Origin: Bacillus rhizoplanae
GTDB taxonomy: Bacteria; Bacillota; Bacilli; Bacillales; Bacillaceae_G
Direction: 5' to 3'
DNA: 64,000 nucleotides
Assembly (NCBI RefSeq): GCF_917563915.1
Contig: NZ_CAKJTI010000013.1
Location: forward strand, 1 to 64,000
Within the stretch, counting starts at the first letter, position 1. Every line of letters begins with the position of its first letter. The notes below the pieces were generated by a model. It had not been told where the DNA came from and made no database searches. It worked only from the letters and a program-made list of their open reading frames with translations. Made by a program: the position numbers and the translations under genes. Below, one piece after another: positions 1-64,000 of this stretch.

Positions 1-1
1 A

Positions 2-208
2 ATAACAAGATTTATAAGTAATTTTATATTGTCAAATGATTTGTTAGGTTTAGTTTTAAAAGGAATTGTTTGTCTGATAGTGCCGAATTTAATCTATGTG
101 TGCATCTTCCGTAAAACAGATGAGTTTAAGTATTTATTCGGGATTTTTAAAAATATTGTGGGCAAGTTATTGAAACGGTCTAAACTCGGTAAAGGAATCT
201 CATATTAA
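2..208 (+). CDS. C-terminal end of a membrane polysaccharide-biosynthesis protein (partial)
   Basis: An open frame enters from the left edge and stops at 206-208, giving about 68 residues. It has one very hydrophobic stretch (LVLKGIVCLIVPNLIYVCIF) followed by a basic tail (KNIVGKLLKRSKLGKG). Multi-spanning Wzx-type flippases and related polysaccharide exporters of exopolysaccharide loci end this way, and the downstream genes are polysaccharide genes. No diagnostic motif is inside the window, so the family is inferred from hydrophobicity and context. It could also be a polymerase or acyltransferase C-terminus. The start lies outside the window. Confidence 0.55.
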   Translation: MTRFISNFILSNDLLGLVLKGIVCLIVPNLIYVCIFRKTDEFKYLFGIFKNIVGKLLKRSKLGKGISY

Positions 209-245
209 CTTAAGCTAAGTGATTTTTAATTATAATATTATGTAT

Positions 246-283
246 TTTTGGTAAATTTTCTCTTCGTAATAAATTTACCAAAA
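246..283 (+). terminator. Hairpin after the partial polysaccharide gene
   Basis: A 13-bp inverted repeat (TTTTGGTAAATTT with its complement at 271-283) lies 38 bases after the upstream stop codon. It is followed by a purine run (GGGGAAAAAG) rather than by T residues, so it may stabilise or process RNA instead of terminating strongly. The rest of 209-404 is AT-rich spacer leading to the ribosome binding site of the next gene. Confidence 0.45.
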
Positions 284-404
284 GGGGAAAAAGAAGAGTC
301 TATTCATAGAATGAACTTTTCTTTTTTTATCCTAACTCATACACCCAATCTATTTAATATATAGGAGCATAATATATAGGAAAAAAGGAGAAAGGTGTAA
401 ATGT

Positions 405-2825
405 ATGACGATCTATTTAAATGCTAATCTTGGAGATATTAGTGATGTAGATTTAACAACTATGTCTCCTGCCGATGGTGATGTGTTAACTTATGATAAC
501 ACTAAATCAAAATGGATTCCCAAAAAGCCTTCAATCTCAAGTGCAGGAAACGTTTCGAATTTATATGTATTAGAACTAACTAGATGGAATATTAAAAATG
601 ACGGGACGAATTCTGCTGCCACTACAACAGGAATAAATGAAGCATTAGTTTGGGCTAAATCTCAAGGGTATAATCATGTTATATTGCCAAGTGGCACATA
701 TAAGTTAAAGATTGATAGTACATCATTTTCATGTATTGTCATGCAAAGCGGCATGCATTTTGAAATGGCAGATGGATGCTTATTACAGCTAGAAGCTAAT
801 TCATCACCCTGGTATCGGATATTTGACGTGAAAGGGATTAAGAACGCTAGAATTTCCGGTGGGAAAATAGTCGGAGACAAAAAGACGCATATATATGAAA
901 TAGGTGTGAAGTTTGTTAGGGGAGGGGTAAATTCCGATGGTTCATTAAATAATAATCCTAATTTTATCCGTAGTGAGATAGTGGACAGATATGAAAATCC
1001 TGGACTCCTGAAATCATTTAGATTATGGTCTATTCCTGGAGTAACTACTACGGGATATAGTTTTTATCAATATAAAGGCGTCGTTTCTCCTAGTACGTTA
1101 GTCGGATTCAGAACAAACGGACAATTCGCTCCAGCATCTCCAACAGGAAGAGGATGGTTTGCTCCAATAGAAGATGTCAATAAGATGATTTTTGTTATTG
1201 ATATTACATCATCGCCTTTAAGTGATACCCAAATTGCGCAAATTAATGCAAAAGTCGACAGTCAGAACTATACACATGAATGGGGACAAGGTATAGAAAT
1301 AAAGGGTTCAAACTATGTTGAAATAGATCATGTAGAAATAAGTAATTGTACTGGCGATGCTGTTTCCACGGGCTGGTTAGAATATAAACTTAATCCAGCT
1401 GACTATACGCAAGAACAGATGGGGTCGCATATTTACATTCATAACTGCGATATCCACAACTGCAGAAGGCAGGGTATTACTCTTGGTGGTTCAAATGATA
1501 CCTACATCTTTGAAAATAAAATCTATTTTATCGGCAAAGCTGAGGATGGTATTACAACAGATGGAATTGCTCCAATGTTTGGGGTAGATATTGAGTCTAT
1601 GTGGTCTGAAAGCAATATACCGACATGGCGGCCTGAACTAAATAAATCGGGATTTGAATTAAATACTAGAATCTATATTTACAATAACTACATTTACAAT
1701 AATGCACGCGGGCACTTTGTAAATGCTGATGGTATTCATGTAGTTTTGGAAAATAATATATTTGAAGGCTCTAATGTTGGAGGCGTTAGTTCTTATCAGG
1801 ATAACTGGTATATCAAATATCTTAACAACACTTTCATCGGATGCGAACTCGTTGTTAAAGGAGATAATTTTGTCAATGGAGCGGTATGTAATAACGGAAA
1901 TATAAAGTTACAGGATATTAAAGGAGCAGTCGTTAGAAATTGTAAAATAAAGGACGGTTCATTTTTCGCTTCTAGCATCTATGGGTATTTTGGAACTCCT
2001 ACCGTAAATGTCACTACCGGGACATTTACTTATAGTTCTCCGCACGGAATGGGAAATGGTGCAAAGATATGTTTTGAACAATGGGTTGGTAAAGTTCCTG
2101 CTGGAATCAGTGTGGATAAGCTGTATTATACCGTAAACATAACATCAACAAGTTTTCAAGTATCTGAAACATTAAATGGATCACCAGTAGGGATAACAGA
2201 CGTAGGAAAAGCAGGATTCAATATAAGCAGATATGATTATGGTAGATGCTATATCTCAGATATTACAGTTGAAAGGGATTGGAGAAATGATAATACTGTA
2301 GCACAAAATTTTTCAGTGCTTTTGACAGGTGGGGTTCTTAAGAATATTACAGTTAAGAACTATGACATCAGCATCAAGCCACCTGCCAATTACGCTGGAC
2401 GGCCTATCACAGTAGAAGGATTGACTTTGATAGAAGGCGCAGCAGATTTGGAATGTTGTAATATAAGCAACGGCAAGTTCTTAAGAGCAAAAACTAGCCG
2501 AATCGGTGGAGATATATCATTAGGCTCCAACAATGCCCAATATATGAGAAAAATAAATGCGGACAATTGTTTATTTCAAAATGTGGGCATAAATTTTGAA
2601 GGGAACGTTGTAAATAATCGTAGTACATTTTTGAACTCTATTATTAGGAAAACAGATAGTTCTGTAGTTTCCATCATTACACATGGTTATTTAGAAGACA
2701 CTTTAGTTAGCTTACGATGGTTAACGAAAGAAAAAGCGATGACAATAGCACGGTGTGTATTTAATAATGTGTCTACTGATATAAACACAAGTACTAGGTT
2801 GATAGACAACACTGTCATCAATTAA
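405..2825 (+). CDS. Large right-handed beta-helix (pectate-lyase-fold) protein, phage tail-spike-like
   Basis: 806 residues. The ATG at 405 follows AAAAAGGAG at 383-390 by a normal distance; an earlier ATG at 401 is out of frame. The N-terminus (about residues 5-45, GDVLTYDNTKSKWIPKKP) resembles the short repeat that precedes the beta-helix in phage tail fibre and spike proteins. The middle (about 60-480) has the spaced Asn/Ile-rich turns of a parallel beta-helix (IYIYNNYIYNN, IHNCDIHNCRRQGI). No signal peptide or membrane segment is visible. The gene sits inside an exopolysaccharide locus, so a role in trimming, binding or epimerising the polymer is inferred. Secretion without a signal is unexplained. 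The fold is fairly certain; the activity is unknown. Confidence 0.7.
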   Translation: MTIYLNANLGDISDVDLTTMSPADGDVLTYDNTKSKWIPKKPSISSAGNVSNLYVLELTRWNIKNDGTNSAATTTGINEALVWAKSQGYNHVILPSGTYKLKIDSTSFSCIVMQSGMHFEMADGCLLQLEANSSPWYRIFDVKGIKNARISGGKIVGDKKTHIYEIGVKFVRGGVNSDGSLNNNPNFIRSEIVDRYENPGLLKSFRLWSIPGVTTTGYSFYQYKGVVSPSTLVGFRTNGQFAPASPTGRGWFAPIEDVNKMIFVIDITSSPLSDTQIAQINAKVDSQNYTHEWGQGIEIKGSNYVEIDHVEISNCTGDAVSTGWLEYKLNPADYTQEQMGSHIYIHNCDIHNCRRQGITLGGSNDTYIFENKIYFIGKAEDGITTDGIAPMFGVDIESMWSESNIPTWRPELNKSGFELNTRIYIYNNYIYNNARGHFVNADGIHVVLENNIFEGSNVGGVSSYQDNWYIKYLNNTFIGCELVVKGDNFVNGAVCNNGNIKLQDIKGAVVRNCKIKDGSFFASSIYGYFGTPTVNVTTGTFTYSSPHGMGNGAKICFEQWVGKVPAGISVDKLYYTVNITSTSFQVSETLNGSPVGITDVGKAGFNISRYDYGRCYISDITVERDWRNDNTVAQNFSVLLTGGVLKNITVKNYDISIKPPANYAGRPITVEGLTLIEGAADLECCNISNGKFLRAKTSRIGGDISLGSNNAQYMRKINADNCLFQNVGINFEGNVVNNRSTFLNSIIRKTDSSVVSIITHGYLEDTLVSLRWLTKEKAMTIARCVFNNVSTDINTSTRLIDNTVIN

Positions 2826-2964
2826 GTGGGGATTCATATAGAAAAAGGAGAGCCGCTATGTTTTTATAAACATATTGGCTTTATTATTATATTTAGACTT
2901 CTGAGTTCTTAGAGTCAGCCGTTGTTTTAGATAATTTCCTCAATCGGAAAGGCGTGAAGAAACT

Positions 2965-3015
2965 AAAAAGCATCTCAATTCGTTATTTTATAATAACGAA
3001 CCGGGATGCTTTTTT
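2965..3015 (+). terminator. Rho-independent terminator before galE
   Basis: AAAAAGCATC pairs with GATGCTTTTT, and inside it TTCGTTAT pairs with ATAACGAA, giving a long stem that ends in a T run. It follows the beta-helix gene by about 140 bases and implies that galE is transcribed separately. Confidence 0.8.
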
Positions 3016-3092
3016 ATGTCTAATGTAAAAGTTGGTCGTGCTTCAATAAAAAATGTATGAAAAGGATACATGATAACGAGGAGGAAGAATAT

Positions 3093-4142
3093 ATGAAAAT
3101 CCTAGTCACAGGTGGAGCAGGCTATATCGGAACTCATACGTGCGTAGAGTTGTTGAATGCTGGATATGAGATAATCGTAGTCGACAATTTTTCAAACAGC
3201 AAGCCAGAAGCTTTAAATCGTGTTCGTGAAATTACAGGAAAAGATGTTATATTTTATCAGGCAGATTTATTAGATAAGGCTGCATTAGATTCCATTTTTT
3301 CTGAAAATCAGATTGATGCTGTAATCCATTTTGCAGGATTAAAGGCAGTTGGTGAGTCAGTCTCCTTGCCACTTTGGTATTATGAAAATAATATTACAGG
3401 CACTCTTAGACTATGCGAAGTCATGAAAAAGTACAATGTAAAAAAAATAGTCTTTAGTTCTTCGGCTACTGTATACGGAATGTCGGAATCTGTACCTATA
3501 TCTGAAGAATGTTCACTTGGAGCAACGAACCCTTATGGGCGCACGAAACAGATGATCGAAGAAATGTTACGTGATCTGTATGTGTCTGACCATGATTGGA
3601 GCGTTGCTATTTTACGTTATTTCAATCCGATTGGAGCGCATAAAAGCGGACGAATCGGAGAAGATCCAAGTGGTATTCCAAATAATCTTATTCCATACAT
3701 TACGCAAGTAGCTGTTGGAAAGCTAAATGAGCTAAGCGTTTTTGGTAATGACTATTCAACGCAGGATGGTACAGGTGTGAGAGATTATATACATGTTGTA
3801 GATCTTGCAATTGGACATTTGAGAGCTCTTGAAAAGGTATTGGGTTCTAATGGGGTAGAAGCGTATAATTTGGGAACTGGTCATGGTTATAGTGTATTAG
3901 AAATGGTTACTGCCTTTGAAAAAGCATCAGGTAAGGGAATTCCATATAGAATTGTAGATCGTCGCCCGGGTGATATAGCTATTTGTTATGCAGATGCAAC
4001 AAAGGCCAAACTAGAGCTGGGATGGGTTGCTGAAAAAGGAATCGAAGAGATGTGTGAAGATTCATGGAGATGGCAGTCAAATAATCCAAGTGGTTATAAG
4101 GAAGAAGTTGATACACTAACGGTAAATGGTGTTAGAGAATAA
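3093..4142 (+). CDS. galE: UDP-glucose 4-epimerase
   Basis: 349 residues from the ATG at 3093, which follows GAGGAGG at 3079-3085. An upstream in-frame start at 3057 has no ribosome binding site and would add 12 residues before the fold. The NAD-binding motif [10 protein letters not shown] is at the N-terminus, followed by the SDR features SSSATVYG and the catalytic Tyr-x-x-x-Lys (YGRTK), then RYFNPIGAH. It interconverts UDP-glucose and UDP-galactose (or the GlcNAc/GalNAc forms), supplying sugar nucleotides in the cytoplasm for the neighbouring polysaccharide genes. Length is usual for GalE. Confidence 0.95.
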
Positions 4143-4156
4143 AAATAATTATTGGT

Positions 4157-4199
4157 GATGTTTACTTTGTTTAACATTTAATAGTAGAAAGTAAATGTC
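4157..4199. repeat. Inverted repeat between galE and the small gene, possible operator
   Basis: GATGTTTACTTT (4157-4168) is matched on the other strand by AAAGTAAATGTC (4188-4199), 10 of 12 positions, with a 19-base spacer. No T run follows, so it looks more like a paired protein-binding site than a terminator. It does not match the GTTC-N8-GAAC motif found further right. Confidence 0.35.
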
Positions 4200-4262
4200 A
4201 ACTTAATTGGAAGCAGCCGAACTTTCTATATTCAATTATATTTTGTGAAAGCGGGGTTAAAC

Positions 4263-4436
4263 ATGAACATTTCTGAAAAATTAACTCAACAACAATTTGA
4301 AGAGATACTCATGTATATATACAAAAGAGGTCAAGAATCAAAAAATGTAGAAGCAAAATATTTAATAGAAGAAATTAAGCAACAACTCATTTCGATTACA
4401 CATACATCGAAAGAATCTATAAATTTTAAAAAGTAA
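4263..4436 (+). CDS. Small hypothetical protein of the polysaccharide locus
   Basis: 57 residues from the ATG at 4263, preceded by GCGGGG; an in-frame start at 4245 lies upstream of that site. The protein is charged and predicted helical (KLTQQQFEEILMYIYKRGQ ... LIEEIKQQL), without membrane segments or Cys. I do not recognise the family. The location between galE and the sugar transferase suggests a polysaccharide-related or regulatory role, but nothing in the sequence proves one. A weak hairpin (4499-4528) lies in the spacer before the next gene. Confidence 0.6.
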   Translation: MNISEKLTQQQFEEILMYIYKRGQESKNVEAKYLIEEIKQQLISITHTSKESINFKK

Positions 4437-4563
4437 GAGGCGATTAAAAAATTTGTTTCTAAAATTTATTGTGAAATGATATTAAATGCATAACAAAAGC
4501 CTTTCATACTAGTTATCTGTGAAAAGGCATTAATAAGAATCTGGGTTAGGAGTATGATCACTA

Positions 4564-5178
4564 ATGAAGCGGCTTTTTGATTTGGTTATTTCTTTGTCGT
4601 TATTATTGTTTTTTTCTTTCGTTATTCTTGTAGTGGCAATCCTTGTTAGATTGAAAATAGGATCTCCTATACTATTTAAACAACAACGCCCTGGGCTATA
4701 TGGAAAACCATTCTATCTTTACAAATTTCGTACAATGACCGATGCAAGAGATAATAATGGTGAGTTCTTACCTGATCAAGTTAGGTTAACCACATTTGGG
4801 AAACTTCTCAGAAAATATAGTTTAGATGAATTGCCGCAGCTTATAAATGTTGTAAAAGGTAATCTAAGTTTAGTAGGACCGCGGCCATTATTAATGGAAT
4901 ACTTACCTTTATATTCTAATGAACAGGCTAAAAGACATCATGTAAAACCGGGAATTACTGGGTGGGCCCAAGTGAATGGGAGAAATGCGATTACTTGGGA
5001 AGAGAAATTTGAATTAGATGTATGGTATGTAAATCATCAATCCTTTTTATTCGATATGAAAATATTATTTCTTACAGTAATAAAAGTGTTTAAATCAGAT
5101 GGAATAAACCAAGTTGGTCACGTAACAATGGAACGTTTTACGGGTACAAAATCAGCTGTAAGAGAGGGGAGCGAATGA
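4564..5178 (+). CDS. Initiating sugar-phosphate transferase (EpsL/PglC type)
   Basis: 204 residues. One N-terminal hydrophobic segment (about residues 7-28) precedes the bacterial sugar-transferase domain, with the family motifs [34 protein letters not shown] and [14 protein letters not shown]. Enzymes of this size move a sugar-1-phosphate from a UDP-sugar to undecaprenyl phosphate at the inner face of the membrane and so start each polymer repeat. It overlaps the next gene by four bases and forms a trio with an acetyltransferase and an aminotransferase, the PglC/PglD/PglE arrangement, so a diacetylbacillosamine-type sugar is the likely substrate. The substrate is inferred from context. Confidence 0.9.
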
Positions 5179-5810
5179 AAATTGTAATGATTGGACAAGG
5201 TGGTCATAGCAAGGTCGTACGGGATATTATTTTATCAAACAATGAATATGAAATCGTTGGATATTTAGATGATCGATATGAAGATATAGCTATTGTAGAT
5301 AATATTTATTTTGGGCCGATTTCAACTGCACACGAAATGATTAATTATTTTAATCAAATAAAATTTGTTATCGCGATAGGGGATAATAAAGTTAGAAAGT
5401 TAATTGTCGAAAAATTGTGTTTATCAGAAAATTATTACGCCACGTTAATACATAAAACAGCCGTTGTCAGTCCTAGTGCTAAGATAGGAAACGGTACAGT
5501 TGTAATGCCCAATGTAGTGATAAATGCCGATACTCAAATTGGCAATCATGTCATTATAAATACAGGTTCTGTCGTTGAACACGACAATATAGTAGGTGAT
5601 TTTGTGCATATTTCTCCTCACGTTACACTTACAGGTTCTGTCATCATAGAAGAAGGGGCACATATAGGGGCAGCGGCTACTATGATTCCAAGTGCCAAAG
5701 TCAGAGAATGGTCTATTATTGGAGCAGGATCTGTTGTAATAAATGATATTCCACCTAATTGTACTGCTGTTGGTATTCCAGCCAAAATTATCAATGAAGT
5801 AAGTTACTAG
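5175..5810 (+). CDS. NeuD/PglD-type sugar O/N-acetyltransferase (EpsM-like)
   Basis: 211 residues. The N-terminal part (1-85) is a small nucleotide-sugar binding domain starting [15 protein letters not shown], and the C-terminal part (about 90-205) is a left-handed beta-helix of hexapeptide repeats ([28 protein letters not shown]) with the conserved active-site region VVEHDN. Family members acetylate an amino sugar with acetyl-CoA. The start overlaps the end of the sugar transferase (ATGA-type coupling, RBS GAGGGGAG), which supports co-translation. It matches EpsM of the B. subtilis eps operon in size and context. Confidence 0.88.
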
Positions 5811-5821
5811 GGGTGATAAAA

Positions 5822-6973
5822 ATGGTAATGACACAACAAAAAAAACGAATCTATCTCTCTTCTCCGCATATGAGCGGTAATGAACAAAAATATATTCAAG
5901 ATGCATTTGATACAAACTGGATTGCTCCTCTTGGTCCAAATGTAGATGCTTTTGAAAAGGAACTTGCATCTTTTGTTGGAGCTAAGGATGCTGCAGCGGT
6001 TAGTTCAGGCACTGCTGCTATTCATTTGGCACTGCGGCTATTAGATGTTCAAAAAGGGGATAAAGTGTTTTGCTCAAGTCTTACTTTTGTAGCAAGTGCA
6101 AATCCAATTGTTTATTTAGGAGCTGAACCTATATTTATTGATTCAGAGCCGGAAACCTGGAACATGTCGCCTCAAGCATTGGAATGTGCGTTAAGTGATG
6201 CTCATAAAGAAGGGGAATTGCCAAAGGCCGTTATCGTTGTTAACTTATATGGACAGAGTGCGAAAATGGATGAAATTCTTTCATTATGCAATGAATATGA
6301 TGTTCCTGTAATTGAGGATGCAGCAGAATCCCTTGGTTCTACATATAAAGGAAAACCAAGTGGAAAATTCGGAAAATTCGGTATTTATTCATTTAACGGC
6401 AACAAGATTATTACAACTTCTGGTGGGGGAATGCTTGTTTCTGATGATGTTGAGGCATTACAGAAAGCTCGGTTTTTAGCAACTCAAGCAAGAGATTTAG
6501 CACCGCACTATGAACATAGCGAGATAGGTTATAATTATCGAATGAGTAATATATTGGCGGGTGTTGGAAGGGCTCAATTAGAGGTGTTAGATGAGAGAGT
6601 TAAGGTTAGAAGATTTATATTTGAGCGGTATTACCGAGAATTATCCAATATACCTGGGTTTCACTTTATGCCCGAACTAGAAAATACTTACTCAAATCGT
6701 TGGCTTACAACTTTAACGATTGATGAAAAAGAAGCAGGTATATCTATAGAATCACTATTGGGATTCTTGGCCGAAGAAAACATTGAAGCTCGTCCTGTTT
6801 GGAAACCGCTTCATATGCAGCCGCTTTTTGAAGGAATGAAATATTATAGTCATAGTGAGAATGAGCATGTGTCTGAACAGCTATTTAAAATGGGGATTTG
6901 TCTGCCTTCTAGTTCCAACATGACGGATGAGGATCAACTAAGAGTCATTCAATGTATCAAAAACGTCTTATAA
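5822..6973 (+). CDS. DegT/DnrJ/EryC1 aminotransferase (EpsN/PglE-like)
   Basis: 383 residues from the ATG at 5822, seven bases after GGGGTG; an in-frame GTG at 5813 overlaps that site and is less likely. It is a PLP-dependent sugar aminotransferase: the substrate loop SSGTAAIHLALR, DAAESLGS, and the lysine that binds PLP in SFNGNKIITTSGGGM are all present. It would aminate a 4-keto-6-deoxy UDP sugar. The dehydratase that makes that ketone is not in this window and must lie to the left or elsewhere. Last gene of the plus-strand polysaccharide run. Confidence 0.9.
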   Translation: MVMTQQKKRIYLSSPHMSGNEQKYIQDAFDTNWIAPLGPNVDAFEKELASFVGAKDAAAVSSGTAAIHLALRLLDVQKGDKVFCSSLTFVASANPIVYLGAEPIFIDSEPETWNMSPQALECALSDAHKEGELPKAVIVVNLYGQSAKMDEILSLCNEYDVPVIEDAAESLGSTYKGKPSGKFGKFGIYSFNGNKIITTSGGGMLVSDDVEALQKARFLATQARDLAPHYEHSEIGYNYRMSNILAGVGRAQLEVLDERVKVRRFIFERYYRELSNIPGFHFMPELENTYSNRWLTTLTIDEKEAGISIESLLGFLAEENIEARPVWKPLHMQPLFEGMKYYSHSENEHVSEQLFKMGICLPSSSNMTDEDQLRVIQCIKNVL

Positions 6974-6976
6974 AAT

Positions 6977-7020
6977 AAAGGACCTTTTGAATGGTATGTG
7001 GACATTCAAAAGATCCTTTT
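6977..7020 (+). terminator. Terminator of the exopolysaccharide locus
   Basis: AAAGGACCTTTTGAATG pairs with CATTCAAAAGATCCTTTT around a nine-base loop, starting four bases after the aminotransferase stop. It also covers the end of the small minus-strand gene. Confidence 0.88.
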
Positions 7021-7180
7021 ATAGGTTCATCTTTTTCTCATGATGTTGTCTTCTTTTATAGAACTTTTCCTTTAATTGAATATCAAGGCAATCTTTATAA
7101 AGAATGTGATTATAAGTATACATAATCTTATGGTAATTGCGCTTTGCCTTTTTATATGAAAGTGTTAACAGTGAAAACAT
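7019..7180 (-). CDS. Small basic protein, unrecognised
   Basis: 53 residues, starting MFSLLTLSYKKAKRNYHKIM and rich in Lys, Tyr and His, with no membrane segment. A near-perfect Shine-Dalgarno (AAGGAGG, plus-strand 7190-7196) sits nine bases upstream of its ATG, which is the main reason to believe it. It converges on the polysaccharide operon and is divergent from the SinR-like gene. It does not resemble SinI, which would carry a SinR-like C-terminal helix pair. Function unknown. Confidence 0.55.
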   Translation of the reverse strand: MFSLLTLSYKKAKRNYHKIMYTYNHILYKDCLDIQLKEKFYKRRQHHEKKMNL

Positions 7181-7454
7181 AGTGCTGAACCTCCTTGGTA
7201 AACTTTATGAGCGCAAAGAAGTATGTATTCAATGATGTGTAACACATTAGCTGTTTTACGTTGCTATTTTTTAATAATTTTATTTATGATAATTGTACAT
7301 TTCTATTTTTAGAATTAAGTTTCTTGTTACAAAAATACTTTATGAACATCAACCTTTTATATCTTAACAGTTTTTAGAAGAAGGGTAAATCTTAGTTTCC
7401 CTTATATAGAATTGTATGATATGAAAAAATGGGGCTAAGGAGGAGTATAAACGA

Positions 7455-7799
7455 ATGATTGGAAAAAATATTTATCGATTTCGAAAAAATAGGGGACTTA
7501 CTTTATCTGAACTAGCAGAAAGGGCTGGAATTTCCAAATCTTATTTAAGCAATATTGAAAGAAATATAAATCAAAACCCGTCTATCCAAGTGATGGAAAA
7601 GATAGCATTGGTATTGGAGGCAGATCTCAATACATTACTCGAAACAAAAATAAATGTGGAAAAGAAACAGCAGATTGAAAGAGAGTGGATTGATTTTGTT
7701 TATGAATTAAAAAAAGCAGGGGTTGATAAAGAGGAGCTTCGGGAATATAAAATTTTAATAGATTTCATTAAATGGCAGAATTCAGGAGTAAACAAGTAA
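7455..7799 (+). CDS. SinR-like biofilm master regulator paralogue
   Basis: 114 residues with a strong ribosome binding site (AAGGAGG). Residues 1-65 are an HTH_3 domain (IYRFRKNRGLTLSELAERAGISKSYLSNIERN) with the SinR signature SKSYLSNIERN...NPSIQ. Residues about 78-107 (REWIDFVYELKKAGVDKEELREY) are the SinI/SinR interaction helices, so it can probably tetramerise and bind a SinI-type antagonist. SinR in Bacillus represses matrix genes. No sinI is next to it, and the sequence differs from canonical SinR, so I read it as a paralogue devoted to local genes. Four GTTC-N8-GAAC palindromes between 11726 and 14025 are its obvious candidate operators. Confidence 0.85.
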   Translation: MIGKNIYRFRKNRGLTLSELAERAGISKSYLSNIERNINQNPSIQVMEKIALVLEADLNTLLETKINVEKKQQIEREWIDFVYELKKAGVDKEELREYKILIDFIKWQNSGVNK

Positions 7800-8197
7800 G
7801 GGAAGTTTTCGTTATTATTACGGATTTTATGTTATGTAGTGTGCTGCAAAACTTATCTCCATATAGAAATTGCAGGCTTCCCCTTATGACAACCCGAATT
7901 TCTTATCCGCCTAAACGTGTCTTACTAAAGTTGTTTCATTATGTTGACAGTAGCACTCTGCCTGTTTTTTTACTTCTATCTTTTTAGATTGAATATGGTG
8001 AATTTTACTTCATGTAAAATTGTAAGCGTTTTTTTATTGTTAACCTTACCAGTAATACCCCACCTCAGAATTCGGAAGAAAGTAAAGAAGTTAGGTGGGG
8101 AATAAACTGCTGGCATGTACCTGATTGGGCTGATTTTAATTCCTAAAGGATGAACCTCCGCTGATGAAAGTTTTATTTTTATAAAATAGAGTTTTTA
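7800..8197. other. Intergenic region, no convincing gene
   Basis: This 398-base stretch holds an open frame from 7772 that overlaps the SinR-like gene and has no ribosome binding site; I reject it. The right half is a degenerate bcr1-like repeat. Nothing else was seen. Confidence 0.5.
8048..8176 (+). repeat. Degenerate bcr1-like repeat
   Basis: It shares the paired blocks CCCCACCT and AGGTGGGG, the linker with AAGTAAAGAAG, and a 3' part ending CTGATGAAAGTTTTATTTT with the better copy at 11311-11468, but with many substitutions and a deleted inner hairpin. Confidence 0.65.
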
Positions 8198-9334
8198 TTA
8201 CTTTTCGCTTTTCTGGCGACGTAATATTGTGTGTAAAAAGTTATCTCCCCTCTTTTTATATAACCTTACATATTCAAAGAAAAGGTGCCTCTCCGTACTA
8301 TTTGATTCCAATTCGAAAGAGAGTTCTATTTTAGAAGGCAGTATCCAGCTGTATATGGCTATCAGACAATGTTCGATTGTATCAAAATCTAAAAAGTTGA
8401 AGTAAGCAAAATTGATGTATTGTTTAAATGATTTAAAATCCCTGTCTCTGATTGCTTTGTATTCCCACCACAAGTTGTCTCTTCTTTTGGAAGGGAGCTG
8501 TTTTACATTTTCTAATTGTGGAAACAAATTATAGACAATCGCTAAAGTTCTAATAATTCTCTTTAAAGTTTTGTGAGAAGCTGCTTCTTTAAATAAAACA
8601 GCATAATCTAGTTTGTCATGTAACACGTATATCATTTGAATCATATCTATAAAATACTTCAAAGAATTCAAATTGTGCTTCCAGCCATGGAGGCAAATCA
8701 TATAAAAGGTATGGTAATCAGATAGTTCTTTTATATGATTATACGGTTTTAAAGATTTTGCTTGGTTCCAAAATTCTTCTATTTGAAGATTAGATGTGTT
8801 TTCTTTTAATAGATCCCAATGTATTTCAACAGTTAGCGGAATTGTTGAGCCAGGCAATACCTTACTAAGGCTACAATGGAAATGAGAAGGGATATATTCT
8901 TCTTCAACTGTAAACCCTAGTGATTTTATGCAATCAATCGCTTTATTTAGATTGTGTGCCTTGATTAACAAATCAATATCTGATGTAGATCTAGCGCCTA
9001 TGTGACCAAAATATTTTTCAGCAAATACCACACCTTTAAGTGGAATAACATCAACTCCAATATCCTCAAATTTGTTTAGGATTTGTTCTGTTTGATTTTT
9101 AATGAATAAATTTAGGTATAATGATTCGTTGTATTTTTGAGTTAACTGTTCTTGGAAAAAGAGAGGTGTTTGATGAAATATCTCCTGTTGTTTTAATAAA
9201 TAATAAATTTGGGAGTGAATTTCAAAAAACTCAATATCCCCCATGGCTTGTTTATAAAATTCTTCGTCAGTTGGTACAGGAATTTGTGGATTATATAATG
9301 CTTGTATTAAATGAACAATCAAGGGTTTCAGCAC
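8198..9334 (-). CDS. Nucleotidyltransferase-family protein of the RiPP-like locus
   Basis: 378 residues. It belongs to the uncharacterised nucleotidyltransferase family (PF14907 type). The N-terminal half is helical, then IPLKGVVFAEKYFGHIGARSTSDIDLLI carries the G-S/T-D-x-D core of the Pol-beta-like fold, followed by VEIHWDL, the third acidic strand. The same family occurs in the lasso cluster at 18027-19214. In phosphorylated lasso systems such proteins act after the kinase, on the phosphate group; that is my recollection of the family and the activity here is inferred. It is 25 bases downstream of the exporter, in one minus-strand unit. Confidence 0.82.
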   Translation of the reverse strand: MLKPLIVHLIQALYNPQIPVPTDEEFYKQAMGDIEFFEIHSQIYYLLKQQEIFHQTPLFFQEQLTQKYNESLYLNLFIKNQTEQILNKFEDIGVDVIPLKGVVFAEKYFGHIGARSTSDIDLLIKAHNLNKAIDCIKSLGFTVEEEYIPSHFHCSLSKVLPGSTIPLTVEIHWDLLKENTSNLQIEEFWNQAKSLKPYNHIKELSDYHTFYMICLHGWKHNLNSLKYFIDMIQMIYVLHDKLDYAVLFKEAASHKTLKRIIRTLAIVYNLFPQLENVKQLPSKRRDNLWWEYKAIRDRDFKSFKQYINFAYFNFLDFDTIEHCLIAIYSWILPSKIELSFELESNSTERHLFFEYVRLYKKRGDNFLHTILRRQKSEK

Positions 9335-9359
9335 CTTTCTACATTAGGTCAATGTCAAT

Positions 9360-11186
9360 TTAAGCATTTAAAGTTATAGCATTGTTTTCTTTTGATTGTT
9401 GAGAAACTTGCATATGATATAAGTTACGATACAATCCGTCTTTTACTACGAGTTCCTCATGGCATCCTGTTTGCACAATTTTTCCCTCATCCATTACAAT
9501 AATGAAATCTGCATTCTGAATCGTTGATAATCGGTGTGCGATGACAAGTGTCGTTCGATTCATCATTAATCGATCTAAAGCTGTTTGTACTTGCTGTTCA
9601 GTTTTGCTGTCTAGTGCAGATGTCGCCTCATCTAACAAGAGAATAGGTGCATTTTTTAATATGGCTCTTGCTATGGCAATTCGCTGTTTTTGTCCCCCGG
9701 ACAGTTTTATACCTCTTTCGCCAATTTCTGTGTCATATCCATTCGGCAGAGATAGAATAAACTCATTGATATTAGCGGCCTTTGCAGAATCGATCATTTC
9801 CTCCTCTGTAATAGTAGTACCTGGACGTGCTAATAGAAGGTTTTCCCTTATTGTTCCTCCGAAAAGGAAGGTTTCCTGAGGAACATGGGCAATTGAACTT
9901 CTTAGTTCAGAAGGAGAGAGGTTTTCAATTGCTATATCATCAATCAAAATGCAGCCAGATTGCGGTTTATAAAAACCTTGCAGTAAATTAAATAGAGTTG
10001 TTTTCCCTGCACCGCTTAAACCAACAATTGCAGTTACTTTCCCTGCGTGAATCTGTAAATTAAAATGATTCAATATTTTTTGTTGTTCATCGTAGCTAAA
10101 CGTGATGTTTTGGAACTGGATTGACTTTACCACTGGTTTAGCTGGGGAATAGGTTGCTACATCCGTAGATTCAGTTGGTAATTCCAAAATCTTTAGGAGC
10201 CTTTCTACTGCTGTAATTGATCTTTGAAAGCCTGCCCATTGACCTGCTAGTCCTGTTAACGGATATACTAAATGATTAACTAGATTGATAAAGGTTAATA
10301 ACGAGCCTACTGACATGACTCCATCTGAAACAAAATATGCGCCTAAACAGAGACTGATAAGAAATGTGAAGGAGCTTACAGCTTGTCCGCCTGCATAAAA
10401 CCATCCACCTAGTTTTGTGTTATCTAATTCTAGAGAATATAGCTGTTGATTTTGCTTGGTGAATTTTTCATATAGCAATTTTTCCATTGTAAACGAACGA
10501 ATCACAGAGAAGCCAAGAAAAGTTTCGTTAAGCAGGTTATTCATAGTACCTAGTAGGCTATGTATGAGTCGACTATTTCGCCGAAGTAGTAGGCCGAAAA
10601 CGACACCTGATAGTGCTGCGAGAGGCGCAACTAATATACTTAATAAAGCTAATTTCCAATTGATATAAACTAAATAAATAAAAACAGTAATATAAATAAG
10701 AGGAAGTCTAATTAAGTTAATAAGACTCCTTCCTATAACGCCATTAATATTATGAATATCATTAGTAAAGTGAGATAATAATTCTCCTGAACGGAGGTTA
10801 GAAACATCTTTGGCAGGGAGCAGTAATATATGTTTAAATAACTGTTTTTTTAAATCTCTTTTCACACCGTTTGTTGCAACAGATTCGAAGTAAGTATCAA
10901 AAAAACTTGATGTAATACTCATGAATGTTAGGATACATGCTAGCGGAACTAGCCATTTTATACGCTGAAAGTCGCTTCTTACAGCTGCGTCCAAAATATT
11001 TCCAAAGAGCCAAGCGAACGTTAAAGTAAGGAAGATATCAATAAATAGCAAGAAAAGGAGAACCATATACGCTATGCGATGTCTCATAATATAAGGCCTT
11101 AATAAGGAAAAGGTTTTTTGTATGTCTTCCATTGTAAAGTATTGTTTCATTGTATTTAGTATCGCCTGTTTTTTTCGTCCGATCAT
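9360..11186 (-). CDS. ABC exporter, fused membrane and ATPase domains
   Basis: 608 residues. The first 320 form a six-helix exporter membrane domain, and the rest an ATPase domain with Walker A GLSGAGKTT, Q-loop VPQETFLFGG, signature KLSGGQKQR, Walker B ILLLDEATSALD and switch His in VIAHRLST. All catalytic residues are intact, so it probably acts as a homodimer. No N-terminal C39 peptidase domain is present, so the leader must be removed by another enzyme. The ATG at 11186 follows AGGGGTT. The order precursor, exporter, nucleotidyltransferase suggests that it exports the product of the gene at 11472-11690. Confidence 0.92.
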   Translation of the reverse strand: MIGRKKQAILNTMKQYFTMEDIQKTFSLLRPYIMRHRIAYMVLLFLLFIDIFLTLTFAWLFGNILDAAVRSDFQRIKWLVPLACILTFMSITSSFFDTYFESVATNGVKRDLKKQLFKHILLLPAKDVSNLRSGELLSHFTNDIHNINGVIGRSLINLIRLPLIYITVFIYLVYINWKLALLSILVAPLAALSGVVFGLLLRRNSRLIHSLLGTMNNLLNETFLGFSVIRSFTMEKLLYEKFTKQNQQLYSLELDNTKLGGWFYAGGQAVSSFTFLISLCLGAYFVSDGVMSVGSLLTFINLVNHLVYPLTGLAGQWAGFQRSITAVERLLKILELPTESTDVATYSPAKPVVKSIQFQNITFSYDEQQKILNHFNLQIHAGKVTAIVGLSGAGKTTLFNLLQGFYKPQSGCILIDDIAIENLSPSELRSSIAHVPQETFLFGGTIRENLLLARPGTTITEEEMIDSAKAANINEFILSLPNGYDTEIGERGIKLSGGQKQRIAIARAILKNAPILLLDEATSALDSKTEQQVQTALDRLMMNRTTLVIAHRLSTIQNADFIIVMDEGKIVQTGCHEELVVKDGLYRNLYHMQVSQQSKENNAITLNA

Positions 11187-11310
11187 ATGAACCCCTAATT
11201 TTATATTTTTTCTTTTTTATATATTCTCTGTCATAGATATGAAAGCTGATAGTGTTTGTGCCAGAGAATTCAATTGTAAAGGTAACAACGAACACTCTGG
11301 CAGACATGTA

Positions 11311-11468
11311 TTTATCCCGCATTAACGGGCAGTAAGCCCCCCACCTCAAGATTCAGAGAGAAGCAAAGAAGATAGGTGGGGGATAACTGCCTGTAAAAAC
11401 TCGATTGGTTCAACTAGCCGTCAGTGGGGGATGAAAAAAACTCCCCACTGACGGAAGTTTCACTTTAT
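11311..11468 (+). repeat. bcr1-like repeat, well preserved
   Basis: About 148 bases bounded by TTTAT on both sides (11311-11315 and 11464-11468). It starts with the hairpin CCCGCATTAACGGGC, then a CCCCCACCT ... AGGTGGGGG pair, then the 3' part with ACTGACGGAAGTTTCACTTTA. This is the architecture of the bcr1 element of the B. cereus group. It lies three bases beyond the stop codon of the minus-strand precursor gene, between it and the exporter gene, so any read-through transcript carries its hairpins. Confidence 0.85.
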
Positions 11469-11471
11469 TAT

Positions 11472-11690
11472 TTAATTGCCTTTTCCACCGCCATGGCCAC
11501 CGCCGTTCCCAGGACGCGGACCTGTGTATGGAGGGTTTGGATAGTGTATTCCTCCATTTCCGTGTCCTGGGTGATCTACATTACCATGCCCTTTGTTCCA
11601 GCTTTGGGCGGTTTCAAAGCGAATAGGTTGAGTGCTTAATACCATAGGACGAGTATAGGATTTTTTTCTATTTTGATTCTCTGTCTTCAT
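11472..11690 (-). CDS. Gly/His/Asn-rich putative RiPP precursor
   Basis: 72 residues from the ATG at 11690, preceded by AGGGGG; the longer frame up to 11822 has no ribosome binding site. The leader-like part (1-32) contains Y12-x-x-P15, the spacing that PqqD-like RRE proteins recognise in lasso leaders, and ends QPIRFETAQSWN. The rest (33-72) is Gly, His, Asn and Pro rich (GHGNVDHPGHGNGG, GNGGGHGGGKGN) with no Cys. Hydroxyl residues after position 30 are only Y50, Y55 and T56, and the only acid is D39. It heads a minus-strand unit with an exporter and diverges from kinase, RRE and peptidase genes, the layout of a modified-peptide locus. No lasso ring acceptor is positioned 7-9 residues from a likely cleavage site. 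Confidence 0.72.
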   Translation of the reverse strand: MKTENQNRKKSYTRPMVLSTQPIRFETAQSWNKGHGNVDHPGHGNGGIHYPNPPYTGPRPGNGGGHGGGKGN

Positions 11691-11725
11691 CGTTTTACCC
11701 CCTAAAATAAAATGTAGCGCTTGTT

Positions 11726-11741
11726 GTTCATTATAAAGAAC
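11726..11741. promoter_or_regulatory. SinR-type operator, GTTC-N8-GAAC
   Basis: GTTCATTATAAAGAAC, a perfect palindrome in its outer four bases, 36-51 bases upstream of the precursor start on the minus strand. The B. subtilis eps operator recognised by SinR has the same GTTC-N8-GAAC form. A SinR paralogue is encoded about 4 kb away. Confidence 0.65.
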
Positions 11742-11869
11742 GCGCGATGCGAAGTAAAGATACATAAAATGATATTTTCTGAATTTTTTATTATATTGAT
11801 AAGTAATTATTTCCCATATCAAGGTTGTCAGGAATCAAAGGAAATATATGTGGAATAGATACTACTGGA

Positions 11870-11939
11870 ATGTACTGCTTTGTCATACTTTCCATCAATG
11901 AGGATGAAAAACCACCCACTGATGGAAATTTCATTTTAT
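11870..11939 (+). repeat. Fragment of a bcr1-like repeat (3' part)
   Basis: Matches the 3' third of the copy at 11311-11468: a GATGAAAAACCACCCACTGA block followed by GGAAATTTCATTTTAT. The 5' hairpins are missing. Confidence 0.55.
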
Positions 11940-12192
11940 ACTTGTATTTCATTACTGCAAAATAGAGAATTTATTCGTGGTGCTAGATTAAAAAAAGAAA
12001 TGAAGGGACTAAAGAAAGGGTACAGACCATATGGGAATTTTGTAAGTTTCTAAGTTGAAAAGAGTAAGGGATAGCAAAGAATGTTTCAGTAGCTATATCT
12101 ATTTTGAATCATATAAAAATATATTTACAAACAGAATATCAGTGTTTAAAATGAAAATAAATTCATTATATAGAACAAATTAGGGTTAAATA

Positions 12193-12208
12193 GTTCATTT
12201 TAAAGAAT
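12193..12208. promoter_or_regulatory. Degenerate SinR-type site
   Basis: GTTCATTTTAAAGAAT matches GTTC-N8-GAAC at seven of eight fixed bases and lies 77-92 bases upstream of the kinase gene. It is a weaker candidate than the four perfect sites. Confidence 0.35.
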
Positions 12209-12284
12209 TTTATGTAAGGTTTTATTAAAGGAATTTAAATTTTGTTACACACAGAAACCAATATGAAATATAGGAGTTCATGCT

Positions 12285-13079
12285 ATGGAAAATATATTAG
12301 TTCAAATAGGAGAACATATAGTTTCAATCTATTCTACATCTGAAAAGTTAATGGATTGGATAAAAACACATTTTCAAATTGCTGAAGGAAATCATGTTGC
12401 AAAAATTAACTCACCAAATTTATCTATTCGTATTGAAGACAATTATGGAGTTTCTTTTGTGGATTATAATGTAGAAATCTGTTCCGATTCAGACAAGATT
12501 ACGTACCAACGTGCTGATTATCTCATAGATGTTAACAGTACATATAATGAAGCAACGATTTTGGTTTATGATGAACTAGCTTTAAAACACGCTTTACATA
12601 ATCTATATAGCGCTTTTATCGTCCATAATCGTTGGGGACTGTTAATTCATTCATCTTGTGTGGATCATCAAGGAAAAGCTTATTTATTTAGTGGTCAATC
12701 GGGAGCAGGTAAATCGACAGTTGCTAAGTTATCAGCCCCTAGACCGCTTTTATCTGATGAAGCCACTATTGTGAAAATAGATGAGAATGAAATTAAAGTG
12801 TTTGATTCTCCATTTCGAAGTGAATTAACGACATCTTATGTTCATCAATCTTGTCATCTTTCGTCAATTTATCTTCTAATTCAATCGTTGGATGTGAAAG
12901 CTTTACCAGTGAAAAAGTCAGACGCTATGTTAGGAATAATGGATAAAATTTTTTATTGGCACCATGACTCTTTAGAAACAGCAAAACTATTGGATATGTG
13001 TAAACAATTAATAGAAAAAATTCCAGTTTACAATATGTATTTTCAAAAAAATGATAGCTTTTGGGAGATGATATCATGA
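12285..13079 (+). CDS. HPr-kinase-like peptide kinase of the RiPP-like locus
   Basis: 264 residues. After an N-terminal region without obvious motifs comes the HprK fold: H122 in LIHSSCVDHQG, Walker A SGQSGAGKST (about 136-145), then LLSDEATIV, the acidic pair that binds metal. It lacks the N-terminal DRTGG domain of true HPr kinase/phosphorylase, as do lasso-peptide kinases such as PadeK. Those phosphorylate a hydroxyl on the precursor. Here the putative precursor has no C-terminal Ser, so the acceptor is uncertain. The stop codon overlaps the start of the RRE gene (ATGA), so the pair is translationally coupled. Confidence 0.85.
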   Translation: MENILVQIGEHIVSIYSTSEKLMDWIKTHFQIAEGNHVAKINSPNLSIRIEDNYGVSFVDYNVEICSDSDKITYQRADYLIDVNSTYNEATILVYDELALKHALHNLYSAFIVHNRWGLLIHSSCVDHQGKAYLFSGQSGAGKSTVAKLSAPRPLLSDEATIVKIDENEIKVFDSPFRSELTTSYVHQSCHLSSIYLLIQSLDVKALPVKKSDAMLGIMDKIFYWHHDSLETAKLLDMCKQLIEKIPVYNMYFQKNDSFWEMIS

Positions 13080-13348
13080 ATCTAAAATACGAATGTACAA
13101 AAAACATAAATATTGTAGAAATTGATAATGAGTGGATTGTCATGGATACAGAAAATTTTACGGTAACAAAAGTAAATGCTATCGGTGCTTATATTCTAGA
13201 GGAAGTAAGAGGACAAAGAGAGCTTGAAGACATCATTTGTAATATTGCAGATAACTACGATGTTGATTTAAATACAGCAAGATCAGATGCATTGGTTTTT
13301 CTAGAAGAATTAAAAGGGATAGGTTTAATCCAGGATGAAAGAGCATAG
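13076..13348 (+). CDS. PqqD-like RiPP recognition element protein
   Basis: 90 residues from the ATG at 13076, which overlaps the kinase stop codon; an in-frame start at 13061 lies inside the kinase gene. The sequence has the PqqD fold pattern: a beta hairpin (EWIVMDTENFTVTKVNAIGAYIL) followed by helices (LEDIICNIADNYDVD, ARSDALVFLEELKGIGLI). Such proteins bind the leader of a precursor and present it to tailoring enzymes. The likely leader carries a Y-x-x-P motif (precursor at 11472-11690). Its end overlaps the next gene by 14 bases. Confidence 0.88.
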   Translation: MNLKYECTKNINIVEIDNEWIVMDTENFTVTKVNAIGAYILEEVRGQRELEDIICNIADNYDVDLNTARSDALVFLEELKGIGLIQDERA

Positions 13349-13805
13349 CCTTCCAGTTTCAGGTATAAAATATTTGCTTCAAAAGCAAGGATGGGTTGAT
13401 ATTCCTTCCTCTGGAGTCAGCATGTATCCTCTGATTAAAGAGGGGGATATTTGTAGGTTTATCCCCTTAGGTAGTAATGAAACATTAAAAAAAGGTGAAG
13501 TTTTATTATTCGTATCGAATCAAGGGCAGTTAATAGGACACAGATATTATTATAATTTTGTGGAAAACGGTGTGATTTATTATGTATGTAAGGGAGATAC
13601 GAATGTTTCTGTTGACTCCCCTATAAAAAAATCTCAATTAATAGGGAAATTAGTTTGCATTAAAAAAAAGAAATTTCAACTGAATTCCCAAGGTTTCATA
13701 GTTCAATTATGGGGAGGTATTGTCTTAACCTTCCCTAGTTTGCCAAGGGGTTGTAAAAAATATCTTGACTTACGGACAAGATTGAGGATATGGAGCAAAT
13801 ATTAA
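13335..13805 (+). CDS. S24/S26 peptidase, SipW-like (Ser-His type)
   Basis: 156 residues. S29 in SSGVSMYPLIKEGD is the nucleophile position. H69 in LIGHRYYYN replaces the lysine of ordinary bacterial signal peptidases, as in SipW and ER-type enzymes. KGDTNVSVDSP (D88, D94) is the third conserved box. There is no N-terminal membrane anchor; a hydrophobic stretch near 121-136 may associate with membrane. It overlaps the RRE gene and ends the plus-strand unit. Because the exporter has no peptidase domain and no lasso-type B2 protease is present, this is the best candidate for leader removal (inference). It could instead be a free signal peptidase homologue. Confidence 0.8.
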   Translation: MKEHSLPVSGIKYLLQKQGWVDIPSSGVSMYPLIKEGDICRFIPLGSNETLKKGEVLLFVSNQGQLIGHRYYYNFVENGVIYYVCKGDTNVSVDSPIKKSQLIGKLVCIKKKKFQLNSQGFIVQLWGGIVLTFPSLPRGCKKYLDLRTRLRIWSKY

Positions 13806-13830
13806 GTTCACTATAATGAACTTAATATTT
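13797..13830. repeat. Perfect 14-bp inverted repeat at the end of the peptidase gene
   Basis: AAATATTAAGTTCA, loop CTATAA, then the exact complement to 13830. It covers the peptidase stop codon. There is no T run, but the stem could end the transcript. Its centre is also a perfect GTTC-N8-GAAC palindrome (13806-13821), so it may be an operator, a terminator, or both. Confidence 0.7.
13806..13821. promoter_or_regulatory. SinR-type operator, GTTC-N8-GAAC
   Basis: GTTCACTATAATGAAC, first of three perfect copies in the 316-base region before the lasso cyclase gene. It is centred in the larger palindrome at 13797-13830. Confidence 0.55.
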
Positions 13831-13904
13831 GAGAAAATGTTATCTGAAAATTCCGTTTACTAATTGACTTAGAAAAGGTAAAGTGATAATTTTATTTTAT
13901 ATAA

Positions 13905-13920
13905 GTTCTTTTTATAGAAC
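13905..13920. promoter_or_regulatory. SinR-type operator, GTTC-N8-GAAC
   Basis: GTTCTTTTTATAGAAC. The left arm GTTCTTT matches the published SinR half-site GTTCTYT. It lies about 200 bases upstream of the lasso cyclase gene. Confidence 0.65.
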
Positions 13921-14009
13921 GAAAAAATATCTATATAATAAAAAGTAGATAGTAATATTAATATTAATTCGTAGCATTTAATTGGTAATTTACTGAAGAA
14001 AAAACTTAA

Positions 14010-14025
14010 GTTCTTTAAAAAGAAC
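14010..14025. promoter_or_regulatory. SinR-type operator, GTTC-N8-GAAC
   Basis: GTTCTTTAAAAAGAAC, an almost fully symmetrical pair of GTTCTTT half-sites and the closest match in the window to a SinR inverted operator. It lies about 100 bases upstream of the lasso cyclase start, where it could block a promoter. Nothing else was found in 13831-14121. Confidence 0.7.
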
Positions 14026-14121
14026 AAAAACAACGTAACACAATGCAGGAATTCAACCACATATTAACGGTTATTTATCTAAATAGGCTTTTATTTACTT
14101 GTTGCATAATGGGAGGAAAAA

Positions 14122-16059
14122 ATGAGTGCTATAACAGGGATTTTACATTTTAATGATGAGCCTATATCGATTGAGCACGGTACAAGATTAATGAAGGATT
14201 TGCAAAAATATCCTGCTGATGATGTTCAAATATGGCACAAAGATAACGTCTTCCTCGGTTGTCACGCACAATGGATTACACCAGAGTCCATTGGTGAACA
14301 AATGCCTTTTTATGATTACGAAAGACAATTAGCGATTACAGCAGATGCCATTATTGATAATCGTGATGAGTTATTTGAAAGGCTACAAGTGGAATACGCC
14401 GATAGAAAAAGGATGACAGACAGCGAATTAATCTTGCTCTCCTATCAAAAGTGGGGAGAAGAAACTCCTAAGTATTTAGTAGGCGATTTTGCTTTTATGA
14501 TTTGGGATGAGAGAAACCAGAAACTGTTTGGAGCAAGGGACTTTTCTGGGAGTCGGACTCTTTATTTTTATCGTGGCCAGCAACGGTTTGCTTTTTGTAC
14601 GATTATAAAGCCATTATTTACTTTACCATATATCGAGAAGGCGCTGAACGAGCAATGGCTTGCTGAATTTTTAGCTATACCAGTGAATTTCGAATCGGTA
14701 GATCCTTCTTTAACAGTTTATAAACATATAGAACAGGTACCTCCTTCGCATATTATCTCGGTGAAGGACGGCAGAGTAACACTTTTGAGATATTACACAC
14801 CGATTGCTGGAGAAATGCTTCGGCTCAAGTCAAATGAAGAATATGAAGAAGCATTTCGGGAGGTATATCAAAGTGCGGTAAAGGCGCGTTTACGCACTCA
14901 CCATCAAGTAGGAGCTCATTTGAGCGGAGGACTGGATTCAGGTTCTGTTGTTAGCTTTGCTTCAGGAGATTTGCGCAAGGAGAATAAGAAATTACATACG
15001 TTTAGTTATATCCCGGTAGAGGGCTTTGTAGATTGGACACATAAAGGTAGAGTAGCTGATGAAAGACCTTTTATTCAATCGACTGTACAGCATGTTGGAA
15101 ATATAAAGGATCACTATTTGGATTTTGCAGGAAGAAGTCCCTTATCAGAAGTTGATGATTGGCTTGAAACATTAGAGATGCCATATAAATTTTTTGAGAA
15201 TACTTTTTGGTTGAAGGGGGTTTATGAAGAAGCGCATCAGCAAGGAATAGGTGTACTTCTGAGTGGACAAAGAGGTAATTGGACAGTATCATGGGGCCCT
15301 GTTTTAGACTATCAAGCTATGCTTTTGAAAAGGCTGCGTTGGATTCGCTTTTTCCGTGAGCTGCATTTATATAGTAGAAACATAGGGGTAAAAAAATCGA
15401 GAGTCTTCGCAGTAGTAAGAAAAAAGGCATTTCCATTTTTAAATCAGGTATTTTCATCTGAAGAACAAAGCCTTTTTCCCGTAATAATCAACCCAGAATT
15501 TGCAAAAAAAATGAATGTTTTAGATAAACTCAAAGAGCATGATATCGATATCACTGGTTCCTCTATTTCAACTGCATATGATATGAAAAAGCAACAGTTT
15601 GAGCAATTGTATTATTGGAGTATAAATGGGACGTATGGAACGAAATTATCTCTACGTTACTCTTTATGGGATCGTGACCCAACGAATGATTTACGAATGA
15701 TTCAATTTTGTTTATCAGTTCCGGAAGAGCAATATGTCCAAAATGGTTTAGATCGGGCGCTTATTCGAAGAGCAACAAAAAACTATCTGCCTGATAAGGT
15801 TAGGTTAAACCAACGGGTTCGAGGTGTTCAGGGGGCAGACGGAGTGTATCGTATGACTCCTGCTTGGAATAAATTTATTGAGGAACTTCAACAGCTTAGC
15901 ACAGATCCTATAATCTCTGAATTTCTAAATGTAGAAGTAATTAAAGCAGCAATTTTAAAGATTCGAGAGGAACCGCGGCCAGAATATGCATTTGATTTAG
16001 ATTTTAGAATTTTAATGCGTAGTCTAATCGTTCATCGGTTTATAAAAAATTTTACCTGA
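14122..16059 (+). CDS. Lasso peptide cyclase (asparagine-synthetase-like, C protein)
   Basis: 645 residues; the ATG follows GGGAGG. The N-terminal part (1-200) is a glutamine-amidotransferase-like domain, but residue 2 is Ser, not the catalytic Cys, as in lasso cyclases. The C-terminal part has the ATP pyrophosphatase loop SGGLDS at 268-273. The enzyme adenylates an Asp or Glu side chain and closes a macrolactam with the peptide N-terminus. The precursor gene starts 14 bases downstream, followed by kinase, RRE and protease genes, which fixes the role. Size is usual for lasso C proteins. Confidence 0.93.
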   Translation: MSAITGILHFNDEPISIEHGTRLMKDLQKYPADDVQIWHKDNVFLGCHAQWITPESIGEQMPFYDYERQLAITADAIIDNRDELFERLQVEYADRKRMTDSELILLSYQKWGEETPKYLVGDFAFMIWDERNQKLFGARDFSGSRTLYFYRGQQRFAFCTIIKPLFTLPYIEKALNEQWLAEFLAIPVNFESVDPSLTVYKHIEQVPPSHIISVKDGRVTLLRYYTPIAGEMLRLKSNEEYEEAFREVYQSAVKARLRTHHQVGAHLSGGLDSGSVVSFASGDLRKENKKLHTFSYIPVEGFVDWTHKGRVADERPFIQSTVQHVGNIKDHYLDFAGRSPLSEVDDWLETLEMPYKFFENTFWLKGVYEEAHQQGIGVLLSGQRGNWTVSWGPVLDYQAMLLKRLRWIRFFRELHLYSRNIGVKKSRVFAVVRKKAFPFLNQVFSSEEQSLFPVIINPEFAKKMNVLDKLKEHDIDITGSSISTAYDMKKQQFEQLYYWSINGTYGTKLSLRYSLWDRDPTNDLRMIQFCLSVPEEQYVQNGLDRALIRRATKNYLPDKVRLNQRVRGVQGADGVYRMTPAWNKFIEELQQLSTDPIISEFLNVEVIKAAILKIREEPRPEYAFDLDFRILMRSLIVHRFIKNFT

Positions 16060-16073
16060 AAGGGGGTGATATC

Positions 16074-16199
16074 ATGAAAAAAGAGTGGCAAAAACCAGTA
16101 CTAGAAGTGCTTGATATGAACATGACCATGGCTGGACCTGGACATAAAACTCCTGACGCTGTTCAACCTGATCCGGATGATCCTGTGAAGTATAGCTAA
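16074..16199 (+). CDS. Paeninodin-family lasso peptide precursor
   Basis: 41 residues, strong ribosome binding site AAAGGGGGTGAT. The leader (1-19) starts MKKEWQKPVLEVLDMNMTM and has Thr at position -2, the conserved lasso cleavage feature. The predicted core is 22 residues, AGPGHKTPD followed by AVQPDPDDPVKYS. Asp9 of the core can close a nine-residue ring with Ala1, exactly as in paeninodin (AGPGTSTPD ring). The last residue is Ser, the position phosphorylated by the cluster kinase in that family. Too short for routine gene calling. The leader uses W-x-K-P rather than the Y-x-x-P form. Confidence 0.93.
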   Translation: MKKEWQKPVLEVLDMNMTMAGPGHKTPDAVQPDPDDPVKYS

Positions 16200-16214
16200 A
16201 TTATGAAAAATTTT

Positions 16215-16251
16215 AAAGCCCTTATATAGCTTGAAACCATATAAGGGCTTT
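16215..16251 (+). terminator. Hairpin between precursor and kinase genes
   Basis: AAAGCCCTTATAT pairs with ATATAAGGGCTTT around an 11-base loop, followed by only a few T residues. It probably acts as a partial terminator or RNA stabiliser so that precursor mRNA exceeds enzyme mRNA. Confidence 0.75.
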
Positions 16252-16283
16252 AAAAATAATTTTGTTGAAAATGTGGAGTGAGC

Positions 16284-17219
16284 ATGATGATAAATACCGT
16301 AAGAAATGTGGCATATAAAGCTTTCGGATTAAGAATAGTAAGCGAAATTCCTCTACCAGAATTACCTCAAATGAGTGAACAGAAGGATATGGCAGATATC
16401 ACAATTGAAATTGCCGATTTATCTGGACAATGGCGTAAATATACTGCTGAGCAACAACAAAGGTTTGTTGTTGAAGAAAATGTAGTGATGTTTCGGGTCC
16501 CTCATACTGCTATATTTTCTATACAAGAAGGAAAAAAAATTATTTTTTCACCTATGCCAGGGGTGGAAGAAGATAAAATACGGCTTTATATTCTTGGAAC
16601 TTGTATGGGAGCGTTATTAATACAGAGAAAAATACTCCCATTACATGGAAGTGCGATAGCCATTGATGGAAAGGCTTATGCTTTGGTAGGTGATTCAGGG
16701 GCTGGAAAATCAACGCTTGCTTCAGCATTTTTGTGTAAAGGATATCAACTTTTAAGTGATGATGTGATTGCTGTGTCTCTTTCATATGAAAATTCTCCAC
16801 TTGTTATGCCATCTTATCCGCAGCAAAAGTTATGGCAGGAAAGCTTAAATGGGCTTGGAATGGAAACAACACTCTATCGCCCGTTGTTTGAAAGAGAAAC
16901 GAAGTATGCTGTACCTGTATCTTCCCAATTTTTTGCTGATCCATTGCCTCTCGCAGGTGTGATTGAACTAGTTAAAACGGAGAATGAAAGCATTGAAATT
17001 CTTCGAACAGAAGGACTTGAGCGTTTGCACACCTTATTTCGGCATACATTTCGCAACTTTTTAATCCCACGTTTAGGATTGATGGAATGGCATTTTGCAA
17101 ATTCTGCAAATATGGTAAATAAAATTGATATGTTCCAATTACAACGTCCGACTTCAAGATTTACAGCTCACGAACTTGTGTCTCTCATTTTAAGTTCTTT
17201 AAATAAAGGAGGAATATAG
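16284..17219 (+). CDS. Lasso peptide kinase (HPr-kinase-like, PadeK type)
   Basis: 311 residues from the ATG at 16284, preceded by GGAG; the GTG at 16278 overlaps that site. An N-terminal region of about 110 residues is followed by PLHGSAIAIDG, Walker A GDSGAGKST (from about 136) and LLSDDVIAV. PadeK-type enzymes phosphorylate the C-terminal Ser of the lasso precursor, and the precursor here ends in Ser. The second HPr-kinase-like gene in the window (12285-13079) is shorter and diverged (DE in place of DD). Ends directly against the RRE gene. Confidence 0.9.
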   Translation: MMINTVRNVAYKAFGLRIVSEIPLPELPQMSEQKDMADITIEIADLSGQWRKYTAEQQQRFVVEENVVMFRVPHTAIFSIQEGKKIIFSPMPGVEEDKIRLYILGTCMGALLIQRKILPLHGSAIAIDGKAYALVGDSGAGKSTLASAFLCKGYQLLSDDVIAVSLSYENSPLVMPSYPQQKLWQESLNGLGMETTLYRPLFERETKYAVPVSSQFFADPLPLAGVIELVKTENESIEILRTEGLERLHTLFRHTFRNFLIPRLGLMEWHFANSANMVNKIDMFQLQRPTSRFTAHELVSLILSSLNKGGI

Positions 17220-17513
17220 ATGATTAATGCTCAAAAGATTTCCTTAGAGTGCCAGGTTGTACAAAGTAAAGGAAACATCGTAAGCGATATGGATGGAGAA
17301 AAAGTAATGTTGAATGTTCAAAAAGGAAAGTACTACAATTTGGGTGAAATGGGAGGAGAAATATGGGATCTTATTGAAGAGCCAATCACGGTTGCTCGGT
17401 TGGTTACTACGTTAATATCCAATTATAATGTAGAACGAATAGAGTGTGAAGAACAAGTTCTTTCCTTTTTAGAACTTTTATTCAAAGAGAATTTAATTCA
17501 TATTGAAGATTAG
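17220..17513 (+). CDS. Lasso leader-binding protein (B1, PqqD-like RRE)
   Basis: 97 residues, starting at the base after the kinase stop codon, with AAGGAGG upstream. It shows the PqqD fold: strands around GEKVMLNVQKGKYYNLGEMGGEIWDLI and helices ARLVTTLISNYNV and EEQVLSFLELLFKENLI. It binds the precursor leader and delivers it to the B2 protease and the cyclase. It is the counterpart of the protein at 13076-13348, with about the same size and fold but clearly different sequence. Confidence 0.92.
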   Translation: MINAQKISLECQVVQSKGNIVSDMDGEKVMLNVQKGKYYNLGEMGGEIWDLIEEPITVARLVTTLISNYNVERIECEEQVLSFLELLFKENLIHIED

Positions 17514-17551
17514 TTTTATATCTTTTTACTAGATTTGTTAGGAAGGGATTC

Positions 17552-18034
17552 ATGAACATTGTGAAAAAGTTAAGAATATTTTTATCGTTGAATACGAAAA
17601 CAAAGCTTTTATTTTTAGAGGCTTTTATTTTTTTAGGATGGGCTCGTGTTCTTAAAAGTATACCATTTTCTAAAGTTGCACCTTCTTTAGGCGATCACAT
17701 GAATGAAACACCTTTTACTCACATTCAGTTACACAGAGAGGTATTAAAGAATGTGTCTCATGCCATACATATTATGAGCCGTTATACGTTTTGGGAAAGC
17801 CAATGCCTTGTTAAGGCGATAGCTGGGATGAAGATGCTCGAGAAACGTCAAATTGAAAGTACTCTTTATTTAGGAACCGCTAAGGATGATAATGAAAAAT
17901 TGATTGCGCATGCATGGTTACGTAGCGGTCCTTTTTATGTTACTGGATCGGAAGGAATGGAGAAATTTACTGTCGTTGGAAAATTTGCAAAGAGGATAAG
18001 CGAGGAAACTACTAAAGGAGAATACAATGAGTAA
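17552..18034 (+). CDS. Lasso leader peptidase (B2, transglutaminase-like)
   Basis: 160 residues; ATG after GGAAGGGATTC. The catalytic Cys is C85 in FWESQCLVKAIAGMKML and the His is H120 in LIAHAWLRSGPFYV, the C...H arrangement of lasso B2 proteases. It cuts the leader from the precursor after the residue following the conserved Thr. The last eight bases overlap the nucleotidyltransferase gene. Length is typical of stand-alone B2 proteins. Confidence 0.92.
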   Translation: MNIVKKLRIFLSLNTKTKLLFLEAFIFLGWARVLKSIPFSKVAPSLGDHMNETPFTHIQLHREVLKNVSHAIHIMSRYTFWESQCLVKAIAGMKMLEKRQIESTLYLGTAKDDNEKLIAHAWLRSGPFYVTGSEGMEKFTVVGKFAKRISEETTKGEYNE

Positions 18035-19214
18035 TGATTTTAGTATCGATGTGGAATTTATGTCTAAGGAATTAAAATTCTTGCTTGAAGTTTTGAAATT
18101 GAAAGATGACGATGCCATGCCAGTGAACAGCAATAAATGGTTTATAGACATTGATTGGAATAAATTTCTTGAACTAGTAATGCATCATCGCGTCTATTCA
18201 TTTATTTATTCAAAGGTGAAAAAGATAGATGAAAAATTGATTCCTTCACATGTTGTTCAAACTCTGTATCGATTGTTTAAAAAAAATACGTTTCAAATGC
18301 TGCATTTAAGTGCTGAAATGGAACAAGTAAGTAAACTGTTTACCGAAAATGAGATTCGTACCCTTTTTTTAAAAGGACCAGTGCTTGCTTATGATCTTTA
18401 CGGAGATATCTCTTTGCGGACATCCTGTGATTTGGATATTCTGATTCCTATTCATAAGCTAGAAGAAGCGGAAAGCCTTCTTTTAGAGCAGGGCTACGTG
18501 AAAGATGATTATATTCAAACGATATTAAATGACTGGAAATGGAGACATCATCATATAACATTTTTCCATCCTCAAAAGAAAATCAAACTTGAAATTCATT
18601 GGAGGCTAAATCCTGGTCCTGGAAAGGAACCAAGTTTTGAGAAACTGTGGGAACAAAAACGAAAAAGCCCGCTTACGAGTTATCCTGTGTACTTATTAGG
18701 AAGTGAGGACTTGTTTCTATTTCTTGTTTCTCATGGAGCACGTCATGGATGGTCTAGACTGCGTTGGTTAGTAGATATAAACCAAATGGTAAAGCAAGGG
18801 CTCGATTGGAAAGAAGTTAAAAAGTTATTCGAAAAATATCAATGTGGGCATGTAGGAGGACAAGCACTAATTCTATCTGCTGAGCTTTTAAATGCAACAA
18901 TCCCTGAAGAAATGAAAGTGTTGACAGAACAGAGGCGGTCCAGACAATTGGCGCAAGATGCGCTATTTTATATTAAACAAATGATAAATCTGCATACAGA
19001 TCCTGTTCCAGATGAAGTAGCTGCGTATCACAGTCGACATTTATTTTCATTAATGTCAAATCGACAAAAGTTTTTATTTATTATGAGTTATCTTTATCCT
19101 TATCCCATTGACGCTAAAACGTTACCACTACCTAAACCCCTTCACTTTTTGTATTTTCCTTTACGTCCTTTTTTATGCTTCTGGAGGAAAACAAGGAAAC
19201 ACGCTTTAACATAA
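18027..19214 (+). CDS. Nucleotidyltransferase-family tailoring protein of the lasso cluster
   Basis: 395 residues, same family as the protein at 8198-9334 (PF14907 type). The core is TLFLKGPVLAYDLYGDISLRTSCDLDILIP with the D-x-D pair, then KLEIHWRLN. Genes of this family recur in phosphorylated lasso clusters, and I recall a report that the pseudomycoidin homologue decorates the phosphate with hexoses; the reaction here is inferred. The start overlaps the end of the protease gene, so the two are probably coupled. Confidence 0.85.
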   Translation: MSNDFSIDVEFMSKELKFLLEVLKLKDDDAMPVNSNKWFIDIDWNKFLELVMHHRVYSFIYSKVKKIDEKLIPSHVVQTLYRLFKKNTFQMLHLSAEMEQVSKLFTENEIRTLFLKGPVLAYDLYGDISLRTSCDLDILIPIHKLEEAESLLLEQGYVKDDYIQTILNDWKWRHHHITFFHPQKKIKLEIHWRLNPGPGKEPSFEKLWEQKRKSPLTSYPVYLLGSEDLFLFLVSHGARHGWSRLRWLVDINQMVKQGLDWKEVKKLFEKYQCGHVGGQALILSAELLNATIPEEMKVLTEQRRSRQLAQDALFYIKQMINLHTDPVPDEVAAYHSRHLFSLMSNRQKFLFIMSYLYPYPIDAKTLPLPKPLHFLYFPLRPFLCFWRKTRKHALT

Positions 19215-19225
19215 GGGGGATAAAA

Positions 19226-21028
19226 ATGAAACATATTTTATATTTTATGAAGCAATTGCAGTCTTTTTCAGGAAGAATTCTTTATGTGAATCTTTTTGGA
19301 ATGGTTTTGATTAGTTTGCTTGAAGGTATAGGGCTTCTTTTATTAATTCCTATGATAAGCATGAGTGGAATTGTCAATATGGGGGGGGAGGATTCTCCCA
19401 TTTCGTTTATTTTTAAATTTTTGCAGGAAGTTCCTAAGGCAACTAGTTTATCTTTTATTCTAGGTATATACATTTTAGTAGTCGTTAGTCAAAACCTTTT
19501 ACAAAGAAATTTAACCATTCGAGATGTGAAAATTCAACAAGGCTTTACTCGGCAGTTAAGATTGGACATTTATAGTGCTATTTTGCAGGTGAAGTGGAGT
19601 TTTTTTCTAGAAAAAAGGAAAACTGATCTTATAAATACATTAACTTCAGAATTAGCACGTGTTAGCTATGGGATTAATCTTGTTTTGCAGCTTTTAGCTT
19701 CTATCGTTTTTACCTTCATGCAGATTTGCATTGCTTTCTGGTTATCTATTCAAATAACTATATTTGTTTTATTTTGTGGTTTGTTCTTTTCAATCGTTTC
19801 TCGTATTTTCATTAAAAAAGCTAGAATACTAGGGAGCAAAACATCTGAGTTAGCACAAAGTTATCTTTCAGGTATAACAGACCATTTTAATGGGATTAAA
19901 GATATAAAAAGTAATACTTTAGAAGGATCACAGTTAATATGGTTGCGCTCCTTAACGAGAAAAATGACTGACGAACAAATTGAATACATGGAAATAAGGT
20001 CAGCTTCTCAGCTTTTTTATAAAATTTCATTGGCTGTTCTAATTGTAGTTTTTATTTTTTTATCTGTGACGTTGTTTCATGCCCAATCAGAGCAACTATT
20101 GTTAATAGTTCTTATTTTCTCTAGACTATGGCCGCGATTTACAAGCATTCAGTCTAACCTAGAACAACTTGCTGCAAGTATTCCCGCTTTTAAGTCTTTA
20201 ATAGAATTGCAGGAGGAATGCAAGGAAGCAGCGGAATTGCAAGATATAGAACAATGCTATAAATGTGTAAAACCAATGTCTATAGAAAAAGGGATTGAAT
20301 GCCGGAACGTATATTTCCGTTACAATCAAAAAGAATCCTTATATGCTCTTCAAAATGTTAACTTACAAATTCCATCTAATTGTATGACAGCTATTGTCGG
20401 ACGTTCGGGTGCTGGAAAAAGTACATTGATTGATATTTTAATGGGACTCATGCAGCCGGAAAAAGGACAAGTATTAATAGATAGTACTCCTCTTACAAGT
20501 GATAATTTATTGTCATTAAGAAGGTCCATTAGCTATGTACCGCAGGATCCATTTCTATTTAATGCAAGTATAAGAGAAAATTTGCTAATGATTGAACCGG
20601 ATGCAAGTGAAGAACAAATTTGGGAGGCGTTGGAGTTTTCAGCAGCAGCTGAATTTGTTAGGAGGCTTCCGCAAGGGCTTGATACACTCATTGGAGATCG
20701 TGGAGTTAGGCTTTCTGGAGGAGAACGGCAACGACTTGTGCTAGCGCGGGCTATTTTACGAAAACCTTCGATTCTCGTTTTAGATGAGGCTACTAGTGCT
20801 CTAGATACGGAAAATGAAGCGAAAATTCAAGCTGCACTAGAAAGGTTAAAGGGAACGATGACTATTATCGTTATTGCCCATCGGTTATCAACGATTCGCA
20901 ATGCTGACCAGGTGATTGTATTAGACAAGGGAGAAATCGTTCAAAAAGGGGCATTTCACCAATTAGCAAAAGAAAAAAGAGGTATGTTTAGTAAACTGTT
21001 AGGAACTCAAGTAGAAGTTAGTGTCTAA
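19226..21028 (+). CDS. Lasso peptide ABC exporter
   Basis: 600 residues from the ATG at 19226, which follows AAGGGGGAT; an in-frame start at 19175 lies inside the preceding gene. A membrane domain of about 330 residues is followed by an ATPase domain with Walker A GRSGAGKST, VPQDPFLFN, signature RLSGGERQR, ILVLDEATSALD and VIAHRLST. Exports and confers self-protection against the lasso peptide in related systems. Last gene of the cluster. It differs in the membrane domain from the exporter at 9360-11186. Confidence 0.93.
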   Translation: MKHILYFMKQLQSFSGRILYVNLFGMVLISLLEGIGLLLLIPMISMSGIVNMGGEDSPISFIFKFLQEVPKATSLSFILGIYILVVVSQNLLQRNLTIRDVKIQQGFTRQLRLDIYSAILQVKWSFFLEKRKTDLINTLTSELARVSYGINLVLQLLASIVFTFMQICIAFWLSIQITIFVLFCGLFFSIVSRIFIKKARILGSKTSELAQSYLSGITDHFNGIKDIKSNTLEGSQLIWLRSLTRKMTDEQIEYMEIRSASQLFYKISLAVLIVVFIFLSVTLFHAQSEQLLLIVLIFSRLWPRFTSIQSNLEQLAASIPAFKSLIELQEECKEAAELQDIEQCYKCVKPMSIEKGIECRNVYFRYNQKESLYALQNVNLQIPSNCMTAIVGRSGAGKSTLIDILMGLMQPEKGQVLIDSTPLTSDNLLSLRRSISYVPQDPFLFNASIRENLLMIEPDASEEQIWEALEFSAAAEFVRRLPQGLDTLIGDRGVRLSGGERQRLVLARAILRKPSILVLDEATSALDTENEAKIQAALERLKGTMTIIVIAHRLSTIRNADQVIVLDKGEIVQKGAFHQLAKEKRGMFSKLLGTQVEVSV

Positions 21029-21074
21029 AGATAGGAAGAAATAAAGGTGATTATTAACAGCGGATCTTGACTGA

Positions 21075-21329
21075 ATTAAAAATAAACTAGCGGTACTAGC
21101 TGAAGTAGATCGCAACGTCGTTTGCGTAATAATACCAGAAGAGCGTGAAAAAGCAAGTATCGTTGATTTACCAGCTACATTAGCACAAGCACTAAATGAA
21201 TTAAAATAAAATGAAGTTACTTGCGATGCGTTAGGCGATCATTTACCTGAGCGTTTCATCGAAGCAAAAAAATTGAGTGGGGTATGTTCCGCACGCAAGT
21301 TCACCAATGGGAACGCGATCAATATATGA
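21075..21329 (+). pseudogene. C-terminal gene remnant, unassigned
   Basis: An open frame without a start reads [19 protein letters not shown] and ends at 21207-21209. A second frame just after it reads DALGDHLPERFIEAKKLSG and stops at 21327-21329, as if one C-terminus were broken by a small indel. A terminator follows. I cannot name the gene. The adjacent integrase remnant suggests that this is the 3' end of a gene used as a phage attachment site. Confidence 0.4.
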
Positions 21330-21349
21330 CTCTTTACTAAGAGTGAGAG

Positions 21350-21380
21350 GCCTTGATACTACTGGTATCGGGGCTTTTTT
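21350..21380 (+). terminator. Terminator after the gene remnant
   Basis: GCCTTGATAC pairs with GTATCGGGGC (two G-T pairs), followed by TTTTTT. Confidence 0.8.
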
Positions 21381-21595
21381 CTTTTTGTGGCTAAATCGAT
21401 GTTTGAGATGTGAAAAGAAAAACAGCCACAAAACAGCCACAAAAAATCGGAAAAAATTTTTTTACCTAAAACATCATTCATATATGCTTCGAATTCAGCG
21501 ATGGAATCTTTATTAATCTTGTCACTGATATGTGAATAAACATTCGAAGTGATTTCGATATTTTTATGTCCTAAACGATCCTGGATGTATTTCAT
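21359..21595 (-). pseudogene. Tyrosine recombinase (phage integrase) C-terminal remnant
   Basis: The 78-codon frame begins MKYIQDRLGHKNIEITSNVY, which is the last part of a phage integrase: the G-H-x-x-I motif and the catalytic Tyr in SNVYSH. The catalytic domain with the Arg and the N-terminus are absent. The frame runs on into the terminator, as is common for integrases next to an att site. Confidence 0.75.
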
Positions 21596-21625
21596 ACTTA
21601 AATTTGGATTTGGAGTGAACCTATA

Positions 21626-21805
21626 ATGATTCGGTTACATGTAATTTCACCAGAAGAAATGAAACAAACATTTGATATTAGCGAACTGTTTGGAATGCAA
21701 AAGGAATTGGACAAGCGTATTGGATATAAAGGAAACGACAAATCTAAAAAAAGAAAACTAAACCAAAGCGTTATTTTAACTAAAAGAGCAGTTAGCATCA
21801 GCTAA
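21626..21805 (+). pseudogene. Phage dUTPase N-terminal fragment
   Basis: 59 codons. FDISELFGMQKELDKRIGY resembles the first helix of the dimeric dUTPase family of Bacillus phages (about 160 residues). The frame then runs into unrelated sequence and stops in a hairpin, so the gene is truncated. No clear ribosome binding site. Confidence 0.5.
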
Positions 21806-21810
21806 CTGCT
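21787..21810. terminator. Hairpin terminator between remnants
   Basis: AGCAGTTAGC pairs perfectly with GCTAACTGCT around ATCA. A near-identical hairpin occurs at about 23357-23382, as in repeated phage intergenic terminators. It can serve the minus-strand gene at 21819-22163. Confidence 0.75.
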
Positions 21811-21818
21811 CGTCAGTT

Positions 21819-22163
21819 TTAACTTAGTTTTTCAGATGTATCTTTAACTTTATAGTTCTCAGCAGAGTTTACAGTAGCAGAGATTTTTTGCTGTTCATTG
21901 CCAGCAACATGCCCATCTATATAAATTTCATGTGTCGCATACTCACCTGACAAACTAATCTTATCAATTACAATATCAACATTCTTTTCTTTTTTAAAGT
22001 GTTCGATAGTTGCTTTTTTAGCTGTTTCTTCTGTTTTGGGCCATGCCCCTTGACTAAATTCTTTTGGCATACCGCGATCTATGACGCAATACATCCATAT
22101 AGCTGGGACCAGAATTATAATACTACAAAATACAAATAAAGGATGTAATAAGATTCTTTTCAT
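21819..22163 (-). CDS. Small membrane-anchored hypothetical protein
   Basis: 114 residues with an N-terminal hydrophobic segment (about 8-28, FVFCSIIILVPAIWMYCVI) and a soluble domain that probably lies outside the cell (EIYIDGHVAGNEQQKISATV). ATG preceded by AAAGGTGAAC. I do not recognise a domain with certainty; small single-span proteins like this are common near Bacillus phage remnants. Function unknown. Confidence 0.65.
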   Translation of the reverse strand: MKRILLHPLFVFCSIIILVPAIWMYCVIDRGMPKEFSQGAWPKTEETAKKATIEHFKKEKNVDIVIDKISLSGEYATHEIYIDGHVAGNEQQKISATVNSAENYKVKDTSEKLS

Positions 22164-22353
22164 TAAAGTTCACCTTTCAAATTTGTTTTACTATTTTAGT
22201 TTCAATATTAACACTTTGTATTCTATAGTTCGGGAAACGTTTTTACTATTGCAAAAGGTGATGATAGTATTACAAATTTGTAAGGTTTTTAGAAAAAGTT
22301 AGTCAAATGAATACTTAATAAAATAGTTATCTTGTAGAGAAGGAGAATGAAAG

Positions 22354-22575
22354 ATGAAAGATTACTATTTAGTAAAGTTGAACCATTTGTTTGTAAATGA
22401 TGCTGCATTAGAAGATATGCATAATCCGTTTGATGTAATTGAGCTTACTGGTGCAAAGCAATTTGCTCATAAATTCGAAAGTGAACAAAGTGCAGGAAAT
22501 GTAACAAGAAAGATAAATGGCCAAGTAATAATGGTTAAAGTGACAGTGCAAGAGGAAGAAACGTATCTGAATTAA
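22354..22575 (+). CDS. Small phage-type hypothetical protein
   Basis: 73 residues; ribosome binding site GAAGGAGAATGAAAG. It starts MKDYYLVKLNHLFVND and has a pattern of alternating strands (FDVIELTGAKQFAHKFESE) like small Gram-positive phage proteins. No catalytic motif. Neighbours are phage remnants. Confidence 0.6.
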   Translation: MKDYYLVKLNHLFVNDAALEDMHNPFDVIELTGAKQFAHKFESEQSAGNVTRKINGQVIMVKVTVQEEETYLN

Positions 22576-22682
22576 TTTGAACAAAAACGCTATTTTAAAC
22601 ACAAGAACAGTTAACATATGTTAACTGTTCAATTACTTGGAAAACAAAAATTAGATATGGTGTTCAAAATGATTCGTACGAA

Positions 22683-23138
22683 TTAATGGAACTGCTGTAG
22701 AGAAACTAATAAATCTTTATGAATGCGTAATAATGTTTGAATATCTTCTTCCTGAAGTTGTTCTAGTGCTAGTGCCATCGCTTTATAGGAAGTAGAGTTT
22801 TCAATGGATTTCTTTGATACCTCTTGACCTTTTGTTGTTACTTTTAATTTTATTTCTCTACGATCTTCTTGTGATTGTTTTCGCTCGATTAATCCTAGAT
22901 TAACTAACTCATCTACATTTACACTCACTGTACTTTTAGGAGCTGAAAGACGTTCTGAAATGTCTTTAAGGGTAATATTAGGAATTGCATAAATTGTGTT
23001 TAAGATACCCATTTGTTGTACAGTTAATCCTAAACTGGAGGCGTTTTGATGTGTGAATTTTATAATTTCTTTGTTTATTGTTACAAAGGATTGGACAACT
23101 TCTCCTACTTGTTTGAAACTTTGATTTTTTACACTCAT
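22683..23138 (-). CDS. MarR-family transcriptional regulator
   Basis: 151 residues. The winged helix-turn-helix is visible (TLKDISERLSAPKSTVSVNVDELVNLGLIERKQSQEDRREIKL), with the DRR wing typical of MarR, flanked by dimerisation helices. ATG preceded by GAAAGGAAAT. No partner transporter is adjacent; it lies alone between small remnants. The target is unknown. The spacer 23139-23290 contains no other gene. Confidence 0.88.
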   Translation of the reverse strand: MSVKNQSFKQVGEVVQSFVTINKEIIKFTHQNASSLGLTVQQMGILNTIYAIPNITLKDISERLSAPKSTVSVNVDELVNLGLIERKQSQEDRREIKLKVTTKGQEVSKKSIENSTSYKAMALALEQLQEEDIQTLLRIHKDLLVSLQQFH

Positions 23139-23290
23139 ATTATTAATTTCCTTTCTTTTTAGCGATGTTCATAACGGAATGATTCATAATTGAACTATTT
23201 TACTATGAATCAATTCGAGGGAGAAGTCAATAAATGCTATCGATAGAAGGCCTGATAAAAATTTCATTTTGTAGTAAAGGGGAATGGATA

Positions 23291-23377
23291 ATGGGTACTT
23301 ATTGGGAAAATGCAGTTAAAGAGTTTTTCAAGAAACAAGAGCAGGAGAGAAATAAAAGAGCAGCTAGCAAAAGCTAA
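23291..23377 (+). CDS. Very short phage-type ORF, possibly vestigial
   Basis: 28 codons (MGTYWENAVKEFFKKQEQER...), with GGGGAATGG upstream. The stop codon lies inside a hairpin almost identical to that at 21787-21810. Possibly the start of a phage gene cut by recombination. Downstream, up to 23480, a short GCGKVCGWKYQ-like frame without a start suggests further debris. Confidence 0.3.
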   Translation: MGTYWENAVKEFFKKQEQERNKRAASKS

Positions 23378-23519
23378 CTGCTCTCAATGGAAAAGTAGGC
23401 TCAAAGATGCAATACATGGAGTTGTCTGTTTGTAGTATGTGCAGGTTGTGGAAAAGTATGCGGATGGAAGTATCAATTCAATAAGAAAAGACACTCAAAT
23501 TGAGTGCCTTCTCTTAGCA

Positions 23520-23633
23520 TCAGCAGCCAAATCCACCTCCAAAACAACTACAACCGATTATGATTAATAAGATAAATAACACAATCAGTAAGGCGAAGCC
23601 GCCGCCGAAGCCACCACAACCAGCAAAACCCAT
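23520..23633 (-). CDS. YjcZ-family small Gly-rich membrane protein
   Basis: 37 residues: MGFAGCGGFGGGFALLIVLF then a hydrophobic run and GCSCFGGGFGC. A strong ribosome binding site (AAAAGGAGG) precedes the ATG. This is the pattern of YjcZ-type sporulation-associated proteins of Bacillus: Gly/Cys-rich ends around one membrane segment. A hairpin ending in T residues on the minus strand (about 23489-23508) follows. It is complete and not part of the phage debris. Confidence 0.88.
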   Translation of the reverse strand: MGFAGCGGFGGGFALLIVLFILLIIIGCSCFGGGFGC

Positions 23634-23911
23634 GACCTATTCCTCCTTTTGGTGAGGAAACAAACTATGAGGGCTGTCGTTATAGATATTCCAGCGGATT
23701 TACATTACATTATGTGGTGTGGAGCTAAAGAGTGCATGTATGTTGTCAATAAAAAATAGGCTTTTTAAACAAAATAATCCTTTTGTACATCAGGAGTTAA
23801 GTGTGATGCAAAGAGAGTAAGATAACGTGTTCATTGATTGGAAATCTTTTGTAGGATATTCTAAATGTAGAAATGCAGGAGGAATATCCTCTAAAGGAGA
23901 GTAATTACTTT

Positions 23912-24109
23912 ATGTTAGGAAAATGGATGAATAAAGTAAGAGAACCTAAATGTATACACAAATATAAATTCATTAAAACTCAGGATAGTGAAAATTTTAA
24001 AACAGGGCAGATGAGGATAGCTAGTTTTTATAAGTGTGAAAAGTGTGGAAAAGAAAAGATTGAATATAAATATAACAGTGATATAAATAGTGACTTTTGG
24101 GATATATAA
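23912..24109 (+). CDS. Small zinc-ribbon-like protein
   Basis: 65 residues from the ATG at 23912 (AAAGGAG upstream, spacing slightly long); an in-frame ATG at 23873 would give 78 residues with GCAGGAGGAA inside it. YKCEKCGKEKIEY is half a zinc ribbon, and another Cys/His pair (KCIHKYKF) is near the N-terminus, so Cys-x-His ... Cys-x-x-Cys may bind one metal ion. Such proteins are common in Bacillus phages. Role unknown. Confidence 0.55.
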   Translation: MLGKWMNKVREPKCIHKYKFIKTQDSENFKTGQMRIASFYKCEKCGKEKIEYKYNSDINSDFWDI

Positions 24110-24146
24110 AATAATTTGTTTAATGAAACGGAGATTTAATAATGGG

Positions 24147-24328
24147 AAAGAGCAACGAGATAAAGGAGCAAGACGTGAACGTGAATTTGCAAGTTTGATA
24201 GGAGGTTCTTGTGTGCCGCTCTCTGGTGCGATGAACGGGAACAGCCCGATGCATTAGCGATCAAGGCGGATAGAAAACTGTGGTTGATGGTTATGCCGTT
24301 GGATACATTTCTGAAGATGGTGAAATAG
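24147..24328 (+). pseudogene. Phage Holliday-junction-resolvase-like gene remnant, internally deleted
   Basis: One frame reads DKGARREREFASLIGGS then CVPLSGAMNGN, as at the N-terminus of small phage resolvase/endonuclease proteins. At about 24235 it passes into another frame reading QPDALAIKADRKLWLMVMP and ends at 24326-24328, as at the C-terminus of the same family. The middle, with catalytic residues, is missing. Confidence 0.6.
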
Positions 24329-24358
24329 ATCTTTTAATGAGAAGGTGAGGAATCAATA

Positions 24359-24505
24359 AGAAAGATTAAGCCCCTGTTGTTAAATGAAAGTGCTATAAAA
24401 GAAAATGTTCTTAATGCAATAGAAACGTATAGGAAATTTATAAAGAATGTGAACAAAACGAAAGAAAGAATTGATTATATAAATTACATGAATGGAGCGT
24501 TGTAA
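24359..24505 (+). pseudogene. Phage ORF remnant without a start
   Basis: A 48-codon frame (KIKPLLLNESAIKENVLNAI...) ends at 24503-24505. No ATG lies in frame before it and no ribosome binding site is visible. It probably comes from a small phage gene. Confidence 0.3.
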
Positions 24506-24515
24506 AGATTAGATA

Positions 24516-24692
24516 GTGAAGGTGACAAAAAATATACAAGAATACATGTTGAAAGACAAGGTAAATAGATTTCGAATTTTAGGAGAGCTCAATATATCAG
24601 AAGGAAGCGATTACAAAGTAAGAAATGAAGCTTTTGGTAATTTTGTCTACGCTTTTGGCATAGCTGTAGAGGAGGAAGACCGCTTATTTTAG
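24516..24692 (+). CDS. Small phage-type ORF, uncertain
   Basis: 58 codons from a GTG at 24516, or 49 from an ATG at 24546. LKDKVNRFRILGELNISEGS then FVYAFGIAVEEED is unrecognised. The ribosome binding site is poor. It is followed by a weak hairpin and T run (about 24676-24700). Confidence 0.3.
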   Translation: MKVTKNIQEYMLKDKVNRFRILGELNISEGSDYKVRNEAFGNFVYAFGIAVEEEDRLF

Positions 24693-24780
24693 CGTTTTTT
24701 TATGAAATTTTAAAAAAATATTTATTATTTTTATTTAGGTATATAATGGGAATAGCAAAATTGGTAGGAGGATATTGAAA

Positions 24781-24876
24781 ATGGGATTTAGTTGGAATCT
24801 TGATTTACCGTTGATACTTCCTCATAACTTTAACAAGGTTCACATAATGTACACAAATTTACTATTTGCACTATGA
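24781..24876 (+). CDS. Very short ORF with a strong ribosome binding site
   Basis: 31 codons (MGFSWNLDLPLILPHNFNKV...). GGTAGGAGG lies ten bases upstream, and a promoter-like TATAAT is at about 24741. Conserved translation signals argue for expression; the protein is unknown and may be the truncated start of a longer gene. 24877-25004 has no gene. Confidence 0.35.
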   Translation: MGFSWNLDLPLILPHNFNKVHIMYTNLLFAL

Positions 24877-25004
24877 TAATATAGAAATTGTAAGCCGTTG
24901 GTAAATAATGTATCATTATGACCTGTTTTTACATGTCTATCGGCTGATCCAAAATATGAGTTATGTAAAAATATTATTTTAGAACGTAACGGAGATGATA
25001 AAAT

Positions 25005-25427
25005 ATGACGACCTGGTTTATACTTTCGTTGATTCTTTTTTTTGCTATTAAATTAATAGTGACGAGTCTTCCAACCTCTGTTGTGGAATCGTTTGTCAGC
25101 AAATTTGAATTGCATCCAAAACTTAATGAAGCTGCTGTCACCGTAACCATCGACGGAAAACGCTTAGAAGGTGAAGATAAAATTCAAGTTATTAATCATT
25201 TTAACGAAGCGTTATATTTAGAGAAATATTATTTTCCTCCACAGAGCAGCGGGACTCCATTGGTCATTGATGCTAAGAGGGGCAAAAAAGATGTTAGGTT
25301 TTCTATATACAGTTACAACGATCACGTTGATGTGTTCAAACAGAACAAGAAGAAAGTAGTTGCGTATAGCCTACGTTCCGATAGCCTTCAAAAAAGTCCT
25401 ATGTTAGTAACGGGAGATGTAGTTTAA
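25005..25427 (+). CDS. yfmQ: YfmQ-family protein
   Basis: 140 residues. An N-terminal hydrophobic segment (about 4-24) precedes a soluble domain with VTVTIDGKRLEGEDKI, HFNEALYLEKYYFPP, PLVIDAKRGKKDVRFSIYSYNDHVDV and KKKVVAYSLRSDSLQ, which I recognise as the YfmQ family of Bacillus. The function of the family is unknown; the single anchor suggests that the domain faces outward. ATG preceded by ACGGAG. A terminator follows directly. Confidence 0.75.
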   Translation: MTTWFILSLILFFAIKLIVTSLPTSVVESFVSKFELHPKLNEAAVTVTIDGKRLEGEDKIQVINHFNEALYLEKYYFPPQSSGTPLVIDAKRGKKDVRFSIYSYNDHVDVFKQNKKKVVAYSLRSDSLQKSPMLVTGDVV

Positions 25428-25455
25428 AAGGATCGTCAAAGACGGTCCTTTTTAA
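25426..25455 (+). terminator. Terminator after yfmQ
   Basis: AAAAGGATCGTC pairs with GACGGTCCTTTT, a compact stem with a T run, which can also serve the convergent deacetylase gene. Confidence 0.85.
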
Positions 25456-25464
25456 ATAGAAATT

Positions 25465-26322
25465 TTATTTTCTTTGTTTTGAAGTATTAAACATTTTTGG
25501 AAGAGTTACAAAGCGTGCGCCTTTAGATGTAAGGTCAGGAATAAATCGGTCAAGGGCATTTACAGAACCTTGTAGTTTCCCACCTGGTGCAGAGTGTTGC
25601 AAGAGAATACTTCCAGGGAAAGTATTCCCTAATACTTTGTTGGTAATTTCCTCAGCGTTTAACCCTTTCCAATCTAATGTATCGACACTCCATTGAATAA
25701 TCATAAAGTTTTGTTCAGTAGCCCACTTAACTTGATCTTCATTTATAATGCCATAAGGCGGACGGATTAGTTTCGGAGAATATCCTATTAGTTTTTGTAA
25801 TATGTTTTCTGTTTTTATAATTTGTTCATGATATTGCTCATCACTTATTTTTGCTAAGTTAGGGTGGTTATAAGTATGATTCCCCACGATGTGTCCCTCG
25901 TTAACAATTCGTTTTACAACTTCAGGATATCTTTCGGCATTTTCACCTAGCAAAAAAAATGTAGCTTTTACACTATGTTTTTTTAATTTGTCTAACACTT
26001 GTGGAGTATATAAGAGATCGGGACCGTCATCAAACGTGAGAGCCACCTCGGATTTATTATAAGGTCCTGCAAAAGCGTATGCATATTTTTCAACCCAGGG
26101 AAAAGGAGTCCATGATCCTCTCGTTGCTTCTTCCTTAGATTGAACCTGAAAAGGAAACGGGGCTTGTGATGAAGTAGGAACTGATTTCATATAATCTAAA
26201 GTATAAAATGGATTTTGAATTGATGGATATGAAATTTTTGAAGGAAGAAAACAACGTGAAATATGATTGTAGGGAGTGCCCTGATAGGGAAATACCAATT
26301 TGGGTGGATAAAAAGAATACAT
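25465..26322 (-). CDS. Polysaccharide deacetylase (NodB domain)
   Basis: 285 residues; ATG preceded by AAGGAGG. NodB motifs are in order: TFDDGPD (metal-binding Asp pair), HTYNHP (H-x-x-x-H), RPPYG, and a late LQHSAPGG. They indicate a metal-dependent N- or O-deacetylase acting on GlcNAc polymers such as peptidoglycan. The N-terminal 85 residues are Pro-rich with no signal peptide, so the protein may be cytoplasmic or spore-associated. B. cereus-group genomes have many paralogues. Confidence 0.9.
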   Translation of the reverse strand: MYSFYPPKLVFPYQGTPYNHISRCFLPSKISYPSIQNPFYTLDYMKSVPTSSQAPFPFQVQSKEEATRGSWTPFPWVEKYAYAFAGPYNKSEVALTFDDGPDLLYTPQVLDKLKKHSVKATFFLLGENAERYPEVVKRIVNEGHIVGNHTYNHPNLAKISDEQYHEQIIKTENILQKLIGYSPKLIRPPYGIINEDQVKWATEQNFMIIQWSVDTLDWKGLNAEEITNKVLGNTFPGSILLQHSAPGGKLQGSVNALDRFIPDLTSKGARFVTLPKMFNTSKQRK

Positions 26323-26423
26323 GATTGAAATACCTCCTTAGAAAAGATAGAAATCTCTCTAAAATTTTTATATGCCAATGATTACAGTTTGGTTAAGGAA
26401 GAAAAAAGTGTGAGTAGTTTGTT

Positions 26424-26515
26424 TTTCACCCGTATTAACGGGTGGTAAGATCTATATCTCAATGGGGCGGGAGAGATAAAGAAACCCTCTTCTACCTAAT
26501 TTTTACTTTATTTTA
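26424..26515 (+). repeat. Degenerate bcr1-like repeat
   Basis: CACCCGTATTAACGGGTGGT matches the first hairpin of the bcr1-like copies, then decayed sequence (ATGGGGCGGGAGAGATAAAG) ends near TTTTTACTTTATTTT. The rest of 26323-26529 is AT-rich with no gene. Confidence 0.5.
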
Positions 26516-26529
26516 TAAAAATTGGAATA

Positions 26530-26603
26530 GTACCTTGTAATATTCAGTACTGAATGGTATATTATGGTTAATCGAGTACCTTGTATTAAATAGTACTGAA
26601 TGG
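26530..26603. promoter_or_regulatory. Tandem 28-bp direct repeat, probable PadR operator
   Basis: GTACCTTGTA-6 bases-AGTACTGAATGG occurs at 26530-26557 and again at 26576-26603, differing only in the middle. The second copy ends in the ribosome binding site of the PadR gene, so binding there would repress its own operon. Each copy holds the palindrome AGTACT. Confidence 0.75.
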
Positions 26604-26617
26604 GAAGGAGGGTGCCT

Positions 26618-26929
26618 TTGAACGTTCAATTTAAAAAAGGGGTATTGGAGCTTTGTGTTCTTGCGCTTGTAAGGAAACGAGATTGCTATGGCTATGAATT
26701 AGTTCAGCAAATTTCAAATAAGTTTTTAATATCAGAAGGATCAGTGTACCCATTGTTACGTCGGCTAACGAATGAAGGATATTTTCAGACATATTTAAAG
26801 GAATCATCGGAAGGGCCTCCGCGGAAATATTATCAGTTAACAAATCAAGGTGCAGAGCAACTCTATGCGCTTGTGACAGAATGGCGTGATTTTGCAAGGG
26901 GAGTACAAGAAATTATTGAAGAGGTGTAG
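26618..26929 (+). CDS. PadR-family transcriptional regulator
   Basis: 103 residues from a TTG at 26618, which follows GGAAGGAGGGTG; the in-frame ATG at 26600 overlaps that site and has none of its own. The winged helix is clear ([55 protein letters not shown]). It is the short PadR type that controls envelope-stress or adhesin-like operons. It is co-transcribed with the two genes after it (3-base gap) and likely represses the operon through the repeats at 26530-26603. Confidence 0.9.
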
Positions 26930-26932
26930 CAA

Positions 26933-27478
26933 ATGACTAAAGAACAATTTCTTCATGAATTATCAGAACACCTTAGAAAACTGCCAGAAGAAGAACGAAA
27001 CGATATTTTATATGATTACGAGGAACATTTTCAATTTGGAATAGAAGAAGGAAAAACAGAAGTGGAAATTATAAAAGCGCTTGGTTCACCTAAAACAATT
27101 GCTAAGGAAACGTTAGCGTCCCATCGTTTAGAGCAGGTGAAGCATAATCCAACTTTTTCTAATGTAACAAGAGCGATTGTAGCAATCATTGGACTTAGCT
27201 TTCTAAATTTGGTTATTGTGGTAGCTCCGTTAATAACGATCGGAAGTCTTATTTTAACACTTTGGACAGTTAGTGCTGTATTTGTTTTATCACCTTTACT
27301 TTTACTAACAAAAATTATTTTTGCTCAAATTTTTATTTTATCTGATGTATTTGCTTCTATTGTACTCTTCGGTATTGGTTTACTTTTAGGGATTGGTGCG
27401 TATTATTGTACAATTTGGTTTAAAACGCTTTTTGTCAAATACGCCAATTGGAATTTGAAAGTAATTAAAGGGGAGTAG
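26933..27478 (+). CDS. DUF1700 membrane protein
   Basis: 181 residues. The N-terminal HAAS-type domain (MTKEQFLHELSEHLRKLPEEERNDIL, DYEEHF, EVEIIKALGSPKTIAKE) is followed by three or four hydrophobic segments (about 78-165). Proteins of this type pair with a PadR regulator and a DUF4097 protein and are thought to sense envelope state. The ATG is three bases after the PadR stop codon. Confidence 0.85.
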   Translation: MTKEQFLHELSEHLRKLPEEERNDILYDYEEHFQFGIEEGKTEVEIIKALGSPKTIAKETLASHRLEQVKHNPTFSNVTRAIVAIIGLSFLNLVIVVAPLITIGSLILTLWTVSAVFVLSPLLLLTKIIFAQIFILSDVFASIVLFGIGLLLGIGAYYCTIWFKTLFVKYANWNLKVIKGE

Positions 27479-27483
27479 ATGAG

Positions 27484-28302
27484 ATGAGGAAAATTGTATT
27501 CATAGCATTTGTTTGTATTGCGATTGGAGGAATTGGGTTATTTTTTACAGGATCAGCCTTTTTTATGAAATCTGTGACTGGGTCAGCAGAAACAAAGGAA
27601 TTGGAACAGAAACAATTTAAAAATGAGCAAATTAAAAACATCAATGTTGACAGAGATGTAGGAGATGTTGTGATTGAAAAAGGAAAAACTGATTCATTTG
27701 AAGTTCGGTATAGCGGTGATCAGGAAAAACGAAAGTTAGACATAAATGAGAACGGTGAAACGTTACAAGTGGAAGTGAAAACAAAAACGAAACATATATT
27801 TGACTTTTCTTTTTCACCATTTGGTTTTAAAAATGAAAGCTTAACGGTTATTGTACCTGAACGCGTGTACAATAAAATTGAATTAGAGACAGGAGCAGGA
27901 AAGATCCAAGTACAAGATATTCAAAGTGAAGATATATCTGCACATACAGCAGCAGGGAATGTGGAAATGAAGCAAATGAAGGCGCAGAAGATAAAAACTT
28001 CATCTAGCGCGGGAAAGATTGTTCTTCAGAAAGTAGAAGGGAAAGTGCGTGCAGAGACGGCAGCAGGAAGTGTAGAGGTAACACAGCACAACCCGCAATA
28101 TAGTATTGAAGCGGAGTCAGCAGCAGGAGATGTAAATATTCAGCTGCAGGAAATGCCGAAAGATGCCGTTGTAAAGGGCTCTTCTCATGCAGGAAATGTA
28201 AAGATTTTTGGGAAAGAAAATAAAGAAGTTACTTTAGGGAACGGAAAGGTACAGATTAGCGGAGAAACAGCAGCAGGATCTGTAAAAATCGAGACGGATT
28301 AA
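27484..28302 (+). CDS. DUF4097 (LiaG-like) cell-surface protein
   Basis: 272 residues. One N-terminal hydrophobic segment (about 4-25) precedes a repetitive beta-rich region. AAGNVEMKQMKA, SSAGKIVLQKVEG, ETAAGSVEVTQ, ESAAGDVNIQL and SHAGNVKIFG recur about every 18-20 residues, the beta-solenoid pattern of DUF4097. It probably stands outside the membrane as the output of the PadR/DUF1700 operon. Last gene of the operon, followed by a terminator. Confidence 0.85.
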   Translation: MRKIVFIAFVCIAIGGIGLFFTGSAFFMKSVTGSAETKELEQKQFKNEQIKNINVDRDVGDVVIEKGKTDSFEVRYSGDQEKRKLDINENGETLQVEVKTKTKHIFDFSFSPFGFKNESLTVIVPERVYNKIELETGAGKIQVQDIQSEDISAHTAAGNVEMKQMKAQKIKTSSSAGKIVLQKVEGKVRAETAAGSVEVTQHNPQYSIEAESAAGDVNIQLQEMPKDAVVKGSSHAGNVKIFGKENKEVTLGNGKVQISGETAAGSVKIETD

Positions 28303-28331
28303 AAACAGACCAGCTCAGCTGGTCTGTTTTT
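28301..28331. terminator. Bidirectional terminator between the DUF4097 gene and lexA
   Basis: AAAACAGACCAGC pairs with GCTGGTCTGTTTT around a two-base centre; T runs occur on both strands. The lexA stop codon is at its right edge. Confidence 0.9.
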
Positions 28332-28950
28332 AATGTAAATGACGATAGACACCAATTACTTTTCCGATAACAGAAACGTTATCTAAAATAATAGGTTCTA
28401 AAGAAGAGTTTTCTGGTTGCAAGCGGAAATGATCTTTTTCTTTGTAAAAACGTTTTACCGTAGCTTCATTGTCTTCTGTTAAAGCGACAACGATTTCACC
28501 ATTATAAGCAGATTGTTGCTGGCGAACAACAACTAAGTCTCCATCAAAAATACCTGCTTCAATCATACTGTCTCCGGAAATGCGCAACATAAATACTTGA
28601 TCTGAGCCAGAAACGAGGTTTGCCGGAAGTGGAAAATGTTCTTCTACACTTTCAACTGCTGTAATTGGTGAACCAGCTGTAACTTTTCCGACAATCGGTA
28701 CGTGAATGACTGGTTGTGTATCCGTTTCGATGCTATCGTTTCCTAAAATTTCAATAGCTCTCGGTTTTGTTGGATCGCGGCGAATGTATCCTTTTTCCTC
28801 TAAGCGAGATAAATGTCCGTGCACAGTAGAGCTAGAAGCAAGACCGACTGCTTGACCGATTTCACGTACGGAAGGCGGATAACCTTTTTCTTGTACTTTT
28901 TGTTTAATAAAGTCGAGAATGTCTTGCTGTCGTTTCGTTAACTTCTCCAT
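28330..28950 (-). CDS. lexA: SOS repressor LexA
   Basis: 206 residues from the ATG at 28950, eight bases after GAGGTG; the longer reading would use a GTG that overlaps the binding site. The N-terminal winged helix ([32 protein letters not shown]) binds operators. The Ala-Gly cleavage bond is in GKVTAGSP, the catalytic Ser in SGDSM, and the Lys in ATVKRFYK. It represses DNA-damage genes and is cleaved with RecA. Divergent from yneB, as in other Bacillus. Confidence 0.97.
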
Positions 28951-29015
28951 GTTTTTCACACCTCGTTTTCTTTAAATTTTCTTACTTGTATTATAACATG
29001 CGAAAAAATATTCTA

Positions 29016-29029
29016 CAAACATAAGTTCG
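29016..29029. promoter_or_regulatory. LexA box in the lexA-yneB divergent region
   Basis: CAAACATAAGTTCG differs at one position from the Bacillus LexA consensus CGAAC-N4-GTTCG. It lies between lexA and yneB and can serve both. Confidence 0.75.
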
Positions 29030-29076
29030 AAAACATCCTCAGTTTGTGATACACTATGATGTAAAAAGTGAGATAG

Positions 29077-29748
<672 letters not shown>

Positions 29749-29793
29749 CTATTGTATGATAATAATCAGTTTTTAGTAGAAAGGGGATTCGAG

Positions 29794-30033
29794 ATGCTAA
29801 GTCACGAACTCATTGAACGCATTAATTTCTTAGCGAAAAAAGCAAAAACAGAAGGTTTAACGGAAGAAGAGCAACGTGAGCGTCAATCGCTCCGTGAACA
29901 ATATTTAAAAGGATTTCGTCAAAATATGTTAAACGAATTGAAATCAATCAAAGTCGTTAACGAAGAAGGTAAAGACGTTACGCCGAAGAAGTTAAAAGAA
30001 TTAAAAAAACAAGATAAAGCAAAGTTAAATTAA
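29794..30033 (+). CDS. ynzC: DUF896 protein YnzC
   Basis: 79 residues from the ATG at 29794, with AAAGGGG upstream; the longer frame from 29752 has no binding site. It begins with the helix hairpin [33 protein letters not shown] that defines DUF896, followed by a charged tail. Same order as the B. subtilis SOS operon. Function unknown. Confidence 0.93.
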
Positions 30034-30058
30034 AAGATGGGCGCAGCCCATCTTTTTT
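30032..30058 (+). terminator. Terminator after ynzC
   Basis: AAAAGATGGGC pairs with GCCCATCTTTTTT around GCA, immediately after the stop codon. Confidence 0.9.
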
Positions 30059-30078
30059 AAGTTTGATAGGAAAATTCA

Positions 30079-31662
30079 TTATTTAACAACTTTCCAATTA
30101 TGATTAGTCATCGCTTCGATTGTTTTTCGTTCTAATATGTAATTTGCAATGAGCTCAGACATATCAATTGGTATATCTTTTATAATGGTCTTATTTTGAT
30201 ACATTACGTAATTTCCGCCACCACTTGCACGATAATTGTTCATGACAACGTCATACTCTTGATGCAAGTGAATAGGAGACCCTTCATATTGTAGGGAAAC
30301 GACTCTTTCCCCAACTGGTTTTGAAATGTTTAATATGTATGAAATTCCTTCCCACATATCGTAATTATAATGCTGTGGTTTTGGTTTGATATATGCAGGG
30401 TTTACAATGATATTTCCATCTGTATCTAACGAGAAATATTCGGCAGATAGCTCAAGGGCCTCTTTTATATCTTTTCCTGTAACACGAATGACTTTTAGGG
30501 TATTGGGATAAATATAATTCGAAACAATATCTCTCATTGTAATGCGGTTTGGAAAGCCGGAAGATTCATTATGAAACAAGCTTGTACAAGAAATATTCAC
30601 TCCAGCTACATCCATCTGTACTTTATTTATAAATTCGATGAAGGGATGATCTTGCAAACGAGTTTGCATCGCATCGCGAATCAGCATATCACCAATAATA
30701 GTACCAATGGGTTGATCTAACCAATGCTGAGTTTGGTTTTCGTATGCAGATGCCAGTGAAAGTACCATTTCGTCTGCTGGAACATTTTCCGCAGATAACA
30801 ATTCAGAATAACATTCCTCAACAATCCACTCGGTATTATCCTTTTTTAAGGAGACGTGTACTTTTCCTAATGATTTCCCATTGCTGCCCGCCTGTAAGAC
30901 GGTTACTCCATTTATTTTTGTATGAGCAATATAGCGATGTTGGTGTCCTGTTAACAATACATCGATTCCTTCTATTTCTTGACATATTGCATATCCTTGA
31001 TTTTCCCCAGTTAAAACTTCTGTTGGCTCTCCAGTTTGCAAATCTCGTTCAAACCCTCCGTGATATGACACAATAAGTAAATGAGGTTGTTCCCGTTTAC
31101 GAATATAAGAAATCCACTTTTTTGTTGATTTTAATGCATCTTCAAAAGTTAAATTTTCAATATGTTGTGGTTGTTCCCAGTTTGGGATGTAGTGAGTTGT
31201 AACCCCTAGTATCGCAACTTTTATATCAGGATGTATATGTTTAATGATATAGGGTTTTCCAAAGTAGGGCTCCATTGTTTTTTTATCTAAAATATTAGCA
31301 GCTAGGTAGGGCATTTTTGCATTTGTAATTGCTTTGTTTAATACGTCCATTCCATAATTGAATTCATGATTGCCAATAATTGCTGCATCATAGCCGATAT
31401 GATTGGCAATGATAGACATTGGATGTTCTTCATGCTGTATATATTTGGCGTAGTAATAAGTAAACGGAGTTCCTTGTATGAAATCACCGTTATCGATCAA
31501 GATTACATGTTTATTTTGAGTACGTTCTTGCGCAATACGTGTTGCAAGTTTTGCTAATCCGAATTCTGCTTTTTCGTTATTTTGATAGTGAATAGGGTAA
31601 ACCGTACCGTGTACATCACTTGTTAGTAAGATAGTTATATTTACTACATGATTCAGATTCAA
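30079..31662 (-). CDS. Metallophosphatase/5'-nucleotidase family protein
   Basis: 527 residues from a TTG at 31662, spaced nine bases from AAGAAGG; the TTG at 31671 touches that site and is unlikely. Metallophosphoesterase motifs: LTSDVHGTV, DNGDFIQGTP, IGNHEFNYG, VSYHGG and LTGHQHRY. The C-terminal 5'-nucleotidase domain is about residues 330-520 (YRASGGGNY). No signal peptide or anchor is visible, so it is probably cytoplasmic, unlike the secreted YfkN/CpdB relatives. Substrates are nucleotides or cyclic nucleotides by family. Confidence 0.88.
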   Translation of the reverse strand: MNLNHVVNITILLTSDVHGTVYPIHYQNNEKAEFGLAKLATRIAQERTQNKHVILIDNGDFIQGTPFTYYYAKYIQHEEHPMSIIANHIGYDAAIIGNHEFNYGMDVLNKAITNAKMPYLAANILDKKTMEPYFGKPYIIKHIHPDIKVAILGVTTHYIPNWEQPQHIENLTFEDALKSTKKWISYIRKREQPHLLIVSYHGGFERDLQTGEPTEVLTGENQGYAICQEIEGIDVLLTGHQHRYIAHTKINGVTVLQAGSNGKSLGKVHVSLKKDNTEWIVEECYSELLSAENVPADEMVLSLASAYENQTQHWLDQPIGTIIGDMLIRDAMQTRLQDHPFIEFINKVQMDVAGVNISCTSLFHNESSGFPNRITMRDIVSNYIYPNTLKVIRVTGKDIKEALELSAEYFSLDTDGNIIVNPAYIKPKPQHYNYDMWEGISYILNISKPVGERVVSLQYEGSPIHLHQEYDVVMNNYRASGGGNYVMYQNKTIIKDIPIDMSELIANYILERKTIEAMTNHNWKVVK

Positions 31663-31865
31663 TAGTATCAACCTTCTTTATTGTTATCTTATGATAAATC
31701 ATAACAAATAATTTTAATAAAATATTTATGGTTATTATTGATTTCATTTTTAATTCAATTCGCAAATAGAGTGTATAAATAATTTGTATCCTACTTGAAA
31801 AACGTCTTCTATTTTGGGTTAATAACTGAATAGAAAACGTTTTTTATATTTTTTAACTTTTTGTG

Positions 31866-31896
31866 TTGACTCTAACGTTACGTCATACTTTATCGT
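31866..31896 (+). promoter_or_regulatory. MerR-type promoter with a 19-base spacer
   Basis: TTGACT (31866-31871), 19 bases, TATCGT (31891-31896). The spacer holds an inverted repeat TGAC...GTCA centred on AACGTT. An over-long spacer with a central palindrome is the mark of promoters activated by MerR-family proteins, and the regulator gene follows directly, which implies autoactivation. Confidence 0.75.
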
Positions 31897-31916
31897 ATGT
31901 ACTAAGGGAGGGCAAA

Positions 31917-32654
31917 ATGATGACAATGAAAGTAAAAGAAGTAGCAGATTTAGTTGGTATTAGTGTGCGCACACTACATCACTATGATGAAATTGGGTTA
32001 TTAACTCCTGAGGAGATGACCGAATCTGGTTATCGCCTTTATTCCAACGATAATTTAGAGACATTGCAACAAATCCTGTTTTTTAAAGAACTTGGCTTCC
32101 CTTTAAAGAAAATTAAAGAAATTATCAATGATCCTTCATTTAATCGAGAAGAGGCACTTGTTTTGCACCGTAAAATGCTGCTTGAGAAGCGCTCTAGACT
32201 AGATAAAGTGATTGCGACGATTGATAAGACGATTCAACATTCGAGAGGAGAAATTCAAATGACGAACAAAGAAAAATTTGAAGGGTTTGATTTTAGTCAA
32301 AACCCATATGAGCAAGAAGCACGTGAAAAATGGGGAAATGAAGCTGTTGACAAGGCAAATAAAACAGCAGCAAACATGACGAGAGAAAAACAAGAAGAAT
32401 ATAATACGATTTATAGGAAACTTGCAGCACTTCGTAATGACTCACCTGAATCAGAGCAGGCTCAAAAAGCAATTAAAGAATGGTATGACTATTTGCAGAA
32501 CTTTGGTCATTATTCATTAGATGCCTTTAAAGGTCTAGGGAAAATGTATGTTGATGATGAACGTTTTACAAAAAATATTGATCAATTCGGTGAAGGTTTG
32601 GCGGAGTTTATGCGTGATGCGATGGCAGTGTATGCAGATCGTAATAAGAAGTAA
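31917..32654 (+). CDS. MerR-family regulator with TipAS effector domain
   Basis: 245 residues from the ATG at 31917 (AAGGGAGGG upstream). N-terminal MerR domain (VKEVADLVGISVRTLHHYDEIGLLTPEEMTESGYRLYS), coiled-coil dimer helix to about 115, then a TipAS-like drug-binding domain (EEYNTIYRKLAALRNDSPE, WYDYLQNFGHYSLDAFKGLGKMYVDDERF). Such proteins bind peptide antibiotics or other drugs and activate their own promoter. No efflux gene is beside it. Confidence 0.92.
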   Translation: MMTMKVKEVADLVGISVRTLHHYDEIGLLTPEEMTESGYRLYSNDNLETLQQILFFKELGFPLKKIKEIINDPSFNREEALVLHRKMLLEKRSRLDKVIATIDKTIQHSRGEIQMTNKEKFEGFDFSQNPYEQEAREKWGNEAVDKANKTAANMTREKQEEYNTIYRKLAALRNDSPESEQAQKAIKEWYDYLQNFGHYSLDAFKGLGKMYVDDERFTKNIDQFGEGLAEFMRDAMAVYADRNKK

Positions 32655-32672
32655 AATGTATGTATACAATTT

Positions 32673-32711
32673 TAAAGGTCCTATTCTCCATTTGGAAGAA
32701 TAGGACCTTTT
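32673..32711 (+). terminator. Terminator after the MerR gene
   Basis: AAAGGTCCTATTCT pairs with AGAATAGGACCTTTT. Confidence 0.9.
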
Positions 32712-32804
32712 GTTTATGAGATAAGAAAAAGTTGGTTTTTATATTAGGAAATGTAGTGTGGTTATCAATTGTAATCAAAATACGATATTTTAAATCATAA
32801 TTGA

Positions 32805-32960
32805 ACTACCCCCACCTAAAATCCTAACGGATTTTTGAGGAAGGAGATTCCCCAAAAGGACAACTAAGACAAAATGCTTAGCAGACCATACCCATTCAAC
32901 AAGGTATGGTTTTTCTGCTTTCAAACTTAGACAAACCTTTTACTTCCAAGTCTGTAAGAG
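32805..32960 (-). ncRNA. Candidate omega (guide) RNA scaffold at the tnpB 3' end
   Basis: TnpB guide RNAs run from the 3' end of tnpB through the right end, and the next bases outside the element act as the guide. Here this stretch holds two hairpins on the minus strand: AAACCATACC...GGTATGGT around plus 32890-32914, and CCTCAAAAATCC...GGATTTTAGG around plus 32815-32840. The 5' boundary is a guess. The guide would correspond to the complement of plus 32785-32800. Confidence 0.45.
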
Positions 32961-34602
32961 CCCCTGGAGGAAAAAGTTCGTTCACAGAACGAATCTTGTT
33001 ATGGTTCGAAAGCTCCATCTGATAGAATGTGTGAACACGCAAATCAGACAGGATGCCAGACAGCCACTTCCATTGCGCCCAATGATGCAGACCTACCATC
33101 TTCTCCGGTAATAGTGAATACAAAATTGGTGGAAGTTTTTCTTTAAATCCCATTGCTCTTCTAGCAATGACATAAGAAGCTGTTTGGTGAATGCTGATAC
33201 CAAAACGTTTCATATATTTGATTTTACCGATTTGAGAAGTGTACGCTGGATTTACCTCAAATACTGCTACACCCATCTTCTCAGCACGGCCTTTAATAGC
33301 TAAAATCATCTTTTTATAAGCAAACATGCTCATCATCATGTTTGCTTTTTTGTTACCATAAGGGTTCTTAACCTTTGCTTTTGTTGTGTTTAATTTTTCT
33401 ACAACAATCGGTTTGTTTGCTTTTACAGCAATATCAACTAATGCAATGGCTTCTGCTTCAATAATTTTAGTAATTTGTTCTGATGTTTTACTTAAAATAT
33501 CAAAGGATAATACGCCCGTTTTTATGAGTTGTCCTTGTTTATTGATGTTTGACCAAGCAAAGTGGTCAAAATTACAATCTACTCCAATAACACCATCGGA
33601 TTTGCTGAAGTTTTTATTTTGCTTCTCTTCAATATCTATTAAACATTTAAAAATGTAGTAATCCCCGTGGTCTTCAATTGCCCAACTGATTGGTTTTCCT
33701 GCATTCTTTTTATCTTTGCAATTCCATTGGTTTTGAACAGCTAGAGTCACTTGTTCTTGTCCATACGGAAATGTAAGGTTCGGAATTTCAACTGCAACAC
33801 CGTTTGGGGTTGTAAAGTGTAAAGATTGTGATTCTGTATTGTATGTAAATACAAAGTTTCCTGATTTCGCGTCTTTTCGGCCTGAAATCAACATTTGATT
33901 GTAACGAGCCTGTTCAAAATCCTGAACCCAAAGTGTATGATTTTGAACATAAGTATCTACAGTATGTTGTGCTTTGAATCGTTTTTTACTCCCAAATACA
34001 ACAGAAGAAACTTTGTTTTTTAAACTATGAAGTAGTTTTTGTAGTCTATCCAGCCGAAATTCCAGGCTACCTAAACGAGAACGAAGTGTTTGAATACGTA
34101 CATTTAAATATTCATGCTCAAATTGATAGGCATGATAGTAAATATCTGTTCTCTTTTTAAATTGCACAACAAAATATCGTCCCATTTGTTGTTCTTTGGA
34201 CGTTTTATTGAACTTTGGTTTTCCTTTGATAAAAGATGTTTTAATTTTATTCAGCACTGTCAAATCTGACTTGGTTTTCTTAATCTTCTTTTTTACAGCA
34301 TTAATCTGTTCGTTTTTATTTTCGATATACAATTTCTTCAATTCTGTCTGAGAAGAAGACAGTGCATTGGCTTCCTGCACAGCACTATTTGCATAATAGT
34401 CATTCAGACTAAATCGTGATTTTATAGTAATTTGCATACTATCAGAACGTCTGGAGGTGCCAGAACGTTTCTCTAACACTTGCGTTTGAAAAGTAAAATG
34501 CTTCGCACGATTAAATACGAAAAGAGCATGTCCAATAGCTTCAACATACTTCGGATTCAGTGCATTCTTATAGATACGAATTGAAAAATATGCTTTTTTC
34601 AT
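32896..34602 (-). CDS. TnpB-related RNA-guided nuclease family protein
   Basis: 568 residues from the ATG at 34602, preceded by AAGGGAG; the longer frame to 34635 lacks a site. N-terminal OrfB/HTH-like region, then RuvC-like motifs: GVDCNFDHFAW (first Asp), VVEKLNTTKAK (Glu) and NPAYTSQIGKIKY. The usual C-terminal zinc finger Cys pairs are absent and the third motif reads ISIHQTASYVIARRAMG, with His where a catalytic Asp is expected. Size exceeds a typical 400-residue TnpB. It may be an inactive or divergent subfamily. The reading frame is intact. Confidence 0.82.
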   Translation of the reverse strand: MKKAYFSIRIYKNALNPKYVEAIGHALFVFNRAKHFTFQTQVLEKRSGTSRRSDSMQITIKSRFSLNDYYANSAVQEANALSSSQTELKKLYIENKNEQINAVKKKIKKTKSDLTVLNKIKTSFIKGKPKFNKTSKEQQMGRYFVVQFKKRTDIYYHAYQFEHEYLNVRIQTLRSRLGSLEFRLDRLQKLLHSLKNKVSSVVFGSKKRFKAQHTVDTYVQNHTLWVQDFEQARYNQMLISGRKDAKSGNFVFTYNTESQSLHFTTPNGVAVEIPNLTFPYGQEQVTLAVQNQWNCKDKKNAGKPISWAIEDHGDYYIFKCLIDIEEKQNKNFSKSDGVIGVDCNFDHFAWSNINKQGQLIKTGVLSFDILSKTSEQITKIIEAEAIALVDIAVKANKPIVVEKLNTTKAKVKNPYGNKKANMMMSMFAYKKMILAIKGRAEKMGVAVFEVNPAYTSQIGKIKYMKRFGISIHQTASYVIARRAMGFKEKLPPILYSLLPEKMVGLHHWAQWKWLSGILSDLRVHTFYQMELSNHNKIRSVNELFPPGALTDLEVKGLSKFESRKTIPC

Positions 34603-34698
34603 TGAACACGCTCCCTTCTTGTTTTGTATACACAAAGTATACCAAAAAGGAACATATGTTTCTATTTATATGTTTAAAAAAACAAAAATGCGATTCAT

Positions 34699-34732
34699 CC
34701 CCCACCTATCGGCTTCGCGCTTGAGGTGGGGG
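34699..34732. repeat. Left-end hairpin of the tnpB element
   Basis: CCCCCACCT and AGGTGGGGG form a nine-base perfect stem around a GC-rich loop (ATCGGCTTCGCGCTTG), placed 97 bases upstream of the tnpB start, as expected for a subterminal structure that an IS605 transposase recognises. Confidence 0.75.
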
Positions 34733-35006
34733 TCTTCTCGCCAGATATGATAAAAAATGCGGGAAAAAATATGTGTATCATTTCGGATGCAATGTTTAAA
34801 GATAATGAGGGGTTGTATGTAATTATTGATTAGTGACAAGCAATAAAGAATCCAAGGGTTTAAGAAAGGTTTGGACATAAGAGTATAGCAAATATACATT
34901 GTGAATTTTAGTGCGTTTTTTGAACAAATACGAAAAAACATCAACATATTTGTCCGTACATGTTGTATAATCTTGCAAGGAAAGATATCATATAGATGTG
35001 TAAAAC

Positions 35007-35018
35007 GAAAACGTTTTC
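35007..35018. promoter_or_regulatory. Perfect cre-like (CcpA) palindrome upstream of tkt
   Basis: GAAAACGTTTTC matches the core of the catabolite-responsive element (TGAAARCGYTTTCA) and lies 26 bases upstream of the transketolase start, downstream of a TATAAT-like -10 at about 34966. Position suggests repression (roadblock). Otherwise 34750-35043 holds only this promoter region. Confidence 0.6.
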
Positions 35019-35043
35019 TACTATAAACGAAGGGAAGAATAGC

Positions 35044-37044
35044 ATGTCACATTCAATCGAACAACTTTCTATCAACACGATTCGCACATTATCCATTGAT
35101 GCGATTGAAAAAGCAAACTCTGGTCACCCAGGAATGCCAATGGGTGCAGCACCAATGGCGTATACAGTATGGACGCAATTTATGAAACATAATCCAAATA
35201 ACCCAACGTGGTTTAACCGTGATCGTTTCGTATTATCTGCAGGTCATGGTTCAATGTTATTATACAGCTTACTTCATCTATCTGGTTATGATGTAACAAT
35301 GGATGATTTAAAGAATTTCCGCCAATGGGGAAGCAAAACACCAGGTCATCCTGAGTTCGGTCATACACCAGGTGTAGACGCAACAACAGGTCCACTTGGA
35401 CAAGGTATTGCAACAGCTGTTGGTATGGCAATGGCTGAAAGACATTTAGCAGCAAAGTACAACCGTGATGAGTATAACGTCGTTGATCATTATACATACG
35501 CAATTTGTGGTGACGGAGATTTAATGGAAGGCGTTTCTGCTGAAGCATCTTCATTAGCGGCTCATTTAGGATTAGGTCGTCTTGTTGTGTTATATGATTC
35601 TAACGATATTTCATTAGACGGCGATTTAAATCGTTCTTTCTCTGAAAGCGTAGAAGATCGTTATAAAGCATATGGTTGGCAAGTAATCCGCGTTGAAGAT
35701 GGAAACGATATCGGAGCGATTACGAAAGCGCTTGAAGAAGCAAGGTCTGACGAAAAACGTCCAACATTAATCGAAGTAAGAACAACAATTGGATTCGGTT
35801 CACCAAACAAATCTGGAAAATCAGCTTCACATGGTTCTCCGCTAGGCGTAGAAGAAACGAAATTAACAAAAGAAGCATATACTTGGGCATTTGAACAGGA
35901 CTTCCATGTACCAGAAGAAGTGTATGAAAACTTCCGTAAAACAGTACAAGATGCTGGACAAACAACAGAAGCTGAGTGGAACGCAATGCTTGATGGTTAT
36001 GCAAAAGCATATCCAGAATTAGCAACTGAACTGCAAACAGCAATGAAAGGTCTTCTTCCAGAAGGTTGGGATAAGAACTTACCAACATACGAAATCGGTT
36101 CAAAAACAGCAACTCGTTCATCTTCAGGACAAATTATTAATGCAATTGCTGAATCTGTACCATCATTCTTTGGTGGATCTGCAGACCTTGCTGGTTCTAA
36201 CAAAACATACATGAACAAAGAAAAAGACTTCACAAGAGAAGACTACAGCGGTAAAAATATTTGGTACGGTGTACGTGAGTTTGCAATGGGTGCAGCAATG
36301 AACGGTATTGCACTTCATGGCGGTTTAAAAACTTACGGTGGTACGTTCTTCGTATTCTCTGACTACTTACGTCCAGCAATTCGTCTTGCTGCGTTAATGC
36401 AACTGCCAGTAACATATGTGTTCACACATGATAGTATCGCAGTTGGAGAAGATGGACCAACGCATGAGCCAGTTGAACAGCTTGCAGCTCTTCGTGCAAT
36501 GCCAAACGTATCTGTTATTCGTCCCGCTGATGGTAACGAATCTGTTGCAGCTTGGAAGTTAGCGTTAGAATCTACAAAAACACCAACAGCATTAATCTTA
36601 ACTCGTCAAGATCTTCCAACATTAGAAGGTGCTAAAGACGATACGTATGAAAAAGTTGCGAAAGGTGCATACGTAGTTTCTGCAAGCAAAAAAGAAACTG
36701 CTGATGTAATCTTACTTGCAACTGGATCTGAAGTAAGCTTAGCGATTGAAGCGCAAACAGCATTAGCACAAGAAGGTGTTGACGCAACTGTTGTCAGCAT
36801 GCCGTCTATGGACCGCTTTGATGCACAATCTGCTGAATATAAAGAATCTGTATTACCAAAAGCAGTAACAAAACGTTTCGCAATTGAAATGGGTGCTACA
36901 TTCGGATGGCATCGTTACGTTGGTCTTGAAGGAGATGTACTAGGTATCGATACATTCGGTGCTTCTGCTCCTGGTGAAAAGATTATGGCAGAATACGGAT
37001 TCACTGTAGAAAACGTTGTTCGCAAAGTAAAAGAAATGCTTTAA
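35044..37044 (+). CDS. tkt: Transketolase
   Basis: 666 residues from the ATG at 35044 (GAAGGGAAG upstream); an in-frame start at 34996 would add 16 residues not seen in the family. The thiamine diphosphate motif GDGDLMEG with NDISLDGD, the first His [17 protein letters not shown], and the C-terminal [11 protein letters not shown] are all present. It moves two-carbon units in the pentose phosphate pathway. Codon use is stronger than in neighbours, as expected of a highly expressed gene. tkt-sirA-yneF is the conserved Bacillus order. Confidence 0.97.
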
Positions 37045-37052
37045 TGATTTTG

Positions 37053-37082
37053 GAAAAATCTCTCCGGCATGGAGGGATTTTT
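37053..37082 (+). terminator. Terminator after tkt
   Basis: AAAAATCTCTCC pairs with GGAGGGATTTTT around GGCAT. Confidence 0.88.
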
Positions 37083-37095
37083 CTATATAAAAGGG

Positions 37096-37191
37096 TTTAT
37101 CCCGCTGCTCAGGAGCAGTAAAACTCTAATTGGTGAGAATTTTCTATCAGTAGGGGGGAGAAAATCCCGGTTGATGGAAGTGTCACTTTAT
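37096..37191 (+). repeat. Degenerate, shortened bcr1-like repeat
   Basis: Bounded by TTTAT (37096-37100 and 37187-37191). It starts CCCGCTGCTCAGGAGCAGTAA in place of the usual hairpin and ends GTTGATGGAAGTGTCACTTTA. The middle CCCCCACCT pair is lost. Confidence 0.65.
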
Positions 37192-37293
37192 TCGACAGAA
37201 AAAGTTTTTTCTTTCTCCGCAGTCAGACAATCATTGCATATTTGTTTCTATATAATGAAAAGAAATGAAGTTGTCCAATGCGGGAGGGAAAGT

Positions 37294-37734
37294 ATGAGAA
37301 CGTATGAACTGTACTTAATTCAAGAAGATGTTACGAAGTCGTATTTCGGTCGTGAGTTTTTATTGTTTGATTTGTTTGCTCGTTTTGCACAGTCTCGTTC
37401 CCTTTCAGAAAAGAAAGTGTTGTATAAACAAATGAAGTATATTACATTGCCCTTACAAGTAATGAAATTACATCATAAAATGGAACAGGCACTGCGAACA
37501 TACGGGAAATATGAAAGCAATGAGCATACGCATATTATATCTAATGAAAATATGTATGGGGAAGTGAGTATTAAGCCGCAGTATATTCGAATGCATACTT
37601 CCGAAAATGTTGAAATAGAAACAGCTATTTTTGAAGTACTTAGAAAATGTGAATTAACATTTCTCGCGATGGATTATGAGAGTAAACAATACGGATGGTT
37701 AAATCCTCTCAAACAAGTGCGTACTTATATATAA
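37294..37734 (+). CDS. sirA: Sporulation inhibitor of replication SirA
   Basis: 146 residues from the ATG at 37294, preceded by GGGAGGG; the longer frame from 37069 runs through the repeat and is not real. It begins MRTYELYLIQEDVTKSYFGRE and ends FLAMDYESKQYGWLNPLKQV, the two conserved ends of SirA (YneE). In B. subtilis SirA binds DnaA domain I and blocks new replication rounds as sporulation begins. Placed between tkt and yneF as in B. subtilis. Confidence 0.9.
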   Translation: MRTYELYLIQEDVTKSYFGREFLLFDLFARFAQSRSLSEKKVLYKQMKYITLPLQVMKLHHKMEQALRTYGKYESNEHTHIISNENMYGEVSIKPQYIRMHTSENVEIETAIFEVLRKCELTFLAMDYESKQYGWLNPLKQVRTYI

Positions 37735-37812
37735 AAAATGTCGAATACAATCTTGTCTTATTGAAAAGGTTTTAGTACACTGTAAGGTAGACAACATGAA
37801 GGAGGAAAATAT

Positions 37813-38034
37813 ATGTCAATTTGGGTAGTTGTTCTAGTGGGCGTATTAGCACTAGTAGCAGGCGTTGCGTTAGGGTTTTTCATCGCACGCAAATATATGA
37901 TGAACTATTTACAAAAAAATCCACCAATTAATGAACAAATGTTAAAAATGATGATGATGCAAATGGGACAAAAACCATCCCAAAAGAAAATCAATCAAAT
38001 GATGAGCGCAATGAATAAACAACAACTGAAATAA
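37813..38034 (+). CDS. yneF: UPF0154 membrane protein YneF
   Basis: 73 residues, AAGGAGG upstream. One N-terminal membrane segment (about 4-25, [21 protein letters not shown]) then [39 protein letters not shown], the UPF0154 signature. Small membrane protein of unknown role. Confidence 0.95.
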
Positions 38035-38040
38035 GCGCTA

Positions 38041-38072
38041 AAAAAGGCACTCGATAGGAGTGCCTTTTTTTT
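38041..38072 (+). terminator. Terminator after yneF
   Basis: AAAAAGGCACTC pairs with GAGTGCCTTTTTT (loop GATAG). Confidence 0.9.
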
Positions 38073-38157
38073 GCTTTTTTAAAATGTTTTAAACTTTAAA
38101 AAATTCAGTAATTTTGATAAACTGAAAACATCGCTCATTTGGGATAGGAGGTATATA

Positions 38158-39909
38158 ATGAAAGTTTTTTTAGACTTGGCATGGTTTTTTAAGCAAGAGA
38201 AACGAGCGTACATAACTGGTATTTTTTTATTGTTTGGCGTTGCTCTTCTTGAGCTTGTGCCACCAAAAGTGATCGGCATCGTTGTTGATGAAATTAGCAA
38301 TCATTCATTAACAGCTGAGAAGCTATTACAATGGGCAGGAATTTTAATTGGTGCTGGGGTGACGATGTATATTTTGCGTTATGTGTGGCGCATAATGATT
38401 TTCGGTTCTTCTTTAAAGTTAGCCCGTCAATTACGTCAAAAACTGTATAAGCACTTTACTAATATGAGCCCATCATTCTACCAAAAGCATCGTACCGGTG
38501 ATTTAATGGCACACGCAACAAATGATATTCAAGCAGTTCAACAAACAGCTGGTTCTGGGGTGTTAACATTTGTAGACTCATTAGCGGTGGGCGGATGTGT
38601 TCTTGCTGCGATGGGGTTTACGATTAGTTGGAAGTTAACATTACTCAGTTTAATTCCAATGCCAATCGTAGCGATTGCGACAAACTATTATGGAACGTTG
38701 TTACATCGTCGTTTTCATAAAGCGCAGCAGGCTTTTTCAGAAATCAATGATAAAGTTCAGGAAAGTATGAGTGGAATGAAAGTAATTCGTTCACTTGGTC
38801 AAGAAAAAGAAGATTTACAAGCATTTCGCGATAAATCGGAAGATGTAGTACAGAAAAATATTCTTGTTGCCCGTATTGATTCATTATTTGACCCAACAAT
38901 TTCTTTAATTGTAGGTTTTTCTTTCTTAATTGCAGTGTGTTATGGCTCTGTATTGGTTGTTCGTGGTGAGCTTACGATAGGAGAACTTATTACGTTTACT
39001 TCTTATTTAGGAACGCTCGTATGGCCAATGTTAGCGTTTGGCTGGCTATTTAATATTATGGAACGTGGGCGTGCTTCTTATGATCGTATTCAAAAATTAT
39101 TCATGCAAGTATCAGATGTTGTGAATAGAGAAGAGGCAAGCGAAGAAGTAGCAAGTGGTAATATCGAGTTTGATATTGATGCATTCTCGTACAAGAAAAA
39201 TGAAGTGATAAATCTACAAGGAATTCATTTTTCTTTACAAAAAGGGGAAACTTTAGGGATTGTAGGACGTACTGGAGCAGGAAAAACAACATTATTAAAG
39301 TGTTTAATTCGAGAATATGATCATTTTGATGGAGCGGTACGAGTTGGAGAAACCGATATTCGAGATATGACGTTACATGCTATTCGTTCCGCTATTTCGT
39401 ATGTACCACAAGATCATTTCTTATTTTCTGCAAATATAGGAGAAAATATCGCGTTTGGAAAACCGGATGCTACCTATAAAGATATTGCACATGCAGCTAC
39501 TATTGCATGTATTCATGAGGATATTACGAAATTCCCAGAAGGGTATGAAACAGTGGTTGGTGAACGCGGCGTTTCTTTATCAGGTGGCCAAAAACAGCGT
39601 ATTTCGATTGCGCGTGCATTATTAACAAATGCTGAAATATTAATTTTAGATGACTGTTTATCAGCAGTAGATGCAAAAACAGAAGAAACGATTTTAGCGG
39701 CATTAAAGCGTGAACGTAAAAATAAAACGACTATTATTACAGCGCACCGCCTAAGTGCTATTCAGCATGCAAATTTAATTCTCGTTATTGACGATGGGAA
39801 GATTGTACAGCGTGGCACGCACGAAAGTTTGATGCAACAAGACGGCTGGTATAAAGACATGTATGAAAGTCAACAATTAGAAGCACTAGTTGAGAAAGGA
39901 GGGGTATAA
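38158..39909 (+). CDS. Heterodimeric ABC exporter subunit, BmrC/YheI-like
   Basis: 583 residues; ATG after ATAGGAGG. Six-helix membrane domain then ATPase domain: Walker A GRTGAGKTT, VPQDHFLFS, signature SLSGGQKQR, and Walker B ILILDDCLSAVD, in which the catalytic Glu is Asp. One degenerate ATP site of this kind is characteristic of BmrC-type subunits that pair with an intact partner. The stop codon overlaps the start of the next gene. In B. subtilis the BmrCD pump exports drugs. No bmrB-like leader was seen upstream. Confidence 0.92.
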   Translation: MKVFLDLAWFFKQEKRAYITGIFLLFGVALLELVPPKVIGIVVDEISNHSLTAEKLLQWAGILIGAGVTMYILRYVWRIMIFGSSLKLARQLRQKLYKHFTNMSPSFYQKHRTGDLMAHATNDIQAVQQTAGSGVLTFVDSLAVGGCVLAAMGFTISWKLTLLSLIPMPIVAIATNYYGTLLHRRFHKAQQAFSEINDKVQESMSGMKVIRSLGQEKEDLQAFRDKSEDVVQKNILVARIDSLFDPTISLIVGFSFLIAVCYGSVLVVRGELTIGELITFTSYLGTLVWPMLAFGWLFNIMERGRASYDRIQKLFMQVSDVVNREEASEEVASGNIEFDIDAFSYKKNEVINLQGIHFSLQKGETLGIVGRTGAGKTTLLKCLIREYDHFDGAVRVGETDIRDMTLHAIRSAISYVPQDHFLFSANIGENIAFGKPDATYKDIAHAATIACIHEDITKFPEGYETVVGERGVSLSGGQKQRISIARALLTNAEILILDDCLSAVDAKTEETILAALKRERKNKTTIITAHRLSAIQHANLILVIDDGKIVQRGTHESLMQQDGWYKDMYESQQLEALVEKGGV

Positions 39910-41672
39910 TGAACGAGAAAAAACGAAGCGATCTATGGCGTCTATTGTCCTATATGAAGCCATATAAAAAACTGCTGACACTAGCGTTTTTATTTTTAGT
40001 TGGTGCAACTGTAGCGGAAATGATGGGTCCTTTTTTAATTAAGGAATTTATTGATGAACATTTAGTTCCGAGGAATTTTGAGCAAAATGTATTAGTGACG
40101 TTATTTGTTGTGTATATAGTTTTTCATTTATTAAAAGTACTCTTTACGTATTTGAATTTATTATACTTCCAAAACATTGCCTTCAAAATTGTGCAAGATA
40201 TGCGTGTAGAAGTATATGAACATGTTCAAAGTTTATCGCTTAGCTTCTTTGATCGTACACCAATTGGAACGCTCGTTTCTCGGATAACGAACGACACAGA
40301 AGCGATTAAAGATTTCTTTGTAAGTGTATTATCTACTTTTGTAAAAAATATTGTATTTTTAATCGGTATTTTAATATCTATGTTTCTACTTAACGTGAAG
40401 CTTGCCTTATTTTCATTACTTCTTATTCCAACTATGATTACGATTATGGCTTTTTATCGTCGCAAGAGTTCAGTCTTTTATTTAGAGCTTCGCAATCAAT
40501 TAAGTATATTAAATGCAAAATTGAATGAATCTATTCAAGGTATGAACATTATTCAAGTATTCCGCCAAGAAAAACGGATGCGTAAAGAATTTGAAGAAGT
40601 AAATGAAAAACACTACGGAGCAGGACGGCGCAATTTGAGATTAGATGCACTGCTTTTACGTCCGGCGACCGATCTTGTTCATATTTTGGCAATTGTATTG
40701 GTGTTGACGTTGTTTGGAATTGATGCAATGCATAGTCCGGTTGAAGTTGGTGTATTATATGCTTTTGTTAACTACATTCATCGTTTCTTTGATCCAATAA
40801 ACGAAATGATGATGAAATTGTCTTTCTTCCAGCAAGCAGTTGTGTCATCATCGCGTGTGTTTCATTTAATGGATGAAAAAGATTTAGCACCAGTACAACA
40901 AGGTAATGGAACTCCTTTCATGACGGAAGGGGAAATTGAGTTTAAAAATGTTACTTTCTCTTATGATGGAAAACGTGACGTACTGAAAAATGTATCTTTT
41001 CATGTAAAACCTGGGCAAACTGTTGCTTTTGTTGGGCATACAGGTAGTGGGAAAAGTACAATTATGAACTTATTGATGCGTTTTTATCATGTTAATCAAG
41101 GGGAAATTGTAATTGATGGGGTTCGGTTAGAGAACTTTCAAGAGATGGAAATACGAAAACGTATCGGTCTTGTATTACAAGATGCTTTCTTGTTTGCTGG
41201 AACAGTTAAACAAAACATTCGCATGTACGATGAAAATATTACAGATGAAGAAGTGGAAGAAGCTGCAAAATTTGTGCAAGCAAATACATTTATTGAACAG
41301 CTATCAGATCAATATGATACAGAGGTAGTTGAAAGAGGAGCGGCGTTTTCAAGCGGTCAAAGACAGCTTGTAGCATTTGCGAGAACTGTTGCTACAAATC
41401 CGAAAGTATTAGTGCTAGATGAGGCAACAGCGAACATCGATACAGAAACAGAAGAAGCAATTCAAACAGCATTGCAGCGTATGCGAAAAGGGAGAACAAC
41501 CATTGCGATTGCACATCGTTTATCGACAATTCAAGATGCTGACCAAATCTTTGTGATGCGTGATGGTCAAATTGTTGAGAGAGGAACACATCAAGAATTG
41601 TTGACGCAACAAGGGTTATATTACAATATGTATTTGTTGCAGAATAAAGGAAGCCTTCAGAAAGCCTTGTAA
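39909..41672 (+). CDS. Heterodimeric ABC exporter subunit, BmrD/YheH-like
   Basis: 587 residues, overlapping the upstream subunit by one base with AAAGGAGGGG before the ATG. Membrane domain then ATPase: Walker A GHTGSGKST, Q-loop VLQDAFLFAG, Walker B VLVLDEATANID with the catalytic Glu, switch His in AIAHRLST. The signature is AFSSGQRQ rather than LSGGQ, so the composite site using this signature is the weak one. It fits BmrD opposite BmrC. Confidence 0.93.
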   Translation: MNEKKRSDLWRLLSYMKPYKKLLTLAFLFLVGATVAEMMGPFLIKEFIDEHLVPRNFEQNVLVTLFVVYIVFHLLKVLFTYLNLLYFQNIAFKIVQDMRVEVYEHVQSLSLSFFDRTPIGTLVSRITNDTEAIKDFFVSVLSTFVKNIVFLIGILISMFLLNVKLALFSLLLIPTMITIMAFYRRKSSVFYLELRNQLSILNAKLNESIQGMNIIQVFRQEKRMRKEFEEVNEKHYGAGRRNLRLDALLLRPATDLVHILAIVLVLTLFGIDAMHSPVEVGVLYAFVNYIHRFFDPINEMMMKLSFFQQAVVSSSRVFHLMDEKDLAPVQQGNGTPFMTEGEIEFKNVTFSYDGKRDVLKNVSFHVKPGQTVAFVGHTGSGKSTIMNLLMRFYHVNQGEIVIDGVRLENFQEMEIRKRIGLVLQDAFLFAGTVKQNIRMYDENITDEEVEEAAKFVQANTFIEQLSDQYDTEVVERGAAFSSGQRQLVAFARTVATNPKVLVLDEATANIDTETEEAIQTALQRMRKGRTTIAIAHRLSTIQDADQIFVMRDGQIVERGTHQELLTQQGLYYNMYLLQNKGSLQKAL

Positions 41673-41696
41673 GAACAAGGTTTTGAAGGCTTTATT
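41652..41696 (+). terminator. Terminator overlapping the end of the exporter gene
   Basis: AAGCCTTCAGAAAGCCTT pairs with AAGGTTTTGAAGGCTT, starting within the last codons, followed by TATTTTTGTT. Confidence 0.75.
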
Positions 41697-41906
41697 TTTG
41701 TTAAAATGAGCATATTGAATTTAATACTGGATCTCTAGAGAGTTTTCATATTATGTTTAATAGAATTTAAATATTTGTTTTTTGTTCATTCATTACTTAA
41801 CAATAAGGATTGCATGAAATGGGGTAATTTGTATTTTAATCGAACGCATATTCTTTGGATGGGTTGAAATATGGTATAAGTAACTTAATTATAGGAGGAA
41901 GAGAAC

Positions 41907-42506
41907 TTGCCGATACATCGTTCACATATGCTATTATTTATTAGTTTTTGGATCGTTTTATTTATCTCAGGAATACAGCCGAAAGATTTGTTTACATGGT
42001 GGCTAGAAGTATTACCAGCTATTATTCTTGTATTGATTTTAGCAGCGACATATCATCTATTTCGATTTACGACGTTTACGTATGTTTGGATTTGGCTCCA
42101 TATGCTTATATTACTTATCGGTGGACATTATACATATGCAGAAGTACCTCTCTTTAATTGGTTACGTGATACGTTTCATTTAGAAAGAAATTATTATGAC
42201 CGCGTAGGCCATTTTGCGCAAGGTTTCGTTCCTGCTCTTTTAACACGTGAGGTTCTCATCAGAGTGGTAGAAATTCAAAAAAGAGGATGGTTATCAATCC
42301 TTGTAATTGCTGTGTGTCTAGCATTTAGTGCGCTATATGAATTGTTGGAATTTTTAGTTGCCAAATTAACAGGAACGGCAGCAAATGCCTTTTTAGGTAC
42401 GCAAGGAGATTCGTGGGATACACAGTGGGATATGACCTTCGCGCTAATAGGTGCAATTTTAGCTTTATTGTTGTTTAGGAATGTACAAGATAGAAAGATG
42501 GAATAA
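41907..42506 (+). CDS. DUF2238/YjdF-like integral membrane protein
   Basis: 199 residues from a TTG at 41907, preceded by ATAGGAGGAAGAG; the first ATG in frame lies further inside the first helix. Five or six hydrophobic segments, with the family motif LERNYYDRVGHFAQGFVPALLTREVLIR between them and YELLEFL...GDSWDTQWDM near the C-terminus. Conserved His, Asp and Glu residues near membrane faces hint at an enzymatic or metal-binding role, but none is established. Confidence 0.88.
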   Translation: MPIHRSHMLLFISFWIVLFISGIQPKDLFTWWLEVLPAIILVLILAATYHLFRFTTFTYVWIWLHMLILLIGGHYTYAEVPLFNWLRDTFHLERNYYDRVGHFAQGFVPALLTREVLIRVVEIQKRGWLSILVIAVCLAFSALYELLEFLVAKLTGTAANAFLGTQGDSWDTQWDMTFALIGAILALLLFRNVQDRKME

Positions 42507-42847
42507 GAGATATTAATATGTATTACATATTAATTATATATGTAATACATATTTCCCATATAAAGAAGATTACTATACTATATTAGATGTAACATTCGAA
42601 TGTTTAATGTATTACCGGTAATATCCCTATCCCTTTTCTAAAAATGCGAACTAGATTTACCCTTTTTCCGCATAATTTTTCATAGATTGTACGGAAATAT
42701 TGTTCGATATCCATTATGGAACGTACATAATGGAAAAGTCCCGATTTCTTAGAAGATGCCCCTAATCTTCATGTGATAATGTGTACGGAAAAAACATAAA
42801 TATTTTCTCCGTTTACAATCGGAAAAAAAGAAAGCTGGCCATTTTGG
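42507..42847. other. Intergenic region rich in palindromes
   Basis: No credible gene in this 341-base stretch. It holds the perfect inverted repeat at 42515-42553, a second palindrome TATTACCGGTAATA near 42611-42624, several similar words (GTACGGAAATATT, GTGTACGGAAAAAA, CATTATGGAACGTAC) and the end of a terminator for the minus-strand gene. Confidence 0.5.
42515..42553. repeat. Perfect 16-bp inverted repeat
   Basis: AATATGTATTACATAT, seven-base loop, then the exact complement. Each arm is itself almost palindromic (ATATGTATTACATAT), which is unusual for a terminator and has no T run. It lies nine bases after the DUF2238 gene. Confidence 0.75.
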
Positions 42848-42862
42848 TCAGCTTTCTTTTTT
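42825..42862 (-). terminator. Terminator of the small minus-strand gene
   Basis: AAAAAGAAAGCTGGCC pairs with GGTCAGCTTTCTTTTT around ATTTT; T run on both strands. It overlaps the last codons of the gene at 42848-43054. Confidence 0.85.
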
Positions 42863-43054
42863 TCCTGCGATGATTTCCTCTTTTATAATCTCTGTTTTCA
42901 ATAATAATGCTTTTCCAAAACGGCGCTGACATTCTTCAGTTATTTTTTGAACTGCCAATGTGTTAGAAGAAGCAGCAACAGTTACTAATGTTTGTCGTGT
43001 TCCTCGATTTTCCTCACAAAACACACAATCCACAACATACTTAGAAACTTTCAC
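42848..43054 (-). CDS. Small hypothetical protein with a Cys pair
   Basis: 68 residues from a GTG at 43054, with AAGGAAGGA upstream. It begins MKVSKYVVDCVFCEENRGTRQ, with a C-x-x-C pair, followed by a helix-rich region (TLAVQKITEECQRRFGKALLLKTEII). No partner Cys pair, so at most a partial metal site. Unknown family; a dedicated terminator supports it as a real gene. Confidence 0.65.
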   Translation of the reverse strand: MKVSKYVVDCVFCEENRGTRQTLVTVAASSNTLAVQKITEECQRRFGKALLLKTEIIKEEIIAGKKES

Positions 43055-43194
43055 AGAATCCTTCCTTTCTGTTTTTTTAGGAATGCGCTGTCTTTGAAGT
43101 TGCTGAAAGTATTCGATAGATTACAAGTTTTTTCCTCTTTTTTCGAGGAGAAGTTAAGTAAAAGACAGAATAATATGTATGGGAGGGATAGAGG

Positions 43195-43596
43195 ATGAAG
43201 CGTTGGATTGGAGCAGCAGCAATTTGTATGAATGATAATAATGAAGTATTAATGGTCTTACAAGGGAAACGAGAAGAAGAAAAACGTTGGTCTGTACCTT
43301 CAGGTGGGTTGGAAAAAGGAGAAACGTTAGAAGAGTGTTGCATACGTGAAGTATGGGAAGAAACAGGGTATCGTGTTGAAGTTATTGAAAAAGTGCACGA
43401 AAAAATAGGTGTTACATTCAATATTCCTGTACAAGTTCACTATTATGTTGTGAAAATAGTAGGGGGAGAAAGAAAAATTCAAGATCCGGATGGATTGATT
43501 TATAGGATTGAGTGGAAACCACTCCAAGAACTTAAAAATATTCCCCTTTCATTTCCGGAAGATTATGAGTTGTTGTGTCAGTTGTGTATATGCTAG
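43195..43596 (+). CDS. Nudix hydrolase
   Basis: 133 residues, GGGAGGG upstream. The Nudix box is complete: GGLEKGETLEECCIREVWEETGY, with the REVWEE metal-binding Glu residues. Hydrolyses a nucleoside diphosphate linked to another group; the short N- and C-terminal parts do not identify the substrate. A terminator follows. Confidence 0.92.
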   Translation: MKRWIGAAAICMNDNNEVLMVLQGKREEEKRWSVPSGGLEKGETLEECCIREVWEETGYRVEVIEKVHEKIGVTFNIPVQVHYYVVKIVGGERKIQDPDGLIYRIEWKPLQELKNIPLSFPEDYELLCQLCIC

Positions 43597-43659
43597 GGAA
43601 TAATTGAGGCAAGAAATACAAAAATGTATATAGAGAGATAATTGAATATTGAAGGGGAT

Positions 43660-43704
43660 AAAAGAAAACGTATATTAGGATTCTCTTGTATGCGTTTTCT
43701 TTTA
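43660..43704 (+). terminator. Terminator after the Nudix gene
   Basis: AAAAGAAAACGTATA pairs with TGTATGCGTTTTCTTTT; long AT-rich stem with a T run. Confidence 0.8.
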
Positions 43705-43892
43705 TTTTTACGTATTTCGAAACGCGATAAGAGAGCTGATCTTGTTTCTAATGTTAATAACATTGATAAGTTTACGATTTATTGGTAAAAGGTTTGGAGA
43801 TTTTACCGTGGGATTTTTTAAAAATATTTGTCTAATATATAATTCTTATGTTATTAATTTATTATATATATTAATAAAAAAGGGTGTTCTAT

Positions 43893-44789
43893 ATGGAATT
43901 ACGGCATTTACAGTACTTTATTGTTGTAGCAGAAGAGCTTCACTTTGGAAGAGCGGCAGCTCGCTTACAGATGACGCAGCCACCGCTTAGTCAACAAATT
44001 CAACAATTAGAACAAGAAATGGGAGTTACACTATTTTCAAGAACGAAACGAAGAGTAGAGTTAACAGAAGCAGGAGAATTGTTTTTAAAGGAAGTGAAAA
44101 AAGCTTTTACGCAAATTGAGAAAGCAGTCGAAGTTGCTCAGAGAGCACAAAGAGGAGAGATTGGATCGCTGTCTATTGGTTTTGTTGGTTCAGCAATGTA
44201 TGATATTTTGCCGCCAATCGTTCGAGAATATCGAAATAAATTTCCGAATGTATCCGTTGTACTGCATGAATTATCTACACCAGAACAAGTAGATGCACTT
44301 CATGATAATCGAATTAATGTCGGGATGCTGCGTCCACCTATTACAAGTCAGTTATTACAATTGGAAACAGTTCAACATCTTCCTTGTACACTTTGTTTAC
44401 CGAAGGCGCATCGGCTTGCGAATAAACAAGCAATATATATTGAAGACTTGCAAAAAGAATCCTTTGTTTTTATTTCTCGAAATGTTTGGCCAACATTATA
44501 TGATAATATTCTCTCTTTATGCCGAGATGCAGGGTTTAGTCCGCAAATTGTACAAGAGGCGACAGAGTATCAAACAGTGGTCGGACTTGTTGCTGCTGGA
44601 ATTGGGATAACGGTAATACCAGTGTCTGCAAATAATTTATATCAATCAGAAGTTGTATACAAAGAAATATGTGATTCTAATTTTGTTGCGGAACTAGCAG
44701 TCGCGTATCGAAAAGCAAATATAAATCCAGAATTACAAGAGTTTTTGAAAATAGCGAAAGCAAGAGAAACGAACGGATTTACAAAATGA
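43893..44789 (+). CDS. LysR-family transcriptional regulator
   Basis: 298 residues from the ATG at 43893, AAAGGGTG upstream; a GTG at 43884 overlaps that site. N-terminal helix-turn-helix (LRHLQYFIVVAEELHFGRAAARLQMTQPPLSQQIQQLEQEMG) and a C-terminal effector domain from about 90 (GSLSIGFVGSAMYDILPPIVREYRNKFP), in the CbnR/BenM/AlsR branch. It usually regulates a divergent gene, but none is adjacent upstream, so its target is unclear. Confidence 0.93.
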   Translation: MELRHLQYFIVVAEELHFGRAAARLQMTQPPLSQQIQQLEQEMGVTLFSRTKRRVELTEAGELFLKEVKKAFTQIEKAVEVAQRAQRGEIGSLSIGFVGSAMYDILPPIVREYRNKFPNVSVVLHELSTPEQVDALHDNRINVGMLRPPITSQLLQLETVQHLPCTLCLPKAHRLANKQAIYIEDLQKESFVFISRNVWPTLYDNILSLCRDAGFSPQIVQEATEYQTVVGLVAAGIGITVIPVSANNLYQSEVVYKEICDSNFVAELAVAYRKANINPELQEFLKIAKARETNGFTK

Positions 44790-44955
44790 CGAGAAAAATG
44801 ACAAAACTGTAAGAATGTACTGAAGTATGTAAGGAAGTTCGATGTTTTCCTCATTCTTTTTTTATTATAGTAAAAGAGAAGAAAGAATAAGGAGATGTCA
44901 TATTCATGATGATACATATGTTTATAAAAATAAAAAAACGTGGGAGGGAATGTAG

Positions 44956-46857
44956 ATGACATTTTCTCAACTCGCGTTAAAAAATGTTAGTCGAAATATG
45001 CGTGCATATGCTGCTTATTTTTTTAGTAGTGCATTTTCCGTTATGATTTTCTTTTTATATGCCTTTTTTATTTATCACCCTAACATTGATGGAAGTGAAG
45101 GGATTCCAGGAGCGATTCGCCAAGGAATGCTTGTTGCAGAGTACATCATTTATTTCTTTTCTTTTTTCTTTATTTTTTACTCTGTTAGTTCATTTTTAAA
45201 GATGAGGAATAAAGAGTTTGGTATTTTTGTTATTCATGGAATTACAAATCGGCAATTAATACGGATGATTTTCTTTGAAAATATGATTGTTGGTATAAGT
45301 GCTCTCATCAGCGGTATTGTTTTAGGTCTTTTATTTGGGAAGTTATTTTTTCTGTTAGCAAGTACTATGATGGGATTAAAAAGTTTGCCGTTTTATATGC
45401 CGTGGAAAGCAATGAAATTAACAGCTGTTGTATTTTTGGCATTGTTTTTCATTGTTGCTTTTACGACAAGTTTATTTGTGAAAAGTAAAAAAGTAATCGC
45501 ATTATTAAAAGGGAATAAAAAACCAAAGCCTGAACCGAAAGCTTCTATTCTATTATCGATCGCAGCAGCAACTTTGATAGCTATTGGATATATGTTATCT
45601 ATAACAGCAAAGCCCATGACTGTCGCGATTTTATTACTTCCTGTCGCAACAATTGTAATCATTGGTACGTATTTTTTATATACACAGCTTAGTGTATTTG
45701 TGATAAGGCTTTTAAAGCGATGGAACCATATCTATTGGAAGAAAACGAATTTATTATCTTTTTCTATGTTAGCATACCGTATGAAGGATAATGCACGTAT
45801 GTTTTTTATGGTGACGATTGTCTCGACAGTTGCTTTTTGTGCCATCGGAACTTTCGCGGCTTTTATAGAAACGCAAAAGGGCGAAGCGATGAAGAACGTT
45901 CCATTTGCTTTTAGTTTGATTACATATAATGAACATCAAGGACAGAAAGCGCAATATGAAAAAGAAATTGAAGATACTTTTCAAAAGGAAAAGATTATAT
46001 ATAAAAAAGTAAGCACACAGTTGAAATTTCAATCTATTTCTAACGATTCGCAGCCAGCTGTAATCATGAATCAGAATGAGTATAATAAGTTTGCAAAGCA
46101 GCTTGGATACGAAACTGTGTCATTAACAGGAAATGAAGCTGTTCGCGTTCCTTCTTTTGCAATGGAAAGTCATGTTGTAGATTATTCTAAAGAACCAGAT
46201 GTAACGTTGCAAGAAAGTGGAAAACAAATTCACATTTCTTCTATGTTGAAACAGAATATTTTTTCAGGCGGTGTATTTCCTAGCAAGATTTTTGTTGTTT
46301 CGAATGAAATGGGACAGCAAATTACAGCGGGACAGCAAACAGCGAGTTATACAGCGTATACAGTAAAGAATTGGGAAGGAACGACGCAAGTAGCAGCGCA
46401 ATTAGAGAAACAAATAAACCAAAAAGGGCAATATGAATTTTCATCACGCATTACAACTTATAATGATATTAAACAATTGACAAGTGTCATTTTATTTATC
46501 GGGTTGTTTGTCGGAGTTATTTTTTATTTATGTGCCGTTAGCTTTTTATATTTCCGTTTATTTACCGATTTAGAAACAGATAAACAATATTATCAATCAC
46601 TTTTGAAACTAGGGATGGGTGAAGATGAAATGAAACGAATTATAACCGTACAAATGGGAGCATTATTCTTTATTCCGATTCTCATAGCGGTTTTGCATAC
46701 GAGTGTTGCTTTAATGACGTTGCAAAAATTATTCGTAACAGAGATTCTTTGTTCCTCACTTATTGTTATTGGGTTATTTTTATTTGTGCACACATGTTAC
46801 TTTTTACTATTAAGAAGACGATACTTTTTACAGTTGAAAAAGCAAATTATGCAATGA
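44956..46857 (+). CDS. FtsX-type ABC transporter permease (BceB-like), no ATPase partner
   Basis: 633 residues, GGGAGGGAATG upstream. Ten or so hydrophobic segments with the family start MTFSQLALKNVSRNMRAYAAYFFSSAFSVMIFF and a large extracellular domain (about 310-520) between groups of helices, as in BceB/VraG peptide-detoxification and sensing pumps. These always work with an ATPase encoded just upstream, but only a LysR gene lies there. The spacer contains a GACAAAACTGTAAG word like Bce-type response regulator sites and a 17-codon vestigial frame. Partner lost or encoded elsewhere. Confidence 0.88.
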   Translation: MTFSQLALKNVSRNMRAYAAYFFSSAFSVMIFFLYAFFIYHPNIDGSEGIPGAIRQGMLVAEYIIYFFSFFFIFYSVSSFLKMRNKEFGIFVIHGITNRQLIRMIFFENMIVGISALISGIVLGLLFGKLFFLLASTMMGLKSLPFYMPWKAMKLTAVVFLALFFIVAFTTSLFVKSKKVIALLKGNKKPKPEPKASILLSIAAATLIAIGYMLSITAKPMTVAILLLPVATIVIIGTYFLYTQLSVFVIRLLKRWNHIYWKKTNLLSFSMLAYRMKDNARMFFMVTIVSTVAFCAIGTFAAFIETQKGEAMKNVPFAFSLITYNEHQGQKAQYEKEIEDTFQKEKIIYKKVSTQLKFQSISNDSQPAVIMNQNEYNKFAKQLGYETVSLTGNEAVRVPSFAMESHVVDYSKEPDVTLQESGKQIHISSMLKQNIFSGGVFPSKIFVVSNEMGQQITAGQQTASYTAYTVKNWEGTTQVAAQLEKQINQKGQYEFSSRITTYNDIKQLTSVILFIGLFVGVIFYLCAVSFLYFRLFTDLETDKQYYQSLLKLGMGEDEMKRIITVQMGALFFIPILIAVLHTSVALMTLQKLFVTEILCSSLIVIGLFLFVHTCYFLLLRRRYFLQLKKQIMQ

Positions 46858-46868
46858 AAACGGCGATG

Positions 46869-47477
46869 TTACTTTGTAACATCGCTGTTTTTAACTTCAA
46901 TACAATATGTATATACGTGTTCATTTTCTTTGATAAGACGTTGTATAGAACGATCATCTTCAAGAGAAGTTGCAGATCCTTCTATTTTATTTGTGTTAAA
47001 AATCCATGCCCCAAGAATAATCTTTTCGTTGTACTTTATTGTTTTTCCTTCACGAATCGATGTGTAAGTAGATACATTCCCTTCAGGAAATATGTCCTCA
47101 AAGAATTTATACGAGCCTCCAGAAATATTCATAAACCATTGCTGAACTTCACGTGTACCGTTCTCGTATTGAAATGTTTGCTGCCCGAAAGAAAGTTTTA
47201 TTTTTTCTTTTTCAAAATGAGATGAAGAAAGTCCGCCGATTTCTTTTACTTTTGTTCCGTCTTTATAATACTCAATGGTTGTACGAATTTCGTCTTGTTT
47301 GTTTGGAAGGGTGGCTTCATAGATATACATGTTTCCTTGTTGAATGGGGGATAAGTGTAATATTTGCTCTTCTTGTTTTGTTAATTTGTACGGCTTAACA
47401 AATGGGTGCGTATGATTTGTACAACCGCTAATAAGAAGTATCAGCAGCATGGAAAGAAGAAAGAATCTTTTTTTCAT
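46869..47477 (-). CDS. Lipoprotein of unknown function
   Basis: 202 residues. Signal peptide with lipobox: MKKRFFLLSMLLILLISGC, cleavage before Cys19. The rest is a beta-rich extracellular domain (IQQGNMYIYEATLPNKQDEI, IEYYKDGTKVKEIGG, WIFNTNKIEGSATS). No recognised domain. Convergent with the permease; a likely shared hairpin (ACAGCGATGTTAC type, around 46862-46888) lies between. Confidence 0.8.
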   Translation of the reverse strand: MKKRFFLLSMLLILLISGCTNHTHPFVKPYKLTKQEEQILHLSPIQQGNMYIYEATLPNKQDEIRTTIEYYKDGTKVKEIGGLSSSHFEKEKIKLSFGQQTFQYENGTREVQQWFMNISGGSYKFFEDIFPEGNVSTYTSIREGKTIKYNEKIILGAWIFNTNKIEGSATSLEDDRSIQRLIKENEHVYTYCIEVKNSDVTK

Positions 47478-47696
47478 GTCATCACCTCAACTTAATATAT
47501 TATACGCACTGTTAAATATTTCCTTCAAATAGATGATAGAGGTGTTGCAATTATTAATACATATATCGAATAAATATATGTATTTTTCAATCTAAGTCTT
47601 AAGGCTTAGGGATAATTCCTATTGGAGTTCGATGCAAAGGTATATATCATTTTATATACAAATTTGTGGTATAGGAAGTTGTACGGAGGAGTTGTT

Positions 47697-48271
47697 ATGT
47701 CGTTATTTCAATTAGCAAGGAAAAATATACAGGCACATGCGGCAGAACGATTACTACATTTTGTTTTATAGCTTGTAGTGTAATTGTATATTTTCTCTTA
47801 TTATCCATTCAATATAATGAAGCTGTTGTAGGGACAATAAAGCATAAATCATTATTAATGAATTCTTTATATTATGGATCAACAATAACCTTCAGTTTTT
47901 CATGTCTTTTCATATTGTATGTACATGCTCGTTTTATAAAAAAGCATCAAAAAGAATTTCAATCGTATCGATTAACTGGTATGAAGCGAAGGCAACTAAG
48001 TCTTATATTGTGCTATGAGCAACTTATGATAGGGGGAGGGGCACTTGTTTTTGGACTTCTTCATGGTATGTTATTTTTAAAATTATTTACTGTTATTATT
48101 CTAAGAGTAACGGGTTGTTATGGAATAAGTAGTGCACCGATTACAATATATGGCCTTTTGTATACAGCTATTTTATTTATTATTATGATTTTACTGACGG
48201 TGGGGCAATGTTATCGATGTGTGTATCAGTTGACTGTTGTAGATTCATATAACGTGAATGACAAAGTATGA
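47697..48271 (+). pseudogene. Frameshifted, truncated FtsX-type permease
   Basis: The start (GGAGGAG upstream) reads MSLFQLARKNIQ and then passes out of frame to a stop at 47769-47771. In the next frame the sequence continues RHMRQNDYYIFCFIACSVIVY and so on to the stop at 48269-48271. This is the typical beginning of a BceB-like permease broken by a one-base loss near codon 12-13. It also ends after about 190 residues, so the C-terminal two-thirds is missing. It looks like a decayed paralogue of the permease at 44956-46857. Confidence 0.82.
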
Positions 48272-48302
48272 ATGCTTTATATGTAAAACATGGCATAAAA
48301 TG

Positions 48303-48336
48303 AAAACCGGGCTTCCTAGAGAAGTCCGGTTTTTTT
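48303..48336. terminator. Terminator between the pseudogene and the EamA gene
   Basis: AAAACCGGGCTTC pairs with GAAGTCCGGTTTT around CTAGA. Confidence 0.85.
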
Positions 48337-49258
48337 ATGCTGCCACTTTTTTATGTGTATGCTGCCTTGTGGATCGTCCACGTATTTTATATGCAATTTG
48401 AGGAATTGTAATTCCGACAAGGATAAGTGCAACACCAAGCCATTGTGACGGCACTACAGCTTCTTTTAAGAAAAGCACGGACATAATTGTTGTAACTGGT
48501 AGTTCAGCGGCGCCTAAAATTGTCGCTAAACCAGAGCCGATTTTTGGAATTCCGATTGTAAATGTAATGGTGGGAATCACGATACTAAATGTTCCTAATG
48601 CTAACCCGTATTTCCATAATCCGTTTGTAAGTGCACCATTGTATATAAACGTTGGTGGGAAAGCAATCATTACTAATGTTAATGCGCCTGCCATAAGCAA
48701 TACGCCGCGAGGTAATGATGGAACTTCTACTGCCACTCTTCCGCTCACGAAAATATAAAAAGCAAATGCAATTGCCGCTAATAATCCGAATAAGATACCT
48801 TTCATATCAAAGCTTCCTGCTGATTGTTCGAGTAATCCGCTTGAAAGAAACGTTCCAGTTATTAAGAAAAGTACAGAAATCATTTTCTCTCTAGAAGGGA
48901 GTGTTTTTGTTGCGACTGCTTCAATAATAATTCCAATCCAAACGAATTGAAATAGTAAAACAATAGCGATAGAAGCTGGTACAGTTTGTAATGAACCGTA
49001 ATAAAAAATACCTGTTAAGCTGGCTGATGTGCCTGCTATAAATAAAATAATCATTTGCTTCAATGGTACACGATGCCTAGAGATTAATAATGTAATCGCA
49101 AGTAAAATGAGCCATCCGAACAAATATTGACTTCCGATTACTTCTCCTAGCGTAAATCCTTCACTGTACGCAAATTTAACAAAGATTGCTAAAATACCGT
49201 AACTGCATGCTCCTAATAAAACGAGTAATGAATAACGAAGCACCCTATATTCCTCCAA
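48335..49258 (-). CDS. EamA/DMT-family membrane transporter
   Basis: 307 residues with ten hydrophobic segments arranged as two EamA repeats: the first from YSLLVLLGACSYGILAIFVKFAYS, the second from GILFGLLAAIAFAFYIFVSGR. The C-terminal basic tail (RGRSTRQHTHKKV) is cytoplasmic. Drug/metabolite exporters of this kind often move amino acids or purines; substrate unknown. GAGGAAT precedes the start. Confidence 0.9.
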   Translation of the reverse strand: MEEYRVLRYSLLVLLGACSYGILAIFVKFAYSEGFTLGEVIGSQYLFGWLILLAITLLISRHRVPLKQMIILFIAGTSASLTGIFYYGSLQTVPASIAIVLLFQFVWIGIIIEAVATKTLPSREKMISVLFLITGTFLSSGLLEQSAGSFDMKGILFGLLAAIAFAFYIFVSGRVAVEVPSLPRGVLLMAGALTLVMIAFPPTFIYNGALTNGLWKYGLALGTFSIVIPTITFTIGIPKIGSGLATILGAAELPVTTIMSVLFLKEAVVPSQWLGVALILVGITIPQIAYKIRGRSTRQHTHKKVAA

Positions 49259-49762
49259 TCTATTTTATTAGTAACTATGTTCCAAAACGAACAAATATAG
49301 CTAGATGGAAGTATACAAAATTAAAAATGTAGGGTCAACTGAAAGAAAAGTTTGACATTTTATAGAATAATAATAAAAGTATGATATTTATGCATAATGA
49401 TGAAAAAAAGGGGATATATTGCTTAAGAATATAAGAGGAATATGAATATAATTTTCATTGTAAAAAAATATTTTATAATAATAAATGAAGTGAAATATAT
49501 AAATCCAAATTAAAGAAACGACCTAAAAATCTCTTTCTTTTTAGGTGGGCGAGAGCATCTAATGCATAGTAGCGAAAAGCGAAGAAGATAGGTGGGGGAT
49601 GAAGCCACCCACTGATGGAAGTTTCACTTTAATAAACAAAGCAAATATCAATATTACGAATAGAATTTTACGATATTCATAGTGATAATAGTAAGTTCAT
49701 GAATTTTTCATGGTATTCGCTGTGAATTTTGCTACAATAAATGAGAAGAGAGGAGGCGGAAT
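49259..49762. other. Intergenic region with a repeat fragment
   Basis: AT-rich 504-base stretch without a credible gene. It contains a bcr1-like fragment (49536-49633) and, just before ccdA, a promoter-like region ending in GAGAGGAGGCGG. Confidence 0.5.
49536..49633 (+). repeat. bcr1-like repeat, rearranged fragment
   Basis: AAAAGCGAAGAAGATAGGTG followed by GGGGATGAAGCCACCCACTG and ATGGAAGTTTCACTTTA match the better copies, but the first hairpin is missing. Confidence 0.65.
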
Positions 49763-50470
49763 ATGCAAGACATTAATATCTTTTTAGCGTTTGGGGCAGG
49801 TTTTTTATCATTTATTTCTCCATGTTGTTTACCGCTCTATCCAGCATTTTTATCGTACATAACAGGGATGTCTATTTCTGATTTAAAAGAGGAGAATGCC
49901 ATGCTTCGTAAACGGAGTATGTTGCATACAGCATTTTTCTTAATTGGGTTTTCGATCATTTTTATTGCAATCGGTTTTGGAACAAGCTTTGTAGGGACAT
50001 TTTTTGTAGATTATCAAAATCTAATTCGCCAATTAGGAGCTATTTTTATTGTTGTTTTCGGTCTCATTATAACAGGAGTGTTTAAACCAACATTCTTAAT
50101 GCAAGATAAAAAAATTACATTTAAAAGTAGACCGAGTGGTTACTTTGGCTCTACTTTAATTGGAATCGCATTTGCTGCGGGATGGACACCTTGTACAGGA
50201 CCGATTTTAGTGTCAGTTATTGCACTTGCTGCGACAAATCCACAATCAGCGATGTTATATATGATTGCTTACATACTTGGTTTTGCAATTCCATTCTTTA
50301 TTTTGTCGTTCTTTATTACAAAAATGACTTGGATTAAAAAGCATAGTGCATCGTTCGTTAAAATTGGCGGTTATATTATGATTGCAATGGGTGTATTACT
50401 TTATTTTAATGGTCTTACAAAAATTACAATATTCTTTTCGAATTTATTTGGCGGATTTAAAGGATTTTAG
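49763..50470 (+). CDS. ccdA: Cytochrome c biogenesis thiol transporter CcdA
   Basis: 235 residues; GAGAGGAGG upstream. Six membrane segments, with the two conserved proline-flanked Cys: [18 protein letters not shown] and [17 protein letters not shown]. They carry reducing power across the membrane for cytochrome c maturation and spore coat chemistry. Followed by ccdC as in B. subtilis, but without the yneI gene that separates them there. Confidence 0.95.
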
Positions 50471-50550
50471 TTTTTTTTATAGAAAAATTGGCAATACTAA
50501 AAGAAAAGCATATACTGAGACTATATTTCCGGAATAAAGGGTGAGTACGA

Positions 50551-51057
50551 ATGAATTTAGCTCTTTTATCAAGTATTATGGCGGTTTGTATGGCTGTCGG
50601 AGTCATGTTTATTCGTTTGAAAGCGGCAAAGAAACCAGCTACTTTGAAAAAAATTGTACTTCCACCAATCTTTATGAGTACGGGAGCAACTATGTATCTT
50701 CTCCCTCAATTTCGTCTAACAGCACCAGAAATATTAGAAGCAATTGCTGTAGGGTTAATTTTTTCTATTTTTCTGATTAAAACGTCAAAATTTGAAATAC
50801 GTGAACAAGAGATTTATTTGAAACGCTCTAAAGCGTTTGTCTTTATTTTAATCGGTTTACTTGTTGTTCGCATTGCGTTTAAATCGTATTTAAGTCAGAC
50901 AGTTGATGTAGGACAATTAAGTGGAATGTTTTTCTTACTTGCGTTTGCGATGATTGTATCATGGCGCGTTGCAATGTATCGCGCATTTACGAAATTGCAA
51001 AAGGAAATGGAAAAACAAGCTGATTTTTATAATGAAAAAGATATAAAATTAACGTAA
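50551..51057 (+). CDS. ccdC: CcdC-family membrane protein
   Basis: 168 residues (GGGTGAG upstream). Five hydrophobic segments, from LLSSIMAVCMAVGVMFI to FLLAFAMIVSWRVAMY, with PPIFMSTGATMYLLPQFR between the first two. Matches CcdC (YneJ), a membrane protein found with CcdA. A terminator follows directly. Confidence 0.85.
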   Translation: MNLALLSSIMAVCMAVGVMFIRLKAAKKPATLKKIVLPPIFMSTGATMYLLPQFRLTAPEILEAIAVGLIFSIFLIKTSKFEIREQEIYLKRSKAFVFILIGLLVVRIAFKSYLSQTVDVGQLSGMFFLLAFAMIVSWRVAMYRAFTKLQKEMEKQADFYNEKDIKLT

Positions 51058-51084
51058 AAACCTCAAGAATTCTTGAGGTTTTTT
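51055..51084. terminator. Terminator between ccdC and yneK
   Basis: AAAAACCTCAAGAA and TTCTTGAGGTTTTTT form a perfect palindrome with T runs on both sides, serving both convergent genes. Confidence 0.92.
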
Positions 51085-51517
51085 ATTTGGCCAGTAACGA
51101 TTGATAACGGGAGTAGTCAATTTGCTTTTCTCTTAATTTTTTTATTAAAAATTTATGATCCCGTTTTGGAGTTGCTAAAATATATCCTTTAATGATTAAA
51201 TCTTCTGTTATTTGTGATGCTTGTTCTTCTATAGCGAGTGCACCAATTTTACCAGCAATTTTAGACCGAGCGACGTCGCGGAATAGTTCTGGAACAGGGC
51301 TGACAAGTTCTTCTAATAAAGCTTTTTGCTCAGCTTCCCATAAATGTCTCGTTTCATCGATATAATGTTGTTCCCAATCTAAAATGGACATTCCATCTTC
51401 TTTTGGTAGTCGTTTTAGGAATTTTCGGAACATAAAATAGCCACCAATGGACATAAGTCCTAGTAAAATAACTGTCCATATGACAATAAACCAACTGAAC
51501 CATCCTTCAAGCAACAT
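51083..51517 (-). CDS. yneK: DUF2621 protein YneK
   Basis: 144 residues. One N-terminal membrane segment (about 6-29, WFSWFIVIWTVILLGLMSIGGYF) and a soluble helical domain with ILDWEQHYIDETRHLWEAEQKALLEELVSPVPELFRD. Same place after ccdA/ccdC as yneK in B. subtilis. AAAGGGGGAATT precedes the start. Function unknown. Confidence 0.82.
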   Translation of the reverse strand: MLLEGWFSWFIVIWTVILLGLMSIGGYFMFRKFLKRLPKEDGMSILDWEQHYIDETRHLWEAEQKALLEELVSPVPELFRDVARSKIAGKIGALAIEEQASQITEDLIIKGYILATPKRDHKFLIKKLREKQIDYSRYQSLLAK

Positions 51518-51586
51518 AATTCCCCCTTTATGTTATTAGAAACCGATTCTTTTATGCTTATTATAAGCAGTGAGATTCATAGAAAG

Positions 51587-51620
51587 CAAGAAAGCTTGAC
51601 CTATTGGCCAAGCTTTCTTA
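51587..51620 (-). terminator. Terminator of the 99-residue protein gene
   Basis: AAGAAAGCTTG and CAAGCTTTCTT form a perfect stem around ACCTATTGGC; it overlaps the stop codon of the minus-strand gene. Confidence 0.85.
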
Positions 51621-51917
51621 TACAAAGTATAATTGTTCAATTCGGAATGTTTCTGTATCATCTTCAAAATATTCGATGATTAGCGTGCCAACTTTGCGAT
51701 TTTTATCCTCTGTAGTGAAAATAGAATAAGAAGTAAAGCGTGCTGCTGATAAGCCGCTAATATGTGTAGGGAGGGCAATATATTCGTTGTTTTGAAAGAA
51801 AGTCATAAGTTCAATGTCTTCAAACTGCTTGCGATTTTCAACCGCTGCTCCAGTATAACGCTTTTGCAATTGTTTCAATGTTTCGTTCCATGATCGTACC
51901 TTTGTGTCGTATACCAT
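51618..51917 (-). CDS. Hypothetical protein
   Basis: 99 residues; ATG with GGAGCTTG upstream. Mixed alpha-beta pattern (WNETLKQLQKRYTGAAVENRK, ELMTFFQNNEYIALPTHISG, FRIEQLYFV), no membrane segments or Cys. Not recognised; a strong hairpin directly after it supports a real gene. 51918-52174 contains no other gene. Confidence 0.65.
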   Translation of the reverse strand: MVYDTKVRSWNETLKQLQKRYTGAAVENRKQFEDIELMTFFQNNEYIALPTHISGLSAARFTSYSIFTTEDKNRKVGTLIIEYFEDDTETFRIEQLYFV

Positions 51918-52174
51918 TGTTCAAGCTCCTTACTGTATGTAGTAAAAAGAACATATGTTCCTGTATAGTATACTCCTTTTAAAAGAAAAGGAAAAGCAAA
52001 AAATAATGTAAGCTTGGTTTTTTAAGCTTACATAACGGAAAAATACGTTCAATTTAATCTCTGTTTTTTATTATAAGACAGATAGAAAAAGGAAACAAGG
52101 TGAGAAGTATCTTGCTTATAATTTCGAAAATTCCATATAATTGATGGAGAAGATTTTTTGTAGGGAGGAAAATT

Positions 52175-52867
52175 ATGAAAACGATTGGGCTTATTGGTGG
52201 AATGAGCTGGGAATCAACTGTAGAGTATTATCGAGTTATTAACGAAGAAATAAAAAACAAATTAGGAGGGTTACATTCAGCAAAGTGCCTTTTATATAGC
52301 GTTGACTTTGAAGAAATTGAACGTTATCAATCAGAGGATAACTGGAAACAAGCAGGTGAAGTGCTGGGGGAAGCTGCACTTTCATTAGAAAAAGGTGGAG
52401 CTGATTTCATTATTATATGCACAAATACGATGCACAAAGTTGTAGATGACGTAAAAGAAAAAATCAATATTCCTATTTTACATATTGCCGATGCTACAGC
52501 TAATCAAGTAAAAAAGAAAGGAATTAGCATGGTAGGTTTACTTGGAACAAAATATACAATGGAGCAAGAATTTTATAAATCTAGATTAGAATCAAACGGT
52601 ATAAAGGTGATAGTTCCAAATGAAAATGATAGGGAAATTGTAAATAAAGTGATTTATGAAGAATTATGCTTAGGAAAAGTGTGTCAAAAATCAAGAGACT
52701 ACTACAAAAAGGTAATTGAACGCTTAGTTGATAACGGAGCTGAAGGAATAATATTAGGTTGTACAGAGATTGGATTATTAGTAAAACCAGAGGATTCTAG
52801 AGTTCCATTATTTGATACGACTTTCATACATGCTGTTGAAGCTGTTAATAAATCTTTAGAAGATTGA
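52175..52867 (+). CDS. Aspartate/glutamate racemase family protein
   Basis: 230 residues, AGGGAGG upstream. Asp/Glu racemase fold with both catalytic Cys: the first in IICTNTMHKV, the second in LGCTEIGLL. Start GLIGGMSWESTVEYYRVINE is typical of YgeA-like broad-specificity amino acid racemases. Interconverts L- and D-amino acids. The next gene follows after 37 bases and may share its transcript. Confidence 0.92.
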   Translation: MKTIGLIGGMSWESTVEYYRVINEEIKNKLGGLHSAKCLLYSVDFEEIERYQSEDNWKQAGEVLGEAALSLEKGGADFIIICTNTMHKVVDDVKEKINIPILHIADATANQVKKKGISMVGLLGTKYTMEQEFYKSRLESNGIKVIVPNENDREIVNKVIYEELCLGKVCQKSRDYYKKVIERLVDNGAEGIILGCTEIGLLVKPEDSRVPLFDTTFIHAVEAVNKSLED

Positions 52868-52904
52868 GGGAATCCAACTTTAATGAAAAAGGGCGTTGGG
52901 GATT

Positions 52905-53468
52905 ATGAAAAAAATATTAGTCTTGATTTATCCCACTTTTGCGGAATTTGAAATTACAGTTGCTACTGCCGCTTTGAAAGACTCTTATGTAGTTGAAACA
53001 GTTGGATTAACAAAAGGGATTGTTGTAAGTGAAACAGGATTACAGGTGAAACCACATTATGAATTAAGTGAGATATGTATAGATGATTATGAAGGGATTA
53101 TTATTCCTGGTGGCGATGTAGTGCATGTAAAAGATTCAGAAGTATTATTTGAACTTATACGGCAAATGTATAAGGCAAAGAAAATGATTGCTGCGATATG
53201 TGCAGGACCATTCGTGTTGGCTGCATCAGGTATTCTACAACATGTGCCGTATACGGTCACATTGGATTATAAGCAATTAGATTGTTTCTCTAAGGAACAT
53301 TTTATATATAAAGAGGTAGTTCGTCATCAAAATATAATTACAGCGCAAGGACACGCATTTGTAGAATTTGGACTTGCCATAGCTGAATATTGTAAGGTAC
53401 ATACAGAACATAAAAATGATTTTTATTGCGGGAAAAGAAATATAGTGATGGAAAATGTTCTGAAATAA
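52905..53468 (+). CDS. DJ-1/PfpI-family protein
   Basis: 187 residues from the ATG at 52905 (GTTGGGGATT upstream); an in-frame start at 52896 is less well placed. Class I glutamine-amidotransferase-like fold: nucleophile elbow AAICAGPFVLA with the conserved Cys, IIIPGGD, and QGHAFVEFGLAI near the C-terminus. Members act as glyoxalases, chaperones or proteases; which is not evident. The TENDENCY to sit beside stress or racemase genes gives no firm clue. Confidence 0.88.
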   Translation: MKKILVLIYPTFAEFEITVATAALKDSYVVETVGLTKGIVVSETGLQVKPHYELSEICIDDYEGIIIPGGDVVHVKDSEVLFELIRQMYKAKKMIAAICAGPFVLAASGILQHVPYTVTLDYKQLDCFSKEHFIYKEVVRHQNIITAQGHAFVEFGLAIAEYCKVHTEHKNDFYCGKRNIVMENVLK

Positions 53469-53507
53469 TCATAGATTGATAAAAAAAGAATATTTTTTTT
53501 AAAACCA

Positions 53508-53536
53508 TTGACGATTTAACCGTTTTCATATATTCT
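53508..53536 (+). promoter_or_regulatory. Sigma-A promoter of the hut operon
   Basis: TTGACG (53508-53513), 17 bases, TATTCT (53531-53536), ending 46 bases before hutP. Confidence 0.7.
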
Positions 53537-53582
53537 TAAATTAAGAAATATTTAAACAATTCAAAAGAAAAGAGCGAGTCAC

Positions 53583-54023
53583 ATGCTTCTTCATGGAACA
53601 CAACGAATTGGTCGCATGGCGATGCTACTTGCACTTGCGGAGGAACACGAGAGTCCGATTTTATCTCTTCCGAAAGGTTGGAAATATTGTACGGGCAAAG
53701 TTGGTTCAATGAATTCGCAAAAAGTTGTTGCAGCAATGGAAACAGCTGCACGTAGTAACCATGTTATTGAAACAGACGTTTACAGAGAAACACATGCGCT
53801 TTATCATGCAATTATGGAAGCGTTGTACGGAGTAACGAGAGGACAGATTCAGTTAGCAGACGTTCTTCGTACAGTAGGGCTTCGATTTGCGATTGTGCGC
53901 GGCACACCATACGACGGTGAAAAAGAAGGCGAATGGGTTGCTGTTGCACTATATGGTACGATAGGTGCGCCTGTGAAAGGATCAGAGCATGAGGCGATTG
54001 GATTAGGTATTAATCACATATAA
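53583..54023 (+). CDS. hutP: Hut operon antiterminator HutP
   Basis: 146 residues, close to the 148 of B. subtilis Hut[53 protein letters not shown] and [22 protein letters not shown] are diagnostic; the late [14 protein letters not shown] carries the His residues that bind Mg2+ with histidine. It binds NAG-rich RNA and prevents termination ahead of hutH when histidine is present. First gene of the operon. Start at 53583 is supported by AAGAGCGAG, a weak site. Confidence 0.93.
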
Positions 54024-54045
54024 AAAACTGCCCATAGTTAATTAG

Positions 54046-54118
54046 TTAAGAGGGGGCCTTACTTTTTAGGACATTAGTCTGTCTTAAAAAGCTAAGGTCC
54101 CCTTTTGCTTTTTTTAAA
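54046..54118 (+). terminator. HutP-controlled terminator between hutP and hutH
   Basis: A long imperfect stem (AGGGGGCCTTACTTTTTAGGAC against GTCTTAAAAAGCTAAGGTCC plus CC) ends in TTTTGCTTTTTTT. Directly upstream, CATAGTTAATTAGTTAAGAG supplies UAG/AAG triplets of the kind HutP binds. Same position as the regulated terminator of B. subtilis hut. Confidence 0.85.
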
Positions 54119-54130
54119 AGGAGGAAAATC

Positions 54131-59557
<5,427 letters not shown>

Positions 59558-59562
59558 GGAAA

Positions 59563-59617
59563 GAGAGCTAACTCAAAGTTTCGTTTTAACGGAATTTTGT
59601 ACGTTAGCTCTTTTTTC
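59563..59617 (+). terminator. Terminator of the hut operon
   Basis: AGAGAGCTAAC pairs with GTTAGCTCTTTTTT around a 30-base interior with a smaller AAAC/GTTTT hairpin. Confidence 0.85.
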
Positions 59618-59719
59618 TTTTGGATTACATTTTAATCGTATTGGGACATAGTACATAGTTCTTTATTATATAGAAATACTAAGAATAATATTTGAAGTGA
59701 AATTGAAGGAGATGCTCTT

Positions 59720-60286
59720 ATGGACTACAAAATATTTAGAGCTATTAACCGGTTAGTTGGTCGTTATCCATCTGTAGATGCCATTATGATAATGATTTCT
59801 CAAAAAACGCGTTATATGTATGCTCTTTTATTAATCCTAATGTGGTTTCGTAACAGGTTTTATAAAAAAATTACGATACAGGCAACAATCTCTGCATGTA
59901 TAACGTTACTTATTAATCTTTTCATAAAACGATCCTATTTTAGAGCCCGTCCTTTTTTGAATCATAATGCGCATATATTACCTCCAGTTCCACCAAGAAT
60001 GAATTCTTCATTTCCGAGTAAACATACGATGCTCTCATTTGCCGTGGCAACTTCGATCCTTTTTTATAAACGTTTGCTTGGATGCTTTATGTGGTTGTTA
60101 GCAATTTTAACAGGATTCTCACGTATTTGGAGCGGACAGCATTATCCATCTGATATTATAGGAAGCGCCTTAATTGGGAGTCTAACTAGTATTGTTGTTA
60201 ACGTTATTTTATGGTTATGGAATTCTTTTGTTTTATGTATTATGCATAGCTATAATCGTCTTTGTACCTTCGTAAGATTGCGTTAA
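59720..60286 (+). CDS. PAP2-family lipid phosphatase (BcrC-like)
   Basis: 188 residues; GAAGGAGATG upstream. Three PAP2 motifs: KRSYFRARPF (K-x6-RP), PSKHTM (PSGH type) and RIWSGQHYPSD (S-R-x5-H). Five membrane segments. Probably dephosphorylates undecaprenyl diphosphate for reuse in wall synthesis, and related proteins give bacitracin tolerance; the substrate is inferred from the family. Confidence 0.9.
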   Translation: MDYKIFRAINRLVGRYPSVDAIMIMISQKTRYMYALLLILMWFRNRFYKKITIQATISACITLLINLFIKRSYFRARPFLNHNAHILPPVPPRMNSSFPSKHTMLSFAVATSILFYKRLLGCFMWLLAILTGFSRIWSGQHYPSDIIGSALIGSLTSIVVNVILWLWNSFVLCIMHSYNRLCTFVRLR

Positions 60287-60449
60287 TCATGAATGGAATA
60301 TGAAATGCGTAGCATCTTGTTAGAGTAGATTCGAATTATAGAAAATTAGTGGAGTATGAATAATTGAAATATAAGAAAAATGGTAGGTAAAGCATTGCTT
60401 ACTAAAAGAAGAGCAAATAGGAAAGTAACTTTTCTGTTTGCTCTTCTTA

Positions 60450-60504
60450 TTTATCCCGCATTAACGGGCAGTAAAACCCCCACTGATGGTTAGGTTTACT
60501 TTAT
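60450..60504 (+). repeat. bcr1-like repeat, internally deleted, inside the kinase 3' end
   Basis: TTTAT (60450-60454), CCCGCATTAACGGGCAGTAA, CCCCCACTGATGG, then TTTACTTTAT. Only the ends of the element remain. The minus-strand kinase gene stops inside it at 60461-60463. Confidence 0.75.
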
Positions 60505-62398
60505 TTGGCGAAATAATAGGTAACCGAATATCTACAGTTGTCCCCTTATTTAATTCACTTGTAATGTGTAATTTTCCATTATGTTCTTCAATTATTTTAT
60601 AACACATCATTAAACCTAATCCAGTTCCTTTTTCCTTCAAACTATAGAAGGGTTCACCTAAACGTGAAATGCGATCTTTGGGAATTCCGCAGCCTTCATC
60701 TGTGATGTTGATTAATATAGAATGATTTTCTGCCTGCATAGTTTCAATGAAAATATTACCTCCGTGAGACATTGCTTCCATCGCGTTTTTCAAGATATTG
60801 ATAAATACTTGTTTTAGCTGATTTCCATCACATTGAATTGTTGGCAAAATGGATGCGTGATTCATGATGATATGTACATTTTGCATCATTGCAGTTGGTA
60901 AAATGAACGTTACCACTTCTTGAATTAACTTTTGAATTTGACAGGATTGTATAGATACCGCCTGCGGTTTAGACATTGCCATAAATTGATTCGTAATCGA
61001 TTCCATTTGAGCAATTTCACTTAACATGACATCAACATACCATTTGTTGCTTTCACTAATATCAGGTTCTAGCAATTTTAAAAAACCTTTTAAAGAGGTT
61101 AATGGGTTTCGTATTTCATGAGCAATTCCAGCAGTCAGCTGTCCAACAACTGCTAGTTTCTCAGATTTTCTCAATAATTTTTCTGTTTTCTTTAAATCTG
61201 TAACATCTTGTCCCATAATGACAATTCCTTTTCGAGATCCATCAGGATGAAAGAGAGGTACTTTTATAATATCAAGGATGAGAGGGCCAGAGCTAGAATG
61301 TATAATCATTTCTTCATCACGTATGCTCTCTTTTTTTTGCCATGCAAATTCATCAGATTTTTCACAGTATAGGAAGGAGTTACGATATAGTTCGTTATAT
61401 TGGATTAACTCGCTATCTTTTTTGCCGCGATATGGTACATTTTCAAAATTTAAGCTAGAAATAGCATAATCATTTGCTTCAAGCCATCTTCCTTCTTCAT
61501 CTTTAAAAAGAATAAAAGCTGGCATCGCATTTATTAATGTTCGTAAGCGTTTTTCGCTCTCTTTTAATGCATGCTCCATTTTTTTACGTTCTGTAATATC
61601 TCTTAAACTACTTACAAACGCTACGACTTCTCCATATGTATTTACAATAGGAGAAATAAAGTTACTTACATTAATTAAATTTCCGTTTTTGTGCTGTCTA
61701 AGTGTTTCTTGTGATGTGAAAAGTTTGTTATTAGCAAGTTCTTGATAAATTTTGTTATATTTCTCTTTTGAAAAGTCTGGGATAGTAGGTATTGTTTTTT
61801 CGAGCATTTCTTGCTCAGTCCAACCGAAAAGAGTTTCAAAAGCTTTATTTGCTTTCATTACCCGAAGTTTTAAATCAAGAACAACAATGGCATCTACTGT
61901 GTTTTTTAGAAGTGAGTCTAGTTGTTGTTTTGTTAATGTAAAATCTTCTTTTACTTGTTTTGTTTTCATGATACCTTTCATTATCACATATGCTCCGACG
62001 AGCTTATTATCTATAAAAAATGGTGAGTTTTTTATAATCATATCCACGAGGTACCCATTTTTATGAATCATAGATAATTTATATTCTTGTTGCTTTTTAT
62101 TCATTATATTTTCTAAAGGTTGTAAATTTTGTTCTGTACGTTGTGGAGTAATAAAAGAATAGATTGTCATTTTTTCCAATTCTTTAACTGTATATCCTAG
62201 CATTCTTTCGGCTGCAGGATTGGCATGTAATATATTTCCTTGTAAATCGACAGATATGATACCATCGGGATTATGTTTGAAAAGTGATGTGCAATGCTCT
62301 GTTGCATTTATACATTCTGTCATTCTATTTTTTGTAATAGTAGAGCGTCTTTTTGGATGTATACTTTTTTTAAAAGACGTAAACTGTTTCCTTCGCAT
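60461..62398 (-). CDS. Cytosolic sensor histidine kinase with three PAS domains
   Basis: 645 residues; GGGGGAAT upstream. PAS domains at about 35-150 (HNPDGIISVDLQGNILHANPAAERMLGY), 165-280 (TVDAIVVLDLKLRVMKANKAFETLFGW) and 285-405 (INAMPAFILFKDEEGRWLEANDYA), then HisKA with H-box AHEIRNPLTSLKGFLKLL and the ATPase domain (NILKNAMEAM, ITDEGCGIP, GTGLGLMMCYKII). No membrane segment, like the sporulation kinases KinA/KinE; no response regulator is adjacent. The last 13 codons (VNLTISGGFTAR) come from a bcr1-like repeat. Confidence 0.93.
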   Translation of the reverse strand: MRRKQFTSFKKSIHPKRRSTITKNRMTECINATEHCTSLFKHNPDGIISVDLQGNILHANPAAERMLGYTVKELEKMTIYSFITPQRTEQNLQPLENIMNKKQQEYKLSMIHKNGYLVDMIIKNSPFFIDNKLVGAYVIMKGIMKTKQVKEDFTLTKQQLDSLLKNTVDAIVVLDLKLRVMKANKAFETLFGWTEQEMLEKTIPTIPDFSKEKYNKIYQELANNKLFTSQETLRQHKNGNLINVSNFISPIVNTYGEVVAFVSSLRDITERKKMEHALKESEKRLRTLINAMPAFILFKDEEGRWLEANDYAISSLNFENVPYRGKKDSELIQYNELYRNSFLYCEKSDEFAWQKKESIRDEEMIIHSSSGPLILDIIKVPLFHPDGSRKGIVIMGQDVTDLKKTEKLLRKSEKLAVVGQLTAGIAHEIRNPLTSLKGFLKLLEPDISESNKWYVDVMLSEIAQMESITNQFMAMSKPQAVSIQSCQIQKLIQEVVTFILPTAMMQNVHIIMNHASILPTIQCDGNQLKQVFINILKNAMEAMSHGGNIFIETMQAENHSILINITDEGCGIPKDRISRLGEPFYSLKEKGTGLGLMMCYKIIEEHNGKLHITSELNKGTTVDIRLPIISPNKVNLTISGGFTAR

Positions 62399-62581
62399 TC
62401 ATTATTCCCCCGGATATATATTCTGTATATGTATGATAATTTTAGATAGATAATATACGATGATACATGTTTTATTTTAGATATATAATACTACTAATGT
62501 TATATCCTTTAAGAGTATAGACATGCTAATTATGAATAGTCAATTTCTATTGTATATTTCTAAATTATAAGTTTTATTTTT

Positions 62582-62725
62582 TGTTAACAGTTAGTAAGTC
62601 TTTCTCTTTAAGATTCGGAGAAAACAAAGAAGATAGGCAGGGGATAATTACCTGTAATCGTCCGATTGATAGGAGTTTTTCATTAGCTTGGATGAAAAAA
62701 CGATTTAATAAAAGGTTCACTTCAT
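62582..62725 (+). repeat. Degenerate bcr1-like repeat
   Basis: TTTAAGATTCGGAGAAAACA, AAGAAGATAGGCAGGGGATA, CCTGTAATCGTCCGATTGAT and a 3' end AAAGGTTCACTTCAT follow the order of the copy at 11311-11468 with many changes. 62399-62581 and 62726-62840 hold no gene. Confidence 0.6.
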
Positions 62726-62840
62726 AACTGAAAATACGAGATGTTCTTTCGTTTTTCTTATATATCTTCATAATAAGGATGTAAGTTATTTATAAAACAC
62801 TCTTTGATATAATAAGGATAGGAAAGGGGAGGGGATTATT

Positions 62841-63215
62841 ATGACGTTTAAGATTCAAGGGATTGATCATGTACAATTAGCAGCACCAGCAGGATGTGAA
62901 GAAAAAGCACGCACGTTTTATGGAGACATACTTGGATTAGAAGAAATTCCAAAACCTGAAGAACTAAGAAAGCGAGGAGGCTGTTGGTTTCGATGCGGAA
63001 ATCAAGAGATTCACATTGGAGTAGAACAAAATTTTTCTCCTGCAAAAAAAGCCCATCCTGCTTTTTATGTTCAGCACATTGAACGTTTTCAAGATGATTT
63101 AACGCAAAAAGGGGTTTCTGTTATAGTCGATACAGCACGTCCAGATGTTACAAGGTTTTATGTATCAGATCCATTTGGAAATCGCATTGAATTTATGGAG
63201 CGAAAAGATGGTTAG
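62841..63215 (+). CDS. VOC-family (glyoxalase/bleomycin-resistance fold) protein
   Basis: 124 residues; GGGGAGGGG upstream. Single VOC module: GIDHVQLAAPAGCEEKARTFYGDILGLEEI, with the first metal His, IHIGVE with the second, and DPFGNRIEFME with the terminal Glu. Probably a metal-dependent lyase, isomerase or dioxygenase, working as a dimer. Substrate not identifiable. Confidence 0.9.
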   Translation: MTFKIQGIDHVQLAAPAGCEEKARTFYGDILGLEEIPKPEELRKRGGCWFRCGNQEIHIGVEQNFSPAKKAHPAFYVQHIERFQDDLTQKGVSVIVDTARPDVTRFYVSDPFGNRIEFMERKDG

Positions 63216-63221
63216 TTGAAC

Positions 63222-63319
63222 CAATCCGGCTTTAACGGGCAGTTATCCCCTACCTATCTTCTTCGCTTTTCTCTAAATCTTGAGGTGGGGGTCTTGCTGC
63301 CCGCGAATAGCGGGATAAA
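63222..63319 (-). repeat. bcr1-like repeat (5' two-thirds), inverted
   Basis: Read on the minus strand: TTTAT, CCCGCTATTCGCGGGCAGCA, AGACCCCCACCTCAAGATTT, GAAGATAGGTAGGGGATAAC and TGCCCGTTAAAGCCGGATTG. It carries two hairpins; the 3' third is missing. It separates the VOC and YitT genes. Confidence 0.8.
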
Positions 63320-63327
63320 TTTGTTGT

Positions 63328-63363
63328 AAAAAAGCGAGATGGATAATATTCCATCTCGCTTTT
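63328..63363. terminator. Terminator of the YitT-like gene
   Basis: AAAAAGCGAGATGG pairs with CCATCTCGCTTTT around ATAATATT, with T runs on both strands. Confidence 0.9.
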
Positions 63364-64000
63364 AACCTCTTCTAAATAACCCTAATACTTCCACTGTTTC
63401 TGTAATGTTTACAAACGCTTGCGGATCAACTTCAGAAATTATAGATTTCATTCCAGCTAGTTCTTCTCGAGAAATTACGGTCATTAATACATGTTTTTTC
63501 TCATTTGAGTAAGCACCTTCTCCGTCGAGTAAGGTAATCCCGCGCACAAGACTGGAAAGGAGCTTTTCTTTCATTTTTTCTGCATGACTTGTTACAATCA
63601 TTAGAGTAATTTTTCGATGTTTTGTGTGAATCGCATCAATTACTTTTCCTGTAACAAAAATAGATAATAAGCTGTTTAAGGCAGTATCCCAATCGAAGAA
63701 AAATCCAGAAACAATGATTACAACGGTATTAAGTGCGATTAAGATTCCGCCAAGCTGAATATCTTTTTTACGTGAAAGTAACATACCGATAACATCAAAT
63801 CCACCGGTTGAACCATAGGAGTTGAAAACAAGCCCAATACCTGCACCGGCAATTACACCACCAAATAACGAAGAAAGTAGTGCATCGCTTGCCACTGCAT
63901 GCACAGGAATAACGTATAATGCTGCCGAAAGTGTGATAACTGATACGATTGTGTAACCGATAAGTCGTTTGCCAAGTCCAATATACCCTAAAATAAGAAT
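63362..64000 (-). CDS. YitT-family membrane protein (partial)
   Basis: 213 residues to the right edge; the start is outside. The frame is open from 64000. Membrane segments lie in YIGLGKRLIGYTIVSVITLS, LFGGVIAGAGIGLVFNSYGSTGGFDVIGMLLS and GGILIALNTVVIIVSGFFF, followed by the C-terminal soluble DUF2179 domain (ITLMIVTSHAEKMKEKLLSS, GITLLDGEGAYSNEKKHVLMTVISREEL), as in YitT/YqfU/YpjC. Role unknown. Confidence 0.92.
   Translation of the reverse strand: MLILGYIGLGKRLIGYTIVSVITLSAALYVIPVHAVASDALLSSLFGGVIAGAGIGLVFNSYGSTGGFDVIGMLLSRKKDIQLGGILIALNTVVIIVSGFFFDWDTALNSLLSIFVTGKVIDAIHTKHRKITLMIVTSHAEKMKEKLLSSLVRGITLLDGEGAYSNEKKHVLMTVISREELAGMKSIISEVDPQAFVNITETVEVLGLFRRG

Follow-up and report, generated by a model that had tools for sequence, protein, structure and literature searches.

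The closest described system to the locus considered here is the Linear Polyphosphorylated Peptide (LPP) class of RiPPs, encoded by lppA/K/B/S/D/N and published by Popov et al. (Nat Commun, 20 May 2026; PMC13381572). Its mechanism comes from experiments on P. alginolyticus homologues, whose construct was a putative operon in the order A-K-B-S-D-N, and the paper records no LPP product from a native host. The RRE residue that should hydrogen-bond the leader Tyr is D70, and in the heterologous host the loss of lppN had no detectable effect (PMC13381572).

The window, a stretch of 64,000 nucleotides from Bacillus rhizoplanae (contig NZ_CAKJTI010000013.1, positions 1 to 64,000), carries at 8198-13805 six confirmed ORFs, which can with high confidence be called an LPP cluster, an assignment in which the kinase and the peptidase miss the curated family cut-offs. 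The locus is split, with lppN, lppD and lppA on the minus strand and lppK, lppB and lppS on the plus strand. Its genes, motifs, catalytic residues and homologies are direct observations, and every defining LPP feature that could be tested is present at the level of sequence. The features are as follows.

8198..9334, minus strand: lppN, PF14907 nucleotidyltransferase-like protein, DxD at D119/D121 (PF14907 1.1e-35, above cut-off)
9360..11186, minus strand: lppD, ABC exporter of 608 aa, permease and ATPase in one chain (PF00664 1.2e-43, PF00005 1.7e-33)
11472..11690, minus strand: lppA, precursor of 72 aa, ATG at 11690, stop ending at 11472
11610-11690, minus strand: lppA leader, 27 aa, ending ...IRFET
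11475-11609, minus strand: lppA core, 45 aa, starting AQSWNKGHGN
11601-11603, minus strand: codon of the predicted phospho-acceptor Ser3 of the core
12285..13079, plus strand: lppK, HprK-like kinase, P-loop GQSGAGKST and downstream D158-E159 pair
13076..13348, plus strand: lppB, discrete RRE (PqqD-like), ATG at 13076 overlapping the kinase stop (PF05402 5.5e-14, above cut-off)
13335..13805, plus strand: lppS, SipW/archaeal-type signal peptidase I-like leader peptidase, catalytic S29, H69 and D94, with F42

The sequence-only reading had the gene anatomy right, namely six genes and a 72-residue precursor with YTRP and a GHGN/GGGHGGG tail. Its proposals were that the genes form a single RiPP locus, that the RRE reads a YxxP leader, that a SipW-like enzyme removes this leader, and that the product is linear and probably phosphorylated; all of these are supported by what experiments showed for the P. 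alginolyticus homologues (PMC13381572). Nucleotidylation or glycosylation, which it raised as well, may occur, but the lppN deletion mentioned above gave no sign of it. It also took the class to be undescribed, naming an earlier paper on exactly this class as what would overturn that claim; such a paper exists (PMC13381572), and the claim is therefore dropped.

The precursor ties the locus to the published class. Residues 4-27 of the lppA leader match the LppA leader in 9x8z_A (E 1.7e-4) through the FET cleavage site, and the leader motif YTRPMVLSTQPIRFETAQS departs from the published YxxPxVLxHQxIxFETxxS (PMC13381572) at one position, T for H in VLxHQ. The core opens A-Q-S, which puts Ser3, the predicted phospho-acceptor, in place. 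The precursor has phmmer matches in 21 other loci (E<1e-3). Of the 10,205 short ORFs in the 65 loci, 26 carry a strict form of the leader motif, whereas 100 residue shuffles gave 0.0 on average. Searched against NCBIfam at E up to 1, window lppA matched nothing, NF033524 included, and eight LPP precursors hit no NCBIfam model apart from one chance match at 0.13. An unrelated structural protein was considered for this ORF and rejected, as the leader is conserved beside the enzymes in relatives.

The catalytic residues of the enzymes are conserved. The assignment of lppK as a putative kinase rests on matches below the curated cut-offs (ScmC 1.2e-9, HprK_rel_A 8.9e-8) and on the conserved P-loop, no Pfam family being reached at its cut-off; among its 64 relatives K143 is kept in 63, D158 in 62 and E159 in all. 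The lppB product matches the crystallised LppB chain 9x8z_B (E 8.8e-8) and, in that alignment, retains the counterparts of LppB N33 and D70, as a discrete RRE of this class does. The lppS product matches TIGR02228 (archaeal-type signal peptidase I) at 4.2e-11 with 42.9 bits against a cut-off of 51.85, and the SipW model at 2.2e-8, also below cut-off; its S29/H69/D94/F42 correspond to LppS S29/H68/D93/F42, and S29, H69 and D94 occur in 59/59 homologues, F42 in 58/59. Compared by sequence with solved structures, lppK and lppS gave chance-level matches only, with no homologue found. The PF00664 and PF00005 matches of lppD are above cut-off, MsbA models match at 7.2e-136 below theirs, and a peptidase domain was not matched. 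In lppN, D119 and D121 are kept in 56/56 homologues. The HprK-like kinase, the PF14907 NTP transferase and the MsbA-like exporter of an LPP cluster all lie in this one locus.

Relatives were gathered by the kinase from 64 other loci, giving 65 with the window. At E up to 1e-10 the searches returned 7/398, 5/41, 1/3, 15/80, 40/295 genomes and 2/15; a scan of genome contigs gave one locus (L001), a scan of viral contigs with the kinase gave 0 relatives, and plasmid searches with the K-B-S DNA, the kinase and the precursor gave no match. Of the 64 kinase relatives, 63 have an RRE within 6 kb, 59 the peptidase, 61 an exporter and 56 a nucleotidyltransferase, so that the gene neighbourhood of the sequence-only reading exceeds what chance would give. 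A precursor was assigned by motif in 58 of the 65 loci, and L015 and L118 were then dropped as chance ORFs because their matches are unlike leaders, leaving 56. Seven loci were without an assigned precursor (L090, L023, L098, L106, L108, L111 and L119); in one of them, L111, a Tyr leader does occur, within a longer ORF that the overlap filter removed. The chance motif matches L069_8336, L083_7522 and L105_5984 remain in the list of 68 cores.

The arrangement of the window locus stands apart from these relatives. Among the 62 loci in which an exporter was found, it is the only one whose exporter faces away from the kinase (for L080, the exporter taken is that of its lasso cluster), and the single A-K-B-S-D-N operon order is absent from it. 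That order is not a definition of LPP in PMC13381572. The unique orientation, together with dispersed palindromic repeats that flank the inverted genes at 8058-8105, 11310-11460 and 11902-11939, could mark a rearranged cluster that no longer works, but we consider this unlikely: all six frames are open with catalytic residues intact, and the precursor retains its leader, FET and Ser3 and therefore looks maintained. Promoter-like sites number 26, fewer than the shuffle mean of 31.6, and none of them is therefore put forward as a promoter. There are 6 terminator-like sites against 3.9 in shuffles, and Rfam over the window returned 0 families.

The sequence-only reading also suggested that the Gly/His peptide may bind metal. 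A core that is a metallophore first, with phosphorylation secondary, would suit the five His among 45 core residues and the GGGHGGG tail, but it is very improbable, for the His are poorly kept. Of 16 relatives whose core is of the same type, none has His16 or His39, 3 have His22, 5 have His8 and 11 have His13. Moreover, the cores of other members lack His or have repeats rich in Ser, Thr and Cys, and a metal-uptake gene was not recognised within the locus. Metal binding by the core is thus unsupported, and the metallophore reading is rejected.

About 0.3 kb downstream of the LPP locus, at 14122-21028, lies a complete paeninodin-type lasso cluster with cyclase, precursor, kinase, B1, B2, nucleotidyltransferase and exporter. 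The absence of lasso genes asserted by the sequence-only reading consequently holds inside 8198-13805 and fails just beyond it. The region that it delimited ends before this cluster, which belongs to the surroundings typical of LPP loci. The lasso genes are as follows.

14122..16059, plus strand: Asn-synthetase-like cyclase (PF00733 1.6e-23)
16074..16199, plus strand: paeninodin-family precursor with WQKP leader (NF033524 2.3e-19, above cut-off)
16278..17219, plus strand: HprK-like kinase (HprK_rel_A 1.5e-10, below cut-off)
17220..17513, plus strand: B1 RRE (NF033536 1.4e-40, above cut-off; 9x90_B E 8.3e-34)
17552..18034, plus strand: B2 leader peptidase (NF033537 1.1e-30, above cut-off; PF13471 5e-19)
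18027..19214, plus strand: PF14907 nucleotidyltransferase (PF14907 3.4e-60)
19175..21028, plus strand: ABC exporter (motifs by eye and homology to exporters of other loci)

With cyclase, B1 and B2 adjoining and an aromatic-xxP motif common to both leaders, the Gly/His-rich precursor might be a second substrate of this cluster and end as a lasso peptide. Lasso ring closure takes an Asp or Glu at core position 7-9, and the lppA core has none there (AQSWNKGHGNVD), its first acid being D12. All seven lasso precursors that turned up next to LPP genes carry WxxP, but window lppA has YTRP, with Tyr and not the Trp of the paeninodin type. Of the 42 relatives with a precursor and a Tyr leader, 37 showed no lasso gene in the DNA fetched around them. 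In the alignment to 9x90_B, the window B1 has Gly where PbaB1 has G42 and Gln where it has Q79, residues that go with exclusion of Tyr leaders in PMC13381572. A lasso product from lppA is accordingly rejected as exceedingly improbable, on the missing acid and the Tyr leader.

In the LPP reading, phosphorylation, cleavage and export in B. rhizoplanae are inferred from the P. alginolyticus homologues. The RRE (LppB) would grip the YTRP motif of the leader, and the HprK-like kinase (LppK) would phosphorylate core Ser3 once or several times. With the FET site then offered by the RRE, the SipW-like Ser/His/Asp peptidase (LppS) would cut the leader after the Thr of FET, and the 45-residue core would presumably leave the cell through the exporter (LppD); a further group may be added by LppN together with polysaccharide genes nearby. 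The adjoining lasso cluster would run in parallel, kept separate by a leader/RRE code in which Tyr with Asn33/Asp70 would denote LPP and Trp with Gly42/Gln79 would denote lasso.

Some relatives depart from this code. Of the 56 loci whose leader was assigned, 14 lack the Tyr three residues ahead of the Pro and have E, D, V, N, S or K there (L069 is counted here although a Tyr is present one place later). RRE D70 is lost in 7/14 Tyr-less loci against 1/41 Tyr-bearing ones, the latter being L017, with E (table [[40,1],[7,7]], Fisher 1.2e-4, ignoring kinship; with L015 and L118 counted as Tyr-less, [[40,1],[8,8]], Fisher 6e-5). RREs of the L072, L074 and L079 type have E at position 70. Outside the table, RREs of L015 (E), L023 (E) and L090 (N) lack Asp70, and in L104 an RRE was not found. 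On the kinase tree the 14 loci fall together in a single fork, whose SH-aLRT of 82 is under the 95 mark, so the D70 losses are not independent events, and a test of Tyr against D70 had only 2-3 independent pairs and showed nothing. Lasso genes lie in the fetched stretch of 12/14 Tyr-less loci against 5/42 Tyr-bearing ones; their absence at L068 and L071 says little, since both are at contig ends. A further branch of 12 loci has FGT for FET and a conserved Ser at core position 4.

Tentatively, and at slightly less than even confidence, these patterns suggest that the published Tyr/Trp code is incomplete: where LPP and lasso systems travel together, the LPP leader may have dropped its aromatic knob and its RRE may grip otherwise, so that separation is achieved by absence and not by Tyr against Trp. 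The window keeps the ancestral-looking Tyr/D70 pair. Both groups go beyond the text of Popov et al. (PMC13381572) as far as that text is available, and such natural leader/RRE pairs (Tyr-less with altered D70, FGT with Ser4) can serve to test how sibling pathways avoid misreading each other's precursors. To a RiPP family whose description dates only from May 2026, the window contributes a distinct member with a split arrangement, with LPP and lasso systems side by side in one genome stretch.

Compared with known systems, lppS resembles the SipW-type signal peptidases of Bacilli, matching SipW and archaeal-type signal peptidase I models below both cut-offs, but the LPP peptidase cuts an RRE-bound leader and not a secretion signal (PMC13381572). 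The paeninodin-type lasso clusters (NF033524/NF033536/NF033537; PbaB1 PDB 9x90) share an HprK-like kinase, a discrete RRE, PF14907, an exporter and an aromatic-xxP leader, whereas the window LPP locus has a signal-peptidase-like enzyme, no cyclase or B2 of its own and no acid at core 7-9. The lpp cluster of P. alginolyticus DSM5050 (PMC13381572; PDB 9x8z) differs from the window in gene arrangement, divergent here, in its core (average [M+H]+ of the unmodified core 4467.6 as calculated here, 4516 in PMC13381572) and at the one leader consensus position where the window has Thr for His. The two have in common the six functions, the leader motif, FET and Ser3, a precursor of 27+45 residues, RRE N33/D70, a Ser/His/Asp peptidase, an adjoining paeninodin-type lasso cluster and polysaccharide-type genes nearby.

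The six-gene locus picked out by the sequence-only reading is genuine and was correctly seen; all six of its ORFs, at 8198-13805 of the window, read as intact.

8198-9334, minus strand: PF14907 nucleotidyltransferase (Pfam, above cut-off)
9360-11186, minus strand: ABC exporter (Pfam, above cut-off)
11472-11690, minus strand: precursor of 72 residues (ORF)
12285-13079, plus strand: P-loop kinase-like protein (family matches below cut-off, conserved catalytic residues)
13076 (ATG) to 13348, plus strand: PqqD-like RRE (Pfam, above cut-off)
13335-13805, plus strand: signal-peptidase-like protein (family matches below cut-off, conserved catalytic residues)

The three plus-strand genes (kinase, RRE, peptidase) overlap, each end running past the next start. 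The system had been called a candidate undescribed one; the family is already published as the Linear Polyphosphorylated Peptides (LPP), defined by Popov et al. (Nat Commun 2026, PMC13381572). According to its main text, LPP precursors carry the motif YxxPxVLxHQxIxFETxxS, core Ser3 receives several phosphates from an HprK-like kinase, the RRE is a discrete protein, and a SipW-like peptidase (S29/H68/D93) depends on the RRE for its cut behind the FET Thr; the clusters include an MsbA-like exporter and a PF14907-type NTP transferase for which no effect could be detected in the study's host, and often adjoin paeninodin-type lasso clusters in polysaccharide loci. Each of the family's sequence features is found in the window: its leader matches the crystallised LppA leader in a sequence search of solved structures, its RRE matches LppB and keeps N33 and D70 in alignment, its peptidase has S29/H69/D94/F42, and its core starts with AQS. 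The locus is a new member of the published LPP family, with an unusual gene arrangement.

The only locus returned by a kinase scan of genome contigs was L001 of Ammoniphilus sp. YIM 78166, ordered NTase-kinase-RRE-peptidase-exporter; a short ORF there shares the leader motif. At class level, whole-genome search found kinase relatives in 7 of 398 genomes; in three families they occur in 5/41, 15/80 and 40/295 genomes. Among the 64 related loci fetched for comparison, L001 included, the RRE (63), peptidase (59), exporter (61) and NTase (56) lie within 6 kb of the kinase. With the window precursor as phmmer query, 21 related ORFs were obtained at E < 1e-3; after removal of two chance ORFs, the leader motif assigned a precursor in 56 of 65 loci, window counted.

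Of the 62 loci where an exporter was located, the window is the only one in which it points away from the kinase; the precursor does so in the window and in loci L083, L084 and L104, L069 being left out because its ORF is a chance one. The inverted genes are flanked by dispersed palindromic repeats, copies of which lie between genes:

8058-8105, palindromic repeat
11310-11460, palindromic repeat
11902-11939, palindromic repeat
49571-49634, palindromic repeat
60448-60483, palindromic repeat
62584-62657, palindromic repeat
63207-63320, palindromic repeat

The stretch 11320-11395 shows good RNA folding (z -4.5), and the window's repeats match no Rfam family.

About 0.3 kb downstream of the LPP locus starts a complete paeninodin-type lasso cluster (14122-21028), within which lie:

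Asn-synthetase-like cyclase (profile match)
paeninodin-family lasso precursor (NF033524, above cut-off)
HprK-like kinase
B1 (NF033536, above cut-off)
B2 (NF033537, above cut-off)
PF14907 protein
exporter

The B1 protein matches PbaB1 of Popov et al. (E 8.3e-34), with Gly and Gln at the G42 and Q79 positions, and WxxP occurs in all seven lasso precursors detected beside LPP genes. Going by leader and RRE residues, one cluster of the window thus has a Tyr-type LPP pair and the other a Trp-type lasso pair, matching the discrimination model in the main text of PMC13381572.

Upstream of the LPP locus lies an HTH regulator (7455-7799; HTH_3, 7.5e-15), similar to a short regulator at 8295-8633 of L001, each adjoining its LPP locus; by eye, both look SinR-like, and the ORFs upstream look surface-polysaccharide-like (sugar transferase, acetyltransferase, aminotransferase). 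Elsewhere, a 579-aa ORF (32896-34635) resembles a transposon protein by eye, yet Pfam gives nothing for it at E up to 0.01.

Leader variants among the relatives are the part worth following. Fourteen loci (L018, L067-L079) lack the Tyr three residues before Pro, and all fall in a single fork of the kinase tree, whose support of 82 is under the 95 mark. RRE D70 is lost (to E, N, S or H) in 7 of these 14, compared with a single case among 41 loci that have both Tyr and an RRE (Fisher 1.2e-4), and is still kept in the other seven. With all 14 in that fork, and an independent-pair test of two to three pairs showing nothing, the pattern amounts at most to a single loss of Tyr and later changes at D70. 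Lasso genes occur in the fetched stretch of 12/14 Tyr-less versus 5/42 Tyr-bearing loci. In another 12 loci (L085, L086, L088, L089, L091-L096, L099, L101), FGT replaces FET, in the form VEFGT, with Ser at core position 4; two or three precursors often stand in a row, most exporters are longer, and the kinases place the loci in a clade of 14 rows with full support (100), two of whose rows lack an assigned precursor. The main text of PMC13381572 mentions neither the Tyr-less nor the FGT/Ser4 group, and a term match for 'FGT' there is empty, though the motif used for searching in that study, Px9Fx[T/A], allows for FGT.

The product had also been proposed as a Gly/His peptide that may bind metal. 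Sixteen relatives share the window's core type; the five core His are kept in 5 (His8), 11 (His13), 0 (His16), 3 (His22) and 0 (His39) of them. Other family members have widely differing cores, with Ser/Thr/Cys repeats, with Cys or rich in proline. These results argue against metal binding as a common role of the Gly/His tail, though not against one for a single conserved His. FET-leader precursors in L021 (18426-18815) and L024 (3988-4257), beside or near a second RRE, have cores of Ser/Thr/Gly/Cys-rich repeats. In a precursor-like ORF of 179 aa at 10550 of L017, FEH stands where FET is expected and the core is a long run of Ser/Thr/Asp/Gly repeats; RRE position 70 of that locus is Glu.

RRE binding, Ser3 phosphorylation, FET presentation and core release have been demonstrated experimentally for P. 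alginolyticus (main text of PMC13381572), and by analogy we infer the same steps in the window: the RRE would bind YTRP of the leader, the kinase would phosphorylate core Ser3, FET would be presented to the peptidase by the RRE, and the 45-residue core would be released and then presumably exported, while LppN, the nucleotidyltransferase, may act on the phosphate. The window product is not the P. alginolyticus peptide, given calculated average [M+H]+ values of 4467.6 (core) and 7734.4 (precursor) against 4516 and 7808 reported there (PMC13381572, main text).
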